From positions 1-50,736 of IMG/VR virus record IMGVR_UViG_3300008448_000130: 50,736 nucleotides of DNA; one strand, written 5' to 3'. The position numbers and the translations under genes were made by a program. This document shows, piece by piece, positions 1-50,736 of this stretch. The notes under the pieces were generated by a model that did no database searches, had not been told where the DNA came from, and worked only from the letters and a program-made list of their open reading frames with translations. This DNA is from a virus. The stretch's first letter is position 1. Every line of letters starts with the position of its first letter.

Positions 1-177
1 ATCAACATCGGTTCTACTAAATCGAAGTTCAAGGCTGTGTTCCGAGCAGAGAACCTGAAGATCCTTCAGGGTGATTATGAAGTTGCTATTTGTGTTCGTG
101 GTATTGCCAGCTTCACTGGCGCTTCGGTGAAATATTTTATTGCCACCGAAGAAAAATATAGCAAGTTCCCGAGCTAA
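1..177 (+). CDS. 45: DNA polymerase sliding clamp gp45, C-terminal end (partial)
   Basis: The window opens inside a reading frame that gives 58 residues and stops at 175-177. The ending (GDYEVAICVRGIASFTGASVKYFIA...) has the strand pattern of the T4 gp45 C-terminus (GDYKVLLWAKG...YVVALE). gp45 is the trimeric ring that tethers gp43 polymerase to DNA and also activates late transcription. The clamp-loader genes gp44 and gp62 and regA follow directly, which is the canonical T4 order 45-44-62-regA. The N-terminal part lies outside the window. The call rests on a short match plus synteny. Confidence 0.85.
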   Translation: MNIGSTKSKFKAVFRAENLKILQGDYEVAICVRGIASFTGASVKYFIATEEKYSKFPS

Positions 178-189
178 ATATTGAAACAG

Positions 190-208
190 GTTGGGTTGAA
201 AGCCCAAC
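190..208 (+). other. Hairpin between genes 45 and 44
   Basis: GTTGGG at 190-195 pairs with CCCAAC at 203-208 around a 7-nt loop. No T-run follows, so it is not an ordinary intrinsic terminator. It may be an mRNA stability or processing element separating clamp and clamp-loader messages. The rest of the 123-nt gap shows only a weaker hairpin (CTGG/CCAG near 254-274) and the ribosome-binding region of gene 44. Confidence 0.4.
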
Positions 209-275
209 AGCTGGTGGAATTCGGGGGTGGTGTGCTACATACCAGCGCGCATCTGGCCTGATTTCGCGACCAGCA

Positions 276-303
276 TTTTAATTATGATGAGGTTTTAATT
301 ATG
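276..303 (+). promoter_or_regulatory. Gene 44 translation-initiation region, candidate RegA operator
   Basis: The start region TGATGAGGTTTTAATTATG is nearly repeated in front of the gene at 2478 (TGATGAGGTTTTTATAATG). T4 RegA represses gene 44 and other early genes by binding AU-rich initiation regions, and regA is encoded 1.5 kb downstream here. The upstream ATG in this motif would encode only Met-Met-Arg-Phe-stop. Operator function is inference. Confidence 0.35.
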
Positions 304-1239
304 TCAAAAGATTATCTTTTTGTTGAGAAATATCGTCCCCGCAAGGTTGCTGATTGTATCCTTCCCGAAAAACTTAAATCAGTTTTCCAGAAGTTCGTAG
401 ACGATAAGCAGATTCCAAATCTTCTTCTTTCTGGATCTTCTGGTACTGGTAAGACTACTATTGCCCGAGCTATGCTTGAAGAGATCGGTTGTGACTATAT
501 TGTCATCAACGGTTCTTTGAACGGTGGTATCGACACTCTAAGAAATGATATCATGAACTTCGCTTCATCCGTATCTCTTACGGGTGGACGCAAGTATGTC
601 ATTCTAGATGAGGCTGACTATCTAACCAACTCAACCCAGCCTGCACTTCGTAACTTTATGGAGGAGTTCTCTAAGAACTGTGGCTTTATTCTTACCTGTA
701 ACTACAAGGATAAGATCATCCAACCTCTACACTCTCGTTGTTCTGTAATTGATTTCAAGATTTCCAAGACAGACAAAGATGTTCTTGCAAAGCTGTTCTT
801 CAAGCGTGTGATGGATATCCTTCAAAAAGAAAAGATCGAAGCAGAAAAGAATGCCGTAGCTGGTGTTATCGTCAAGTTCTTTCCAGACTGGCGTCGTGTT
901 CTTAACGAGATCCAAACATATTCTGCTACTGGTAAAATCGACTCTGGCATCCTTGCTAATCTTCAAGACGTAAGTCTAGGTCAGCTTGTTGGTTTCCTCA
1001 AAGCCAAAAACTTCACCTCGATGAGGAAGTGGGTCGGTGAATCAGACTTTGATGCGGTTTCCCTGTTCAGGGCTTTCTATGACAAGGCTGAGAATTATCT
1101 GACCAAAGACTCAATTCCTCCTCTTGTTCTTCTTATTTCTAAATATCAATACCAGCATTCATTTGTTGCCAACCCCGATATCAACATCACCGCTTTCTTG
1201 ACTGAAGTTATGATCGAGTGCTCGTTCAAGGAGGAATAG
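301..1239 (+). CDS. 44: Sliding-clamp loader ATPase, large subunit (T4 gp44)
   Basis: A 312-aa AAA+ ATPase that loads the gp45 ring at primer ends using ATP, in complex with gp62. The N-terminus (residues 7-16, VEKYRPRKVA) is typical of RFC/gp44 proteins. Walker A is GSSGTGKT at residues 45-52, Walker B is ILDEAD at 101-106, and the SRC arginine-finger motif is at 145-147. Length agrees with the family (about 310-320 aa). The start follows GATGAGG, which matches the start motif used at 2478. It lies between the clamp and the gp62/regA genes. Its stop is 1 nt before the next ATG, and the AAGGAGGAA ribosome-binding site of the next gene sits inside its own end, so translation is probably coupled. 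Confidence 0.95.
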   Translation: MSKDYLFVEKYRPRKVADCILPEKLKSVFQKFVDDKQIPNLLLSGSSGTGKTTIARAMLEEIGCDYIVINGSLNGGIDTLRNDIMNFASSVSLTGGRKYVILDEADYLTNSTQPALRNFMEEFSKNCGFILTCNYKDKIIQPLHSRCSVIDFKISKTDKDVLAKLFFKRVMDILQKEKIEAEKNAVAGVIVKFFPDWRRVLNEIQTYSATGKIDSGILANLQDVSLGQLVGFLKAKNFTSMRKWVGESDFDAVSLFRAFYDKAENYLTKDSIPPLVLLISKYQYQHSFVANPDINITAFLTEVMIECSFKEE

Positions 1240-1240
1240 T

Positions 1241-1432
1241 ATGAACCTCCTTGATGCATTTAGAAAGTGCTCTATCTGTAGAAAGAAAAGAAAGAAAGAT
1301 TGTGCACAAGTCGTCATTGAGGCTGTTGATGGAAACAAGACCATCAAGATCTGTGACGAATGTGAGAAGATCTTGATTCTGTCAGATAAAGCCGCACATA
1401 GAAAGGCTGATGAAGATGTCGAACAAATCTAA
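1241..1432 (+). CDS. Small CxxC...CxxC zinc-ribbon-like protein
   Basis: A 63-aa protein with paired cysteines C10-x2-C13 and C38-x2-C41 separated by a basic, beta-rich stretch. This is the layout of a small zinc ribbon. It starts 1 nt after gene 44 with a strong AGGAGG site and overlaps the start of gp62, so it belongs to the clamp-loader operon. T4 has no such gene between 44 and 62, so this is an insertion relative to T4. A zinc-binding accessory role in replication or transcription is possible but not shown. Confidence 0.75.
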   Translation: MNLLDAFRKCSICRKKRKKDCAQVVIEAVDGNKTIKICDECEKILILSDKAAHRKADEDVEQI

Positions 1433-1805
1433 TCCCTGGGATTTCGTAAACAGTATTACATATACAAAGACCAACATGATGGCGGAAGATCCATCATGCG
1501 AGAAATCTTATCTTCCATTCATCGTCAATACAGGTCTGTCTTATTTTCCAGACACAATCGAGTATGCCAACCAGATGAACATGAACGGTCATCTGGATAA
1601 TAAACTTCAATATTCTTATCTAATAAATATTATCAGACCCAAGAAACGTTTTAGTAAATGGGCCAAGAAAGTTGACGATGAGAGTATTGATGCCGTAATG
1701 AAATATTTTGGATACAACCGAAATAAAGCAAAAGACGCTATCAGAATTTTATCGCCAGAACAAATTGAAGAGATAAAAGAAAAGAACAATGGCGGTGGAG
1801 TTTAA
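1416..1805 (+). CDS. 62: Clamp loader small subunit (T4 gp62-like)
   Basis: About 129 aa. The central segment (YLPFIVNTGLSYFPD... YANQMN... YSYLINIIRP-KKRFSKWAK) lines up with T4 gp62 (YSKFMVENALSQFPE...YAMN...FNYLMAAVP-RGKRYGKWAK). gp62 is the non-ATPase partner of gp44 in the 4:1 clamp loader. T4 gp62 is 187 aa; the shorter form here lacks most of the T4 C-terminal half, as I recall for cyanophage-type relatives. ATG codons exist at 1410 and 1416; GAAAGG at 1401-1406 is better spaced for 1416. It overlaps the zinc-ribbon gene by 17 nt. RegA follows after 5 nt. Confidence 0.85.
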   Translation: MSNKSNPWDFVNSITYTKTNMMAEDPSCEKSYLPFIVNTGLSYFPDTIEYANQMNMNGHLDNKLQYSYLINIIRPKKRFSKWAKKVDDESIDAVMKYFGYNRNKAKDAIRILSPEQIEEIKEKNNGGGV

Positions 1806-1810
1806 ATGAT

Positions 1811-2200
1811 ATGCTTGATGATCTACTGGAAATAACATTACAGAGTCCAGATGACTTTTTAAAAGTAAAAGAAACGCTAACAAGAATTGGCGTCCCCTCG
1901 ACCAAGATCAAGACACTTTATCAATCTTGTCACATTCTTCATAAAAGAGGAAAATATTATATCGTCCACTTTAAAGAACTCTTCCGAATGGACGGCAAGA
2001 AGACTGATATTGATGAAAATGATATTAGACGAAGAAATGCAATCGCCCTTCTCCTTGAAGATTGGAATTTGTTAAAAATTCTTAATAAAGAAAAGGCTGA
2101 AGCTTTTTGTGTTTCTTTGAATCAAATCAAGGTTTTACCTTTCAAAGACAAAGAAACCTGGACTCTTTCTCCCAAATATAACATCGGGAAAAAGAAATAG
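1811..2200 (+). CDS. regA: RegA translational repressor
   Basis: A 129-aa protein with extended identity to T4 RegA (122 aa), including DDFLKVKETLTRIG, LYQSCHILHKRGKYYIVHFKE and the C-terminal PKYNIG. RegA binds translation-initiation regions of early phage mRNAs, including gene 44, and blocks ribosome loading. It lies immediately after gp62 as in T4. An overlapping out-of-frame ATG at 1806 is not used. GGTGGAG just upstream serves as the ribosome-binding site. A near-identical initiation motif at genes 44 and 2478 may be its local target. Confidence 0.95.
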   Translation: MLDDLLEITLQSPDDFLKVKETLTRIGVPSTKIKTLYQSCHILHKRGKYYIVHFKELFRMDGKKTDIDENDIRRRNAIALLLEDWNLLKILNKEKAEAFCVSLNQIKVLPFKDKETWTLSPKYNIGKKK

Positions 2201-2209
2201 CAAAACTGC

Positions 2210-2238
2210 TTGACGTTTTTGCTGATTTGTAGGATAAT
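2210..2238 (+). promoter_or_regulatory. Sigma70-type promoter
   Basis: TTGACG at 2210-2215, 17-bp spacer, GATAAT at 2233-2238. It starts 10 nt after regA and would drive the small genes at 2267 and 2478 and tRNA-Arg. It also argues against the longer frame-extended start at 2210 for the next gene, because that start would lie in the promoter. Confidence 0.7.
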
Positions 2239-2266
2239 GAACTTGTTGATTGAAACGAGGCCAGAT

Positions 2267-2464
2267 ATGGATATGTATGTTTACCGATTTGCCCGTCTTG
2301 AAGACGGGATTAACGCAGTAGAAAAGCAGGCATACGAGCTCGAGATGCGTCGCCATAATGATGGAACGCTTTCTCCCGAAGAACTTGATTGGCTGGATTG
2401 GGCGAATACCATTTTCCAGGCCAATAGTGTCGCGATGAAATGCACAAAATTGGTGACTTCATGA
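2267..2464 (+). CDS. Hypothetical small acidic protein
   Basis: A 65-aa protein (MDMYVYRFARLEDGINAVEKQAYELEMRR...), start chosen at 2267 because GAAACGAGG precedes it and the promoter occupies the upstream part of the frame. It is predicted mostly helical and has a conserved-looking SPEELDWLDWAN segment. No family recognised. It shares the promoter at 2210 with the next gene and ends 13 nt before it, so both are probably early-expressed. Confidence 0.65.
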   Translation: MDMYVYRFARLEDGINAVEKQAYELEMRRHNDGTLSPEELDWLDWANTIFQANSVAMKCTKLVTS

Positions 2465-2477
2465 TGAGGTTTTTATA

Positions 2478-2795
2478 ATGTCACAAGAACTTTCTTGCAA
2501 AACTCCCCAAGGCGAAAAACAGATAGCAGTTCGTTTCTTTGGTGGGTATGACCGTGGAATGGGCGTACAGATGTGTGTCAAGATTGTAGAGTTGCTTGAC
2601 CTACTGAATTATCCAGCCCACGTTGAGGGTATGATGGATCCTGAAAAAACTGTCGGCGATGTTATTAAAGAATGGCTGGCAAACGGTTTTGAAGAACAGT
2701 CATACAATCTTGACCCAAAATGTTTTATCAAATCTCGAGCAATAAACGATTTCAAGGCATCCTTCGATCGTTTAGTTCGTATCATTGAACAATAA
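2478..2795 (+). CDS. Hypothetical protein with gene 44-like start region
   Basis: A 105-aa soluble protein with no recognised family. The start follows TGATGAGGTTTTTATA, almost the same initiation region as gene 44, which makes it a candidate for common translational control by RegA. It is the last protein gene before tRNA-Arg. No membrane segments or metal motifs are visible. Confidence 0.7.
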   Translation: MSQELSCKTPQGEKQIAVRFFGGYDRGMGVQMCVKIVELLDLLNYPAHVEGMMDPEKTVGDVIKEWLANGFEEQSYNLDPKCFIKSRAINDFKASFDRLVRIIEQ

Positions 2796-2805
2796 TTAGT
2801 TCTAT

Positions 2806-2882
2806 GACTCCGTAGCTCAGCTGGATAGAGCAACTGCCTTCTAAGCAGTAGGTCACAGGTTCGAATCCTGTCGGGGTCGCCA
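2806..2882 (+). tRNA. tRNA-Arg (anticodon TCT)
   Basis: Acceptor GACTCCG pairs with CGGGGTC (2872-2878), the D arm has GCTCAGCTGG, anticodon stem ACTGC/GCAGT encloses CTTCTAA (anticodon TCT), the T arm has GGTTCGAATCC, and CCA is encoded at 2880-2882. tRNA-Arg(TCT) reads AGA/AGG, common in this phage and often rarer in GC-richer hosts. It is probably co-transcribed from the promoter at 2210. Confidence 0.95.
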
Positions 2883-2898
2883 ATAATTCGCTTTCGAT

Positions 2899-2922
2899 GG
2901 CCGTCGGGGAAACTCGGCGGCC
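2899..2922. terminator. GC-rich hairpin between convergent units
   Basis: GGCCG at 2899-2903 pairs with CGGCC at 2918-2922, with an inner CG..G/C..CG extension around AAA. It separates the rightward regA/tRNA unit from the leftward fibre unit that ends at 2937. No long T-run exists on either side, so termination is plausible but not certain. Confidence 0.45.
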
Positions 2923-2936
2923 AAAGTCGTTTCTGT

Positions 2937-3512
2937 TTATGTGTAGTAGAATTCAATTTCCCCACGAGCACCTGAGTTGCCGGCACTACCGCCATCTCCT
3001 GGAGGGTATCCGCCATTGGGTGCGAGACCACCTGCAGCGTTAAAAGTACCAGAAAAGTCATCTTCACCTGGATTACCGTTTGTATTTACGGAGTTTCCTC
3101 CAGTTGCAGTACCTCCACTACCCCCAGCAGCTCCAGGACCTGTGTCACCATTTCCACCAGAACCAAAGCCTGCAGTAATAGATGTGATTGATAATGTACC
3201 ACTTGTGACTGTTGAGTTTCCGCCAATACCACCATTACCACCACCTGTTCCTGCTGCTCCACCAGCACCAACAGAGTAACTTAAAGTTTGTCCGCTTGAG
3301 CAAGAATAATTGCTTTCAACATAAGCTCCTGAGCCACCACCACCAGCCCAACTATTAAGTAGGCCACCACCGCCTCCGCCGCCTCCCCACGCGCGTATAC
3401 GAACATTTGTTGCTCCTGTTGGAACAGTTTCAGTTCCAGAGCCAGAAGTGCGTGTACTGGTAGTTGGAGTATACGTTGCCTTTCTAATTGAAGCAAAAAA
3501 CGCATTAAGCAT
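2937..3512 (-). CDS. Glycine-rich tail-fibre tip adhesin (gp38-like)
   Basis: A 191-aa protein whose ATG overlaps the stop codon of the giant fibre gene (TAATG on the minus strand). After a short N-terminal segment it contains a beta-rich stretch and then repeated polyglycine runs (eight consecutive Gly, GGGG, GGGNGG, GGSGG, GGGY). T2/S16-type gp38 adhesins cap the distal long tail fibre and carry such glycine motifs in polyglycine helices that display host-binding loops. They are encoded directly after gene 37. Gene order and composition fit, so it is likely a receptor-binding tip. Other glycine-rich tail proteins exist, so the exact family is inferred. Confidence 0.65.
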   Translation of the reverse strand: MLNAFFASIRKATYTPTTSTRTSGSGTETVPTGATNVRIRAWGGGGGGGGLLNSWAGGGGSGAYVESNYSCSSGQTLSYSVGAGGAAGTGGGNGGIGGNSTVTSGTLSITSITAGFGSGGNGDTGPGAAGGSGGTATGGNSVNTNGNPGEDDFSGTFNAAGGLAPNGGYPPGDGGSAGNSGARGEIEFYYT

Positions 3513-6500
3513 TAGGTAAATGCTCCTGTTAAGATAACTACTGATGCTGTTCGCCAATGCGCACCACCAATTTGGTTAGCTGCAAGTGTTGCTGACGCAA
3601 CGTCAACACCATTAACATACATAGCGATACCAGAACCACGAGTAAAAGTTCTGGCAGAAGTTCCTGGATCGAATACCGTTTTATCTCCAGCAGTAAACAC
3701 AGAGTTTGGTAGGGTTACGTTACCATTTAATTCTACGCTGATGTTTGCATGAGATGCTGTCAGAGTTCCATTTACTCCTGTCGTAAGTGTTACGCGAGCA
3801 GTAAAAGCTGTTAAACTTAAACTGCCTGCGTGCCAAACTAAGTTGCCGTTTGAATACACGTTGGCAGCAAGAAGATCTCTTCGGTTAACTGTGATGTCAG
3901 TCTGACCGCCAAGAACAAATTGGCCTGAAGCGTTCATATAGATGCGCGCAGCAGCAATATTTCCCCAATGAAAATTTATTCCTGGAGCATAAATAGCAGT
4001 AGACTGGGTGTTTGAGACTAGAGCATTCTCTCGAATTTCTAATCCACCAAAAACATCGTTGGAGGAACTAGCACGGGCAATACCATAGTCGCCTTGACGA
4101 ATCGTATTCACACGCCAGAAAGAGCTTTCATTATAATCGTCCAGCAAATCTGCATTTAAACCAGATGCTGGACCATCGTTACCGCTGTTCCATACAGTAC
4201 CAGCAGTATGAACACCATTTACTTTGAGTTGTATTCCATTATTGAAATAGAAAACATCATTATCACCATTTCTTAGGCATATTAAGACCCAATCATGAGG
4301 AATATCCACATCTGCTGTAAAACCTACGACTCTAAAGTTGGCAGCAAGTGATGTATTGTTTGATCCTATAGGTAGAATATAATATAGAGCTTGCCAAGCG
4401 GCCAATGGAATGCCTGCCGCATCGGCTGTAACACTTGCAGCCCCACCGACACCTGTAATGCTGCCAGAAGTTGGACAATTAATATCAAAGTAACCACTAG
4501 TACTTGCGCTTGTTCCTCTTCCTGAAGAAATTACAATAAATCTAGAACCCCACAATACAGATCCTAAAGAGTTTACTGTTATGGTACCACCACCAGTTAT
4601 AGAACGGTTGGCCCTGTTGCCATATGCAAGTTTCAAATGGTTATAGCTAGAAAGTAATCCTGCATCAAGAGAAGTTCCATCTCCGTCATTACCAGCATGC
4701 CAGATGGTGTTACCGTTTGTTGTAATAACGCCAGAAGAGTCTACCTTAAAATTGTTTGCTGTACCACCATTAGTTGAGACTATGAAATCTCCAGCGTTAT
4801 TTACTGTAATGCGTGCTCTTTCTGCGGTAGCATTGTCATTTCCGAAGAACATGTAAGCTGGGTTTGTACCAGATCCTCTAGCATAGAATGAGCCATATCC
4901 ATTTGTGCCCCGAGAAGTTACAATAGAGCTGGTTGGTGTTGTAAATCTATGTTCATTTTCTGTAAGTCCCAGCGTTAGTGGAGCATAACTTACGTTGTTA
5001 GCATATGCATCGAAAATCATGCTGCTGTCTAATGAACCTGCTGTTGGATCAACAATCGTGGTATATACTCTTCCGTAAGGAATTGTTGTTGTGCCGCTGT
5101 CTTTACCTAAGAATCTAAGTTCCCCAACAACATCATTTACAGCAGGCGTCGTAGAGTTGCGGAAAATGTCAATACCATGTGCTGTAGCATCACCATTAGA
5201 TGATGTGACGCTTAGAAGAGTACCAATTCCAGTAGTTGAAATTGTTGTGGGAGTAGTAATACTAATAGCCCCAGTGTTTCTTGTAATAGCAAATGGCTGG
5301 TCTATAAATGTTCCAGCGTCGTCGAATCGCTGAATGCTGAAGTTTGAACCTGCATTTGAACCAGATTCGGCAGCGTTGCTAACAAGAAGAGACCATCTTA
5401 TTGTGCTGCCAGATGTATTGCTAGTGAAGAAATTAACTCTTCTGTCTTGGCCAGCATTTGATGTGAGTCGTAATGCTGGTACGAAATCTACAGCCCCACC
5501 AATTATAAGAGTAGTAGCTGCTCCAGATGCCAGAAACGTTTGTGTTCCTGTCCAAGTTGCTGCTCCTGTAAACGTTCCTTGCACCGCCCCACCATCATAT
5601 ATCTTGTTAGTAAAAGTATGAGATGATGATATCGTTGGAATAGTAACGCTGTTGTGGGTCAATCCGCCTGAGGCGATGAGATCCATAGTATTCGCGCCAC
5701 TCTGCTGAATTCTAATATCAAAATCATCTCCGGACGCATTTTTAAAGTCAATAAAAGCAAAACCAGCTGATCGGAAAATTTCAATATTACCGTCGGTGCC
5801 TAATGTAATTGTGTTAGTCGTACCTGCTGTTAAACCAGCTGAAAATGCTGGAGTACCGCTGTACGTAGGAGTACCTGATATTGTTCCGCTGAGTGCAGGA
5901 GAGGGGATTACAGCTCCAGAACTGAGAGTAACAACGCCAAATCCTGTGATTGAAATAGCATCAGTAAGAGTTCCCCCAGATCCTGTTCGAAGAATTAATC
6001 CAGTATTGTTAGTACCATCATTGCGTGAAGCAATTTGAGCGAAACGATCGACCGAGGCAGATGCATTGAACTGCAAAACAGTTTCAGTGTTGTTGGCGCT
6101 GAATGCGTTCCGCAAAATCAGAGGTGTCGTGGCAACACCACTACTTGAGTTGTTGGCAATTGTTTGTCCACTCAACAAAGGCGTAGTAATGGTTGGTGAT
6201 GTTGAGAAAACAAGGTTGGTTGAAGTTGTTCCAGTAGCACCAGCAGCAGTGTAGCCAGTGATGTTATTGAAAGCAGCAATGCCAGCAGAAGTAGCGTTTG
6301 TGCCTCCTTTAGAAACAGGTAGAGCAGAAGTCAATAGAGAAGCGAAGTTAGCACCAGATGGAGTCGCGACAAAGGTATCGAATCCAGATGCTCTTGTCAC
6401 GGTCGCCCATGAATCTAGATCAGCGTCCCATGCTTGTACGTTTGTACCGATTACCATATTTCCAGAAGTCCAGATTGTATTACCGTTGTATGTGAACGTA

Positions 6501-9500
6501 CCATCGGCGTTTATTCTTAAATATCTGTAAGAACCAGCAGTGCTCATTGACCCGAGATATAAATCAGACGCGACCCAGTTGGTTCCACGAGTGCCTTGTG
6601 CTTGGGCAAATATGGTAGCAGCCGTACCATCAGCCGTTGACGAACCATGACCATACCACAGAATCGTACCGATATAATCTGAAGCTGAAACTAAAGTATC
6701 TGCAGGGGTCTTGCGAAAAATAACGTACCCAGCATTGGCGTCATCATTAGTGTTTTTAACACTTATCTGTGGTAGGAATGAAGTAGCCGATAATAAGTTT
6801 ACGCCGCCAAAAGTAGGAGTGGATGTTGTCTTGACAGCTTGATTTAGATAATCGGCAAACTGGTTGTTGTCCCAAAGGTCAGCATCTAGACCTGTTCCAG
6901 TTCCCATATTTCCTTGATGCCAAATTGCATTACCGTTGTATGTGAAAGTAGAAGCACCAGTTATTACGAGACGAGGCGAACCACTAAGCAAAAAGCGGTA
7001 TCCTGTGACGTTGTAGTCAAAGTCAATCTGGTTTCCTAGGTTCGCGATAGTGAGCAGCGACGGTGAAGCGCCAGTGCGTTCTATAGAGATATGAGTAGCA
7101 GGTCCACTGGCAGTTGTCTTAATGCCAGCATTATAAGTTTGTAGTAGCTGCCATGTGTTTACTGTAGCTAAGCTTCCATAAATCGTGTTAATGTTTGTGC
7201 CATCATCGAAGTAGTTGACAGCGTTGATGGTGTTGTTACCAGTAGCAGCAAGACCACTCGCCCGCAACGAACCATCGTGGTCCATTACCCATCTTTCAGC
7301 TAGTCCCGTTGTTCCGTTTGTAGTAACGGAGAAACTAAACTTCGTTCCCTGAGCCGCGTCGGTCCAATCCTCTGCTGCTAGCCAAGACTGGGTTATTCTT
7401 CCTGTTGAAGAGTAAGATCCTGACCCGTAACCAAATCCGATAATGTTACCGATAGTATCATTGTTGGCAACTGCAGTTTTGCTTGCGTTAGTTCCGTTTG
7501 CTCTACGGAAAGTAATATTTCCTGCACCACCAAATGTATCTATTGTAATTCTGGCTGCGTTAGAGTCAGATTGAACAATGTGAATTGCTGTATTTGTTGG
7601 AGGTGTTGGTGCTGCGACAGCATTTCTATTATATGTAATTGCGCTTCCACCAAAAAAGTTTATGTTTCCGATAGCTGCGCCTGAGCGAGTTACGGTTAGA
7701 AACGAATTAAACGTAGATGCAGCATCATTATAAGCATAGAAACCAAGTGCATCTAAGCTCGCATCAATACGCCACTTACCTACATCAGCGGCAGCATTGC
7801 TATCAATAATGTCGATAAACGGAGCGGCATTGCTAACAGTAATGTTGCCGCTAAAAGTAGCTCCAGAAAGACTTGCATAAATCGTGTTAATATTTGTGCC
7901 ATCATCGAAGTAGTTGACAGCGTTGATAGTACCTGTTCCCTGATCACTGCCTGTTGCACCAGCCATGTATAGACCATTCGCAAGTGTAAATCTTGTACCA
8001 AGCGAGCCTGAAACCCTGGTTAAGAATTGTAAATCTCCACTAGCTGCACCTGCGGTAATGTCTCTCGATACTCCGCGAATTGCGGCTCCAGTAGGAGTTC
8101 CAAGAGAAGCGTCTGTTAAAATAAACGAAAGCTGACCAGTAGCATCGTTTATAGCTGGCGTAGTTGTGATGTGTTGAAGGTTGATTACTGGACCGCTTGC
8201 ACCTTCGTCAGTTCTGTAAAATGTCGCCGCAGTAGCAGCCGTGGTGTTTACTGTAATAGCACCAGTGAAGCCAGCACCAGAAAGACTAGCGTAAATTGTG
8301 TTAATATTTGTGCCGTTGTCAAAATAATCAATAGCATTTACGGTGCCGACACCAGTGAGCGAGCCGCCGTTGTAAATAAACGAGCCATCATTCTCTACGA
8401 TCCAGCGAGCTGCGGCAGCGGTGGACAAGTTGGGCGTGGTTGTGAACGTAATACGAGTTCCTTGCGCGGCGTCGGTCCACGCTTCATCGGCTTGAAACGC
8501 TATACCCGCACGGAGAGTGGCAGAGTAGCCTGTAGTGCCGTAACCGAAGGCCACAATGTTGCCGATAGTTTCATTTAATGCTAGAGCGGTTTTTGACGCA
8601 TTAGTGCCGCTCGCCCGCCTGAGCGCGATTGAGGCAGAACTCCCGAAAGCGTCAATTGTTGCCCTGCTAAGGCCAGCGTCAGCGGCCCCGATATGCAGGG
8701 CGGTTGGCGAGGGCGGAGCGGGAAGCGCGACAGCGTTTTGGTTAATGGTCTGCGCTGCGGTGAAGATATTCGCCAGCGCGAGTGAACCATAGATCGTGTT
8801 GATGTTTACGCCATTGTCAAAATAATCAATAGCGTTGATGGTCGAGACACCTGTAAGAGAGCCACCTTCATAAACAAACGAACCATCGTTCTCGATTGCC
8901 CAACGATTCGTACCAACTATAGAAAGGTTCGATGTAGTTAGAAATTGGATACGTGTACCTTGTGCGGCGTCTGTCCACGTTTCTGCTGCTCTAAAACTAA
9001 TTTGACCTCGGGCTCCAGCTGAATATCCTGTTGCTCCATATCCAAGACCCGCTATAGCACCTATGAAATCCGTAGCAGATAATGCTGTTTTTGAAGCGTT
9101 GGTGCCATTTGCACGTCTAAAGGTTACTACGCCAGCTGCAGCAAAACTATCTACTGTTACACGAGAAGCCAAACCATCAGCCTGGCTGATATGGAGAATC
9201 GTATCAGTAATTGCAGTTGGCACGGCAGCTGAATTACGATTAATTGTTTTAACCTGAGTCCACGTATTTGTCAGTCCAAGTGAACCATAGATCGTGTTGA
9301 TGTTAACGCCGTTGTCAAAGTAATCAACAGCGTTGACTGTCGAGACGCCAGTGAGCGAGCCGCCGTTGTAAATAAACGAACCGTCGTTTTCAACAAGCCA
9401 CCGTGCAGATTGACCTGCTGTTGTGTTGGCGGTAGTTGCTAGAACAATTCTCGTTCCCTGTGCTGTGTTAGACCAGTTTTCAGAAGCTAGTACACTTACA

Positions 9501-10459
9501 GAACCTCTATGTGCCGCAGAGTAAGCAGATGCTCCATAACCGTAACCGCGTAATGCTACTAGGGTGTTGCCAGCCTGGACAGCACTCGGTGATCCAGGTG
9601 TTCCTTCAGCGCGTCTTCCTCCAAAAACAGGAGGGCCACCAAAAGAGTCAGCCCAAATAAGCGCATCGTTACCTGTGTTGCCCACAATTCTAATTTCGTC
9701 TGTACCAAAAGCTGTTGGAACCGCAACACCGCTTTTGTTGACAATTATGTTACCAGTAAAAGTAGCACCTGTCAGAGAAGAATAAATTGTGTTAATGTTT
9801 GTGCCATTGTCAAAATAATCAACAGCGTTGATTGTGCCGTTGCCACTAACTGTTAATCCTTCCGCTATGAAAGAACCATCATTCTCAATGTGCCAACGAA
9901 CTACTGGTGTGACTGTGCCATTTGGTGTTGTTCTGAAACTAAATTTTGCACCAGCAGCAGTATCTGTAAAGTTTTCAGTAGCAGTAACAAGACCCAATGC
10001 GCTGGCGGACGCGATATACCCAGTATTACCATAACCAAATCCACCAAAAGTAAAAATAAAATCTCCAGAAAGAGTTCGGGTGGGAAGAGCATTAGTTCCG
10101 TTTGCCCTACGTCCAAGGAACGCAGCGTTTTGTCCAAACGTATCAAGGAACATTCTTGATTGGACAGCATTGTTACCAATAAGATGTAGCAACGTTCCTG
10201 TAGGTGTTGTTGGTCCTGCTGTTGGGTTTAAGCTGATTGTTTGTGTTGCTGTAAACGGTGTGTTCGCTGCAAGTCTTGCAAAAGCTGTGGAATCATATCC
10301 ATCTAATGTGGCTGCATCGCCACCTGAAGCAGCATCAGCATCCCAGTATGTCGTTGTTCCATTTGATTTAAGAACCTGGCCTGCTGTTCCCACAGTCCCG
10401 TTTGCTGAAATACCTGTTAAACCAACAGTATTATCAAAGAAATCTATTTTTTTAGTCAT
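3512..10459 (-). CDS. Giant repeat-built tail fibre protein
   Basis: A 2315-aa protein. The N-terminus (FFDNTVGLTGISANGTVGTAGQVLKSNGTTTYWDA) is typical of phage fibre attachment or start modules. The first half has a module of about 150-170 aa ending in NAVDYFDNGTNINTIYGSL, present six times with variations, each followed by a beta-rich domain containing 'FRRANGTNASKTA' and 'ENDGSF' segments. The second half has further 'NGNTIWHAGN' repeats typical of fibre shafts. The C-terminus carries a compact beta domain. It lies between a 402-aa virion protein and the gp38-like adhesin in one leftward operon. It is probably the trimeric distal long tail fibre that determines adsorption. DNA similarity among modules makes recombination between repeats likely. 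Confidence 0.85.
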   Translation of the reverse strand: MTKKIDFFDNTVGLTGISANGTVGTAGQVLKSNGTTTYWDADAASGGDAATLDGYDSTAFARLAANTPFTATQTISLNPTAGPTTPTGTLLHLIGNNAVQSRMFLDTFGQNAAFLGRRANGTNALPTRTLSGDFIFTFGGFGYGNTGYIASASALGLVTATENFTDTAAGAKFSFRTTPNGTVTPVVRWHIENDGSFIAEGLTVSGNGTINAVDYFDNGTNINTIYSSLTGATFTGNIIVNKSGVAVPTAFGTDEIRIVGNTGNDALIWADSFGGPPVFGGRRAEGTPGSPSAVQAGNTLVALRGYGYGASAYSAAHRGSVSVLASENWSNTAQGTRIVLATTANTTAGQSARWLVENDGSFIYNGGSLTGVSTVNAVDYFDNGVNINTIYGSLGLTNTWTQVKTINRNSAAVPTAITDTILHISQADGLASRVTVDSFAAAGVVTFRRANGTNASKTALSATDFIGAIAGLGYGATGYSAGARGQISFRAAETWTDAAQGTRIQFLTTSNLSIVGTNRWAIENDGSFVYEGGSLTGVSTINAIDYFDNGVNINTIYGSLALANIFTAAQTINQNAVALPAPPSPTALHIGAADAGLSRATIDAFGSSASIALRRASGTNASKTALALNETIGNIVAFGYGTTGYSATLRAGIAFQADEAWTDAAQGTRITFTTTPNLSTAAAARWIVENDGSFIYNGGSLTGVGTVNAIDYFDNGTNINTIYASLSGAGFTGAITVNTTAATAATFYRTDEGASGPVINLQHITTTPAINDATGQLSFILTDASLGTPTGAAIRGVSRDITAGAASGDLQFLTRVSGSLGTRFTLANGLYMAGATGSDQGTGTINAVNYFDDGTNINTIYASLSGATFSGNITVSNAAPFIDIIDSNAAADVGKWRIDASLDALGFYAYNDAASTFNSFLTVTRSGAAIGNINFFGGSAITYNRNAVAAPTPPTNTAIHIVQSDSNAARITIDTFGGAGNITFRRANGTNASKTAVANNDTIGNIIGFGYGSGSYSSTGRITQSWLAAEDWTDAAQGTKFSFSVTTNGTTGLAERWVMDHDGSLRASGLAATGNNTINAVNYFDDGTNINTIYGSLATVNTWQLLQTYNAGIKTTASGPATHISIERTGASPSLLTIANLGNQIDFDYNVTGYRFLLSGSPRLVITGASTFTYNGNAIWHQGNMGTGTGLDADLWDNNQFADYLNQAVKTTSTPTFGGVNLLSATSFLPQISVKNTNDDANAGYVIFRKTPADTLVSASDYIGTILWYGHGSSTADGTAATIFAQAQGTRGTNWVASDLYLGSMSTAGSYRYLRINADGTFTYNGNTIWTSGNMVIGTNVQAWDADLDSWATVTRASGFDTFVATPSGANFASLLTSALPVSKGGTNATSAGIAAFNNITGYTAAGATGTTSTNLVFSTSPTITTPLLSGQTIANNSSSGVATTPLILRNAFSANNTETVLQFNASASVDRFAQIASRNDGTNNTGLILRTGSGGTLTDAISITGFGVVTLSSGAVIPSPALSGTISGTPTYSGTPAFSAGLTAGTTNTITLGTDGNIEIFRSAGFAFIDFKNASGDDFDIRIQQSGANTMDLIASGGLTHNSVTIPTISSSHTFTNKIYDGGAVQGTFTGAATWTGTQTFLASGAATTLIIGGAVDFVPALRLTSNAGQDRRVNFFTSNTSGSTIRWSLLVSNAAESGSNAGSNFSIQRFDDAGTFIDQPFAITRNTGAISITTPTTISTTGIGTLLSVTSSNGDATAHGIDIFRNSTTPAVNDVVGELRFLGKDSGTTTIPYGRVYTTIVDPTAGSLDSSMIFDAYANNVSYAPLTLGLTENEHRFTTPTSSIVTSRGTNGYGSFYARGSGTNPAYMFFGNDNATAERARITVNNAGDFIVSTNGGTANNFKVDSSGVITTNGNTIWHAGNDGDGTSLDAGLLSSYNHLKLAYGNRANRSITGGGTITVNSLGSVLWGSRFIVISSGRGTSASTSGYFDINCPTSGSITGVGGAASVTADAAGIPLAAWQALYYILPIGSNNTSLAANFRVVGFTADVDIPHDWVLICLRNGDNDVFYFNNGIQLKVNGVHTAGTVWNSGNDGPASGLNADLLDDYNESSFWRVNTIRQGDYGIARASSSNDVFGGLEIRENALVSNTQSTAIYAPGINFHWGNIAAARIYMNASGQFVLGGQTDITVNRRDLLAANVYSNGNLVWHAGSLSLTAFTARVTLTTGVNGTLTASHANISVELNGNVTLPNSVFTAGDKTVFDPGTSARTFTRGSGIAMYVNGVDVASATLAANQIGGAHWRTASVVILTGAFT

Positions 10460-11660
10460 TTGATAAATCTACCAATTCAGTGTTTGACAAAATGGTTGGA
10501 ACATATGAGAACTGTAGAGGAGAAGTAATAAACTCTAAAGTGATCATATTATCAATCAACTCTATATTTAGGTTTGATACAACACTGTTCCCATTAAGAG
10601 AAGCTACAAATCCATTACCGTAGGAAAGTGCTATGGTGTTGTTTCCCGTAGATTGTGAACCAATTACAAACACAGAATTGTTTTCAGATATCTGGACATT
10701 GTTATCGGAGTTTACCTTTAGTTCTCTGGAATATCCTTCAACCGTTTCCATGTTCCACAATACGGTATTGACAGCCGTGTTTGTCCACTTTAGATAGAAT
10801 GTTCCTAGATCCCATCTATATGTATTGAATGGAACAATTTTGTGAAGATTAGCTGAATATACATTTGTGACTTCGTTCTGTGTATGGCCGAGTGATACGA
10901 ACATATTTGTTACGGTGTTTGGAGAGAATATTGTTTCAACTGAAGTTGTCGAAAGGTTCTGGTAAACATAATTGTTATTGTTAGAAAATGTTGTTCCGAT
11001 AATAAACTTTCCATTCTCTCCATTAGCAGAGGCAATGTAAGAATAGCCAATGTTAGCTTGGAATAATTGGTAGATGAAATTATCCACATAGATATTGTTT
11101 GTGGTAAGTTTCTGTTCAGTAAGAACAATGTCATTAATTGGTATCCAGGCAACATTATTACTGAATTGGGAATTCTCGATTAGATTAGAACCTTCTTTTA
11201 CTGGACCCAGAACGTTTGATATTAGATAAGTTGACGTATTCGCAAACGTATTATTGTTTGCCTGCCTAATAACAACCGTGTTACTGTTAAGGGCGAATCC
11301 TTCGGTGTGTTTAATCCACCTGCCACATCTTGTGTGTTCGCCATAATTGTTGGCCAGGATTGTGGTCTTCTCTAGTGTTACCCTTGAAGGAACTACCGAT
11401 GGAGTGAAGAAAAGTTTTCCGACGCTTAAATGTATATTTGCATCAAAAGAAGATGGTGGGCTGTTCGATATAGTTAATCCCTGCTGGGTTACTCCAACAG
11501 AATTGCCATCGTGGATTACTCTTATATTGAGAATAGAACTATCGCTGATGTTGTCTATCTGACAAACATATGTTATCGCCTTAACCGAACCAGGATCAAA
11601 AGTATCAACAACATGAGATGTTATCGTATTGGCTTGATAAATAATTGTCTCTGATGGCAT
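10452..11660 (-). CDS. Virion structural protein upstream of the fibre
   Basis: A 402-aa, Asn/Thr/Val-rich, beta-strand-rich protein with no catalytic motifs seen. It is the first gene of the leftward fibre operon; its 3' end overlaps the fibre start by 8 nt, so expression is coupled. Composition (many N, T, S, V and Y alternations) is like proximal fibre, hinge or baseplate-connector proteins. A late-type CATAAATA box lies about 25 nt upstream on the minus strand. Assignment to the tail fibre assembly is from context only. Confidence 0.7.
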   Translation of the reverse strand: MPSETIIYQANTITSHVVDTFDPGSVKAITYVCQIDNISDSSILNIRVIHDGNSVGVTQQGLTISNSPPSSFDANIHLSVGKLFFTPSVVPSRVTLEKTTILANNYGEHTRCGRWIKHTEGFALNSNTVVIRQANNNTFANTSTYLISNVLGPVKEGSNLIENSQFSNNVAWIPINDIVLTEQKLTTNNIYVDNFIYQLFQANIGYSYIASANGENGKFIIGTTFSNNNNYVYQNLSTTSVETIFSPNTVTNMFVSLGHTQNEVTNVYSANLHKIVPFNTYRWDLGTFYLKWTNTAVNTVLWNMETVEGYSRELKVNSDNNVQISENNSVFVIGSQSTGNNTIALSYGNGFVASLNGNSVVSNLNIELIDNMITLEFITSPLQFSYVPTILSNTELVDLSND

Positions 11661-11681
11661 TTATTTTTCCCAGTTTTTTAT

Positions 11682-11689
11682 TATTTATG
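11682..11689 (-). promoter_or_regulatory. Late promoter candidate (CATAAATA) for the fibre operon
   Basis: On the minus strand the sequence reads CATAAATA, 7 of 8 matches to the T4 late box TATAAATA, placed about 22 nt before the ATG of the 402-aa protein. It is the only late-like box seen for this leftward structural unit. It lies back to back with the rightward sigma70 promoter at 11691. Confidence 0.5.
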
Positions 11690-11690
11690 C

Positions 11691-11719
11691 TTGACAATCG
11701 CGATAAATATTAGTATAGT
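11691..11719 (+). promoter_or_regulatory. Sigma70-type promoter
   Basis: TTGACA at 11691-11696, 17-bp spacer, TATAGT at 11714-11719, about 25 nt before the gene at 11744. It is divergent from the leftward late box at 11682. Confidence 0.8.
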
Positions 11720-11743
11720 TGACAATACAGAAGGAATGAAACG

Positions 11744-12001
11744 ATGGCAGTAGGTTATTTTGTTGTTGATGAAAAAGATGACTATTCGATCGTAGAATAT
11801 GTTGACAGTGAAACTAGAGCTTCCCATATCAGACAGATAAATACATTTGGTCTTTCACTGGAACAAAAACATGAAAGATACGAAAGTCATGAGAGAACGT
11901 TCATCTATCGTATTAGTATTGGTATGATTAAACCTGAAACCACAACTCCAACGATGGAAGAACCCGCTCCCTCTTCACCCCAACCCGAAGAAACACCATA
12001 A
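11744..12001 (+). CDS. Hypothetical 85-aa protein
   Basis: Start ATG follows AGAAGGAATG and a consensus sigma70 promoter. The first 60 residues look folded (mixed alpha/beta); the C-terminus is a flexible Pro/Glu/Thr/Ser tail. No family recognised. It and the next gene form a short early rightward unit placed between two leftward units. Confidence 0.65.
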   Translation: MAVGYFVVDEKDDYSIVEYVDSETRASHIRQINTFGLSLEQKHERYESHERTFIYRISIGMIKPETTTPTMEEPAPSSPQPEETP

Positions 12002-12027
12002 CTTTTTACAGTAATTGAGGATATAAT

Positions 12028-12225
12028 ATGACAGAACAAACTAAAGCAGAAGAAGCGACAGTGAAACTTGAAGTTACCGCTGTCCAATTCAACGTTATCA
12101 TGACAGCACTTAACGAACTTCCTTTCAAGGTCGTTGGCGCGGTTATTCCTGAGCTTGTCCGACAGGTTCAATCTCAGATCCAGACTGCACCTGGCGGAAG
12201 TCCATTCCCTCCCGAAAAACAATAA
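12028..12225 (+). CDS. Hypothetical 65-aa helical protein
   Basis: Second gene behind the promoter at 11691, start preceded by GAGGATATA. The central region (VQFNVIMTALNELPFKVVGAVIPELVRQVQSQI) is amphipathic helical; the ends are polar with a Gly/Pro tail. No family recognised. It converges with the glycosyltransferase gene. The 110-nt gap after it holds GACCGT at 12284-12289 with ACGGTC at 12328-12333, a possible shared hairpin, and nothing else clear. Confidence 0.65.
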   Translation: MTEQTKAEEATVKLEVTAVQFNVIMTALNELPFKVVGAVIPELVRQVQSQIQTAPGGSPFPPEKQ

Positions 12226-12335
12226 TCGCTGGTTCCGGTTGCGAAATTATTCCGAGTGATCGTGACGAACGATAGAAAATTTCGGCTGTAGACCGTGGCA
12301 AAGAGTTGTCTCTCAGATAATAACGGTCCCAATTT

Positions 12336-13448
12336 TTACGGAAGAAGCTTATCAGATCCTTCAGAGATATCGTCTTCATGGCGAGCTCTGAAATACTTTC
12401 TGATATCATCACGAAGTTCAGGTTTCCAGTCTTCCATTTGATACAACCCATAAGAATCTCTATAAAGATCTTTTGATGGATCAAACTCATGATCAACAAG
12501 AATTCTTTCCCTGGTATTGTATCCTCTCAGGGCCTTTGGACCATGATAAGCATGGGCCACAGTTCCGGGAACGTAACCAATATTCCTGATGATTCTTTTT
12601 TCGGCTCTTTCTTGCCAAGAATCTAACATGTTAAGGTAGTTTTGGTGAAGGTTATCACTTCTTGAAAGATGAACCTTTCCAATAAGAGCATAAGCCATAT
12701 TCCAATCAGCTGCTCCCAAGATTGCCTTGTCAATAAACCCGCCAACCTGATTATAAGCTTTTCTTGTACACGCCCAAGCGTATCCAGAAGAACCTGCTGC
12801 TCTTTCACCATAATAGTAAGGGGCCTTTAGTCCCTTCTTCTTTGGGATTAGAAGATCGTAGTCGTGGTAATAGTTGTACATAAAGCTTGGTCGATGCATC
12901 AGATATTCACCATTGGGACCCAAGTCGACGGCATGGCTGAATAGCTGGAGGAACTTGTAATGCTGTAGCTGTTCGATAGTGTCTGAGACCCAAGTATAAG
13001 AAGTAAAGGTAACGTCAGCATCGATCCAGGCTAGATATTCCCAGTCTTCCGGAAGTCTATTGACAGCAAGATTGAGCATATTCTCTTTATGCCAGAGTTC
13101 ATATTTTGATCTTACCTGTATGTGTCTTGGATTCTTGCGGCTTGTTACCTGAAATGGGCGATCTCCGAAAGCGCATTCGATAGTCCAGAGAATGGCACCA
13201 GAATCTTCAATACGCTGGGCAAACTGTTTATATAATTTGTATCTGGATTTATATCTTACGGGATTTGAAATGCAGCAGATCACGTGGAGTTTTCTATTTC
13301 CGCCCTTACCAGGAATGTCAGCTTCCCTATTATAACCCTCTTTAAAATCTAGTGCTGGGTTATTATCGCAATCTCTGTCTCTATCATCGCGGTCAGAATC
13401 TTCTTTTTCTTCTAACCAAAATCTTCCTTCTTTGATTTTCTTGCTCAT
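12336..13448 (-). CDS. Glycosyltransferase-like protein (GT-A type)
   Basis: About 370 aa when started at the MSKKIKEGRF methionine, which has AGAGATGAT upstream; an in-frame start 51 nt earlier lacks a clear site. The N-terminal 50 residues are charged and probably disordered (DRDDRDRDCDNN). The core starts with LHVICCISNP, and WEYLAWIDADVTF supplies a D-x-D metal-sugar motif typical of GT-A enzymes. WACTRKAYNQVGGF and the later ADWNMAYALIG resemble the acceptor-side motifs of family-2-like enzymes. It could glycosylate virion proteins, DNA or host surface. It stands alone as a leftward gene between rightward units, so no partner gene reveals the substrate. Confidence 0.65.
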   Translation of the reverse strand: MSKKIKEGRFWLEEKEDSDRDDRDRDCDNNPALDFKEGYNREADIPGKGGNRKLHVICCISNPVRYKSRYKLYKQFAQRIEDSGAILWTIECAFGDRPFQVTSRKNPRHIQVRSKYELWHKENMLNLAVNRLPEDWEYLAWIDADVTFTSYTWVSDTIEQLQHYKFLQLFSHAVDLGPNGEYLMHRPSFMYNYYHDYDLLIPKKKGLKAPYYYGERAAGSSGYAWACTRKAYNQVGGFIDKAILGAADWNMAYALIGKVHLSRSDNLHQNYLNMLDSWQERAEKRIIRNIGYVPGTVAHAYHGPKALRGYNTRERILVDHEFDPSKDLYRDSYGLYQMEDWKPELRDDIRKYFRARHEDDISEGSDKLLP

Positions 13449-13489
13449 TATCATCTCTCTGGACTGCTGGGTTGGGCGGATTGCAGCAA

Positions 13490-13497
13490 TATTTATC
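13490..13497 (-). promoter_or_regulatory. Late promoter candidate (GATAAATA) for the glycosyltransferase gene
   Basis: Minus-strand GATAAATA (7 of 8 to TATAAATA) lies about 45 nt before the chosen start of the glycosyltransferase-like gene. It would make this a late gene, but a single mismatched box is weak evidence. Confidence 0.35.
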
Positions 13498-13537
13498 ATT
13501 TTTTGATCTCAAATCGTTAATAATCTTTAAAAAAACC

Positions 13538-13545
13538 TATAAATA
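13538..13545 (+). promoter_or_regulatory. Late promoter box TATAAATA
   Basis: An exact TATAAATA on the plus strand upstream of tRNA-Asp, the RMF-like gene and RNA ligase. In T4, gene 63 (RNA ligase and tail-fibre attachment) is expressed from more than one promoter, so a late start here would be logical. Confidence 0.5.
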
Positions 13546-13586
13546 ACAAGGCCAATAAAATATTACGAAAATAATAAATTTTTTGC

Positions 13587-13615
13587 TTGCCTAATTTCTA
13601 TGCTTAGAGTATCTT
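13587..13615 (+). promoter_or_regulatory. Sigma70-type promoter for tRNA-Asp
   Basis: TTGCCT at 13587-13592, 17-bp spacer, TATCTT at 13610-13615. Transcription would begin just before the tRNA at 13635. Both boxes deviate from consensus at two positions. Confidence 0.5.
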
Positions 13616-13634
13616 ATAAATGAAGATTGAATTT

Positions 13635-13708
13635 GGTTCGTTTGCCGTCTGGGAAGGCGCGAGACTGTCGCTCTCGCAAGATGGGTTCGATTCCCATACG
13701 AACCGCCA
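13635..13708 (+). tRNA. tRNA-Asp (anticodon GTC)
   Basis: Acceptor GGTTCGT pairs with ACGAACC (13698-13704). Anticodon stem CGAGA/TCTCG encloses CTGTCGC, giving anticodon GTC. The T arm contains GGTTCGATTCC and CCA is encoded at 13706-13708. It is the first gene of a rightward unit continuing to the RMF-like protein and RNA ligase. Confidence 0.93.
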
Positions 13709-13721
13709 ATTTTAAGAGATT

Positions 13722-13895
13722 ATGATGTACTCAAACATTTTCTATGATGGCCGCGAAGATTTCCGCAACGAAATTTCCGAAGAAGATAACCCATACGAAG
13801 AAGGATCATCTGAGTTTTACCAATGGGCTGATGGATGGCTTGATGCTTTTGGTTTTGTTACTGTAAGGGATTTGAGAAATGTTTCCGGTAATTAA
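13722..13895 (+). CDS. Small protein resembling ribosome modulation factor
   Basis: A 57-aa protein. The segment NPYEEGSSEFYQWADGWLDAF matches the pattern of the RMF family (NPY....s..y..W..GW..a), which in bacteria binds 70S ribosomes and drives 100S dimer formation. It starts 14 nt after tRNA-Asp with AAGAGATT upstream and overlaps the RNA ligase start by 17 nt, so the two are probably translationally coupled. Position between a tRNA gene and an RNA-repair ligase suggests a translation-related role. The match is a short motif, so function is inference. Confidence 0.6.
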   Translation: MMYSNIFYDGREDFRNEISEEDNPYEEGSSEFYQWADGWLDAFGFVTVRDLRNVSGN

Positions 13896-14991
13896 ACATA
13901 TTGATGACGTTCTGCCCCACATTGCAGACAAACCCGAAATCGCAAGAATTGAAAGAGACGGGTACACCGTTCTCGATTACATCTATGCGGGCGAGAACAC
14001 CTTCGACAATCCGTTCGCGCGCGAATGTCGTGGTCTTAAATTCGACTCAAACGGCAATCTGATTGGTCGACCGTTTCACAAATTCTTCAATCTCAACGAG
14101 AAAGAAGAGACTCGATTCGAGAACCAAAACTGGAGTTCGCCTGTTATTGTAGCAAACAAGTGGGATGGTTCGATGATCCACCCTGCTCTTGTTAATGGCG
14201 AATTCGTTTTCATGACCCGTAAAGGTGTTACCGACGTAGCCATACAGGCTATGAACGAATGTGAGTATGACGTCGACGAGATGATCCGACTCATCAAAGA
14301 AGGGTTTACTCCAATCTACGAGTTTATCTCTCCTAATAACAAAATCGTTCTGCATTATGATAAACCCGAATTGATTCCGATCAATCTCCGTCATCGTGAA
14401 ACGGGGAAATACGATCACAGTTTCATGAAAAGTAATTTCTTAGATCTCAATCTTGACGAGATCTACTTTCGTAATTTCTTTGATCACCTTAAAGCCAAGA
14501 CTGGTATTGAGGGTGTGGTTGTCCAGTTTTACACTCCTGAGTATTCTCGTTTTATCAAATTCAAAGCCGATGACTATGTGGCCTTGCATAAGGTAATGGA
14601 CGAGACGACCCAAGAAAAGAACGTACTGGCCCTGATCATGGACGACAAGCTTGACGACGTTGTTCCTCTTATCGATCCAGCACGAGCAGAATACCTGAAA
14701 GAGTATGCTTCTATTGTTAATACTGAACTTCTTCATAATGCAAAGGAGTTTGTGAAATTTGTTGAAAAGAGAAAAACTTATTCGCAAAAAGATTTTGCTT
14801 TCATTGTGAAGAGATATCCTACCCAGCTTCATGGATTTATGTTCAAGGCAAGAGCTCTTGATAATTGTAATGTTTCTACAGTTCTTGTAATGTTCAAAGA
14901 GTATTTTAAGAAAACACTTACGACCCAAACCAAGGTTGATCAATGGAGGGAGTTTCTGGGAAATCCTGTTTTTAAGATGTCGGTTGAATAA
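13879..14991 (+). CDS. rnlA: T4 Rnl1-type RNA ligase (gp63-like)
   Basis: A 370-aa protein close to T4 Rnl1 (374 aa). Conserved blocks are ECRGLKF (49-55), FHKFFNLNE (66-74), the nucleotidyl-accepting lysine motif KWDGS (K94 to S98), YEFISPNNKIVLHY (147-160), EGVVVQ (211-216) and FIKFKADDYVALH (225-237). It seals 5'-phosphate/3'-OH RNA ends by ATP-dependent adenylylation. In T4 it repairs the tRNA cut by the host PrrC nuclease and also promotes tail-fibre attachment. The C-terminal 130 residues are an extra helical domain as in Rnl1. It lies between two tRNA genes and after an RMF-like gene, supporting an RNA-repair role. Confidence 0.92.
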   Translation: MFPVIKHIDDVLPHIADKPEIARIERDGYTVLDYIYAGENTFDNPFARECRGLKFDSNGNLIGRPFHKFFNLNEKEETRFENQNWSSPVIVANKWDGSMIHPALVNGEFVFMTRKGVTDVAIQAMNECEYDVDEMIRLIKEGFTPIYEFISPNNKIVLHYDKPELIPINLRHRETGKYDHSFMKSNFLDLNLDEIYFRNFFDHLKAKTGIEGVVVQFYTPEYSRFIKFKADDYVALHKVMDETTQEKNVLALIMDDKLDDVVPLIDPARAEYLKEYASIVNTELLHNAKEFVKFVEKRKTYSQKDFAFIVKRYPTQLHGFMFKARALDNCNVSTVLVMFKEYFKKTLTTQTKVDQWREFLGNPVFKMSVE

Positions 14992-15000
14992 ATAGTTTCT

Positions 15001-15065
15001 GGTTCATGATGATCTTGATCTAAGATGCCAATCGGCCACGCAGGTTGTAACCCTGCTCATGAATC
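15001..15065 (+). other. Compact cloverleaf-like RNA element
   Basis: TTCATGA (15003-15009) pairs with TCATGAA (15057-15063), extendable by a GU and a GC pair. Inside are three hairpins: ATCTT/AAGAT (15012-15026), GCC/GGC (15027-15036) and GCAGG/CCTGC with a 7-nt TTGTAAC loop (15040-15056). It ends 11 nt before tRNA-Leu. The last hairpin resembles a T arm, but there is no normal anticodon arm or adjacent CCA. It may be a tRNA remnant or a processing signal. Confidence 0.4.
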
Positions 15066-15075
15066 TCCCAACAAT

Positions 15076-15158
15076 GCGAGCATGGCGAAATTGGTAAACG
15101 CGACGGGCTTAAAACCCGTTACTTCGGTTTGACGGTTCGATTCCGTCTGCTCGCACCA
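15076..15158 (+). tRNA. tRNA-Leu (anticodon TAA)
   Basis: Acceptor GCGAGCA pairs with TGCTCGC (15148-15154), anticodon stem ACGGG/CCCGT encloses CTTAAAA (anticodon TAA), a long variable arm (TTACTTCGGTTT) is present, the T arm has GGTTCGATTCC, and CCA is encoded at 15156-15158. The 83-nt length and variable arm are normal for class II leucine tRNAs. Confidence 0.95.
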
Positions 15159-15176
15159 ATTTAAAAAGGTAATGAA

Positions 15177-15338
15177 ATGTTAAATTTTGATCTGATCATC
15201 GAGTTTCGAGATCTTCTGAAGACGATGCCGACATACCAATACTACGAATTCTGGTATGAAAAGAATAAAGAAACCATCAATAAGATCAACGAAGTCACTG
15301 AAGAAGAGTGGCATCGTATGGCTGAAATCTTGAGGTAA
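15177..15338 (+). CDS. Hypothetical 53-aa protein
   Basis: An acidic, aromatic-rich small helical protein (MLNFDLIIEFRDLLKTMPTY...WHRMAEILR), start preceded by AAAAGGTAATGA, 18 nt after tRNA-Leu. Stop at 15336-15338, followed 6 nt later by the next start. No family recognised. Spacing and ribosome-binding site support a real gene. Confidence 0.6.
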   Translation: MLNFDLIIEFRDLLKTMPTYQYYEFWYEKNKETINKINEVTEEEWHRMAEILR

Positions 15339-15344
15339 TTTAAA

Positions 15345-15554
15345 ATGACCGAATATAAGCTTGAATTTTACAAGAACGATGTAAAAATACGTTCTTCGAA
15401 CTTTACTGTAAGTGGCCAAACCTTTACTATGGAAGAAGTTGCTGAACAAGTTTACCGTCTTTCAATGGCAGCTGGATACGACCGAGACTATGATGTGGTT
15501 GTTGTTCTCGATCCAACCGAAGTTCGAAATTACAGTATTGATTTGGTTGAATAA
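15345..15554 (+). CDS. Hypothetical 69-aa protein
   Basis: A small mixed alpha/beta protein (MTEYKLEFYKNDVKIRSSNFTV...), start preceded by TTGAGG in the end of the previous gene. No family recognised. It closes the tRNA/RNA-ligase unit before the late structural region. Confidence 0.65.
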   Translation: MTEYKLEFYKNDVKIRSSNFTVSGQTFTMEEVAEQVYRLSMAAGYDRDYDVVVVLDPTEVRNYSIDLVE

Positions 15555-15597
15555 TACGTAAAATCGAGCCTTCGCCCTATAATTTCTCAAATGTTAG

Positions 15598-15626
15598 CCC
15601 TGGAGGTATTATAAATACTTCCAGGG
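15598..15626 (+). promoter_or_regulatory. Late promoter TATAAATA inside a near-perfect palindrome
   Basis: TATAAATA at 15610-15617 sits at the centre of 13-nt inverted arms, 15598-15610 and 15614-15626, with a single non-complementary pair (a GU in RNA). It begins the late structural block, 36 nt before the ATG at 15653. As RNA the palindrome could terminate or stabilise messages arriving from the left; as DNA it frames the late box. Confidence 0.65.
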
Positions 15627-15652
15627 TTCATTGCATTTGAAAAGGAAAAAAG

Positions 15653-16102
15653 ATGGCCGTATTTAATAAATTTCAAATATTCGTAGAAGATCTCGCAAAG
15701 GGTGTTCATAACTTTAATCCGCCAGCAAACAATGGTAATGTCATTAAAGTTTTTTTGTCCAACACTGCGAATCCTCCTTCTACCACCAACGCATTGAAAT
15801 CTCAGATTGCAGAGATCCCACAAGGTAACGGATATCTTACGGGTGGTAACACCGCAGTCATTACTGGATCAGTCCAGACAACTGGAACATATAAGCTTAC
15901 TCTCGCCGACGCTATCTTTACTGCAAACGCCAGCGGATCAATTGGTCCTTTCCAATACGCGATTTTGTATAACAGCAACACAGCAGTACTAACAAATCCT
16001 CTTATTGGCTGGTATGATTACGGTTCTGCAATCACACTTCTAACTGGTGAATCTCTAACAGTCGACTTCGATCCAACAAACGGCGCTCTAACACTAGTAT
16101 AG
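15653..16102 (+). CDS. Virion structural protein, 149 aa
   Basis: Begins MAVFNKFQIFVEDLAKGVHNF, a start pattern common in small phage head or tail proteins, then a beta-rich, Thr/Asn/Gly-rich body (residues 25-149) ending in LTVDFDPTNGALTLV. Start preceded by AAAAGGAAAAAAG. It is the first gene behind the palindromic late promoter and is followed 10 nt later by two paralogous structural proteins. No precise T4 counterpart is recognised. Confidence 0.65.
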   Translation: MAVFNKFQIFVEDLAKGVHNFNPPANNGNVIKVFLSNTANPPSTTNALKSQIAEIPQGNGYLTGGNTAVITGSVQTTGTYKLTLADAIFTANASGSIGPFQYAILYNSNTAVLTNPLIGWYDYGSAITLLTGESLTVDFDPTNGALTLV

Positions 16103-16112
16103 GTAATTTGAA

Positions 16113-16964
16113 ATGACAGTTACTACGTTAGATGGATTAGTTAATGCCATTGGTAACAACGCAGACAAATTCGTAATTGACAAGTCCAGCCTTGCCAACT
16201 TTGCTGCTGGTATTTACGGATCTTTATGGAGGGCAACAGGCCAGCCTGGACAGGGAGCTATTCCGAATACCACCCCAACAATTTGCATCGCTACCACCGT
16301 GGGCGGTATTACACTTACTCAACAAACTGCTCCAACAAAAAGTTATTTGACGAACCTAGATGCAGTTTCCGGAAACGCAGGTACCTCGATTGAAATCCAT
16401 GACAGACTGGTTAATGTGGGTGGTCTAAGCGGAAACACAACTGCTGTTCAGACCATTACTGGGTTTGATCTCTCTACTCTTCACTCTGGTAACACAGCAG
16501 CTAACCTTAATGATAGAAAGGGAGCTTCAGACTATTCTGACGTACAATGGTGGGTAGAGTGGTATGCAGATACTGGAGCAACAGCTGCTAACGTAACAGC
16601 CAACGCAATATTTAATGATGGAACAAGTGCCAATTTGTCATTATTGGTTCTCCCTGCAACAAGAAGATTAGGTATGGTATATCCTCTTAACAATCTTATC
16701 CAGGCAGCACAATCTGGAAAATATATAAGAGGTATTAACAGCATCACGTTTACGAACTCGGCAGCTCAAGGCAACGTTGGTATTACTTGTACAAGATATA
16801 AAGGTTCGGTATATACACCAATTGCAAACGCCAGATTCCCCCAAGACTGGCAACAACTTGGTCTTAATGAGTTTTACCCTAATAGCTGTCCACATATAAT
16901 AGTATTAACCACCACAACCAGCACAGGTACACTAAGAGCAACAGGAAAAGTTTCTCACGGTTAG
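16113..16964 (+). CDS. Structural protein, paralogue A
   Basis: A 283-aa protein paralogous to the next gene. Shared blocks include the N-terminal 'DK(S/A)SL.N..AG..GS.WR..G.P..GAIP', a central 'SIEIHDRLVNVGGLSG', 'DYSDVQWWVEWYADTGA', and 'AGKYIRGINSITF'. This family occurs in many tailed phages as a virion protein of unknown location. It has no enzymatic motifs. It is expressed with the other late genes and starts after AGGTAATTTGAA. Confidence 0.7.
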   Translation: MTVTTLDGLVNAIGNNADKFVIDKSSLANFAAGIYGSLWRATGQPGQGAIPNTTPTICIATTVGGITLTQQTAPTKSYLTNLDAVSGNAGTSIEIHDRLVNVGGLSGNTTAVQTITGFDLSTLHSGNTAANLNDRKGASDYSDVQWWVEWYADTGATAANVTANAIFNDGTSANLSLLVLPATRRLGMVYPLNNLIQAAQSGKYIRGINSITFTNSAAQGNVGITCTRYKGSVYTPIANARFPQDWQQLGLNEFYPNSCPHIIVLTTTTSTGTLRATGKVSHG

Positions 16965-16973
16965 GAAGTTTAT

Positions 16974-17831
16974 ATGAGTATTACAACCCACAGTTTACTT
17001 ATAAACTCATTAAGAAACAGCTCTTACCAACAGCTAATTGTAGATAAAGCAAGTCTGACAAACCAATTGGCGGGTTTTTGGGGATCTTATTGGACATCTA
17101 CAGGATTTCCTACAGCTGGAGCAATACCAGCAGCAGCGGTGGCGGTATGTAATAATTCCCTGACGGGTGGTATACGGACAGTTAACCCGATTGGTACGGA
17201 TAAGATGTACATCGGGTCAATTGATGCTATGATGATAAACGGTTTACAATCCGTTGAAATCCATGACAGGCTTGTTCATATGGGTGGTTTGAGTGGAATT
17301 GTATCTACACCTACCGCCCAGAACGTTCTTATAGATCTTGCCAATACCACTCTTTTGTCAGCAAGTAACCTTGATGCCAGAAAAGGCGCAGCAGATTATT
17401 CTGAAGTACATTGGTGGGTTGAGAATTATACTGACTGTGGAGCTACTACAGTAACCCTCACAGCAAACGCAATATTTAGTGATGGAACCAGCGGCAACCT
17501 GACAGGACTTTCTCTCCAGCGTTTCAGAACTGGCCAATCATATTTACTCAACAGTCTTATACCCGCAGCACAAGCAGGAAAATATATAAGAGGCATTAAC
17601 ACCATCACACTATCTGCAAACACGACTGGTGCTGGTAACTTTGGCGTTACTTGTACAATTTTCAAAGCTTCAGTATTTTTACCCATCGCCAGTATGACCG
17701 AGAAAAGATACTGGCGGTGTATTTCGATGCCAGAGATAAAAGCTTCATCTTGTTTGTCTCTTATTGCTCCGGCATCTATTACGGGAAATCCTGGTGCACT
17801 TAGAGCTGTAATAAGAACCTGCAATGGCTAA
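16974..17831 (+). CDS. Structural protein, paralogue B
   Basis: A 285-aa tandem paralogue of the preceding protein, with the same block order (NQLAGFWGSYW, VEIHDRLVHMGGLSG, DYSEVHWWVENYTDCGA, AGKYIRGINTITL). It begins 9 nt after its neighbour with GGAAGTTTAT upstream and overlaps the next gene by 8 nt. Tandem duplication followed by divergence is evident. Two related subunits may build one heteromeric virion part. Confidence 0.7.
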   Translation: MSITTHSLLINSLRNSSYQQLIVDKASLTNQLAGFWGSYWTSTGFPTAGAIPAAAVAVCNNSLTGGIRTVNPIGTDKMYIGSIDAMMINGLQSVEIHDRLVHMGGLSGIVSTPTAQNVLIDLANTTLLSASNLDARKGAADYSEVHWWVENYTDCGATTVTLTANAIFSDGTSGNLTGLSLQRFRTGQSYLLNSLIPAAQAGKYIRGINTITLSANTTGAGNFGVTCTIFKASVFLPIASMTEKRYWRCISMPEIKASSCLSLIAPASITGNPGALRAVIRTCNG

Positions 17832-20175
17832 GTTTTATGAAAAATTTGGCTTCAGGGATGCCATAAACCCCCAAAACTATGAAACTGGTTCAACAGCCAG
17901 AACACTATTTGACACTCAGTTTTTTCAAAGTGGGTTTACCAACTATACACTAACTGCTGCAACGGCTTCCTTTGCTTTAACAGGTATAGCTGCCTCTGTA
18001 AAATACGATAGAAAACTAGTAGCTTCAGCTGGATCCTATACTCTCACTGGGTTTAATGCAGACTTAGACAGGGGTAAAGTTCTTTCAGCTGCTTCTGCAT
18101 CTTATACTCTCACTGGCGTTGCGGCATCACTTACGAAAGCGTATGTTCTAAGAGCAAATTCGGGGGGTTTCTCCCTCACTGGCGTTGCAGCAACATTCAA
18201 GAAAGCGTATGTCTTAAACGCAGCTGCTGGATCCTATACTCTTACTGGGTTTAACGCAGATTTAGATATTGGTAAGGTTCTTTCAGGTGCTTCTGCATCT
18301 TATACTCTCACTGGCGTTGCGGCTGGAATAACAAAACAGTATAAAATAATAGCTGCTGCTGGCGCTTTCTCTCTCACTGGCATTGCTGCCTCTGTAAAAT
18401 ACGACAGGAAACTAGTAGGCGATGCTGGATCCTATACTCTCACTGGTGTTGCAGCATCACTTAGATCTGACAGAAAACTAGTAGCTTCAGCTGGATCCTA
18501 TACTCTCACTGGTGTTGCAGCATCACTTAGATCTGACAGAAAACTAGTAGCTTCAGCTGGATCCTATACTCTCACTGGGTTTAATGCATTCTTTGACGTT
18601 GGTAAGATTCTTTCAGCTGCTTCTGCATCTTATACTCTCACTGGCGTTGCAGCATCACTTAGATACGACAGAAAACTAGTAGCTTCAGCTGGTTCTTTCT
18701 CTCTTACTGGTGTTGCTGCCTCTGTAAAATATGACAGAAAACTAGTAGGCGATGCTGGTGCTTTCTCCCTTACTGGGTTTAATGCATTCTTTGACGTTGG
18801 TAAAGTTCTTTCAGCTGCTTCTGCATCTTATAATCTCACTGGTGTTGCGGCATCACTTAGATACGACAGAAAACTTATAGCAGCTACTGGTGCTTTCTCC
18901 CTTACTGGGTTTAATGCAGACTTAGACAGGGGTAAAGTTCTTTCAACAGAAACAGCTTCGTTTGCGCTTACTGGCGAAGATGTTATTCTGTATGCTACTA
19001 CTGATTACGAAATATTAGCTGATACTGGTTCATTCAATTTCGAAGGTGTTGACGCAAGTTTCTTAAAAGCTTATGTTATAGCTCCTGTTGTTGGTCAGTT
19101 TAATCTAGCTGGTGTTGCAGCAAATCTAAACGCTTCAAGAAAGATTCTGGCTGATTCAAGAAGTTATTCACTAACTGGTATTACAGCAAACCTAATCACA
19201 GGTAAAAAATTAACAGCAGAAACCGGATCATTCTCTCTTACTGGTGTTGCAGCATCACTTAGATCTGATAGAAAACTAGTAGCTTCTGCTGGATCTTACA
19301 CCTTTACTGGCATTAACGCTGGTTTAAATAAAGCGTATAGAATCTCAGCTGCTGTCGGTTCGTTCACATTCACAGGTAACTCTGCTGATCTAAAAGTCGG
19401 ATCATTTATTACAGGTGAAACTGGTTCGTTTACGCTTACTGGTGTTGCAGCATCACTTAGATCTGATAGAAAACTAGTAGCTTCAGCTGGATCCTATACT
19501 CTCACTGGTATTAACGCTGGTTTAAATAAAGCACATAGAATCTCAGCTGCTGTCGGTTCGTTCACATTCACAGGTAACTCTGCTGATCTGAAAGTTAGGT
19601 CACTTATTATAGGTGAAACCGGATCATTCTCTCTTACTGGTGTTGCAGCAAACCTAATTGTTTCCAGAAAACTGCCAGCAGCCGTTGGTGGATTTAATTT
19701 TACTGGTAATATAGCAGGATTATTTAAAGTTCGAAGACTGATTTCAGAGAATGGATCATTTACATTTACAGGAAACGTCGCCAACGTTCTAAAAAACACT
19801 GTCATTGCAGCCCAACGGGCTGGATTCAATATAAGTGGCGTCAACAATTCTCTAATAAAGAATAGCAGAATAACTGCAAACGTAGCTCCATTTACACTAA
19901 CTGGTATTAATGCTTCACTAAACAAAAGTAGCAGACAACTATTTCTTGTTGCGGGTAATGGATCATTTGTTCTGAGTGGAATAAATGCTAGGGTTATCAA
20001 ATATGATCTGACTCTCAAGAACATAATTACACTTAATAAAAAGAATTTTAATATTGAATTTGACAAGAATATCAGAGAAAGTATTCTTTCTTCATATGAA
20101 AACACCGTAGTATTAAAGAAAACCGACGATCAAGAAAGTCTAAATACACGAAGAGATCTCATTAAAGTTGTTTAG
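17824..20175 (+). CDS. Short-repeat virion protein (about 31 units)
   Basis: A 783-aa protein. After about 40 residues it consists of roughly 31 units of about 22 aa with the core 'G(S/A)(F/Y)(S/T)LTG(V/I/F)(A/N)A.L...RKL.A.A', reaching residue about 730; a non-repetitive charged tail of about 50 aa follows. The regular LTG turns and alternating small residues suggest stacked beta-hairpins or a beta-solenoid, as in fibre-like or head-surface proteins. Several units are almost identical at DNA level (66-bp period), so copy number probably varies. It overlaps its upstream neighbour by 8 nt. No specific family name is claimed. Confidence 0.75.
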   Translation: MAKFYEKFGFRDAINPQNYETGSTARTLFDTQFFQSGFTNYTLTAATASFALTGIAASVKYDRKLVASAGSYTLTGFNADLDRGKVLSAASASYTLTGVAASLTKAYVLRANSGGFSLTGVAATFKKAYVLNAAAGSYTLTGFNADLDIGKVLSGASASYTLTGVAAGITKQYKIIAAAGAFSLTGIAASVKYDRKLVGDAGSYTLTGVAASLRSDRKLVASAGSYTLTGVAASLRSDRKLVASAGSYTLTGFNAFFDVGKILSAASASYTLTGVAASLRYDRKLVASAGSFSLTGVAASVKYDRKLVGDAGAFSLTGFNAFFDVGKVLSAASASYNLTGVAASLRYDRKLIAATGAFSLTGFNADLDRGKVLSTETASFALTGEDVILYATTDYEILADTGSFNFEGVDASFLKAYVIAPVVGQFNLAGVAANLNASRKILADSRSYSLTGITANLITGKKLTAETGSFSLTGVAASLRSDRKLVASAGSYTFTGINAGLNKAYRISAAVGSFTFTGNSADLKVGSFITGETGSFTLTGVAASLRSDRKLVASAGSYTLTGINAGLNKAHRISAAVGSFTFTGNSADLKVRSLIIGETGSFSLTGVAANLIVSRKLPAAVGGFNFTGNIAGLFKVRRLISENGSFTFTGNVANVLKNTVIAAQRAGFNISGVNNSLIKNSRITANVAPFTLTGINASLNKSSRQLFLVAGNGSFVLSGINARVIKYDLTLKNIITLNKKNFNIEFDKNIRESILSSYENTVVLKKTDDQESLNTRRDLIKVV
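18427..18624 (+). repeat. 66-bp tandem DNA repeats within the repeat-protein gene
   Basis: GGATCCTATACTCTCACTGG recurs at 18427, 18493 and 18559, an exact 66-bp (22-codon) period, and the intervening sequence of the first two copies is nearly identical. Related copies occur elsewhere from about 18030 to 19560. Recent duplication or gene conversion is indicated. Confidence 0.85.
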
Positions 20176-20183
20176 GGAATCAC

Positions 20184-20450
20184 ATGGAAAGTTGGACAGA
20201 TAAAAAGGTTGGTGAGGTACTAGATTATAGTCTTGACTGGAAATACAGGCTTCCAGCAAACGACAGTATCCAGACATCGTCATGGGTTGTTACCGCCAAC
20301 CTAACCATTTCAGCCAACACATTTTCTTCTAAAAGGACAACAATCTGGTTGTCTGGGGGAACGGCTGGAAATTACGCAAACGTGACCAATACGATTGTCA
20401 CAGCACAAGGCAGAACTTTTATTGAGTCAGTTATATTAAAGATTATTTAA
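20184..20450 (+). CDS. Small beta-sandwich-like structural protein
   Basis: An 88-aa protein with the pattern 'K..GEVLDYSLDW...LP..DSI.TSSWVV..NLTI....F....T.IWLSGGTAGNYANVTNTIVTAQGRT..ES..LKI'. This is a recurring phage fold, Ig/fibronectin-like by appearance, seen next to tail or fibre genes. It follows the repeat protein by 8 nt and closes the late structural run before a new promoter. Confidence 0.7.
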   Translation: MESWTDKKVGEVLDYSLDWKYRLPANDSIQTSSWVVTANLTISANTFSSKRTTIWLSGGTAGNYANVTNTIVTAQGRTFIESVILKII

Positions 20451-20460
20451 ATAAAAAAGA

Positions 20461-20489
20461 TTGACATTTGTTTTCATATGCGTTATAAT
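20461..20489 (+). promoter_or_regulatory. Sigma70-type promoter
   Basis: TTGACA at 20461-20466, 17-bp spacer, TATAAT at 20484-20489: a full consensus match. Transcription would begin near 20496, so the in-frame ATG at 20503 of the next gene has no room for a ribosome-binding site and the ATG at 20524 is preferred. Confidence 0.9.
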
Positions 20490-20523
20490 ATAATGTCCAC
20501 TAATGATGGAATGGGTTGATCAA

Positions 20524-20751
20524 ATGAAAGTTTCTGTTAAATATTACGCCGATAACTCTTTGACTGATACTGTTGATTATGTTCTTTCTGACGGTATGCA
20601 TAAAGAAGATCCAATAGAGTTTCTTAGGATTATTTCCTGGAAATTGAAAGACAAGAGAATAAACAAACTTAAGACCGTCTGGTATTGGGACTCAAAGGGA
20701 ACCAAGCTTAAACAGCCAAAAGATGTTGTATTTGGCTTCAGGGGAGATTAA
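20524..20751 (+). CDS. Hypothetical 75-aa protein
   Basis: MKVSVKYYADNSLTDTVDYVLSDG..., a small basic mixed alpha/beta protein. Start at 20524 chosen because the consensus promoter ends at 20489 and the alternative ATG at 20503 would be too close to the transcript start. No family recognised. It ends 2 nt before the next gene. Confidence 0.65.
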   Translation: MKVSVKYYADNSLTDTVDYVLSDGMHKEDPIEFLRIISWKLKDKRINKLKTVWYWDSKGTKLKQPKDVVFGFRGD

Positions 20752-20753
20752 AT

Positions 20754-20984
20754 ATGTCACTGAAAGATAAAGTAAAAGATCTTCTTAACGCCAAGACCAA
20801 ATCTCCTGAGCAGATCGCAAAGAAACATGGCGTGTCTCTCGATTATATTATGAAACAGCTAGAGAGTGGTATGAAAGTAGAACGAGAACATACCAATAGT
20901 GATATTGCTGCTAGAGAAATTGCTCTGGACCATCTTGGTGAAACTCCCCATTATTACAAGAAACTCAAGAAGATTGAGGGATAA
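20754..20984 (+). CDS. DUF5661-like small protein
   Basis: A 76-aa protein. The block GMKVEREHTNSDIAAREIALDHLGETPHYYKKLKKIE matches a small conserved phage/bacterial family (G...E.EHT.....A..IA.DHL.E.P.YY..L), which I recall as DUF5661. The first half (SPEQIAKKHGVSLDYIMKQLESG) looks like a short helix-turn-helix-like or helical segment. Function is unknown. It starts 3 nt after its neighbour and is probably early, from the promoter at 20461. Confidence 0.7.
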   Translation: MSLKDKVKDLLNAKTKSPEQIAKKHGVSLDYIMKQLESGMKVEREHTNSDIAAREIALDHLGETPHYYKKLKKIEG

Positions 20985-21021
20985 TTTAGCCTAAATATAA
21001 TATTCGTTTGGATATTAATCT

Positions 21022-21741
21022 ATGGCTGAAACATATTCCCATCCAACAGCAGAATCAGCTACGGCTGACCAGCAATGGATCATCGACGTCACACGGGTGA
21101 TCAAAGAAAAGCTTGGATGGTCGAGTGTCGATCTTACTGTTTCAGCCAACTCAATCATATTATCTTCTAATACAGGTAAGGGTATAAAGGTCGATTTAGC
21201 TAATCCAACCTATCCTTATTTTGATTTGCTTGGAGTGATTCATGTTGATGAAAGTGGTGGACCAAACAGACCGTCTTTTACAATATATAAGTCAAACGTA
21301 AAGCAGTGGCAGTTTGGTGTAGATAACCACATTTATATCGACTATCATTTACCCCACGACTATGTTCCTAATTCTAATCTGTTTATTCACGTACACTGGT
21401 CGACGAATGCTGTTTCTTCAGCAGGCGCACCAACCTTTGAGATAGAAGCCACCTCAGCTAGAGGATTTCATGCGTTCTCAAATAACATTACGGTTTCTGT
21501 CAGCAATTCGTATATTGGGCCGTATGTTCACATGATTTCAGAGACTCAGCTTTCTTCCCCAAACGGAACTGGATCATTGCTTGATTCTAATGAACTTTCA
21601 ACTGATGGACTTATCTGCATAAGAACAAGGCTGTTGACAAACACAATGTCGGTAAATCCATTTGTTCATCAGGTTGATATCCACTATCAATCAACAGGAA
21701 TTGGAACAAAAAATAAATCTGGACCAAACTTCTATACATAA
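21022..21741 (+). CDS. Virion structural protein, 239 aa
   Basis: Starts MAETYSHPTAESATADQQWIIDV, then a beta-rich body containing FTIYKSNVKQWQFGVDNHIYIDYHLPHDY and IHVHWSTNAVSSAG. This pattern recurs in structural proteins of several phages. No catalytic residues are apparent. It lies between a small early unit and the holin-like gene. The upstream AT-rich CTAAATATAATAT could hold a weak late box. Confidence 0.6.
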   Translation: MAETYSHPTAESATADQQWIIDVTRVIKEKLGWSSVDLTVSANSIILSSNTGKGIKVDLANPTYPYFDLLGVIHVDESGGPNRPSFTIYKSNVKQWQFGVDNHIYIDYHLPHDYVPNSNLFIHVHWSTNAVSSAGAPTFEIEATSARGFHAFSNNITVSVSNSYIGPYVHMISETQLSSPNGTGSLLDSNELSTDGLICIRTRLLTNTMSVNPFVHQVDIHYQSTGIGTKNKSGPNFYT

Positions 21742-21744
21742 TTT

Positions 21745-21770
21745 GTTATTCTTATAAATATCGGAATAAC
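21745..21770 (+). promoter_or_regulatory. Late promoter TATAAATA flanked by inverted repeats
   Basis: TATAAATA at 21753-21760 is bracketed by GTTATTC (21745-21751) and GAATAAC (21764-21770), perfect 7-bp inverted arms. It precedes the holin-like gene by about 30 nt and repeats the late-box-in-palindrome design seen at 15598. Confidence 0.65.
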
Positions 21771-21791
21771 GTATTCAAACAGGAGTTAATT

Positions 21792-22163
21792 ATGCCATTC
21801 GATTTTATGCCTTTCGTTGAACCTCTTCTAAACCTTCTTCTTGCTGCAGTATCTGCTGCTGTGCTTACCGTAGTTCCACCCGCAATTAAGTGGATTCTAC
21901 AGAAAGCAAAGCTAGACGGTCTGCTGTCCGATGACGTCGTTAGAGGATATCTTGAGAAAGCACTTCAGAACGCTATTGCTCTCGCAAGAGTAGAAGTTGC
22001 CAAACATAAACTCACTGCAGATATCGACAACGCTATTGTCATGTTTGTTCTGGGTTATCTACGCCAGAACGTCCCAGACGCTCTGAAGCATTTCGGACTT
22101 ACCGAAGCAAAAGTTGCAGAGCTTGTAAAAGCTCGCCTTGCAACTGTTGTTCCAACAGTATAA
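21792..22163 (+). CDS. Holin-like membrane protein
   Basis: A 123-aa protein. Residues about 8-30 form one hydrophobic membrane segment followed by a positively charged helical domain (KWILQKAKLDGLLSDDVVRGYLEKALQNAIALARVEV), the arrangement of LLH-type phage holins. Holins permeabilise the inner membrane at a set time so that endolysin acts. It has its own late promoter, is followed by an intrinsic terminator, and is next to the SleB-type endolysin. Start after AGGAGTTAATT. The holin call rests on topology and context. Confidence 0.65.
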   Translation: MPFDFMPFVEPLLNLLLAAVSAAVLTVVPPAIKWILQKAKLDGLLSDDVVRGYLEKALQNAIALARVEVAKHKLTADIDNAIVMFVLGYLRQNVPDALKHFGLTEAKVAELVKARLATVVPTV

Positions 22164-22190
22164 TAAGAAAAAGTACAGTAAATACTCTAA

Positions 22191-22214
22191 ACGGCGGAGA
22201 AATCCGCCGTTTTT
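22191..22214 (+). terminator. Intrinsic terminator after the holin-like gene
   Basis: ACGGCGGA / TCCGCCGT with GAAA loop (22191-22210) followed by TTTT. It separates the holin message from the endolysin promoter. Confidence 0.85.
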
Positions 22215-22229
22215 ATTTCTAAATTTAGC

Positions 22230-22258
22230 TTTACTTCAGCTAAAGACTGTAGTATATT
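22230..22258 (+). promoter_or_regulatory. Sigma70-type promoter for the endolysin unit
   Basis: TTTACT at 22230-22235, 17-bp spacer, TATATT at 22253-22258, upstream of the 47-aa membrane peptide and the endolysin. Confidence 0.6.
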
Positions 22259-22290
22259 AGTTTTTTAACATTTATTCAAAATGGAATGTT

Positions 22291-22434
22291 ATGAACAATT
22301 TCATTATGAACAATTTCATAAAACAGATCATTGTCATCTGCGTTATTATCATGATAATGGTTCTTTTAACAGAAAAAGGAAAAGAACATGTTCAAGGTTC
22401 TTCTAACAGTTCTGAGTGTAGTTCTACTAATTGA
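22291..22434 (+). CDS. 47-aa membrane peptide overlapping the endolysin start
   Basis: MNNFIMNNFIKQIIVICVIIIMIMVLLTEKGKEHVQ...: a short polar N-terminus made by a 15-bp tandem repeat (ATGAACAATTTCATT twice, with one change at the last base), one strong membrane helix (residues about 11-27), and a polar Ser/Asn tail. It overlaps the next gene by 47 nt in another frame. Overlapping small membrane proteins next to lysis genes often modulate lysis (antiholin, second holin, spanin), but no family is recognised and the ribosome-binding site (GGAATGTT) is weak. Confidence 0.45.
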   Translation: MNNFIMNNFIKQIIVICVIIMIMVLLTEKGKEHVQGSSNSSECSSTN

Positions 22435-22915
22435 CCTGTGGTCATTCAAGAAACAAATTTCAACCCCTCCCGTCAAGATGGAGATTGTACAGACCCTTAA
22501 AAAGATCGAAAAGATTGATCCGATCGAAGAAATCGGCAAAGAAGAATTTGATTGTCTAGTTCGGAACATTTATTTCGAAGCCAGAGATCAAACGATTGAA
22601 GGGCAATATGCGGTTGCCGAAGTTGTTCTGAATAGAACAGAAGATGAAGAGTTTCCGAAAACGATCTGTGGGGTTGTTGAACAGAAAACCGAAACTGTTT
22701 GCCAGTTCTCTTGGTTCTGTGACGGAAAGTCTGATAGAATGAGAGACAGAAAAGCGATTGATGTCGCCAAGAAAGTCGCCATGGCTTCTCTTCTTGAAAA
22801 AACTGACTATACAGAAGGTGCCGTGTTCTATCATGCAGACTATGTTTCCCCACAATGGAAGAACGTAAAGAAAACCAAGAAGATCCAGGATCACATTTTC
22901 TACACCTCTATCTAA
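22388..22915 (+). CDS. SleB-type cell-wall hydrolase (endolysin)
   Basis: A 175-aa protein. Residues 4-18 form a hydrophobic N-terminal signal or signal-anchor. The catalytic domain begins near residue 55 with CLVRNIYFEARDQTIEGQYAVAEVVLNR (probable catalytic Glu64), then FPKTICGVV, CQFSWFCDG and GAVFYHADYVSPQW, the order of the SleB/Hydrolase_2 family that cleaves peptidoglycan glycan strands. It probably acts in the periplasm as the phage endolysin; the N-terminal helix suggests sec-dependent or SAR-type export, so the holin may act to depolarise rather than form large holes. Start preceded by AAAAGGAAAAGAAC. Confidence 0.85.
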   Translation: MFKVLLTVLSVVLLIDLWSFKKQISTPPVKMEIVQTLKKIEKIDPIEEIGKEEFDCLVRNIYFEARDQTIEGQYAVAEVVLNRTEDEEFPKTICGVVEQKTETVCQFSWFCDGKSDRMRDRKAIDVAKKVAMASLLEKTDYTEGAVFYHADYVSPQWKNVKKTKKIQDHIFYTSI

Positions 22916-22921
22916 TAAATA
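22914..22921 (+). promoter_or_regulatory. Late promoter candidate (AATAAATA)
   Basis: AATAAATA (7 of 8 to TATAAATA) right at the endolysin stop, flanked by TATCT (22909-22913) and AGATA (22933-22937), giving the same palindrome-framed layout as at 15598 and 21745. It would drive the metallopeptidase-like gene. Confidence 0.4.
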
Positions 22922-22947
22922 CTTAATACTCAAGATAGGAGACTGTG

Positions 22948-23469
22948 ATGTTAGTCTACGTTAATGGTATCAAATCTAAAGAAGTAAAATTTAAAATCAG
23001 AAATTCGGTCAAGTTTTATATGTCCAAGCTTGTTTCTAAACGAATTAGGGACAAGTTGACTGTCTACGTGAACGTCCAAAGAAAATCTATTGACGGAGAT
23101 CGTTTCGGGTATTGTGATCCACTCGGAACCAATTCTGAAACTGGTAGAGACGAATACGATATCGAAGTTGTCCATTCTCCTAAGTCAGATCCATGGAAGG
23201 GTAACGTATACAAGAACCTCGCCCACGAGTGTGTCCACGTCAAGCAATTTGCAACGGGACAGATGAATAGAAATATTGTGACCCAGAAAACTTCTTCAGG
23301 TAAAAAGTTGACTGGGACGCTCTGGGAAGGTAAGATGTATATCAGTAGTAAGTATGAAGAAACGGATGAGGGTTATTATACCTCACCCTGGGAAATTGAT
23401 GCTTATGGAAGAGAGATAGGACTGTACCGTCTCTGGAAACAATCAATTGATGAGGAAGAAGATTTATAA
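22948..23469 (+). CDS. HExxH metallopeptidase-like protein
   Basis: A 173-aa protein with AHECVHVKQ (HExxH at about residues 93-97) and a downstream PWEIDAYGRE glutamate motif that can supply the third zinc ligand. This SprT/M48-like arrangement recurs in phage proteins of unknown target. The ATG at 22948 is preferred over the GTG 3 nt earlier; AGGAG lies 6-10 nt upstream. It follows the endolysin. A role in virion maturation or cleaving host proteins is possible; the substrate cannot be read from sequence. Confidence 0.7.
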   Translation: MLVYVNGIKSKEVKFKIRNSVKFYMSKLVSKRIRDKLTVYVNVQRKSIDGDRFGYCDPLGTNSETGRDEYDIEVVHSPKSDPWKGNVYKNLAHECVHVKQFATGQMNRNIVTQKTSSGKKLTGTLWEGKMYISSKYEETDEGYYTSPWEIDAYGREIGLYRLWKQSIDEEEDL

Positions 23470-23507
23470 CAGCATTTCTTTGTTATTGAATAGAGGATAA
23501 TTCTCCC

Positions 23508-24185
23508 GTGAGAATTCTGAGCAAATTTAAAGACTACTACGATTTTGCCCAACCATATTATGATGGTGGTGAAAACTCGGTAACGTTCAATCGTGAACAA
23601 AAAACTTATGAGAAAGACGTTGATAAGTTTCTTGTTAAAGATTTTTCAGGAGATCAGCGAATCGCCTGGAAGCATCCTCAGGCATATGTTGATTTTCCGG
23701 AAGTCGAAGAAACTCTTGGTGGTAGTACTCATGTCGAGCAATACTTTATCGCCATTGCCGATCAACTTGTTTCTTTTCATAAGATCACTCCAGACTCTCA
23801 TCGCTATGAAGATTTCTATTTCTCAACTGAGCGTGGGGTAAAGGTTTTCAAGATAAATAGATACAGATCAAACAAGAATACAATTCCAGAAATACTCAAG
23901 ACTTCCGACTACAAGAAAGTTGTAGAGCTTCAGCAAGAGTTTGACTCGCCAATTATCTTGATTCATTTTGGTTCAAACAAGAAAATCAAAATTGTAGTAA
24001 ACCCAAACCTTATGGAATATAAGATCAATCATCTCCTCGGCGACAGCAAACAGATCTATCAAGAAATTGAAATGTGGCTAACCAACCACAACAACAAAGT
24101 CGTCGAGTCTAATATCACCGACAAAGAGAAAATTGTATCACACGGATTTGACAAGAAGACCAGCTTTAGGCATCCAATCAAGTAG
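23508..24185 (+). CDS. Conserved phage protein of unknown function (GTG start)
   Basis: A 225-aa protein beginning MRILSKFKDYYDFAQPYYDGGENSVTFNRE and ending with GFDKKTSFRHPIK. Both ends match a family frequent in large phages and some bacteria, with no assigned role. The start codon is GTG at 23508; ATAGAGGATAA provides the ribosome-binding site. No membrane segments or catalytic signature are clear. Confidence 0.75.
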   Translation: MRILSKFKDYYDFAQPYYDGGENSVTFNREQKTYEKDVDKFLVKDFSGDQRIAWKHPQAYVDFPEVEETLGGSTHVEQYFIAIADQLVSFHKITPDSHRYEDFYFSTERGVKVFKINRYRSNKNTIPEILKTSDYKKVVELQQEFDSPIILIHFGSNKKIKIVVNPNLMEYKINHLLGDSKQIYQEIEMWLTNHNNKVVESNITDKEKIVSHGFDKKTSFRHPIK

Positions 24186-24194
24186 GAGAATGTT

Positions 24195-24470
24195 ATGAAC
24201 GAATTTGATAAGATGAAGATGTATATCACAAGATGTCTTCGGCAGGAAAGAAAGATCACAGACTTTGATATGCTGAATACTCTAGTTCTTATTATGGAGA
24301 AAATTGATGCCATTGAAAAAGCCATTGAAAAAGAAAACAACAACCAAAAAGAAAAAACCTACGAAAAAGGTCTTGCCCATTTCGAGCAAACCAAAGAAGA
24401 ACGCATTGCCTCTGCCCGCGAAGAGTTCGACGAACAGGTACATCTGCTATACGCTCAAAGAGATTTTTGA
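24195..24470 (+). CDS. Hypothetical coiled-coil protein
   Basis: A 91-aa, highly charged helical protein (residues about 30-80 rich in E and K). It starts after AGGAGAATGTT, 9 nt behind its neighbour. Its last 164 nt overlap another gene in the +1 frame. No family recognised. The good ribosome-binding site argues that it is translated. Confidence 0.6.
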   Translation: MNEFDKMKMYITRCLRQERKITDFDMLNTLVLIMEKIDAIEKAIEKENNNQKEKTYEKGLAHFEQTKEERIASAREEFDEQVHLLYAQRDF

Positions 24471-24657
24471 TAAGAAGATCGGAAACGATTGGGGCAAAGG
24501 TGCTATTGATGCTCTGACCGAAGCCTTTAGCAAGAAGAAAAGATTAGCAATAGTCGACAAGAATGTAGAAGTCAAACGAATACCACAAGTCTGGTATAGT
24601 CTAAGTGATTATGTTGAGATTGATGGTGTTGTGTATAAAGGAACATGGCATGTTTAG
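24307..24657 (+). CDS. Hypothetical basic protein, overlapping frame
   Basis: A 116-aa protein. Residues 1-45 are a Lys/Pro-rich, probably disordered basic tail (MPLKKPLKKKTTTKKKK...). Residues 45-116 look folded (YTLKEIFDKKIGNDWGKGAIDALTEAF...VYKGTWHV). The start ATG at 24307 follows TATGGAGAAAATTG. It overlaps the previous gene by 164 nt and the dCMP deaminase by 8 nt. The basic tail is encoded by the A-rich segment shared with the other frame, so the exact start is uncertain, but the C-terminal part is outside any other gene and must be accounted for. Confidence 0.55.
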   Translation: MPLKKPLKKKTTTKKKKPTKKVLPISSKPKKNALPLPAKSSTNRYICYTLKEIFDKKIGNDWGKGAIDALTEAFSKKKRLAIVDKNVEVKRIPQVWYSLSDYVEIDGVVYKGTWHV

Positions 24658-25111
24658 TGATAAGTGGATTCGAAGATTTCTTGATATGGCTGATACTGTT
24701 TCTTCTTGGAGCAAAGATCCGAGTACCAAGGTTGGTGCGGTAATTGTTGATAACCAAAAAAGAATCATCAGTGTTGGTTATAACGGATTCCCAAGAGGCA
24801 TTGATGATAGCACCGAAAGGTATGAAGATCGTCAGCTGAAATATAGTCTTGTTTCCCATGCGGAAAGAAACGCACTAGACAACGCAGATGTTTCCCTTCA
24901 CGATACTACTATGTTCGTTACGCTTATGCCGTGTTCGGATTGCGCCAAGGGAATTATCCAGCGGGGTATCAAGAAGATTGTTGTTGCTCCTCTTCCAGAA
25001 AAGTTTCGCAACTACGATTGGGATACTGATATATACAAGTGGAAAATAACTAAACTTATGTTTGAAGAGGCAGGAGTGTCAGTTGTCAGACAAGAAGATA
25101 TTCACATTTGA
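24650..25111 (+). CDS. cd: dCMP deaminase
   Basis: A 153-aa zinc enzyme converting dCMP to dUMP for thymidylate synthesis, as T4 Cd does. SKDPSTKVGAVIVD is the N-terminal signature; HAERNAL (H70, E72) and MPCSDCAKGI (C95, C98) are the zinc and catalytic motifs. The start at 24650 overlaps the previous gene by 8 nt. T4 Cd is 193 aa; the shorter form here lacks an insertion. It sits just upstream of DNA polymerase, consistent with nucleotide supply for replication. Confidence 0.92.
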   Translation: MFSDKWIRRFLDMADTVSSWSKDPSTKVGAVIVDNQKRIISVGYNGFPRGIDDSTERYEDRQLKYSLVSHAERNALDNADVSLHDTTMFVTLMPCSDCAKGIIQRGIKKIVVAPLPEKFRNYDWDTDIYKWKITKLMFEEAGVSVVRQEDIHI

Positions 25112-25349
25112 TGTTGAAGTTGACCCCATAACTTATAAACTCGTACACGAATATTTTATGCACCAGACAGTCCATATTCGTTACATGATGTCTGAAGACG
25201 GCCGAGCGAATTGGGTTAGGTTTCAACCAGAACCTGTTACCAAGAATGAGGCTAATGTTATTGAGAGAGCTCTCAGGCGTCTCGGTGCCTTTGTCGTTTG
25301 TTACGAGAATAGATTTTCAAAAAAGCTTGACAACGTCACTTATTATTAG
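25083..25349 (+). CDS. Hypothetical 88-aa protein (TTG start)
   Basis: MSDKKIFTFDVEVDPITYKLVHEYF...: start TTG at 25083 chosen because AGGAG lies at 25073-25077 and upstream in-frame codons lie deep in the dCMP deaminase gene. It overlaps the deaminase by 29 nt. The 3' end contains the -35 box of the DNA polymerase promoter. No family recognised. Confidence 0.6.
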   Translation: MSDKKIFTFDVEVDPITYKLVHEYFMHQTVHIRYMMSEDGRANWVRFQPEPVTKNEANVIERALRRLGAFVVCYENRFSKKLDNVTYY

Positions 25350-25355
25350 TATAAT
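25327..25355 (+). promoter_or_regulatory. Sigma70-type promoter for DNA polymerase
   Basis: TTGACA at 25327-25332, 17-bp spacer, TATAAT at 25350-25355. The match is perfect and it lies 27 nt before the gp43 start codon, inside the end of the preceding gene. Confidence 0.9.
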
Positions 25356-25381
25356 GGTGCTTCAACAGCGAAAGAATAAGC

Positions 25382-27862
25382 ATGTCCGCATTCTACACAA
25401 ATGTCTCTAGGAGGAGCAACGATCTTCTCGTTAGAGGATTCGATGCAAACGGAAATCGATTCAACCGAAAGGTAAAGTATCAACCGTATCTGTTTATCCA
25501 ATCAAAGGATCAGAGCAAGTTCAAGACTCTTGATGACAAGCCTGTTGGTAAGATCGAGTTCGACTCGATGTCTGAGGCTAGAGATTTCCTGAAACAATAT
25601 GAGGGTGTTTCTGGGATGGAGATCTACGGTCTGACAGACTTTGTCTACGCTTACATCAACGATCGCTATCGCTCTCAGATCTCCTATGATCCAAAGTTGA
25701 TCCGAACAGTCTACATCGATATCGAGGTTTCATCCAAAGACGGATTCCCCGATATTGCACTAGCAAACAAACCTATCACGGCGATCACGATCTCATGGCG
25801 TGGTCGCAAACACGTATTTGGCCTGCACGATTTCAAGCCACACAAAGACGATGTTATCTACTATCATTGCAAAGATGAAGAAACGCTGCTTGCCAAGTTC
25901 ATCACATACTGGGAAGAGATTTCTCCCGACTGCGTTACGGGTTGGAACATCGAGTTCTTCGATATTCCTTATATCATCAACCGCATCAAGACTGTCTTTG
26001 ACGACAACGAAGCCAAGAGACTTTCTCCCTGGAAACTTCTGCGTGAGTATGAAGTTGAGATCAGGGGAAAGATGAACAGTGCTTATACTCCTGTCGGTGT
26101 CAACGTTCTTGACTATATCAACCTGTACAAGAAGTTCACCTATTCCCAGCAAGAATCATACTCCCTCAACCACATCTCTTTCGTCGAGCTTGGTGAGAAG
26201 AAGGTCGACTACTCCGAGTACGGAAGCCTGAATGATCTGTATGAAAAGAATCACCAACTGTTCATCGAATATAACATCAAAGACGTTGAGCTTGTCGAAC
26301 GACTTGAAGATAAGATGAAGCTGATCGAGCTTGTCTATGCTATTGCGTTCGACTCGAAGATCAACTTCGAAGATACGCTTGGTTCAGTTAAGCAGTGGGA
26401 CGTGATTATCCACAACTATCTTCTTGAACAGAACATCGTCATTCCCCAGTTCAAGAAAAAGCCTGAGAAAGAAATCGTTGGCGGATACGTAAAGGACCCC
26501 AAGATCGGTATGAGCGAGTGGGTTGTTTCTATGGACTTCAAGAGTCTGTATCCACACCTGATCATGACCTACAATATTTCTTCTGAGACCCTCGTTGGTA
26601 TGATTGAAGGTTTCCCATCAGTCGACGAACTCCTCAAGGGCGAGTTCCAGGCACCTGAAGACTACAGCTATTGTGCCAACGGTACATATTACTCCAAAGA
26701 GAAACTTGGATTCCTGCCTGCCCTGATGAAGAAGCTGTACGATGATCGTGCTGCTACTCAGAAAGAACTTAAGACGATCAAGAAAGAGTTCAACGAAACC
26801 AAGAACAAAGAACTTGAACGATTGATCTCTGCTCTCGATAATAGACAGAAAGCCCTGAAGATTAAACTAAACTCCGCTTACGGTGCGCTCGCAAACGTGT
26901 ACTTCAGGTGGTTCAACGCAGATATTGCCGAGGCTGTCACGACTTCTGGCCAGTTGGCCATTCGTTGGGTTGAACAGAGTATCAACCAATATCTCAATAA
27001 GACACTCGGCACCAAGAACAAAGATTATGTCATCGCGGTTGACACCGACTCCAACTATGTTACCCTTGATGAAATGGTCAAGAAGTTTCTTCCTAACGAG
27101 ACTGATAAGAACAAGATTGTGAACTTTATTGATAAGGTTGTTGAGCAGAAACTCAAGCCTTGTGTTGATGAAGCCTGCCAGAGACTTCATGAGTATATGT
27201 CTTCCTATGAACAGAAGCTTGAGATGAACCGAGAAGCTATTGCTGATCGTGCCATCTGGAAAGCCAAGAAGATGTACATCCTCAACATGCTTGACCTTGA
27301 GGGTATTCGTTTCGAGAAACCCAAACTCAAGATGATGGGCATTGAAGCGATCAAGTCTTCAACACCTACAGCATGCCGTCAGGCTCTCAAATCTGCCTTT
27401 GAGATTGTTATGAATAAGTCCGAAGAAGATCTGCATGCGTTCGTGGCTGATACCAAAGAACGTTTCCAGACTCTTCCGTTTGAAGACATTGCGTTCCCTC
27501 GAGGCGTCAAGGATATTGAGAAGTGGGAAGGTAAGAACGGAACTTACCTTTCTGGCACACCGATCCACGTCAAGGCTTCTATGATGTTCAATCAGATTAT
27601 TGACAAACTCAATCTTCAGAATAAATATGAGAAGATCGTCTCTGGTTCTAAGATCAAATATTCTTATATGAAAACTCCCAACAAGTACAATACCCAGGTT
27701 CTTGGTTGTCCGTCAGAACTTCCAAAAGAGTTCAAGCTTGACGACTTTGTGGATAGGGATATGCAGTTCAATAAAGGTTTCCTCGAACCACTTAAGAGCA
27801 TCACCGAGACCATCGGTTGGAATAATGAGAAAGTATCAACTCTAGAGGACTTTTGGTCATAA
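25382..27862 (+). CDS. 43: B-family DNA polymerase (T4 gp43)
   Basis: An 826-aa replicative polymerase with 3'-5' proofreading. Exonuclease motifs: YIDIEVSS (D113, E115), GWNIEFFDIPYI (N189, D194) and YNIKDVEL (Y297, D301). Polymerase motifs: A, MDFKSLYPHLI (D385); B, KIKLNSAYGALAN (497-501 NSAYG); C, VDTDSNYV (D554, D556). T4 gp43 is 898 aa; the compact size fits the cyanophage/alphaproteobacterial branch. It has its own consensus promoter and AAGAATAAG upstream. It ends in TAATG, overlapping a 30-aa membrane peptide, and is followed by uvsX and gene 41. Confidence 0.97.
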   Translation: MSAFYTNVSRRSNDLLVRGFDANGNRFNRKVKYQPYLFIQSKDQSKFKTLDDKPVGKIEFDSMSEARDFLKQYEGVSGMEIYGLTDFVYAYINDRYRSQISYDPKLIRTVYIDIEVSSKDGFPDIALANKPITAITISWRGRKHVFGLHDFKPHKDDVIYYHCKDEETLLAKFITYWEEISPDCVTGWNIEFFDIPYIINRIKTVFDDNEAKRLSPWKLLREYEVEIRGKMNSAYTPVGVNVLDYINLYKKFTYSQQESYSLNHISFVELGEKKVDYSEYGSLNDLYEKNHQLFIEYNIKDVELVERLEDKMKLIELVYAIAFDSKINFEDTLGSVKQWDVIIHNYLLEQNIVIPQFKKKPEKEIVGGYVKDPKIGMSEWVVSMDFKSLYPHLIMTYNISSETLVGMIEGFPSVDELLKGEFQAPEDYSYCANGTYYSKEKLGFLPALMKKLYDDRAATQKELKTIKKEFNETKNKELERLISALDNRQKALKIKLNSAYGALANVYFRWFNADIAEAVTTSGQLAIRWVEQSINQYLNKTLGTKNKDYVIAVDTDSNYVTLDEMVKKFLPNETDKNKIVNFIDKVVEQKLKPCVDEACQRLHEYMSSYEQKLEMNREAIADRAIWKAKKMYILNMLDLEGIRFEKPKLKMMGIEAIKSSTPTACRQALKSAFEIVMNKSEEDLHAFVADTKERFQTLPFEDIAFPRGVKDIEKWEGKNGTYLSGTPIHVKASMMFNQIIDKLNLQNKYEKIVSGSKIKYSYMKTPNKYNTQVLGCPSELPKEFKLDDFVDRDMQFNKGFLEPLKSITETIGWNNEKVSTLEDFWS

Positions 27863-27954
27863 TGAGAGAACCTGAGAAAAGTGAGATGGTCGTCGCTATG
27901 TTGATGGCTTTTACAATAGTAGTTATTGCAATCATAACGGAGTTGGTGGTATGA
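27862..27954 (+). CDS. 30-aa single-pass membrane peptide
   Basis: MREPEKSEMVVAMLMAFTIVVIAIITELVV: a charged N-terminus and one membrane helix. Its ATG overlaps the gp43 stop (TAATG) and its stop overlaps the next ATG (ATGA), so it fits exactly into the operon and is probably translated by coupling. The upstream ACTTTTGGTC gives a weak site. No family recognised. Confidence 0.5.
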   Translation: MREPEKSEMVVAMLMAFTIVVIAIITELVV

Positions 27955-28271
27955 AAGAAAGACAAGAAGCTTTTTTTGATTTCGGCTTTACATTAGAAGA
28001 TGAAACGGATATACTACAAAGAAGCCAGATTACAAATGATATGGATGAGCTTGTTGCCCAAGTAAATCTACTTAGAATGAAATTGAAGAGCATGAACCTT
28101 TGTGTTCATGATATGGGTGCTAAGATTAACCCACTTCTTACTAATCTGCTTAAAGATGCAGACACAAAACCAATTATCAATTGGCCAAATAGAAAAGAAA
28201 GAATCCAACAGTTCGCTAAATTGTTGGATAAAATTATTACCGAAGCCGACAGCATTCTAGAGGAAAATTAG
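27951..28271 (+). CDS. Hypothetical protein between gp43 and UvsX
   Basis: A 106-aa helical protein with a central coiled-coil-like stretch and a PIINWPNRKERI segment resembling proteins found beside uvsX in related phages. Start after CGGAGTTGGTG. It ends 1 nt before the uvsX start, so both are co-translated. A replication or recombination accessory role is suggested only by location. Confidence 0.7.
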   Translation: MKERQEAFFDFGFTLEDETDILQRSQITNDMDELVAQVNLLRMKLKSMNLCVHDMGAKINPLLTNLLKDADTKPIINWPNRKERIQQFAKLLDKIITEADSILEEN

Positions 28272-28272
28272 C

Positions 28273-29343
28273 ATGGCAAAGAAGAGTGACTTTCTAAGAG
28301 ACTTTATCGCAGAGATTGGCGATGAGAATACTACCCTTGCTGTTGATGGACAATCAGCAGGCGAGTTTTCTGGATTTGTTGACACGGGTTCATATGCACT
28401 CAATGCTGTTCTTTCAGGATCAATTCATGGCGGTATTGCTGATAATAAAGTAACTGGTTTCGCGGGCGAGTCTGCTACTGGTAAGACCTTCTTCGTTCTT
28501 GGTATCGTCAAGAACTTCCTTGATGCAAATGAAGATGGGTTTGTTGTTTACTACGACACCGAAGCAGCCGTCACAAAAGATATGATGGAAAGCAGGGGGA
28601 TCGATACTTCTAGGGTTGTTATCTCTGAACAGGAAACCATCCAGAAGTTCCGCCACCATGCTCTTAAGATCATCGACTCTTATGTGGCCAAGCCCGAGAA
28701 CAAGAGACCAAAGATGATGATGGTTCTCGACTCGCTCGGTATGATGTCTACGACAAAAGAACTTGAAGATTCTACTGAGGGTAAAGAAACTCGGGATATG
28801 ACCAAGGCCCAGGTAATCAAGGCAGCGTTCCGCGTTCTGACTCTTAAACTTGCCAGGGCCAAGATTCCCCTGATCATTACTAACCACGTGTATGCCGCTG
28901 TTGGTGCTTATGTTCCAACAAACGAAATCTCGGGTGGATCTGGTTTCAAATTTGCAGCAACAACAATTGCGATGCTTTCTAAGAAAAAAGATAGAGAGGG
29001 TACTGGCATTGTTGGTAACTTGATCACAGTCAAGATGTACAAATCTCGTCTATCAAAAGAAAACCAGCAAGTCCAAGTAAGACTTTCTTATGCAAGTGGT
29101 TTGGACAGGTATTATGGATTGGCGGAAATTGCTGAAGAGGCAGGCGTCTTCACAAAGGTCGGCAATAAGTTGAGGATGCCAGACGGCAAAACTATTTTTG
29201 AAAAAGCACTTAACCGCGAGCCTGAAAAGTATTATACTCAGGATGTTCTAGAAAAGATCGAAGCCCATGTCCACAAGAAATTCTCTTATGGAACTGGAGA
29301 TCTTGATACTGAAGCCGAAGAGGCATACGAAGAGGAAGAATAA
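28273..29343 (+). CDS. uvsX: UvsX RecA-like recombinase
   Basis: A 356-aa strand-exchange ATPase. Walker A is GESATGKT at 65-72; Walker B lies in MMMVLDSLGM; the L2-like region EISGGSGFKFAATTIAML and the acidic C-terminal tail (DTEAEEAYEEEE) are also as in T4 UvsX. It forms filaments on ssDNA for recombination-dependent replication and repair. Start after GAGGAAAATTAGC. It is followed immediately by gp41, as in cyanophage-like order. T4 UvsX is 391 aa. Confidence 0.95.
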   Translation: MAKKSDFLRDFIAEIGDENTTLAVDGQSAGEFSGFVDTGSYALNAVLSGSIHGGIADNKVTGFAGESATGKTFFVLGIVKNFLDANEDGFVVYYDTEAAVTKDMMESRGIDTSRVVISEQETIQKFRHHALKIIDSYVAKPENKRPKMMMVLDSLGMMSTTKELEDSTEGKETRDMTKAQVIKAAFRVLTLKLARAKIPLIITNHVYAAVGAYVPTNEISGGSGFKFAATTIAMLSKKKDREGTGIVGNLITVKMYKSRLSKENQQVQVRLSYASGLDRYYGLAEIAEEAGVFTKVGNKLRMPDGKTIFEKALNREPEKYYTQDVLEKIEAHVHKKFSYGTGDLDTEAEEAYEEEE

Positions 29344-30771
29344 ATGCTATCTGAGAGAATTGAAGACGCTATACTTTCGAACTTAATCAACAACGAAACT
29401 TACGCAAGAAAGGTTATCCCGTTTATTAAAGTAGAATATTTTCAAGAGCAGTCTTACAAAATTCTCTTCTCGCTTATTGACTCCTTTGTTGCCAGATATA
29501 ACAAGATCCCAACAAGGGAGTCGCTTCTTGTCGATCTTCAGACAATAAACAATATACCAGAGTCGACGTATAAAGATTTGGTGAAGTATATTTCTTCTAT
29601 CTCCAAATCAGAATATGAAGAAAGCTGGATTGTTGATAAGACTGAAGAGTTCTGCAAAGACAAAGCCTTGTACAATGCACTGATGCAGGCCATCAAGATT
29701 GTTGATGATGAGAAAACCAAAGGCAACCTTTCTGTCGGGACAATCCCAAAGATCCTTTCCGATGCGCTTGGTGTCTCGTTTGATAACAGTATTGGCCATG
29801 ACTTTCTTGACAATGCTGAAGAAAGATATGACTTCTATCATCTAGTTGAAAACAAGATCAAGTTTGATCTTTCTTTCTTCAATAAGATTACAAAGGGTGG
29901 ATTGTCCAAGAAGACTTTGAATATCATCATGGCATCAACAGGTGTTGGCAAAAGCTTGTTCATGTGCCACTGTGCAGCCAATAATCTTTCCGAAGGGCTG
30001 AACGTTCTTTACATCACACTTGAAATGGCCGAAGAACGTATTGCCGAGAGGATTGATGCAAACATCCTTGATATCACAGTTGACGAGCTTCATGAGCTTC
30101 CAAAAGAATCTTATCTTAAACGAATAAACAAGATCAAGAAAAAGACTGATGGAAAGCTGATCATCAAGGAATATCCTACTACATCTGTTGGTTCGGCAAA
30201 CTTCAGACACCTTCTGAATGAACTTGAACTAAAGAGAAACTTCAAGCCTGATATTATCTACATCGACTACCTTAACATCTGTACGAGTTCGAGGATCAAG
30301 AATATGACTGGAATCAACTCATATACCTTGGTCAAGACTATTGCAGAAGAATTGAGGGGTCTTGCAATTGAGTTTGGTGTTCCGATTGTTTCCGCAACCC
30401 AAACAAACAGAAGTGGATATGAGAACAGTGATATTGATCTCACAAACACCTCCGAGTCCTTTGGCCTGCCTGCTACCTGTGACATGATGTTTGCTCTTAT
30501 CTCGAACGAGCAGCTTGAATCTCTTAATCAGATTATGGTAAAGCAGCTGAAGAACAGATACAACGATCTAAACTACTACAAGAAATTCGTTATTGGTGTT
30601 GATAGGCCAAAAATGAAACTATACGATGTTGAAGAAAGTGCCCAAGAAGGTATCATCGACGAAAAGAATAAAAGAGACGATGATGTTCCTGTAATGGATG
30701 ACACAGAATTCGGCAGTCGTATGAATGATGATCCTGAGTATCGTAAGCAGAAAATGAGGAACTTCGCATGA
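29344..30771 (+). CDS. 41: Replicative DNA helicase gp41 (DnaB-like)
   Basis: A 475-aa hexameric helicase that moves 5'-3' on the lagging strand with primase gp61. N-terminal helical domain (1-150), then the RecA-like core with STGVGKS at 198-204, Walker B in PDIIYIDYLN and the QTNRSGYENSD block. Length equals T4 gp41 (475 aa). It abuts the uvsX stop directly (TAAATG) and overlaps the next small gene by 4 nt (ATGA). Confidence 0.95.
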   Translation: MLSERIEDAILSNLINNETYARKVIPFIKVEYFQEQSYKILFSLIDSFVARYNKIPTRESLLVDLQTINNIPESTYKDLVKYISSISKSEYEESWIVDKTEEFCKDKALYNALMQAIKIVDDEKTKGNLSVGTIPKILSDALGVSFDNSIGHDFLDNAEERYDFYHLVENKIKFDLSFFNKITKGGLSKKTLNIIMASTGVGKSLFMCHCAANNLSEGLNVLYITLEMAEERIAERIDANILDITVDELHELPKESYLKRINKIKKKTDGKLIIKEYPTTSVGSANFRHLLNELELKRNFKPDIIYIDYLNICTSSRIKNMTGINSYTLVKTIAEELRGLAIEFGVPIVSATQTNRSGYENSDIDLTNTSESFGLPATCDMMFALISNEQLESLNQIMVKQLKNRYNDLNYYKKFVIGVDRPKMKLYDVEESAQEGIIDEKNKRDDDVPVMDDTEFGSRMNDDPEYRKQKMRNFA

Positions 30772-30941
30772 CCCAGAATAGATTGATCGGCAAGATTAGG
30801 AAAGTTGCTGGGGCTGAGGAACCAATTATAGAACAAACCAATTACGGTTTCGGCGATCACGTTCCGGATTTCATTCAGAACTTTGTTCCATTAAAAAAAT
30901 TTAATAAATTCATGACTGAAAAGGGCAAAAAGGTATTATAA
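30768..30941 (+). CDS. Hypothetical 57-aa protein after gp41
   Basis: MTQNRLIGKIRKVAGAEEPIIEQ...KKFNKFMTEKGKKVL: a basic small protein. Its ATG overlaps the gp41 stop (ATGA) and GAGGAAC lies upstream, so translation is coupled to the helicase. Its stop codon lies within a late TATAAATA box. No family recognised. Confidence 0.6.
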   Translation: MTQNRLIGKIRKVAGAEEPIIEQTNYGFGDHVPDFIQNFVPLKKFNKFMTEKGKKVL

Positions 30942-30944
30942 ATA
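30937..30944 (+). promoter_or_regulatory. Late promoter box TATAAATA
   Basis: An exact TATAAATA at the end of the helicase operon. No protein gene follows before the terminator at 31080, so it seems to drive a non-coding RNA. Confidence 0.6.
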
Positions 30945-30949
30945 GAACC

Positions 30950-31110
30950 ACTAAGAATGTGGAGAAAACACGATTCGCTCTGTTTTCAGTATGGCAAGTG
31001 CTCTTGGTAACGAGATGACTGGAATAGACGGGGTTTAAGGTGGGGTTCCTCCTGTTACACATTCTTCCAACTCTAGCAGAATAAGGCGACTTCGGTCGCC
31101 TTATTTTTTT
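30950..31110 (+). ncRNA. Candidate late structured small RNA
   Basis: Between the late box at 30937 and the terminator at 31080-31110 there is no open frame of note. AAGAATGTG (30953-30961) pairs perfectly with CACATTCTT (31058-31066), closing a domain of about 114 nt. Inside, GAAAAC (30964-30969) can pair with GTTTTC around an ACGATTCGCTCT loop, and CTC/GAG flanks TTGGTAAC. Promoter, closed structure and terminator together describe an independent RNA of about 155 nt. Confidence 0.55.
31080..31110 (+). terminator. Strong intrinsic terminator
   Basis: An 11-bp perfect stem (AATAAGGCGAC / GTCGCCTTATT) with a TTCG tetraloop at 31080-31105, followed by a T-run. Confidence 0.9.
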
Positions 31111-31122
31111 GTCAAAAAGTGC

Positions 31123-31151
31123 TTGACAAGCTGGAGATATTGGGGTATACT
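31123..31151 (+). promoter_or_regulatory. Sigma70-type promoter for the phosphoesterase
   Basis: TTGACA at 31123-31128, 17-bp spacer, TATACT at 31146-31151. Confidence 0.8.
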
Positions 31152-31182
31152 TAAGGCTCAACTTAGATTAAAAGGTGTTCCG

Positions 31183-31998
31183 TTGAAAATCCAATACATG
31201 GACGACCTCCATATCGAATTCGGTAACCCGATTCTGCCTAAAAACATTGGTGGAACGGACATCCTTATTCTGGCTGGAGATATTATCTTAACATATCATC
31301 TGATTGACCAGAATCCCAAAAGGCGGAAACTCTATAACAAGTTTTTCAGCCATATCTCCAAAGAGTTTCCTATGGTCATTATGGTCGGCGGAAACCACGA
31401 GTTGTATGGGTGGAAAGAGAAGCAGTTGATCGAACACGGTCATTATATCGATGTAATAAAGAAGCATCTTTCTGCTTATCCGAATATTCACTTTCTGGAA
31501 AATCAGTTTATCGATATCGGTGATCTGAGGTTTGTGGGATCAACTTTCTGGACCGATTTCGGAGGAGCAAATCCTCTGATTATGGCACAGGCAAAGGGGA
31601 GTATGAATGATTACAATTGGGCATATTCTCCTGAAGATGCACTTCGTTGGCATTATGAGAGTTTCAACTTTCTAAAGAGCGCCATCAGGGATCATAAGAA
31701 CGTCGTGGTTATTACCCACCACGCTCCTTCGTATCTGAGTGTTGGTCCAAACTTTAGGGGCCATCCTATGAACCCTGCATATGCTACTGAGTTGTTCGAT
31801 TTTATCATGGACAACCAGCAAATCATGTACTGGTTCCATGGGCATATGCACCACACGGTAAACTATAAGATTGGTGAGACACGTGTTCTGACAAACCCGT
31901 ATGGCTATCATGCTGTAGAAAAGAACCATGAGTTTGACAAAGAAGCCTTTGTTGAGTTTATGCCTGAAATATCTTTACAGCAGGTTGAGACCCACTAA
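31183..31998 (+). CDS. Calcineurin-like metallophosphoesterase
   Basis: A 271-aa protein with the five family motifs: DLHIEF (D-x-H), ILAGDI, GGNHELYG, ITHHAPS and WFHGHMHHT. These bind two metal ions and hydrolyse phosphoesters; the substrate in phages is usually unknown (nucleotides or nucleic acid). The TTG start at 31183 is chosen because AAAGGTG lies just upstream and the sigma70 promoter occupies the upstream part of the frame. It is monocistronic, bounded by a promoter and a terminator. Confidence 0.85.
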   Translation: MKIQYMDDLHIEFGNPILPKNIGGTDILILAGDIILTYHLIDQNPKRRKLYNKFFSHISKEFPMVIMVGGNHELYGWKEKQLIEHGHYIDVIKKHLSAYPNIHFLENQFIDIGDLRFVGSTFWTDFGGANPLIMAQAKGSMNDYNWAYSPEDALRWHYESFNFLKSAIRDHKNVVVITHHAPSYLSVGPNFRGHPMNPAYATELFDFIMDNQQIMYWFHGHMHHTVNYKIGETRVLTNPYGYHAVEKNHEFDKEAFVEFMPEISLQQVETH

Positions 31999-32011
31999 AC
32001 AAAACTGAATT

Positions 32012-32043
32012 GCCCCGCAGGGTTCGCTCTGCGGGGCTTTTTT
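32012..32043 (+). terminator. Intrinsic terminator after the phosphoesterase
   Basis: GCCCCGCAG / CTGCGGGGC stem (32012-32037) with an 8-nt loop and six Ts. It isolates the upstream genes from the small-gene array. Confidence 0.9.
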
Positions 32044-32104
32044 GGCCTATTACCCTACGCAAAAGAGGGGCTTTAGTGAAAAAAGATGACGGTTAATGAA
32101 AAAA

Positions 32105-32179
32105 ACTGAATAAAATCAGTAAAACATTACCAAGATTTAATGTTGGAGGTGTTTACTTTCTCCTCCAAAAGCGTAGAAT
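32105..32179 (+). promoter_or_regulatory. Array promoter copy 1 with upstream palindromes
   Basis: In order: ACTGA-ataaaa-TCAGT (32105-32120), AACATTA with TAATGTT, GGAGG with CCTCC spanning the -35, then TTTACT (32152-32157), a 16-bp spacer and TAGAAT (32174-32179). The same ordered set recurs at 35857-35931. The palindrome over the -35 box looks like an operator or an alternative sigma/activator site. Confidence 0.75.
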
Positions 32180-32185
32180 GGTGGG

Positions 32186-32530
32186 ACTTGAGAGCGGCCC
32201 AGACACTTTAGTGGCCGATTTCGCCTTGTACCGAAAAAGTCCCTCGCCAGTAACGGGCGTGAAAAACGCGGGAAACTCTTCGGGCTTGTATGTGAAATGA
32301 CTAGCTCATCAAGCCGCTGTTTGACATTGTGGAGAGATTGACTGGCCTACCGCTCTAGGTAGCCCATGAAGCGCACAGGGCTCTGACCCAAGCTGCCAGC
32401 GACAAAGTTACCATCGTGCGGTAACGCTTCAAAACACGACTTGCTCATTTTTGGGCGCACATATTAGTCGACTGAGAGACGGACCTGAAAAGGTGGAGTC
32501 AGCGAACGTTGACCTGGTGTGTGCGTCCTA
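32186..32530 (+). ncRNA. Long structured leader RNA, copy 1
   Basis: About 345 nt between the promoter and the first small gene, without a useful reading frame. Stems visible: CGGCC/GGCCG near 32195-32218, GCGT-gaaaa-ACGC, GGCTTG (32283-32288) with CAAGCC (32310-32315), CTACC/GGTAG (32347-32362), GTTACC/GGTAAC (32407-32425), and an outer CGCACA (32456-32461) with TGTGCG (32520-32525) enclosing ACCT-GAAA-AGGT. Part of it (32318-32362) is conserved in copy 2 at 35994-36038 with compensatory changes. It may be a regulatory leader, antiterminator RNA or stable RNA. Confidence 0.6.
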
Positions 32531-32551
32531 ATGTGAGCAAGGAGAAAACTC

Positions 32552-32701
32552 ATGATTACCTGGTTTCAAGTTGGGTACTTTATTGCGACTCAAAACATCG
32601 AGGTGTTGATTCGCTCCCTCGGTTTGAAAGAAGACCAAATTGGGGATGTTCTTAGCGGGTACCACTTCGGTTACCTGACGCAATACCCTGACTACGACTA
32701 G
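32552..32701 (+). CDS. Hypothetical 49-aa protein, first gene of the array
   Basis: MITWFQVGYFIATQNIEVLIRSLGLKEDQIGDVLSGYHFGYLTQYPDYD. AAGGAGAAA precedes the ATG. Segments like SGYHFGYLTQ look folded. It is followed by the first array hairpin. No family recognised. It is shorter than a usual gene cutoff, but its start signal and position at the head of the array support it. Confidence 0.6.
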   Translation: MITWFQVGYFIATQNIEVLIRSLGLKEDQIGDVLSGYHFGYLTQYPDYD

Positions 32702-32710
32702 TGCACTTTC

Positions 32711-32732
32711 GCCCAGCAGAAACCTGCTGGGC
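32711..32732 (+). repeat. Array hairpin 1
   Basis: GCCCAGCAG / CTGCTGGGC with AAAC loop, then TTAAGTCGTAG and the ribosome-binding site of the next gene. No T-run. Confidence 0.8.
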
Positions 32733-32761
32733 TTAAGTCGTAGTGAATGGAGAAAAATCAC

Positions 32762-33058
32762 ATGACTGCTATCCTTCCGACTGGCCAAAGAATGAACCCT
32801 TCGCATCCGCAAGATGCTGAGTACTTTGACCCAGGTCAAGTCGCCTACATTGTCCGTGACGGTGAAAAGATCCGCGTTTGGACTTCGTTCGGCGACCTTG
32901 GTGAACGTTGGGCCCTTGGCACCAACCACATCGCCAAACACGATCAGACGCTGAGGACCCTCGGGTTTTTCACGGTGATCGGCAAGGTTGTGTTTGCCAC
33001 TGGAGAAAAGATTGGGGTTGTTCCTAACAGGAAACTTTCCCACTGCGTCTTCAAGTGA
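32762..33058 (+). CDS. Hypothetical array protein, 98 aa
   Basis: MTAILPTGQRMNPSHPQDAEYFDPGQVAYIVRDGEKIRVW...: a small beta-rich protein. The in-frame ATG at 32747 belongs to the repeated ATGGAGAAA ribosome-binding element, so 32762 is the start. No family recognised. GC content appears higher than in the replication genes. Confidence 0.7.
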   Translation: MTAILPTGQRMNPSHPQDAEYFDPGQVAYIVRDGEKIRVWTSFGDLGERWALGTNHIAKHDQTLRTLGFFTVIGKVVFATGEKIGVVPNRKLSHCVFK

Positions 33059-33066
33059 CCTACTTA

Positions 33067-33088
33067 CCCCAGCAGAAACCTGCTGGGG
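33067..33088 (+). repeat. Array hairpin 2
   Basis: CCCCAGCAG / CTGCTGGGG with AAAC loop, followed by TAGAGTCGTAG. Identical to hairpins at 33970, 34993 and 38769. Confidence 0.85.
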
Positions 33089-33119
33089 TAGAGTCGTAGT
33101 TAGCAACAAGGAAAAAACT

Positions 33120-33365
33120 ATGAGCTTCGAAAATTATATCGTCCCCGTTTCCATCGAAGATGGTTATCGGTATGACCTGCGCAAAACGGGTCGAATGGTT
33201 GGCACTGCTATGCTCGAAGACGGGCTTTGGGTTGCCACTCCCTACGAACAGATACGTGACTGCCACGTCAAGCCTGTTCCGGAAAAGACCATGACGTTCA
33301 AACGGCTTGGAGCCGCTGAATACTATCTGCTGGCTCTCGTCTTTGACGGCGATGACTACTACTGA
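33120..33365 (+). CDS. Hypothetical array protein, 81 aa
   Basis: MSFENYIVPVSIEDGYRYDLRKTGRMVGTAMLEDG...: start at 33120 after CAAGGAAAAA; the upstream frame extension runs through a hairpin and the previous gene and is rejected. Small alpha/beta protein ending AAEYYLLALVFDGDDYY. No family recognised. Confidence 0.65.
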   Translation: MSFENYIVPVSIEDGYRYDLRKTGRMVGTAMLEDGLWVATPYEQIRDCHVKPVPEKTMTFKRLGAAEYYLLALVFDGDDYY

Positions 33366-33371
33366 CCCAAA

Positions 33372-33393
33372 CCCCAGTGGAAACCCACTGGGG
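33372..33393 (+). repeat. Array hairpin 3
   Basis: CCCCAGTGG / CCACTGGGG with AAAC loop: the stem differs from hairpin 2 by paired changes, so base pairing is preserved while the sequence varies. Confidence 0.85.
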
Positions 33394-33421
33394 CCAAGTC
33401 GTAGTGAATGGAGAAAATCAC

Positions 33422-33682
33422 ATGAAACTTTCTATGTCTGACATCCTCATCATCATCACTGACGCTGAATGGCGTGCCTTTGATGCTTCAGATTATGCCG
33501 CCTTCGCTGGCGTCGCGGCTGAAGATAACCCGATGATCGCTGAAGACGAAGAACTGGAAACGATCTATATCATTTCTGGTGACTCGTTTTCTGTCATTGG
33601 GCCAAGCGGAACTGAATACAACTATCACCTTCAGGTGGCTAGTGCTGAGGTTCTTCCTGGTTTTGACGACTATCTCTCCTGA
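33422..33682 (+). CDS. Hypothetical array protein, 86 aa
   Basis: MKLSMSDILIIITDAEWRAFDASDYAAFAGVAAEDNP...: acidic. Start at 33422, 5 nt after ATGGAGAAAATC; the earlier in-frame ATG at 33377 lies in the hairpin. No family recognised. Confidence 0.65.
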   Translation: MKLSMSDILIIITDAEWRAFDASDYAAFAGVAAEDNPMIAEDEELETIYIISGDSFSVIGPSGTEYNYHLQVASAEVLPGFDDYLS

Positions 33683-33688
33683 CAAAAA

Positions 33689-33710
33689 CCCCTGCCCAAA
33701 GTGGCAGGGG
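33689..33710 (+). repeat. Array hairpin 4
   Basis: CCCCTGCC / GGCAGGGG with CAAAGT loop, followed by TAGAGTCGTAG. Confidence 0.85.
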
Positions 33711-33739
33711 TAGAGTCGTAGTTAACATGGAGAACTAAT

Positions 33740-33961
33740 ATGACTGTTTCTGTTGAGAAGATTGTTGAACTCGCCAGCAAAGCGGGTCTTGATCTGACTG
33801 GTCGTCTGACGCGATCAGAAATGAAACGTGTTGTGCTTCATCACTACGACGAGAAACATCGAAAGGCGTACGCCGAAGGGCTTCGTGATCTCGTCTGGGT
33901 GACTCAAGCGGACACTGATCTGCTTGACGCCCTTGAAGTTAACAGCTTTAAGAAACGGTAG
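33740..33961 (+). CDS. Hypothetical array protein, 73 aa
   Basis: MTVSVEKIVELASKAGLDLTGRLTRSEMKRVVLHHYDEKHRKAYAEGLRDL...: an all-helical basic protein; the first 45 residues could form a helix-turn-helix-like unit, but no family is recognised. Start after ATGGAGAACTAAT, the repeated array initiation element. Confidence 0.7.
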   Translation: MTVSVEKIVELASKAGLDLTGRLTRSEMKRVVLHHYDEKHRKAYAEGLRDLVWVTQADTDLLDALEVNSFKKR

Positions 33962-33969
33962 CCTACTTA

Positions 33970-33991
33970 CCCCAGCAGAAACCTGCTGGGG
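33970..33991 (+). repeat. Array hairpin 5
   Basis: Same stem and loop as hairpin 2 (CCCCAGCAG / CTGCTGGGG). Confidence 0.85.
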
Positions 33992-34021
33992 TCAAGGCAT
34001 TGTGAGAATGGAGAAAATCAC

Positions 34022-34426
34022 ATGACCATCGAATCGCTTAACGACCTCATGGACGTTATTGAATCTGGCGCTGAAGACCTCGTTCTTCAATGCGAGCATG
34101 TTCGCGATCTGAGCACTCTCGGCCTTGACGAACGGGCCACTTACGGCGGTCTTTGGGTTGATACCCAAAACGAAGAGTTCATCGCCTGTAAGGCGAGTGA
34201 CGACCGCGTCCTCCAGTATTACGGTGGGTTTGAATATATCGACAAAGAGTACCGCAAGGAACTCGGCGTTTATGTATTCTACCTCGCTGAGCCGGATGAA
34301 GAAGGCCGAGTTAATGGCTGCTTCGAGCGCATGAAGATGTCCAAAATGACACCTGAAGAGCGTAAGAAATACGAAGAAGAGAAAGAAGCTAGAGAAGAAC
34401 GCCGCTACAATTGGCGGCATCGCTGA
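34022..34426 (+). CDS. Hypothetical array protein, 134 aa
   Basis: MTIESLNDLMDVIESGAEDLVLQCEHVRDLSTLGLDERATYGGLWVD...: a folded N-terminal two-thirds and a charged helical C-terminus (MTPEERKKYEEEKEAREERRYNWRHR). Start after ATGGAGAAAATCAC. No family recognised. Confidence 0.7.
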   Translation: MTIESLNDLMDVIESGAEDLVLQCEHVRDLSTLGLDERATYGGLWVDTQNEEFIACKASDDRVLQYYGGFEYIDKEYRKELGVYVFYLAEPDEEGRVNGCFERMKMSKMTPEERKKYEEEKEAREERRYNWRHR

Positions 34427-34432
34427 CCTTTA

Positions 34433-34454
34433 CCCCTGTCCAAAGTGGCAGGGG
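34433..34454 (+). repeat. Array hairpin 6
   Basis: CCCCTGTC / GGCAGGGG with CAAAGT loop, followed by TTTTGGCGTAG. The short T-run could give partial termination. Confidence 0.8.
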
Positions 34455-34483
34455 TTTTGGCGTAGTTAGCAAGGAGAACTAAT

Positions 34484-34699
34484 ATGGATTATGTAGTTGA
34501 CAACGCTGCTATGGGTCGAGCCAAGGTTTGGTTCTATGAACAAGAAGAAACCAAACGTCCTAACCCCTGCGATACCTGCAAATTCGCTGAGCGCTGTGAT
34601 GCAAACGGCACGGACTGCTTTGCTTTCCGTCGCTGGACTTACAACGGTGACTATAACGACAAACAGGTCGACCGACTTACTCGTCCTTTTGAGGTTTAA
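34484..34699 (+). CDS. Small four-cysteine protein
   Basis: A 71-aa protein with NPCDTCKFAERCDANGTDC (C-x2-C-x5-C-x6-C), a probable zinc or other metal site, then FAFRRWTYNGDYNDKQVDRL. Start after AAGGAGAACTAAT. Similar short Cys-knot proteins occur in phages, but no function is known. It ends 2 nt before the next start. Confidence 0.7.
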   Translation: MDYVVDNAAMGRAKVWFYEQEETKRPNPCDTCKFAERCDANGTDCFAFRRWTYNGDYNDKQVDRLTRPFEV

Positions 34700-34701
34700 G
34701 A

Positions 34702-34920
34702 ATGAAATATACGATGTTTGATTCTGAAGGCCGATCATGGGAAATGGAAACACTTCCCCGTTCGGTAACCCCAAACTTCATCGGTATGACCGAAGAAGAA
34801 AAACAGAAAATGAGAAAAGAATATGACACGCAAAGAACTAGAAGTTTACGCCAAAGAAAAGATGTACCAAGCGATGGGGGCAGTAATGGCCCAATCGACT
34901 GTGGCGTTGACTCTGACTGA
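34702..34920 (+). CDS. Hypothetical 72-aa protein, C-terminal part uncertain
   Basis: The first 40 residues (MKYTMFDSEGRSWEMETLPRSVTPNFIGMTEEEKQKMRKEY) look like a real protein. The remaining 32 residues are basic, Gly/Ser-rich and overlap the next gene by 98 nt in another frame, so they may be read-through of a broken or overlapping frame. Start follows TTTTGAGGTTTAAG. Confidence 0.5.
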   Translation: MKYTMFDSEGRSWEMETLPRSVTPNFIGMTEEEKQKMRKEYDTQRTRSLRQRKDVPSDGGSNGPIDCGVDSD

Positions 34921-34984
34921 AGTCTTAGACTTGCTCGGAGTATACGAGCTCGTTCGTGAGACTAACAAAGAAGAACGATATTGA
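34823..34984 (+). CDS. Hypothetical 53-aa helical protein in overlapping frame
   Basis: MTRKELEVYAKEKMYQAMGAVMAQSTVALTLTEVLDLLGVYELVRETNKEERY: a plausible helical protein. It overlaps the previous frame by 98 nt; GAGAAAAGAAT gives a start signal. Either two genes overlap or one ancestral gene has a frameshift. Confidence 0.5.
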   Translation: MTRKELEVYAKEKMYQAMGAVMAQSTVALTLTEVLDLLGVYELVRETNKEERY

Positions 34985-34992
34985 GACCTTTA

Positions 34993-35014
34993 CCCCAGCA
35001 GAAACCTGCTGGGG
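34993..35014 (+). repeat. Array hairpin 7
   Basis: Same stem and loop as hairpin 2. Confidence 0.85.
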
Positions 35015-35043
35015 TAGAGTCGTAGTTAACATGGAGAACTAAC

Positions 35044-35484
35044 ATGACTGTTGTCATTTGTGACACCTATTCCGACCTCCACAAAGACGTTTACGGGTTT
35101 CGTCCCCGCAACGTCCACTTTGAGACACAAGAAGAGTTTGACGCTGAGTACGATAGGCTCTGCCGTCAGCTTGAGGTTGTTATCAAAGAAGAAAGACAGG
35201 CCGAGTTGAATAACCAAAAAGAGCTCAAGCGGCGCATTCGTTCGCTTATGGCATCTCACTCTATTGATGCCCTGACGGCTCTTCGTTGGGATTTCGAAGC
35301 CTTTGGCTGTGACTCGGGCTACGGTTGGGATGAATACTGCTATACCCTGAATATTGGGTACAGGTTCGGCTATATTCTCAAAAGCCGAGGCATTCTTCCC
35401 AGCCCATCGACCAATCACCGAGATTGGCAAGAACGTTCTCGTGAGGACTATCTTGCTGAATTCGGTTATGATGATGGTCCGTAA
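35044..35484 (+). CDS. Conserved phage protein with 'HKDVYGFRPR' motif
   Basis: A 146-aa protein. The N-terminal segment DTYSDLHKDVYGFRPRNVHF is a motif found in many unrelated large phages (Y.D.HKD.HG.RPR). The middle is a charged helix (residues about 35-70) and the C-terminal half is compact, with YGWDEYCYTLNIGYRFGYILKSRG. Function is unknown. Start after ATGGAGAACTAAC. Confidence 0.75.
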   Translation: MTVVICDTYSDLHKDVYGFRPRNVHFETQEEFDAEYDRLCRQLEVVIKEERQAELNNQKELKRRIRSLMASHSIDALTALRWDFEAFGCDSGYGWDEYCYTLNIGYRFGYILKSRGILPSPSTNHRDWQERSREDYLAEFGYDDGP

Positions 35485-35494
35485 CTGCCTGCTA

Positions 35495-35516
35495 CCCCTG
35501 CTCAAACGAGTGGGGG
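35495..35516 (+). repeat. Array hairpin 8 (degenerate)
   Basis: CCCC...GGGG with inner CTC/GAG around AAAC; less regular than the others, followed by TATCAGCGTGTC. Confidence 0.6.
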
Positions 35517-35546
35517 TATCAGCGTGTCTAAAAATGGAGAACTAAT

Positions 35547-35822
35547 ATGAACGGTGAACTTCAACTTCTTGAAGAAGAAACCATCGGTGGATTTCGCTAT
35601 GTCAATAGCGTCACCAAATCGCCTGTTGGAACTATCATGTGGAAACGTCTCTATGATGGCAACGATGGGTGTTATTGGAAAGTCGAATCGTTCGACGAAT
35701 ACATGGGAGAGTCAAGATTCTTCCAATCACTGACGGCAGCTAAATATTACCTCGCTGCCTTTGCCACCGAAGCATGGGAAAAAGAGAAGGCTGAAATAGC
35801 CGCTCAGAGCAAAATTCCCTGA
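35547..35822 (+). CDS. Hypothetical array protein, 91 aa
   Basis: MNGELQLLEEETIGGFRYVNSVTKSPVGTIMWKRLYDGNDGCYWKVESFDEYMG...: a beta-rich N-terminal part followed by a C-terminal helix (SLTAAKYYLAAFATEAWEKEKAEI). Start after ATGGAGAACTAAT. It is the last gene before the second array promoter. Confidence 0.7.
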   Translation: MNGELQLLEEETIGGFRYVNSVTKSPVGTIMWKRLYDGNDGCYWKVESFDEYMGESRFFQSLTAAKYYLAAFATEAWEKEKAEIAAQSKIP

Positions 35823-35856
35823 AAATCAACCAAATAATTTGCTTTCCGTAGAAAAA

Positions 35857-35931
35857 ACTGAATAAAATCAGTAAAACATTACCAAAATTTAATGTTGGGA
35901 GGCTTTACTTTCTCCTCTAATACGGTAGAAT
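35857..35931 (+). promoter_or_regulatory. Array promoter copy 2 with upstream palindromes
   Basis: Near-identical to 32105-32179: ACTGA/TCAGT palindrome at 35857-35872, AACATTA...TAATGTT, GGAGG/CCTCT over the -35, TTTACT (35904-35909), 16-bp spacer, TAGAAT (35926-35931). Confidence 0.75.
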
Positions 35932-35937
35932 GGTTGT

Positions 35938-36060
35938 GTTCTGGAAGGGCTCAGTGACTATCGCGGCCTGCCTTCGGGCGCTCCCAGTTCCAATGTTTGA
36001 AATTGTGAAAAGATTGACGCGTCCACCGCTTTAGGTGGCGCACACTAAATCTCCAACCTT
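35938..36060 (+). ncRNA. Structured leader RNA, copy 2 (short form)
   Basis: A leader of about 120 nt. CTGG...CCAG encloses a region with CCTTCGGG; then the 25-nt block 35994-36018 matches copy 1 at 22 of 25 positions, followed by CCACC/GGTGG (36023-36038), where copy 1 has CTACC/GGTAG, a compensatory pair change. The flanking GCG/CGC replaces TGG/CCA in copy 1. It lacks the extra 3' domain of copy 1. Confidence 0.6.
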
Positions 36061-36061
36061 A

Positions 36062-36082
36062 CCCCAGCACAAAGTGTTGGGG
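36062..36082 (+). repeat. Array hairpin 9
   Basis: CCCCAGCAC / GTGTTGGGG with AAA loop (one GU pair), followed by TCAAGGCGTAG. Confidence 0.8.
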
Positions 36083-36124
36083 TCAAGGCGTAGCTGACTG
36101 TCAGCATTTAAGGAGATACAAAGT

Positions 36125-36349
36125 ATGGCTAAGTCTCGCGTTCAACGCATCCGTTCCCTCGCCAACGCTTTCGAGCGCATCCGCGTCGGAGTGATCATGA
36201 CCGATACTCTGCTGAACACCTACTTCGACAACAAGGCTACCGAGATTGAAGCGTTCAACGCTGACCTTGGTGACGCCCTGACGACGAAAGAGGAAATCGC
36301 CGAAACGACGGAAACGGTTCGCGCCGCCAAAAAGCGCCGCAAGAACTAA
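36125..36349 (+). CDS. Hypothetical helical array protein, 74 aa
   Basis: MAKSRVQRIRSLANAFERIRVGVIMTDTLLNTYFDNKATEIEAFNADLGDAL...KKRRKN: helical with basic ends. AAGGAGATACAAAGT gives a strong start. First gene behind the second leader RNA. No family recognised. Confidence 0.7.
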   Translation: MAKSRVQRIRSLANAFERIRVGVIMTDTLLNTYFDNKATEIEAFNADLGDALTTKEEIAETTETVRAAKKRRKN

Positions 36350-36357
36350 TCCTTCCA

Positions 36358-36379
36358 CCCCCAGCCAAAGTGCTGGGGG
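36358..36379 (+). repeat. Array hairpin 10
   Basis: CCCCCAGC / GCTGGGGG with CAAAGT loop, followed by TTTTGGCGTG; may act as a weak terminator. Confidence 0.8.
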
Positions 36380-36419
36380 TTTTGGCGTGTCCAGCATTCC
36401 GCTGGTAAGGAAATGAAAT

Positions 36420-36614
36420 ATGAAAAACGTTGCGAAAAAAGCCAAGCTTCCGCTTTTCGTTATCCAGCACACCAACACTGTTGCTGGTTCTTCGATGAAG
36501 GGAACTAAGTTCAAACTCAGCTACCTTCGTCTTGAGGACGCTGAACGTTCTTCGGCCTACCTGACTTCGATCGGCGTTGACCATAAGCTGGTTGCGCCGC
36601 GAGTCGCCGCCTAA
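36420..36614 (+). CDS. Hypothetical array protein, 64 aa
   Basis: MKNVAKKAKLPLFVIQHTNTVAGSSMKGTKFKLSYLRLEDAERSSAYLTSIGVDHKLVAPRVAA: small and basic, probably alpha/beta. Start after TAAGGAAATGAAAT. No family recognised. Confidence 0.65.
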   Translation: MKNVAKKAKLPLFVIQHTNTVAGSSMKGTKFKLSYLRLEDAERSSAYLTSIGVDHKLVAPRVAA

Positions 36615-36639
36615 CCTACCGAAACGACTAATTAGATCA

Positions 36640-36661
36640 CCCCAGCGAAAACTCGCTGGGG
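36640..36661 (+). repeat. Array hairpin 11
   Basis: CCCCAGCG / CGCTGGGG with AAAACT loop, followed by TAGAGTCGTAG. Confidence 0.85.
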
Positions 36662-36689
36662 TAGAGTCGTAGCTAGAATGGAGAAACTC

Positions 36690-37559
36690 ATGCTGCTTCG
36701 AATATTCGGAGTAATTCTTATCGTAGCTGGCTTCGGCATGGCTGCGATTTCGGGTTATCTGGCTTATTTCGGTTTTGAACACACCATCAAACTACCACTA
36801 ATCGGTCTGATCGGTCCCTTCGTGGCCCTTTCGCTGGCGTCTCTTGGCGTTGCTGTGGAAATTGCTTTCCGCCGCAAGAAGTGGTTGGCCTTCGCGCCGC
36901 TGTTCGTTCTGATGGTTGTTGCAGGTCTGGTCGATAAAAACAGCGGCGAAATCGCCCTGAAGAATATCGTCACAGAAGCGTCCCAAGGTGATTCTGACCG
37001 AAACACTGCCTATAACACGGCTCTTTCTACGAAAGCCGATCTTGAAAAACAGATCAAAGACCTTGAGGCTGAAGACAGGGTCATGTCTAAGTCGCTCGCT
37101 GCGACTGCTACTGAGGAAGACATTAAAGAGGCTCAACGAAAACTGCTGAGCCTTGGCCTCTACGTCGACGAGACTGGCAAGCCCATGGCGATCGACGGGG
37201 ACCTTGGTCCTATTACTGCCCTTGCTATCACGCAGCGCGGTAAGGTTGTTATCGAGGAACTGAGTGAAGCTCGTAACGATCTAAAAGAAGCGACGGCAAC
37301 TATCGCTTCGGGAGCCTCCATCGGTGAAGCTCCTTTCACTCTCCATCAAGCTGAACTTTATGCTCTGATGATCACCATCCTTTCTGTTGTGTTTGCTTTT
37401 GCAGGCTCGTTTGTCTACGGTGGCTTCGGTGATGAACCGAACATCGAAGAAGAACTCGATGACCTTGAAGAAGCGGCTGACAAGATCGGCGAGAATATCC
37501 TGCAGCTTGCAGAATATCTCGGTGTTCAGAACGGCGAAAAGCTTCAGAAACGTGGATAA
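36690..37559 (+). CDS. Inner-membrane protein with periplasmic peptidoglycan-binding-like segment
   Basis: A 289-aa protein. Three N-terminal membrane helices (about residues 3-25, 37-58, 66-81), a charged coiled-coil stretch, a segment at about 142-184 (IKEAQRKLLSLGLYVDETGKPMAIDGDLGPITALAIT) with the PG_binding_1 pattern (A..LL...G.Y......DG..GP.T..A), then a fourth membrane helix (about 222-243) and an acidic tail. With the N-terminus inside, the middle domain is periplasmic, where peptidoglycan is. The ATG at 36678 is part of the repeated ATGGAGAAA element; 36690 is used. It could remodel the envelope, block superinfection or affect lysis timing; none is shown. Confidence 0.7.
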   Translation: MLLRIFGVILIVAGFGMAAISGYLAYFGFEHTIKLPLIGLIGPFVALSLASLGVAVEIAFRRKKWLAFAPLFVLMVVAGLVDKNSGEIALKNIVTEASQGDSDRNTAYNTALSTKADLEKQIKDLEAEDRVMSKSLAATATEEDIKEAQRKLLSLGLYVDETGKPMAIDGDLGPITALAITQRGKVVIEELSEARNDLKEATATIASGASIGEAPFTLHQAELYALMITILSVVFAFAGSFVYGGFGDEPNIEEELDDLEEAADKIGENILQLAEYLGVQNGEKLQKRG

Positions 37560-37568
37560 CGTCCCTTA

Positions 37569-37590
37569 CCCCTACGCGAAAGCGTGGGGG
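37569..37590 (+). repeat. Array hairpin 12
   Basis: CCCCTACGC / GCGTGGGGG with GAAA tetraloop, followed by TTTTGGCGTG. Confidence 0.85.
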
Positions 37591-37620
37591 TTTTGGCGTG
37601 TCTAATAAATGGAGAACTAC

Positions 37621-37857
37621 ATGGAAGCGACTTATCAACAAATCCAGGAAACTATCTACGCCATCGGTACCGCTCGTCAGATGAACGGTGAAGAATGGCA
37701 ACGGTGTGTTCGTGGCTGGGGTGGTGAAAACTACCACAGCGAAGTCATAAAGAAGCGTGGCGAAAAGCTTCGCGAGCTTCAGACTTTCTGGGAAAACATG
37801 CTGGTAGAAAAAACTAAAAACTACTACATGAATGACATCGCCAAGATTCCAGTATAA
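37621..37857 (+). CDS. Hypothetical array protein, 78 aa
   Basis: MEATYQQIQETIYAIGTARQMNGEEWQRCVRGWGGENYHSEVIKKRGEKLREL...: helical. The ATG at 37609 lies in the ATGGAGAAC ribosome-binding element, so 37621 is chosen. No family recognised. Confidence 0.7.
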   Translation: MEATYQQIQETIYAIGTARQMNGEEWQRCVRGWGGENYHSEVIKKRGEKLRELQTFWENMLVEKTKNYYMNDIAKIPV

Positions 37858-37864
37858 ACCTTTA

Positions 37865-37886
37865 CCCCAGTGGAAACCCACTGGGG
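37865..37886 (+). repeat. Array hairpin 13
   Basis: Same stem as hairpin 3 (CCCCAGTGG / CCACTGGGG, AAAC loop), followed by ATTTGGCGTG. Confidence 0.85.
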
Positions 37887-37913
37887 ATTTGGCGTGTCCA
37901 ATGGAGAAGACAA

Positions 37914-38270
37914 ATGCTCATGATCAACCGCAAACGCATCCGCAACGCTTTCAAGTATTTCCTCGCTGAAAAGCAGGACCACTTGGCTGACAAAGCTGGA
38001 ATGTCCGCGACGATCGAAAAATACGCTGTAGACGGTCAGGTCGCCCTGGTCGTCTGGCAAATGGACTGTGATTGCTCTAGCTGGACCTCAAAGGTTCTGG
38101 TTAAGGCCACGGTCGTCCATGTCGGAAAGGCTCTCGATAACATCTACAACGGTGCTGAGGGGCCAGTCCGCTGGCATATCGACAACCCCTCGGTTGTCGT
38201 TAATCGCAACTCCCGCGACCATGCCCTAGAGGCTTATGAAGACGGTCACGCCCACAGCGTGTCCTACTGA
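37914..38270 (+). CDS. Hypothetical array protein, 118 aa
   Basis: MLMINRKRIRNAFKYFLAEKQDHLADKAGMSATIEKYAVDGQVALVVWQMDCDCSSWTSK...: an N-terminal helix then a beta-rich domain, with CDCSSW and a final HAHSVSY. Start after ATGGAGAAGACAA; a second ATG 6 nt later is possible. No family recognised. Confidence 0.7.
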   Translation: MLMINRKRIRNAFKYFLAEKQDHLADKAGMSATIEKYAVDGQVALVVWQMDCDCSSWTSKVLVKATVVHVGKALDNIYNGAEGPVRWHIDNPSVVVNRNSRDHALEAYEDGHAHSVSY

Positions 38271-38278
38271 ACTGCTAA

Positions 38279-38298
38279 CCCCAGCCAAAGTGCTGGGG
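38279..38298 (+). repeat. Array hairpin 14
   Basis: CCCCAGC / GCTGGGG with CAAAGT loop, followed by TTTCAGCAGTG. Confidence 0.85.
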
Positions 38299-38331
38299 TT
38301 TCAGCAGTGTGTAACATGGAGAAACCTACAC

Positions 38332-38760
38332 ATGACGACCTACACCACTTTCAACAAAGCCACCCTTGCCACGCTTCGCAAAGAGCTCAACCAAGTGCTC
38401 GCGAAATTCGGCGATGAGTCTGGCCTGATGTTGACGATCGGGAACATTCGTTTCGCTACCGACGGCTCTACTATGCATACGCGCCTTGACGCCCACGTCA
38501 AAGGCAAGTTGTCTGATTCTGCCGTCCAGCTGGGCCAAACCCCAGCTTTGATGAAGGTTCTTAAAGACAACAAGATGGGTGACACGTTCGTCTCGCCGAC
38601 TCAAGGCGAGATCACCCTGCTTGACTATCGTGCTCGTTCGCACAAATACCCGTTTGTCGGGCGCGCGAAGAACGGCAAGATGTTCAAGTTTTCGTTCTCG
38701 CAAGTGATTGCTGGGCAGTCCCCAGTAAACGTTGCTCGAATGCTTGCAGCGAAACGATAG
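38332..38760 (+). CDS. Conserved phage protein of unknown function, 142 aa
   Basis: MTTYTTFNKATLATLRKELNQVLAKFGDESGLMLTIGNIRFATDGSTMHTRLDA...: resembles a family seen repeatedly in large phages (F.K..L..LR.E....LA..G...G........I.F......). An N-terminal helix followed by beta strands; LLDYRARSHKYPFVGRAKNGKMFKF is the best-conserved-looking part. Start at 38332 after ATGGAGAAACCTACAC. Function unknown. Last gene of the array. Confidence 0.7.
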   Translation: MTTYTTFNKATLATLRKELNQVLAKFGDESGLMLTIGNIRFATDGSTMHTRLDAHVKGKLSDSAVQLGQTPALMKVLKDNKMGDTFVSPTQGEITLLDYRARSHKYPFVGRAKNGKMFKFSFSQVIAGQSPVNVARMLAAKR

Positions 38761-38768
38761 CCTACTTA

Positions 38769-38790
38769 CCCCAGCAGAAACCTGCTGGGG
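38769..38790 (+). repeat. Array hairpin 15
   Basis: Same stem and loop as hairpin 2, followed by ATTTGGCGTGTAG. Confidence 0.85.
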
Positions 38791-38799
38791 ATTTGGCGT

Positions 38800-38898
38800 G
38801 TAGGCACAAAGTCCCTAGTACCACTCCTTAAAATCTTCGAGCGGCTGTGTTTGAGATCAGCCTGGGATAGCAGGGCTCGCGCTTTTATTTGTGCCTAC
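38800..38898 (+). ncRNA. Candidate structured RNA closing the array
   Basis: GTAGGCACAAA (38800-38810) pairs perfectly (11 bp) with TTTGTGCCTAC (38888-38898). Inside, GAGC (38839-38842) can pair with GCTC (38875-38878) enclosing GGCTG/CAGCC (38843-38862). The loop contains TGTTTGAGAT, like TGTTTGACAT and TGTTTGAAAT in the two array leaders. No open frame is present in this stretch of about 230 nt. A T-tailed terminator follows. Confidence 0.6.
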
Positions 38899-38925
38899 AC
38901 TTTAACGCCACCAAGGAAAAAGAAA

Positions 38926-38951
38926 CCCTCCAGTACGCTGGAGGGTTTTTT
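38926..38951 (+). terminator. Intrinsic terminator ending the array
   Basis: CCCTCCAG / CTGGAGGG with TACG loop and six Ts. The preceding AAA makes it usable in both directions. Confidence 0.9.
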
Positions 38952-38961
38952 CATATTCGGC

Positions 38962-38989
38962 TTGACTATTTTTCGAAATGCGGTATAAT
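38962..38989 (+). promoter_or_regulatory. Sigma70-type promoter
   Basis: TTGACT at 38962-38967, 16-bp spacer, TATAAT at 38984-38989, driving the genes from 39023. Confidence 0.8.
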
Positions 38990-39022
38990 CATATTGTGGT
39001 TTTGAATGCGAAGGAATAATCT

Positions 39023-39328
39023 ATGTCAAAAGATTCGGTTTATTACATCCGTACTGGTAATAAGATTTCCAAGCCATTTACGATTAACTGGTTTGTAAAA
39101 CTACTTTTGCTTGTCTTTACTCTGCATACGGTTTATGTTACATATGAGTTCTTCAGAATTATCGAGCTAGAAAAACAATTGGCAGAAACTCAAGCATCTA
39201 TAAATGATAAATATTATTATATTGCTTCACTGGATGCCGAATTGGCAAACATATCCCAAGTAAATACCAATTATAAAGAATTTTTCGATCTCACACAGGA
39301 ATCTAATTATGCCAAATCTAGTCACTGA
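39023..39328 (+). CDS. Membrane-anchored coiled-coil protein
   Basis: A 101-aa protein: a polar N-terminus, one membrane helix (about residues 24-44) and a C-terminal coiled coil (ELEKQLAETQASINDKYYYIASLDAELANI). Start after CGAAGGAATAAT behind a sigma70 promoter. It overlaps the next gene by 20 nt. Topology resembles i-spanins and small inner-membrane effectors, but no outer partner is adjacent. Confidence 0.65.
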   Translation: MSKDSVYYIRTGNKISKPFTINWFVKLLLLVFTLHTVYVTYEFFRIIELEKQLAETQASINDKYYYIASLDAELANISQVNTNYKEFFDLTQESNYAKSSH

Positions 39329-39695
39329 AAACTTAAAAAGAGCGCAACAACTTCTACAAACACAAGAACGCCTTAATTCTGATCTTCAGAAACTCCAACA
39401 GGAATTGAGCTACATCGCCGATTCTGTTAACAAGAAGGTCCAAGAACTAGAAACATCCAAAGCCGAATCAAAAGCCCTACAACAAGAGACCAGCAGCTTT
39501 ATCCTATCTGGTAAGTGGACTGAAAAGGAAGTAGCTGACGTACTATCAGGAACTCCCGCTACTTCTGCTGCCATTCTCTTGCCGTCTCTTGATAGGAACT
39601 CGTTATGGAACTTTGTGAAAAACACATTCTCAGGTATTTGGAACTTCTTCGCGAAGATGTTAAAACCCAAGAACCCGTCAGGTCCAGCAGAATAA
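39309..39695 (+). CDS. Coiled-coil protein with C-terminal amphipathic segment
   Basis: A 128-aa protein; residues 5-62 form a long coiled coil (LLQTQERLNSDLQKLQQELSYIADSVNKKVQELE), then WTEKEVADVLSGTPAT and a Trp/Phe-rich stretch (LWNFVKNTFSGIWNFFAKML) that could bind membranes. Start inside the end of the previous gene; its last 91 nt overlap the deaminase gene in another frame. Confidence 0.6.
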   Translation: MPNLVTENLKRAQQLLQTQERLNSDLQKLQQELSYIADSVNKKVQELETSKAESKALQQETSSFILSGKWTEKEVADVLSGTPATSAAILLPSLDRNSLWNFVKNTFSGIWNFFAKMLKPKNPSGPAE

Positions 39696-40018
39696 AAGCA
39701 GGACTTATCTACAAGAACGAGCTCTTGTTCTTTGGTACTAATCGAATGAAGAGTCATCCTTTCCAGAAGAAATTCGGAAAGAACGAAGATGCAATATATC
39801 TTCACGCTGAGATTGACTGTATCATTAATGCCCTTAGAAATAATATGTCTCTTGATGAGATTTCTAAGAGCACCATGCTTGTTGTAAGAAATAAGCGCCA
39901 AGGCAAGAAGTGGGTCGACGGGCTGGCCAAGCCATGTCTCGGTTGTCAAAAAGCCATCGCCCATTTCGATATTTCCAATGTTATCTATACCACCGATGAA
40001 GGAGTTGATTGTCTATGA
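39605..40018 (+). CDS. Deaminase-superfamily protein (second in window)
   Basis: A 137-aa protein with LHAEIDCI (H67, E69) and KPCLGCQKAI (C111, C114), the zinc motifs of cytidine/dCMP deaminases. SSRIKAGLIYKNELLFFGTNRMKSHPFQKKFGKNEDAIY is typical of a small phage subgroup. Distinct from the dCMP deaminase at 24650, it lacks that enzyme's SKDPSTKVGA signature. The substrate is unknown (nucleotide, modified base or nucleic acid). The start is 91 nt inside the preceding gene. Confidence 0.75.
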   Translation: MELCEKHILRYLELLREDVKTQEPVRSSRIKAGLIYKNELLFFGTNRMKSHPFQKKFGKNEDAIYLHAEIDCIINALRNNMSLDEISKSTMLVVRNKRQGKKWVDGLAKPCLGCQKAIAHFDISNVIYTTDEGVDCL

Positions 40019-40248
40019 ATATTCTTACCGAAGATGAAGTGAGCAGGGCCATTTATAACGTTGGGCTTGGGACTGTTGAACGGTTCAGTGTTGCCGAACT
40101 GGTCTCTGCGATTCTTCTTATTAAAGAAACCACAACTGATGCTTATGAGAAGTTTGTTGGCGAGCCTGATCATGAGAAGTTTCTTGATGTAGTTAAGCTT
40201 GGTACACAAAGAATGTATGATCAGATCATCGAGAAGATGGAAGAATAA
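40015..40248 (+). CDS. Hypothetical 77-aa helical protein
   Basis: MNILTEDEVSRAIYNVGLGTVERFSVAELVSAILLIKETTTDAYEKFVG...: the start ATG overlaps the deaminase stop (ATGA) with GAAGGAG upstream, so it is co-translated. Helical and acidic; no family recognised. A TTG 6 nt upstream is an alternative start. Confidence 0.65.
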   Translation: MNILTEDEVSRAIYNVGLGTVERFSVAELVSAILLIKETTTDAYEKFVGEPDHEKFLDVVKLGTQRMYDQIIEKMEE

Positions 40249-40249
40249 T

Positions 40250-40465
40250 ATGAAATCGGTGTGGGAATTCTTCGTTTGGGCTATTCTTGCGTCTCTTCTT
40301 GCTGTTCTGGCTAGAATTCTTATGGTTGAAACAAACTGTGATGAGGTGGTTTCAAAATATATTGGAGATAATATTCCAAGATCCATAGACGTAAACCCTG
40401 CTGGTGATTTTCTAACTGGCGAATGTTCGTATAAGATGATTTCGAAAAGCATAAAGGTGCCATAA
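40250..40465 (+). CDS. Small membrane protein, 71 aa
   Basis: MKSVWEFFVWAILASLLAVLARILMVETNCDEVV...: one N-terminal membrane helix (about residues 5-25) that could also be an uncleaved signal, then a polar domain with two cysteines (C30, C59), possibly a periplasmic disulfide. It begins 1 nt after the previous stop. No family recognised. Confidence 0.65.
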   Translation: MKSVWEFFVWAILASLLAVLARILMVETNCDEVVSKYIGDNIPRSIDVNPAGDFLTGECSYKMISKSIKVP

Positions 40466-40466
40466 C

Positions 40467-40760
40467 TTGAGCCTCCTTTCTTTCTTCGAAGATGATCCTC
40501 CAGTAAAAGAAAAACAGAGAAGAATATGTGTCGCCCTTTGGGCTTGGGCTTATGAGAAACATTCAGACAGCCTCGTTTCCGACGCAAAGTTTGATGAGAC
40601 TTGTTATCTTATTGATAAGAATATAAAGACTGGAAACGATCTTCTCGATAAGTTTTTCTCAGAAGAATTTGAGCCTTCCACTGGTCAGTGGGTCCACAAA
40701 CATCCCGAAAAAGATAAACTTGAAGCATTATATCATAGAATCAGGAGTCGCAAGAAATGA
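40467..40760 (+). CDS. Conserved phage protein resembling ligase-associated N-terminal segment (TTG start)
   Basis: A 97-aa protein: ALWAWAYEKHSDSLVSDAKFDETCYLIDKNIKTGN...FEPSTGQWVHKHPEKDKLEALYHRI. The 'Y......S.VSDA.FD' pattern recalls the N-terminal helical segment of NAD-dependent ligases, and similar stand-alone proteins are frequent in phages. No catalytic domain is present. Start TTG at 40467 directly follows the previous stop. Function unknown. Confidence 0.65.
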   Translation: MSLLSFFEDDPPVKEKQRRICVALWAWAYEKHSDSLVSDAKFDETCYLIDKNIKTGNDLLDKFFSEEFEPSTGQWVHKHPEKDKLEALYHRIRSRKK

Positions 40761-40969
40761 CTAATTTTGTCGAAGGTAAGCTTTATAAGTATATTGGTAA
40801 CAAGAAACACCCAAGGCAAGGCGCTTCAAGCGAAACGGGTTTCAGGTGTGTTGCAGAAGGGAAAGAATATTCCCTGCTTTATTGGGACGGTAGAGTTTGT
40901 GGAATGAAAGAAACAACGGTTGCTGTGAAGCAAGGAGCTAAGGACTGGGAAGAGAAACTAGTAGGATAA
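40757..40969 (+). CDS. Hypothetical 70-aa protein
   Basis: MTNFVEGKLYKYIGNKKHPRQGASSETGFRCVAEGKEYSLLYWDGRVCGMKETTVAV...: a small beta-barrel-like basic protein, possibly SH3/OB-like by strand pattern. ATG overlaps the previous stop (ATGA). No family recognised. Confidence 0.65.
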   Translation: MTNFVEGKLYKYIGNKKHPRQGASSETGFRCVAEGKEYSLLYWDGRVCGMKETTVAVKQGAKDWEEKLVG

Positions 40970-40991
40970 AATAACTTTTAAAGGAAAAATT

Positions 40992-41294
40992 ATGGACAAG
41001 AAACCAAAAATCCGAAAGAAAGTTGCGCCGTATGACGGCAAATCTCCAGTTACCCTAGTCTACAGAAAAGAGTTCCTCGAATCTTTCATTATTGGAACTT
41101 TGAAGCTACCCGAACTGTTTCGCGTTACAAATCTTGGAGTTCTTCCAGAATACTTTATTGAGATTCTCGAACTTACCTTCGACTATATGAAACTCAAGAA
41201 GAACGAAGCACATGTCGTATATGAAGAAGATGATGATTATGTCATGTTCACGATTCTTCCTTATAAGATTAAGAAAAAACCAAAAACTGCTTGA
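40992..41294 (+). CDS. Hypothetical 100-aa protein
   Basis: MDKKPKIRKKVAPYDGKSPVTLVYRKEFLESFIIGTLKLPELFRVTNLGVLPEYF...: basic ends with a helical core. Start after AAAGGAAAAATT. Its last four nucleotides run into the -35 box of the tRNA-Gly promoter. No family recognised. Confidence 0.65.
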   Translation: MDKKPKIRKKVAPYDGKSPVTLVYRKEFLESFIIGTLKLPELFRVTNLGVLPEYFIEILELTFDYMKLKKNEAHVVYEEDDDYVMFTILPYKIKKKPKTA

Positions 41295-41319
41295 CATCTT
41301 CCCCTCAGTATAGTATGAT
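41291..41319 (+). promoter_or_regulatory. Sigma70-type promoter for tRNA-Gly
   Basis: TTGACA at 41291-41296, 17-bp spacer, TATGAT at 41314-41319, about 57 nt before the tRNA. Confidence 0.8.
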
Positions 41320-41375
41320 ATAGTTAAATTGAAATTCGTGAGAAGTTCGAACAGCTGCCAGATAAATAAACTTAC

Positions 41376-41449
41376 GCGGGGTTGGTATAGAGGTTGTGCT
41401 CCAGCCTTCCAAGCTGAAAAGATGGGTTCGAGTCCCATACCCCGCTCCA
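41376..41449 (+). tRNA. tRNA-Gly (anticodon TCC)
   Basis: Acceptor GCGGGGT pairs with ACCCCGC (41439-41445), anticodon stem CAGC/GCTG encloses CTTCCAA (anticodon TCC), the T arm has GGTTCGAGTCC, and CCA is encoded at 41447-41449. Confidence 0.93.
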
Positions 41450-41479
41450 CTTCCCCAAAAATTTGAAAAGGACTAAAAT

Positions 41480-42049
41480 ATGACCACCCAAGCTGACTTT
41501 AATAGCATTCAGTCTGTGCAGATGTACCCTGATGAAGTTGAATATATGATTGATGTTATTAAAAACATGCCAGAAAATGGTTTGTTTGTAGAGTGGGGCA
41601 GTGGTGGCTCAACTTGCATGTGGCTCAATAATCTAAAACCAACACAGTCTTTGGTTTCAATTGAGCATAATATAGAATGGTTTAATAAAGTAAATCAGGC
41701 CATTAAAGAATCATTTCCACCTGAGGTTCATTCTAGGTTTACGTATATTTACGAACCTGAACGTGGCGGATATAAACACACCTATGCTTGCGTAGAAGAA
41801 GAAAACCCATTTGGCCTCTGGCGCTATATGCTACCAAACGAAGAAATTCTTGATGGTGATGTGTTCTTCGTTGATGGAATTGCAAGGGGCGCAACCGTTG
41901 CTCTTATTTTGCTGAAACGAACAAACCCCGATTCGCTCGTCTTCATTCATGACTACACAGGCCGAGAATCAGCTTATTCTTGGATCTCTCAAATATGTGA
42001 TGTTGAAACCGTAGGACAAACTCTTGTGAAACTCACATTCAAAAAATAA
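41480..42049 (+). CDS. SAM-methyltransferase-fold protein
   Basis: A 189-aa protein. NGLFVEWGSGGSTCMWL (about residues 33-49) is a class I methyltransferase motif I, SLVSIEHNIEWF gives the acidic end of the second strand, GDVFFVDGIARGATVALILL a later strand, and SLVFIHDYTGRESAYSW another. The fold resembles small sugar- or peptide-O-methyltransferases. The substrate cannot be inferred. Start after AAAAGGACTAAAAT, behind tRNA-Gly. Confidence 0.7.
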   Translation: MTTQADFNSIQSVQMYPDEVEYMIDVIKNMPENGLFVEWGSGGSTCMWLNNLKPTQSLVSIEHNIEWFNKVNQAIKESFPPEVHSRFTYIYEPERGGYKHTYACVEEENPFGLWRYMLPNEEILDGDVFFVDGIARGATVALILLKRTNPDSLVFIHDYTGRESAYSWISQICDVETVGQTLVKLTFKK

Positions 42050-42092
42050 GAACTACCTACCACTAACTTACCCAAAAATGAAAGGACTAAAA

Positions 42093-42260
42093 ATGATTAA
42101 AACTGTTTTTGCCGCCATGGCTGCTGTTGCTCTGGTAGCTTGTGCCCAACCTTCTTCGGAAGAAATTGTTGTCGACCAACCAGCTACTGAAACGCCTGGC
42201 GAAACGCCAACACCAGAACTGGTTGATGGACCTCCCGCTATTGAAGTGAAGACCCCATAA
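42093..42260 (+). CDS. Small lipoprotein
   Basis: A 55-aa protein: signal peptide MIKTVFAAMAAVALVAC with lipobox LVAC (cysteine at residue 17), then a Pro/Glu/Thr-rich mature tail (TETPGETPTPELVDGPP). Start after AAAGGACTAAAA. Phage lipoproteins of this size act as o-spanins (Rz1-like) or superinfection-exclusion proteins. Proline richness recalls Rz1, but no i-spanin is next to it. A strong terminator follows. Confidence 0.75.
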   Translation: MIKTVFAAMAAVALVACAQPSSEEIVVDQPATETPGETPTPELVDGPPAIEVKTP

Positions 42261-42277
42261 AGTATTGAACGAAACAG

Positions 42278-42308
42278 AGTGGGGCATTCGTGCCCCACTT
42301 TTTTTTTA
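42278..42308 (+). terminator. Strong intrinsic terminator
   Basis: AGTGGGGCA / TGCCCCACT with TTCG tetraloop (42278-42299) followed by a long T-run. Confidence 0.95.
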
Positions 42309-42323
42309 ATTATGGAAAATAAT

Positions 42324-43349
42324 ATGAAAGAATACCTAGATTTTCAAGACGTTCTGTTGATGCCTGATGTGTACTCAAACGTAGATTCCAGATCAAAACC
42401 AGATATCCCGTCTGATGGAATTGTTCCTCTTTCAATTGCCAATATGGAGAACGTTGGAACCCTAAAGGTAGCAAAGATAGCATCGGCTTATGGGTGGAAA
42501 ACGTATATCGACAAGCACACGCCCATCCGAGAATGGAAAGAATTCTTCTCCACAACAAGATGGGAGGAAGCTCGGCTTGCAATTCCGACATTGGGTTTTA
42601 CAGAGGCTGACATGCTACTTGCCTCTGAACTTAGCTATCTGATTACAAATATATACGGAATTAGAGAAAAGACAATCTGTTTCGATGTTGCCAACGGCCA
42701 TGTCCTTAAATTCTGGAAAATGATGCAAAGTATCATCAGCAAGATCAATTTCGAACATGTTGTTTTCGGAAACCTGGCCAATCCAAACACCGTTCATAAG
42801 CTAATTGATTTTCTTGACACAACAGACTTTTTCATTAACGTAAAAACATTATCAGTTAAGATGGGGATCGGATCAGGTTCGGTCTGTACAACTCGTTTGA
42901 TGACTGGAGTTGGCGTTCCCCAATACACCCTGATCAAAGACACGAGTATGGCTTTGGATATGGGAGAACATTATTCCAAGAATAAGAAGATCAGAATCAT
43001 TTCTGATGGTGGGATCAGAACGCCTGGGGATGTCGTAAAGGCTTTTGCGGCTGGGGCTGACGAGGTTATGATGGGTGGTATGTTCGCTGGGTTGAAAGAA
43101 ACAGGAACAACCTTCTACGGCTCTTCGAGCGACTCTTCGATGTCCTATAACAAAGAGAATAAATATTCGACCCCAGAAGGTAAGAAAGTTATCATTGATC
43201 GGAATATGACCGTCGAAGAACGAATCTTGCAAATTGAGGGTGGACTTCGTTCAGCTATGACGTATCTAGATTGCGAAACCATAAATGATTTGAAGCAGAT
43301 GCGACGGCAGATCATTTTAGTTAGAAGACAGGTAGATAATTATCAATAG
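42324..43349 (+). CDS. guaC: GMP reductase (IMPDH/GMPR family)
   Basis: A 341-aa TIM-barrel enzyme converting GMP to IMP with NADPH. GIGSGSVCTTRLMTGVGVPQ contains the catalytic cysteine (C188), IISDGGIRTPGDVVKAFAAGADEVMMGGMFAG is the phosphate-binding region, and the C-terminal EGGLRSAMTYLDC matches bacterial GuaC. No CBS domain, as expected for GMP reductase. The start ATG at 42324 has GGAAAATAAT upstream; upstream in-frame codons lie in the terminator. In a phage it may redirect guanine nucleotides from degraded host RNA toward other purines. Confidence 0.88.
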   Translation: MKEYLDFQDVLLMPDVYSNVDSRSKPDIPSDGIVPLSIANMENVGTLKVAKIASAYGWKTYIDKHTPIREWKEFFSTTRWEEARLAIPTLGFTEADMLLASELSYLITNIYGIREKTICFDVANGHVLKFWKMMQSIISKINFEHVVFGNLANPNTVHKLIDFLDTTDFFINVKTLSVKMGIGSGSVCTTRLMTGVGVPQYTLIKDTSMALDMGEHYSKNKKIRIISDGGIRTPGDVVKAFAAGADEVMMGGMFAGLKETGTTFYGSSSDSSMSYNKENKYSTPEGKKVIIDRNMTVEERILQIEGGLRSAMTYLDCETINDLKQMRRQIILVRRQVDNYQ

Positions 43350-43389
43350 TAAGTTTAGAATATTAACCGCTGTCAAGAGAGGCAGGAGT

Positions 43390-43593
43390 ATGCCAAGACC
43401 ACCAAAACACCCAGAGATCAGCATTAACGTCTCTGAAAGCGAAAACTCACTCACTGTAATCGGTAAGGTAACGAGAGCTCTTAGGAATCAGAGTAAGTAT
43501 GATTCTATCTCTGGTTTCATGAAAGAGGCGTTTCAAAGCGAGACAGATGAGCAATTCATGGCGGTTGTAAGGAAATATGTCAATGTTAGATAA
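43390..43593 (+). CDS. Hypothetical 67-aa protein
   Basis: MPRPPKHPEISINVSESENSLTVIGKVTRALRNQSKYDSISGFMKEAFQSETDEQFMAVVRKYVNVR: a short beta segment then helices, possibly a small DNA-binding or adaptor fold; no family recognised. AGAGGCAGGAGT gives a strong start. It overlaps the next gene by 17 nt. Confidence 0.65.
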   Translation: MPRPPKHPEISINVSESENSLTVIGKVTRALRNQSKYDSISGFMKEAFQSETDEQFMAVVRKYVNVR

Positions 43594-44164
43594 CGTTTCC
43601 AATACCAATTGGGCAATGGTTGATATGGCCAATTATTTTGGTCTAAACGGATTTGTTGTTTCTGAAAAAGATTATCGAGAACTAATCGATCCTCCAGGCT
43701 TCTTCAAAAAACATTTCGGCAAAAAAGAACTTCCCGAAAATGGTAAATATATTCATCCCTTTGATGATGAGAATACGGGATTTCATAATTTCTTTATTGT
43801 GTGTGATAAGAAAGACCGTAAACAGTTTGTGCTTTCTCTCAAGAGAACCTTGCTCTATTATACTTCTTATGTCGGTCTTCGAAACAAAGAAGGCGTGCCA
43901 CTTACCCTTGTTCCCCACAAAAACAAATTGTATTACGGAACTGTCACTGGTGGAACTATGGATATCATGCAGGGTCCATATAGGGTTTTTGCCGACAACT
44001 ACGGTAAGAAATCTTTTATCACCCTAATCTGTAAACCGATTGATGAAGAAAGCATGGCCAAGTTTGGCTTCCGAAATCAGAACTCGGAAGATCAAATTGA
44101 CCCTATTGGAAACGATGATTATGATATGCTTTTTGGATCTTTTGCGGACCCCAAGCAATCTTGA
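43577..44164 (+). CDS. Hypothetical 195-aa protein
   Basis: MSMLDNVSNTNWAMVDMANYFGLNGFVVSEKDYREL...: soluble, mixed alpha/beta. Start after TAAGGAAAT. The middle contains FHNFFIVCDKKDRKQFVLSLKRTLLYYTSYVGLRNKEG and a Gly-Gly-Thr loop (YYGTVTGGTMD). No family or catalytic motif is recognised. Confidence 0.65.
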   Translation: MSMLDNVSNTNWAMVDMANYFGLNGFVVSEKDYRELIDPPGFFKKHFGKKELPENGKYIHPFDDENTGFHNFFIVCDKKDRKQFVLSLKRTLLYYTSYVGLRNKEGVPLTLVPHKNKLYYGTVTGGTMDIMQGPYRVFADNYGKKSFITLICKPIDEESMAKFGFRNQNSEDQIDPIGNDDYDMLFGSFADPKQS

Positions 44165-44207
44165 GATAAAACCAATGATAAGTATGAGACAATAAGGAGA
44201 TTCAATC

Positions 44208-44696
44208 ATGGAAACTCTAGTTCTCGTATGTGCTTTAATTGGTGGTGTTCTTAATAGATTTTCAGGTTATGAAAACGTAAGCTTCCTTCCAGGAAGAAAC
44301 GTTTATTATTCTATTCTTGTTGCATCACTCTTGATGCTTAACTTCTATGGGTGGCAGTGGGCATTGGCCCTGTTTTTGGGCTTTGTCTTTTATCGTATAC
44401 CAGGTTGGTATGACTCCATTGATATGGGAAAGAATGAAGGTACCCTAAGAGAAGATGCAAATACCATGTTGATCAGAGGGTTGTACTTCTTTCCAACATT
44501 CGTATTCGGTGCTTTCATAACATCAACTTGGTTACTTCTAGCTTTGTTACCAGCTGCAGCTATCGCTTCGGTTCTGGTATACATTGTCGGTAACTATGTG
44601 GTTTCTAAGTTCATGAAAGACCCATTCTGGTTTATCGAATTCTTTGTTGGTGTCGCTTATGGTGCTGCAATCGGCTATATGTTGAGCTTTGTCTAA
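44208..44696 (+). CDS. Polytopic membrane protein, 162 aa
   Basis: About five membrane helices (roughly residues 2-16, 34-45, 48-64, 90-130 as two, 140-160). A polar loop with RIPGWYDSIDMGKNEGTLREDANT lies between helices. Start after AATAAGGAGATTCAATC. It ends in TAATG overlapping a 30-aa membrane peptide. No family recognised. Confidence 0.7.
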   Translation: METLVLVCALIGGVLNRFSGYENVSFLPGRNVYYSILVASLLMLNFYGWQWALALFLGFVFYRIPGWYDSIDMGKNEGTLREDANTMLIRGLYFFPTFVFGAFITSTWLLLALLPAAAIASVLVYIVGNYVVSKFMKDPFWFIEFFVGVAYGAAIGYMLSFV

Positions 44697-44788
44697 TGGG
44701 CAGACTTCTAAAAATTGGAATTGTGGTATCTATCGGAATTGCTATAGTGGTACACGTTTGGTATGAATATATACAACCTACGCTTTGA
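44696..44788 (+). CDS. 30-aa membrane peptide
   Basis: MGRLLKIGIVVSIGIAIVVHVWYEYIQPTL: one membrane helix with a basic N-terminus. The ATG overlaps the stop of the polytopic protein (TAATG), so it is coupled to it and may be a partner subunit. No upstream ribosome-binding site of its own is obvious. Confidence 0.5.
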   Translation: MGRLLKIGIVVSIGIAIVVHVWYEYIQPTL

Positions 44789-44808
44789 TTTTGTTTGATA
44801 TTTTCTGC

Positions 44809-44837
44809 TTTACTTCTGGATAGATCCATGGTATAAT
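44809..44837 (+). promoter_or_regulatory. Sigma70-type promoter with -10 inside an inverted repeat
   Basis: TTTACT at 44809-44814, 17-bp spacer, TATAAT at 44832-44837. CCATGGTATAAT (44826-44837) is the perfect inverse of ATTATACCATGG (44863-44874), which carries the start codon of the next gene. The repeat is therefore split between promoter and start site. Confidence 0.7.
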
Positions 44838-44870
44838 ATACTTCTATGATTGATATAGGAGAATTATACC

Positions 44871-45170
44871 ATGGCCGTCCTTGGCTCTCTTAAGAAAAAA
44901 CGAGCGACCCGACGCAAGCCTTTGCGTGGTCGTAGCTGGAACGCCCCAGACTTTTCTTGGATGCGCGATCCGGAACTTCCTGAATGCTCTAATACAATCG
45001 TCTATACCGAAAATCGTAAAAGCTTTATTGACTCTTTACGTGATGAGTCTAAAGAAGTTCTTGTCGCGGCCAAACTTAATATGAACTCAACCGCACCTAT
45101 CTGTAACAAGGGTGCTTATCAATTTGTTACCAAAGGCGATGACGCCACTGCTCTTGGGAGAAAAAAATGA
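44871..45170 (+). CDS. Hypothetical basic protein, 99 aa
   Basis: MAVLGSLKKKRATRRKPLRGRSWNAPDFSWMRDPELPECSN...: a strongly basic N-terminal 20 residues and a polar remainder with two cysteines. TAGGAGAATTATACC gives the start. No family recognised; the basic tail suggests nucleic-acid contact. It ends in ATGA overlapping the next gene. Confidence 0.65.
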   Translation: MAVLGSLKKKRATRRKPLRGRSWNAPDFSWMRDPELPECSNTIVYTENRKSFIDSLRDESKEVLVAAKLNMNSTAPICNKGAYQFVTKGDDATALGRKK

Positions 45171-45358
45171 TCGACGTAATTAAAAAAGAAAAAGATCTCG
45201 CCATTCAACTGATTCTTCTTTGGGGAATTATCGTACTTCTAACTATGATCTTCTTTGGGGTTTCTGACATGACAGCGATTACATATCTCCCCGTTGGTGA
45301 TGTGAATCTCGAAACCGTTAATCCCTCTCTAATTATCCCAGACTTTGTGGTGGAATAA
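45167..45358 (+). CDS. Small membrane protein, 63 aa
   Basis: MIDVIKKEKDLAIQLILLWGIIVLLTMIFFGVSDMTAITYLPVGDV...: one membrane helix (about residues 12-31) with a short cytoplasmic N-terminus and a polar C-terminus outside. ATG overlaps the previous stop. No family recognised. Confidence 0.6.
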   Translation: MIDVIKKEKDLAIQLILLWGIIVLLTMIFFGVSDMTAITYLPVGDVNLETVNPSLIIPDFVVE

Positions 45359-45375
45359 AATGAAAGTCGCAATCA

Positions 45376-45972
45376 ATGCCTGCCGTATATCTGACTGCTG
45401 ACCCCCACTGGGGTCACGAAGGTGTCTGTCGCTTTATGAGAAACGACGGAGTCACCAAGCTGCGTCCTTGGGACAATGCTGCCGAAATGAACGAAGCGAT
45501 GATCAAGAACTGGAACGAGACCGTTCGTCCAAACGACAAGGTCTATGTTATGGGTGACGTCGCTATGAACAAAAACGCACTCAACGAAACGATGGGCCGT
45601 CTGAATGGTGACCTTGTTCTGATCAAAGGCAACCATGACATTCTGAAGAAGAATGAGTACGACAAGTATTTCCGCGACATCCGAGCTTATCATGTAATGA
45701 ATGGTTGTATCCTGTCTCACATTCCAATCCACCCAGAATCTCTGGCTCGTTTTGGTTGTAACATCCACGGTCACCTGCATGCTAACGAAGTGATGATCAT
45801 GGAAGGTCGACTTGGATACGATGATCGTATGGTTCCTGACCCAAGGTATCTCTGCGTAAGCGTTGAACATACGAACTACACGCCGATCCTGTTTGAAGAT
45901 GTGCTAAAGCGAATTGTTGAACGTGGTGGGACGGTTGGTTTCAAGAACGGCAACTATGGAAGAGACATGTAA
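45376..45972 (+). CDS. Calcineurin-like phosphoesterase (second)
   Basis: A 198-aa protein with TADPHWGH (D-x-H), YVMGDVA, LIKGNHD, LSHIPIHPE and IHGHLHANE, a full set of dinuclear metal motifs. It belongs to the small phage phosphoesterase group and differs from the 271-aa enzyme at 31183. A 13-codon out-of-frame ORF starts at 45361 and overlaps the start; it may only carry the ribosome-binding region. It ends in TAATG overlapping the next gene. The substrate is unknown. Confidence 0.85.
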   Translation: MPAVYLTADPHWGHEGVCRFMRNDGVTKLRPWDNAAEMNEAMIKNWNETVRPNDKVYVMGDVAMNKNALNETMGRLNGDLVLIKGNHDILKKNEYDKYFRDIRAYHVMNGCILSHIPIHPESLARFGCNIHGHLHANEVMIMEGRLGYDDRMVPDPRYLCVSVEHTNYTPILFEDVLKRIVERGGTVGFKNGNYGRDM

Positions 45973-46241
45973 TGACATATAGTCTTAGACGCGAAAGGGA
46001 TGGTGCTGGCGATTCAGGTCCATCATCAATCATCTATTGGATAGATGATGGTAAAGTCAAACACGAAAACTTTGCCAGGCCAAAAGTTGGCTGTGTTGTA
46101 GAAGTTGGTTCTTTAACAGGACGATCTTATGCTGCACAAGACTATTGGCGGACCACTAAAGTCACTGAGATTCTTGAAGAAACAGAAAACAGAGTCAGGT
46201 TTAAGACTGGAAACAGTACCTATGTTTGGGAAATTCTGTGA
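45972..46241 (+). CDS. Hypothetical 89-aa protein
   Basis: MTYSLRRERDGAGDSGPSSIIYWIDDGKVKHENFARPKVGCVVEVGSLTGRSYAAQDYWRTTKVTEILEE...: a small beta-barrel-like protein (strand-rich, with 'VGCVVEVGS' and 'RVRFKTGNSTYVWEIL'). ATG overlaps the previous stop and its stop overlaps the next GTG (GTGA). No family recognised. Confidence 0.65.
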   Translation: MTYSLRRERDGAGDSGPSSIIYWIDDGKVKHENFARPKVGCVVEVGSLTGRSYAAQDYWRTTKVTEILEETENRVRFKTGNSTYVWEIL

Positions 46242-46777
46242 ATATCTTTTATTTGTCAGAGTCTCCAAAACAGTGTGCCGAGTGGATGGTGGACAAACAC
46301 TGTGTAAAGATGATCCTGGAAACAGCCCAGCTTCTTTGCACAGCCCATCGTGTTCTTGACGGCACAATGAGTGTGAATGTTGTTAATGGAAGAAAGAAGA
46401 AGGTTTATGCGTTACCAAATTCACTAAACGAGGTAATGTATAGTGCAACCCACATAAACCACCCTTCTGCTGTCTGGGCTAGAGAAACAAACAGCAATTA
46501 TATGTGGCTTCATCAACACCTTCTTTCTCTTCTTGAAGAATACACTTTCCGATACGATAAGAAACACAAGGTCGAACTGATCAATCTTCATTCAGTTCTG
46601 AGGAAGTCTCCGAACAATATTCGAATTGCCAAGATGACTGTCATGCCTTCCTGTATGGACGATAAGTACAAGGTATCAGAAGATCCTATCGAGAACTACC
46701 GAAACTATTATCGAGAGGGTAAAAAGCACCTACATAATTGGAAGAGACGAAGTTCTCCTGAATGGATCAATATCTAA
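46238..46777 (+). CDS. Pyrimidine-dimer DNA glycosylase-like protein (GTG start)
   Basis: A 179-aa protein. MNIFYLSESPKQCAEWMVDKHCVKMILETAQLLCTAHR is the signature of a phage family I associate with the pyrimidine-dimer glycosylase (DenV) superfamily; later NHPSAVWARETNSNYMWLHQHLLSLLEEY is also typical. Such enzymes excise UV dimers, although many members of this group are uncharacterised. Start GTG at 46238 overlaps the previous stop. A terminator follows. Confidence 0.65.
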   Translation: MNIFYLSESPKQCAEWMVDKHCVKMILETAQLLCTAHRVLDGTMSVNVVNGRKKKVYALPNSLNEVMYSATHINHPSAVWARETNSNYMWLHQHLLSLLEEYTFRYDKKHKVELINLHSVLRKSPNNIRIAKMTVMPSCMDDKYKVSEDPIENYRNYYREGKKHLHNWKRRSSPEWINI

Positions 46778-46784
46778 TTTTAGA

Positions 46785-46809
46785 CCCTCGCTTCGGCGAG
46801 GGTTTTTTT
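46785..46809 (+). terminator. Intrinsic terminator
   Basis: CCCTCG-CTTCGG-CGAGGG hairpin at 46785-46802 followed by seven Ts. A late box follows at once. Confidence 0.9.
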
Positions 46810-46811
46810 AT

Positions 46812-46819
46812 TATAAATA
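46812..46819 (+). promoter_or_regulatory. Late promoter box TATAAATA
   Basis: An exact TATAAATA 3 nt after the terminator T-run and 30 nt before the ATG at 46850. It opens the packaged-protein cassette. Confidence 0.8.
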
Positions 46820-46849
46820 AACCAGCAACAATTTCTTCCGGAGAAATAA

Positions 46850-47155
46850 ATGTCTATTAATCGTTACGCCAAGTTTATATCGGAGCAAGCTCGTATTGCC
46901 AAGCTAGATGAGGCCAAAAAAACACTTGGAATAACGTTTGCTCGTCCAAAACAATATAATTTGGAAGATAATAATAGAACAGTCTTTGGTAATATCACCC
47001 ATGAACAAAACGATGATGGAAAGTGGAGTGTTCGCCTTAAATATAGAAATGGAGACGTTTCTCACGAAGAGAATTTCCCCGCTGACGGCGAGTTCCACGG
47101 CCCGCATCTAGTTGCAGCATTAAAAAAAGCTCAAGAAATTCACAAGTCGACGTGA
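46850..47155 (+). CDS. Candidate capsid-internal protein 1 (leader ...YAKFISE)
   Basis: A 101-aa basic protein behind a late promoter. Residues 1-15 (MSINRYAKFISEQAR) resemble the capsid-targeting leader of T4 internal proteins (MKTYQEFIAEA), with ISE as a possible gp21 cleavage site. The rest (TVFGNITHEQNDDGKWSVRLKYRNGDVSHEENFPADG) is beta-rich and unrecognised. CCGGAGAAATAA gives the start. It is the least certain member of the leader set because the FxxF spacing differs. Confidence 0.55.
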   Translation: MSINRYAKFISEQARIAKLDEAKKTLGITFARPKQYNLEDNNRTVFGNITHEQNDDGKWSVRLKYRNGDVSHEENFPADGEFHGPHLVAALKKAQEIHKST

Positions 47156-47212
47156 TTTAAATTCGTTTACAAAATAAGAGACGAACTTCCCCCGCCTGGA
47201 TTTGATCAGAAC

Positions 47213-47234
47213 CCCGCTTCGGCGGGTTTTTTTT
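47213..47234 (+). terminator. Intrinsic terminator
   Basis: CCCGC-TTCG-GCGGG hairpin at 47213-47226 plus eight Ts. Confidence 0.9.
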
Positions 47235-47236
47235 AT

Positions 47237-47244
47237 TATAAATA
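47237..47244 (+). promoter_or_regulatory. Late promoter box TATAAATA
   Basis: An exact TATAAATA directly after the terminator and 34 nt before the TTG start at 47279. The terminator/late-box pair repeats the design at 46785-46819. Confidence 0.8.
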
Positions 47245-47278
47245 ATACAAACCATAAATCACTTCAGGAGAGCTCCCT

Positions 47279-48706
47279 TTGCACAGTTTTAAATATTTTG
47301 TGGAAAATTTTTTGACAGAAGCAGAATTAAGTAAAGGCGAACTTACTGATGCAAACGGAAGAGTTTCCGAACACGCTTTTCATTACGCTATAAACTCTTA
47401 TTACAATAAAAGACTTTCTAACATGAGCCATGAACAAGCTTTAAATGAGTTACATCAACAATCTTCTCAAGCCAGTCAAAAAGAAGATGGTGGCGAATCA
47501 GATGAGATGAAACCACTTAAAGAAAAAATAAAAAATAATAGATTTGATAAGCTGTATTCTGATACAGTAAAATCTGCGGCTCATTTTATTCATCATCTTC
47601 ATACCGAGGGATTCTCAGTAGCTGGTCCTCCGCATGCTACTGGAGCGGGTCAAGAAAAGGGTGTGGAAGAAAAATATGGAGTTTCCTCTAATGCTGATGT
47701 GGTTGTTCCAATAGTAAAACATGGTACAGAAACTTCAGAAGATTCTGAAGATCATCTTTCTTCATTAAAACATGGACAAAAAATGTTGGCTGGCGTTTCT
47801 CTTAAAGTTTCAGGATATGGAGAAAGTGGCAAAAAAAGTGGGTCAGACAAACTGAGAGGACCAGGATTTGCAGTTCTACATCAACATATTACTGATTTGG
47901 TTGGTAATGTGTTAGGACAAACAGCTAAAAGAAACTTGGATTTACTGCATAGAAGAGCAAAAAATTCGTTAGATTTCGATGAAGATCATCCTTTGATGCA
48001 AAAAATGTCTAACAGTAAACAAACAAAGTTACTTGCTGTTAAGAGTGTAATTAATTCTAATCCTGAATTATTTAAAAAAACAGATAAATCTGGTAAAGAA
48101 TTGCTGGGTAAAATAACCAGAAGAATTCCAAAGGGTTCACAAGCAGCACAACAATATGACGATATAGCGGCTAAAACAGAAGGATTACCAAAAGCTGAAG
48201 ATCTACACAGGTATCATGAAGAAGCTTCTGATGAAAGCTCTATACCAAATTATTATTCTGCTGCCGCGCACGCTCTTAATAGAGTTTATAGCAAAGTCAG
48301 AACGCGCCCAGATGAATATGGCCGTCTGGCAAAAACCTTTCATTCAGAAATATCTGGAATTCCAGACAGACAATCAAAAGAAAGAAAGGTTATTAGAATT
48401 TTTCATGTAAGCACATCTAATGATGGCGCTGAACCAAAAACTAAAGTAGCTAATCTTCCACGTTTGTTAAGAAATGCTCATGATTTTGACATCAAAAATG
48501 CAGCTGATCGAAATAGACAAATTTCTGTTTCTTATACTCCTGGATCTCAGTCTTTTAGTATTAAAAGATCAACAGGTGATACATTATTTTCTGTTGGTCA
48601 TGATAGAAGATTTACAAACATCAAATCAGGATCTGGTTTGATGCCAAATAAACCATTAGGAAAATCTTTAGCATTTTACAAAGGTACACCCTGGTCAGGA
48701 AAATAA
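47279..48706 (+). CDS. Candidate packaged PD-(D/E)xK-like protein
   Basis: A 475-aa protein with a TTG start after CAGGAG. The leader MHSFKYFVENFLTEAE carries an LTE site similar to gp21-cleaved capsid-targeting sequences. Behind it, GRVSEHAFHYAINSYY (E31 in an N-terminal helix), SSNADVVVPIV (D140) and GVSLKVSGYG (K176) follow the order E...D...xxK of restriction-endonuclease-fold enzymes. The C-terminal 250 residues are helical and basic without a recognised domain. It is the first of four directly consecutive genes with related leaders. Nuclease activity is inferred from motif order only; a DNA-binding non-catalytic role is possible. Confidence 0.6.
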   Translation: MHSFKYFVENFLTEAELSKGELTDANGRVSEHAFHYAINSYYNKRLSNMSHEQALNELHQQSSQASQKEDGGESDEMKPLKEKIKNNRFDKLYSDTVKSAAHFIHHLHTEGFSVAGPPHATGAGQEKGVEEKYGVSSNADVVVPIVKHGTETSEDSEDHLSSLKHGQKMLAGVSLKVSGYGESGKKSGSDKLRGPGFAVLHQHITDLVGNVLGQTAKRNLDLLHRRAKNSLDFDEDHPLMQKMSNSKQTKLLAVKSVINSNPELFKKTDKSGKELLGKITRRIPKGSQAAQQYDDIAAKTEGLPKAEDLHRYHEEASDESSIPNYYSAAAHALNRVYSKVRTRPDEYGRLAKTFHSEISGIPDRQSKERKVIRIFHVSTSNDGAEPKTKVANLPRLLRNAHDFDIKNAADRNRQISVSYTPGSQSFSIKRSTGDTLFSVGHDRRFTNIKSGSGLMPNKPLGKSLAFYKGTPWSGK

Positions 48707-48709
48707 AGT

Positions 48710-49636
48710 ATGCTTACCTTTAAATCTTTTCTTTCTGAAGCTAAGATGTCTCTAAAGCATATTGCTGGAGACTCCAAAGGGCAGAATCCATTTAATCATC
48801 AAGAAATGACAGATCTTGTTAAAACGGGAAAGGTCAATTTTGGTAACGTAACCGAAAAGACTGACGGTCAGGCTTTTGAAATTGGATGGAAACCAGAAGA
48901 GGAACATCCTGAAGGCGGATTTGTTTATGCAAAATACTCTGGTTCGGGTGTCGGAAATTATCCTAAAATAGAAGATCACGAAAAAAGAGCCAAAATAAGA
49001 GCTCCTATAGATAACCCTTATGATAAAGATTTAGAGAAACAAAAAGTTATTAAGAATGTAACTGAAGCTCATAGAACTTTATCAGAAAACAAACCGCTTG
49101 TAGAAATGTTAAAACAACAAAGTCAAAACACTGGCCAAGTTGCAACAATCAAAGGCGAATTGTTTACTAGAGCATCAGCAAAACCTTCAGAGTCACAACC
49201 TGGCCAACTGAAATGGCAAGGAACTTCATACAGACCAGATATTATTGCAAGACAAGCAGGGTTTGTTGTGCATACAGGTCTAGAAGAAAATCATTGGCTA
49301 AAAGATAGCCACGACAAGATCAAGTCTCTTTCAACACCCGAAATTAAATTCGATCATGATGTTATAAAGCACAACGTTCCAGATCTTGATGTTGAAGATG
49401 TAAAGAAAAAGCTATCACAAACCGATCCCAAGGATAAAGAAGCTCTTGGTGGAATCAGACAAGAACTTTCTGATAGGATCAAATCACATTGGTGGAAACA
49501 TGCTCCTTCTCCCAAATGGGGAAATGAAACCGAAGGATATGTTGTCCATCCTTCTAATGCAAGTCCTGACCAGCCAAGATTTAAACTAACGTCACCCCAG
49601 CAACAAGCCAAAATGAAAGCCCAAATGAATGCTTAG
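48710..49636 (+). CDS. Candidate packaged covalent nucleotidyltransferase (ligase-like, KxDG)
   Basis: A 308-aa protein. The leader MLTFKSFLSEAK has an LSE site. NVTEKTDGQAFEIGW gives KTDG at residues 50-53 (motif I lysine), IKGELFTR at 147-154 resembles motif III, ETEGYVVHP at 273-281 is like motif IV (EGxV), and RFKLTS at 290-295 could be motif V. These appear in the order of DNA/RNA ligases and capping enzymes. I recall related phage proteins annotated DUF6267 with KWDGAP motifs. An OB domain is not visible, so ligase activity is uncertain. It starts 3 nt after its neighbour and overlaps the next gene by 8 nt. Confidence 0.65.
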   Translation: MLTFKSFLSEAKMSLKHIAGDSKGQNPFNHQEMTDLVKTGKVNFGNVTEKTDGQAFEIGWKPEEEHPEGGFVYAKYSGSGVGNYPKIEDHEKRAKIRAPIDNPYDKDLEKQKVIKNVTEAHRTLSENKPLVEMLKQQSQNTGQVATIKGELFTRASAKPSESQPGQLKWQGTSYRPDIIARQAGFVVHTGLEENHWLKDSHDKIKSLSTPEIKFDHDVIKHNVPDLDVEDVKKKLSQTDPKDKEALGGIRQELSDRIKSHWWKHAPSPKWGNETEGYVVHPSNASPDQPRFKLTSPQQQAKMKAQMNA

Positions 49637-50621
49637 ATTCAAACAATTTATTTCTGAAGGTGGGAACGTCAAATTATATGGCGATGAGCAAGGAAACATG
49701 AGTCCGACTGGGGCGAAATCACAAAAATTCCCGAAGGCCGTACACGAAGCACAACCATTTAGTAACGAACACAGAGCTACTCTCCAGAATGATGTTCCGG
49801 AAACCTTATCAGCAATTCACGATACAGTTAAATTTCATACTGGCGCTGAAATGTTTGGTCGTAACAAAGAGGCTCTGAAACCAACTGTAGATGATAAAGG
49901 TAAAGAAGTTTCACCTGGTGCTTTTCATACTGGTTCAACCAGAATGTTTTTTGATAAGAGTATACCACACGCAGAATACAAAAAGGGAATTAAAGCCACT
50001 GGTGATATTGATGCATTAACAGATGAACGCCACAAAGAACATGTAAATACTACCCTTAGATCCCTAAAACCTGGAACAAAATATGGTAAGATGACACTAG
50101 TTGGGTTTTCTAGCCCAAAAGGTGATGAGATATCGGGGTTGTTCCACCACCCAGATATACCACACCCAGTCCAGATAGATTTTACTCATGGAAAGTATGA
50201 TGGAAACCAACCATCTCAAGAAGCAAAAGATTCAAGAAGAGGTGGATCATTTGGTGATAGAATACAAGGAATAAAGGGTAAAGACCTTAACATGTATACG
50301 AATGCTGTAGCCAAGGTTGTGCATGGTATGAAATACTCTCCTAGTGGTTTAAAAGCTGGTGATGCGGAATCCACTAGTATCGGTATTCAGAGATCATCTG
50401 AGGTCTCTAAGAAACTATTTAGCGGAAGCGGTAAAAAAATAAATCACGCAGATGCTGATTCATTCTCTGGAATGGTTCGTTTAACTAATGAACATATTCC
50501 ACATGAACAGCACCAAGCCATCTTTGACACCTTTAAAAACTCGCTCGGTAAGGATGCAGAGACTTCTGGTAAACCTGCTCTTGATCACCTACGTGATAAT
50601 CTAAAAGGATTAGTTAAGTAA
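49629..50621 (+). CDS. Candidate packaged pol-beta-type nucleotidyltransferase
   Basis: A 330-aa protein. The leader MLRFKQFISEGG has an ISE site. The core shows FHTGSTRMFF (GS at 102-103), ATGDIDALTD (D126-I-D128) and HPVQIDFTHG (D184), the GS...DxD...D triad of the pol-beta nucleotidyltransferase superfamily (tRNA NTases, MNT toxins, aminoglycoside NTases). The C-terminal third is helical. ATG overlaps the previous gene (8 nt) and its stop overlaps the next ATG (TAATG). The substrate is unknown; tRNA, protein or nucleotide are all possible. Confidence 0.65.
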   Translation: MLRFKQFISEGGNVKLYGDEQGNMSPTGAKSQKFPKAVHEAQPFSNEHRATLQNDVPETLSAIHDTVKFHTGAEMFGRNKEALKPTVDDKGKEVSPGAFHTGSTRMFFDKSIPHAEYKKGIKATGDIDALTDERHKEHVNTTLRSLKPGTKYGKMTLVGFSSPKGDEISGLFHHPDIPHPVQIDFTHGKYDGNQPSQEAKDSRRGGSFGDRIQGIKGKDLNMYTNAVAKVVHGMKYSPSGLKAGDAESTSIGIQRSSEVSKKLFSGSGKKINHADADSFSGMVRLTNEHIPHEQHQAIFDTFKNSLGKDAETSGKPALDHLRDNLKGLVK

Positions 50622-50736
50622 TGCTTAGTTTCAAACTCTTTATCAAAGAAGCCAAAGAACATCATGTCCATGTATCTTTTATGGGAGCCAGTCCAAACAC
50701 CCACATGGGCCACAATGACGTATTTGATACCATGGG
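50621..50736 (+). CDS. Candidate packaged HxGH nucleotidyltransferase (partial, runs off the window)
   Basis: 38 complete codons before the edge. The leader MLSFKLFIKEAKEH has an IKE site and is the closest copy of the FKxF leader. It is followed by HVHVSFMGASPNTHMGHNDVFD: a beta strand, a loop and T-H-M-G-H, resembling the GRFNPxHxGH motif of cytidylyltransferase-like enzymes. The start overlaps the previous stop (TAATG). Only the first motif is visible, so the family call is provisional. Confidence 0.55.
   Translation, partial: MLSFKLFIKEAKEHHVHVSFMGASPNTHMGHNDVFDTM

Follow-up and report, generated by a model that had tools for sequence, protein, structure and literature searches.

In a marine T4-like phage, two operons of small genes begin with homologous, structured leader RNAs, each with a boxA like that of alphaproteobacterial rRNA operons; in leader 1 the sequence is identical (CTGTTTGACATTGTG). 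Here, we report an analysis of these leaders in a 50,736-nucleotide stretch of viral DNA (IMG/VR record IMGVR_UViG_3300008448_000130, positions 1 to 50,736; the whole stretch is hereafter called the window) and propose that each acts close to its promoter as an antitermination signal like that of rRNA operons, a reading that we consider likely. Because a conserved 25-nt block in the leaders contains the rRNA boxA, their most likely role is to bring host Nus factors to the polymerase, and the phage probably borrows the rRNA antitermination machinery of its host. All features below lie on the plus strand, with coordinates of the window.

Results

Promoter 1 (32152 to 32179; −35 TTTACT, 16-nt spacer, −10 TAGAAT) stands just 3′ of an intrinsic terminator (32012 to 32037) and follows an A/T-rich region (32100 to 32151) with two short dyads (ACTGA..TCAGT and CATTA..TAATG), possibly a UP element or operator, which is repeated at 35852 to 35903. 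Promoter 2 with its upstream region (35852 to 35931) has the same −35 (35904 to 35909), spacer, and −10 (35926 to 35931). Promoters were called by consensus and conservation, and transcript starts are predicted; the spacing recurs in the related viruses G001 (TTTACA/TATACT) and L075, and the ACATTAC-AA-RTTTAA core of the upstream region is present in relatives too. The repeated promoter module, described in an earlier sequence-only reading of this DNA, was recovered as a 117-nt direct repeat (32100 to 32216 and 35852 to 35968; 79% identity) with an 83-nt core at 89% identity (E value of 1.8e-26, within the record). That reading had also put the leaders at about 365 and 185 nt, which agrees with the starts of the first genes (32552 and 36125).

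The first gene after leader 1 (32552 to 32701) encodes 49 amino acids with no Pfam match, and that after leader 2 (36125 to 36349) encodes 74. Between the genes of the small-gene operons that follow (32711 to 38790) stand G+C-rich hairpins that lack a U-run (CCCAGCAGAAACCTGCTGGG type), each followed by GTCGTAG, GGCGTAG, or GGCGTGT and then a ribosome-binding site. In each of the three lineages (the window, G001, and L075), such hairpin cassettes occur only 3′ of a boxA leader, and the last one in the window precedes an intrinsic terminator (38923 to 38948; stem of 11, then a U-run). A Pfam scan of ten operon open reading frames gave a single match, a weak peptidoglycan-binding domain; a search with the protein of the second gene 3′ of leader 1 gave no relatives, and nusB is absent from the window.

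Each leader consists of hairpin A, boxA, and hairpin B. Hairpin A of leader 1 (32195 to 32217; CGGCC/GGCCG) was identified by folding and has counterparts in G001 and in the second leaders; that of leader 2 (35946 to 35969) was placed by aligning the sequence to leader 1 and to L075, on weaker evidence than hairpin B. Hairpin B starts 11 nt 3′ of boxA (leader 1, 32343 to 32366, TGG.CTACC/GGTAG.CCA; leader 2, 36019 to 36041, GCG.CCACC/GGTGG.CGC), and hairpins A and B are separated by 125 nt in leader 1 and about 50 nt in leader 2, with boxA between them. The exchanges of CTACC/GGTAG for CCACC/GGTGG and of TGG/CCA for GCG/CGC are as first described, and both copies fold to this hairpin. Four of its eight pairs are changed on both sides, in keeping with the selected structure that had been claimed. 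When changes that break the stem, which would have spoken against that claim, were sought in related phages, none was found among five distinct hairpins (four covarying pairs). The loop is partly conserved (GCTCTA, GATCTA, GCTTTA, and GCCTA). We regard the leaders as structured because of this covariation and not because of folding energy, which alone was uninformative (z scores of −0.2 to −1.6). No Rfam 15 family matched them at gathering score or at an E value of 10. A pseudoknot in leader 1 (TCGTG/CACGA) fits the window and G001, and L075 retains only GTG/CAC; it is not claimed.

The greater length of leader 1 had been attributed to an additional domain, and this holds: leader 1 is 85% identical to G001 over 611 nt, compared with 64 to 72% for the DNA polymerase, helicase, and phosphoesterase genes of the two viruses. 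The domain (32368 to 32442) has a closing stem (GAAGCG/CGCTTC), hairpins GGG/CCC and GTTACC/GGTAAC, and then invariant CAAAACACGACTT; all three stems are exchanged for compensating stems in L075. A long stem follows (32440 to 32541; CTTGCTCA/TGAGCAAG) around a folded element of about 70 nt (GCGCACA..TGTGTGC), and its counterpart in L075 encloses tRNA sequence.

The 25-nt block, in which 22 positions match between 32318 to 32342 and 35994 to 36018 (TGTTTGACATTGTGGAGAGATTGAC and TGTTTGAAATTGTGAAAAGATTGAC) as the sequence-only reading had counted, contains boxA of leader 1 (32317 to 32331). The earlier account was right about homologous promoter-leaders, compensatory changes, structure, and the extra domain; it missed boxA, and it is this single-stranded element and not a stem that is most conserved. 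Each of the three related lineages has two leaders, with boxA at the same place 3′ of the promoter in both. The exact rRNA form occurs in leader 1 of the window and in the two leaders of G001. In the window, leader 2 has ATGTTTGAAATTGTG (35993 to 36007), with two mismatches to the 15-nt form and three differences from GCTGTTTGACATTGTG; its counterparts in G001 and L075 have exact TGTTTGACATTGT. The position, within the predicted transcribed leader, 3′ of the promoter and 5′ of the first gene, is that of an rRNA-type boxA.

In a genome collection, TGTTTGACATTGTNNAGAGA from the phage leaders had only six matches, three of them in rRNA spacers just 5′ of 23S rRNA (Mesorhizobium and Aminobacter). 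The form TNTTTGACATTGT lies 126 to 370 nt 5′ of 16S or 156 to 274 nt 5′ of 23S rRNA at many sampled alphaproteobacterial loci, and one complete alphaproteobacterial genome has four copies, two per rRNA operon, preceding 16S and 23S. Across 58 genomes of one order, GCTGTTTGACATTGT gave 26 matches and its reversed control none. The block 3′ of boxA (AGAGATTGAC) is phage specific, and boxC-like GGAAGGGATGCGC, found 3′ of boxA in alphaproteobacterial rRNA leaders, is absent from all leaders of the phage family that were read; we therefore class the phage leaders as working like the rRNA signal and not as full copies of it. GGAAGGGATGCGC is not known to be essential. As for an origin of leader 1 as a whole from a host rRNA operon, it had no similarity to 61 genomes of one alphaproteobacterial order in a search without a positive control, and plasmid matches to a 50-nt core were at chance level, inside a coding gene.

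Among viral contigs, GCTSTTTGACATTGTG was found in at least 119 stretches versus 9 with the reversed pattern (at least 13-fold enrichment). Matches to boxA lay outside long open reading frames in 45 of 80 cases versus 22% of random positions (P = 2e-11; 50 flank-distinct groups). Matches in L145, L154 to L156, L158, L160, and L161 were on the minus strand or coding and were left uncounted. N-padded boxA queries of 50,697 records found boxA only in Lentibacter (three) and Caulobacter (eight) phages among isolates; both hosts are alphaproteobacteria. In Lentibacter phage ICBM1, boxA lies 5′ of the first gene and downstream of a promoter-like sequence. By DNA similarity, isolate phages gave only short chance matches. 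In the literature available without subscription, no paper was found that links boxA to alphaproteobacterial phages; the paper on GafZ, a Nus-linked antitermination factor of the Caulobacter gene transfer agent, does not mention boxA.

Discussion

We propose that host RNA polymerase would initiate at the phage promoter and that boxA, exposed on the nascent leader, would be bound by host NusB-S10, which with NusA, NusG, and probably SuhB would make the elongation complex termination resistant. The modified polymerase would retain the complex through the small-gene operon (32552 to 35822 after leader 1; 36125 to the terminator at 38923 after leader 2). Hairpin B probably aids boxA presentation or provides a second contact, like boxB/boxC elements. 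Leader 1 would have the most to gain, since it comprises 365 nt of untranslated RNA and further structured cargo. The host would be an alphaproteobacterium whose boxA is probably of the GCTG type, and operon timing would be early or middle. The antitermination or ligand response first suggested is thus narrowed to a predicted host Nus-factor antitermination.

BoxA is bound by NusB/NusE, is used outside rRNA, and has the gammaproteobacterial consensus GYTCTTTAANA (PMC5725501, PMC4807359), from which GCTGTTTGACA differs only at positions 4 and 8. Since that consensus is gammaproteobacterial, boxA function in alphaproteobacteria rests on position in rRNA operons. Escherichia coli rRNA stays Rho resistant when Nus factors are missing (PMC4807359); RNA folding may thus depend on the complex more than antitermination does. 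The leaders resemble the rRNA system (boxA, NusB-S10, NusA, NusG, and SuhB) in having the same boxA, promoter proximal and followed by structured RNA and tRNA-type cargo (leader 1, L075, and L085); they differ in their phage location, protein-coding operons, other sequence and hairpin 3′ of boxA, and lack of rRNA.

The best-placed alternative, which we nevertheless consider improbable, is a nut site at which boxA and hairpin B (as boxB) load Nus factors together with a phage N-like RNA-binding protein. Lambda uses boxA as part of its N-dependent system, and lambdoid nut sites share with these leaders a phage boxA followed by a hairpin, downstream of promoters; the phage here is T4-like. That order, the partly conserved loop, and the many small open reading frames that could code for such a protein agree with this alternative; however, no N-like gene was recognized among the ten operon reading frames scanned (N proteins are short and divergent), and the exact host-rRNA form of boxA would suit host factors alone. 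Hairpin B covaries and lies close 3′ of boxA, as a boxB would, but its loop (GCTCTA/GCTTTA) is other than the GNRA-like pentaloop of lambda boxB.

It is very unlikely that, as in HK022, two nascent-RNA hairpins bind polymerase directly and confer termination resistance without Nus factors. Two homologous leaders after two promoters, with two stem-loops each, recall putL and putR (PMC9378689), and the covariation fits. However, put is a compact double hairpin of about 70 nt that requires no dedicated trans factor and acts via its two stems, whereas 125 nt lie between hairpins A and B of leader 1 and the single-stranded rRNA boxA is the part most conserved. Put-type activity might still be present in addition to boxA.

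Just as doubtful is that boxA represses translation or titrates NusB-S10 for host takeover. A precedent is boxA of the suhB leader, which represses suhB and still does so when up to 100 nt separate it from the ribosome-binding site (PMC5725501). On the other side, boxA here is about 117 (leader 2) and 220 nt (leader 1) from the start codon and the leaders head whole operons, not a single gene. The likeness to suhB and other such genes (PMC5725501) is a boxA outside rRNA; those genes are bacterial and repressed, and here operon-wide read-through in a phage is proposed. That the block is a −35 element or resembles boxA by chance is scarcely credible: it contains the consensus hexamer TTGACA, but no copy has a −10 at 16 to 18 nt downstream, and only 0.0004 occurrences of the 14-mer are expected in the window by chance. 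The element is also retained in every lineage and has the same sequence as rRNA boxA.

Beyond rRNA-type antitermination itself, we tentatively suggest that the phage has modeled leader 1 on the head of an rRNA operon and that rRNA boxA use is general among diverse alphaproteobacterial phages. Such a head would comprise a promoter with A/T-rich sequence upstream, a Nus-recruiting boxA, a cotranscriptionally folded domain, and a long processing stem with a tRNA or cargo of tRNA size; past this stem, the modified polymerase would continue through the cassette array of small genes.

In this T4-like lineage, and apparently in many unrelated alphaproteobacterial phages, the host rRNA boxA heads protein-coding operons. 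If functional, it would give phages an N-independent route to rRNA-grade processivity and tie their gene expression to NusB-S10 availability, and the 16-nt motif would locate operon heads in phages known only from uncultivated material and give a clue to the group of their hosts.

The promoter module that the sequence-only reading had seen as a repeat was found at 32100-32216 and 35852-35968, with a TTTACT-16-TAGAAT promoter in both copies, and the 25-nt blocks in the leader RNAs that follow (32318-32342 in leader 1, 35994-36018 in leader 2) matched at 22 positions, as claimed. The compensating changes reported for the hairpin just 3′ of the block (hairpin B) were also present in the sequence. 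Folding energies of the leaders were unremarkable, so RNA structure was judged by comparison instead. Across five distinct versions of hairpin B, all pairs present were standard (none broken), one inner pair was absent in two versions, and four of eight pairs varied on both sides (T-A/G-C; G-C/C-G; T-A/C-G/A-T; A-T/T-A/C-G). Pairing in leader 2 of related contig G001 was set by hand and differs somewhat from that given by RNAfold, so its two inner-pair types weigh less; the four varying pairs still stand without this version.

In the leaders, conservation is highest in a single-stranded stretch. Searched against a genome collection, the block pattern gave six matches, three of them in rRNA spacers before the 23S rRNA of Mesorhizobium and Aminobacter. 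TNTTTGACATTGT occurred in 82 of 190 sampled alphaproteobacterial genomes, at the loci read often 126-370 nt upstream of 16S or 156-274 nt upstream of 23S rRNA; remaining matches in this sample were coding or unplaced. One complete genome (G032) carried the motif four times, ahead of both 16S and 23S in each of two operons, with GC immediately before it, as in leader 1. The 15-mer GCTGTTTGACATTGT occurred 26 times in 58 genomes of G032's order (reversed control, 0). Judged by its position in rRNA operons, the block is boxA, the NusB/S10 site (PMC4807359, PMC5725501); GCTGTTTGACA differs at two positions from the published consensus GYTCTTTAANA, which is gammaproteobacterial.

At least 119 stretches of viral contigs carried GCTSTTTGACATTGTG (reversed pattern, 9). 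Of 80 loci read, 45 fell outside open reading frames of ≥100 amino acids (random positions, 22%; p = 2e-11); the 80 form 50 groups with unrelated flanks, 28 of which include a non-coding member. At least one locus (L169) resembles a host rRNA leader, so a few matches appear to be host DNA. Several recurrent boxA leader types were seen in unrelated viral contigs (L162-L241; e.g., GCTSTTTGACATTGTGAAT..GAGCCGTGGGCC..AAAGGAGTC), and in L239 boxA lies immediately upstream of a tRNA-like sequence. N-padded boxA queries against 50,697 isolate records matched 3 records of Lentibacter phages, 8 of Caulobacter phages, and no others; the matches are individually weak (E about 1) and together make two phage groups, all with alphaproteobacterial hosts. 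In Lentibacter phage ICBM1 the site lies about 175 nt upstream of the first gene. In Caulobacter phage CcrRogue (L281, ~2600-2630; record 2664-2681), boxA GCTCTTTGACATTGTG is inside the terminal repeat with an annotated start codon ~10 nt downstream, nearer a suhB-like arrangement.

The window, an IMG/VR virus record of 50,736 bases, encodes T4-like replication genes (DNA polymerase [PHROG 262], UvsX-like recombinase, DnaB-type helicase, and RNA ligase). Its polymerase was at most about 47% identical to those of isolate phages (best matches, marine T4-like cyanophages); by this measure the window is a divergent lineage, with no cultured member in the isolate collection searched. A minus-strand 2,315-aa open reading frame (3512-10459) in this otherwise mostly plus-strand fragment had no PHROG match. 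A pattern built on the core matched G001/G002 (one virus) and G003, and the helicase query matched L075/L081 plus others, giving three lineages (window and G003; G001/G002; L075/L081 with L153, L157, and L159). Wherever the contig reaches far enough, two leaders are present, in an order shared by all three lineages. The leader 1 sequences of the window and G001 are 85% identical, against 64-72% for adjacent genes.

The extra domain of leader 1 (32368-32442) has three stems, each swapped in L075 for a different but complementary stem (GAAGCG/CGCTTC for GGGGC/GCCCC, GGG/CCC for CGCTGGG/CCCAGCG, and GTTACC/GGTAAC for GTCAGC/GCTGAC); CAAAACACGACTT, just past it, is invariant. The long stem (32440-32541) that follows, CTTGCTCA/TGAGCAAG in the window and TTGTTGCA/TGCAACAA in L075, surrounds about 70 nt of folded RNA in the window, within which no tRNA was recognizable. 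The equivalent L075 stem surrounds a GIY-YIG-like reading frame (MYTVYKITNLVNQKYYIGVHKT...; region 14016-14700), preceded by a tRNA 5′ half and followed by a complete tRNA (anticodon CAT). In the more distantly related T4-like contig L085, a tRNA cluster comes after TTGCTGTTTGACATTGTTGG and a hairpin; region 3089-3912 reads boxA, UUCG hairpin, unassigned structured RNA of ~150 nt, then tRNA-Ile, -Pro, -Glu, and -Lys. An order with untranslated RNA and tRNA after boxA resembles the layout of rRNA operons, an analogy suggestive of leader 1 as a carrier of such RNAs.

Genes downstream of the leaders are small and set apart by G+C-rich hairpins without U-runs. This cassette array (32711-38790) starts directly beyond the first gene of leader 1 and stops short of a strong terminator at 38923; no hairpin cassettes were found elsewhere in the window, and in G001 and L075 they occur only downstream of boxA leaders. 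Near-identical hairpins with GTCGTAG/GGCGTAG/GGCGTGT separate the small genes in the window array, in G001 (reverse complement, 25638-30519), and in L075 (15016-18173). Gene order is shuffled between the window and G001, with joints at the cassette hairpins, which looks like cassette exchange via the hairpin repeats.

Polymerase from either promoter would transcribe boxA, and the transcript is predicted to load host Nus factors onto the polymerase, which would then become termination resistant. No nusB was found in the window, which may be an incomplete record, and the mechanism would thus depend on host factors; a phage-specific factor may also take part, because sequence 3′ of boxA in the phage leaders differs from that in rRNA leaders. 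Cassette placement is as expected if the leader serves the array, but this is a correlation. The boxA leaders likely confer termination resistance via host Nus factors.
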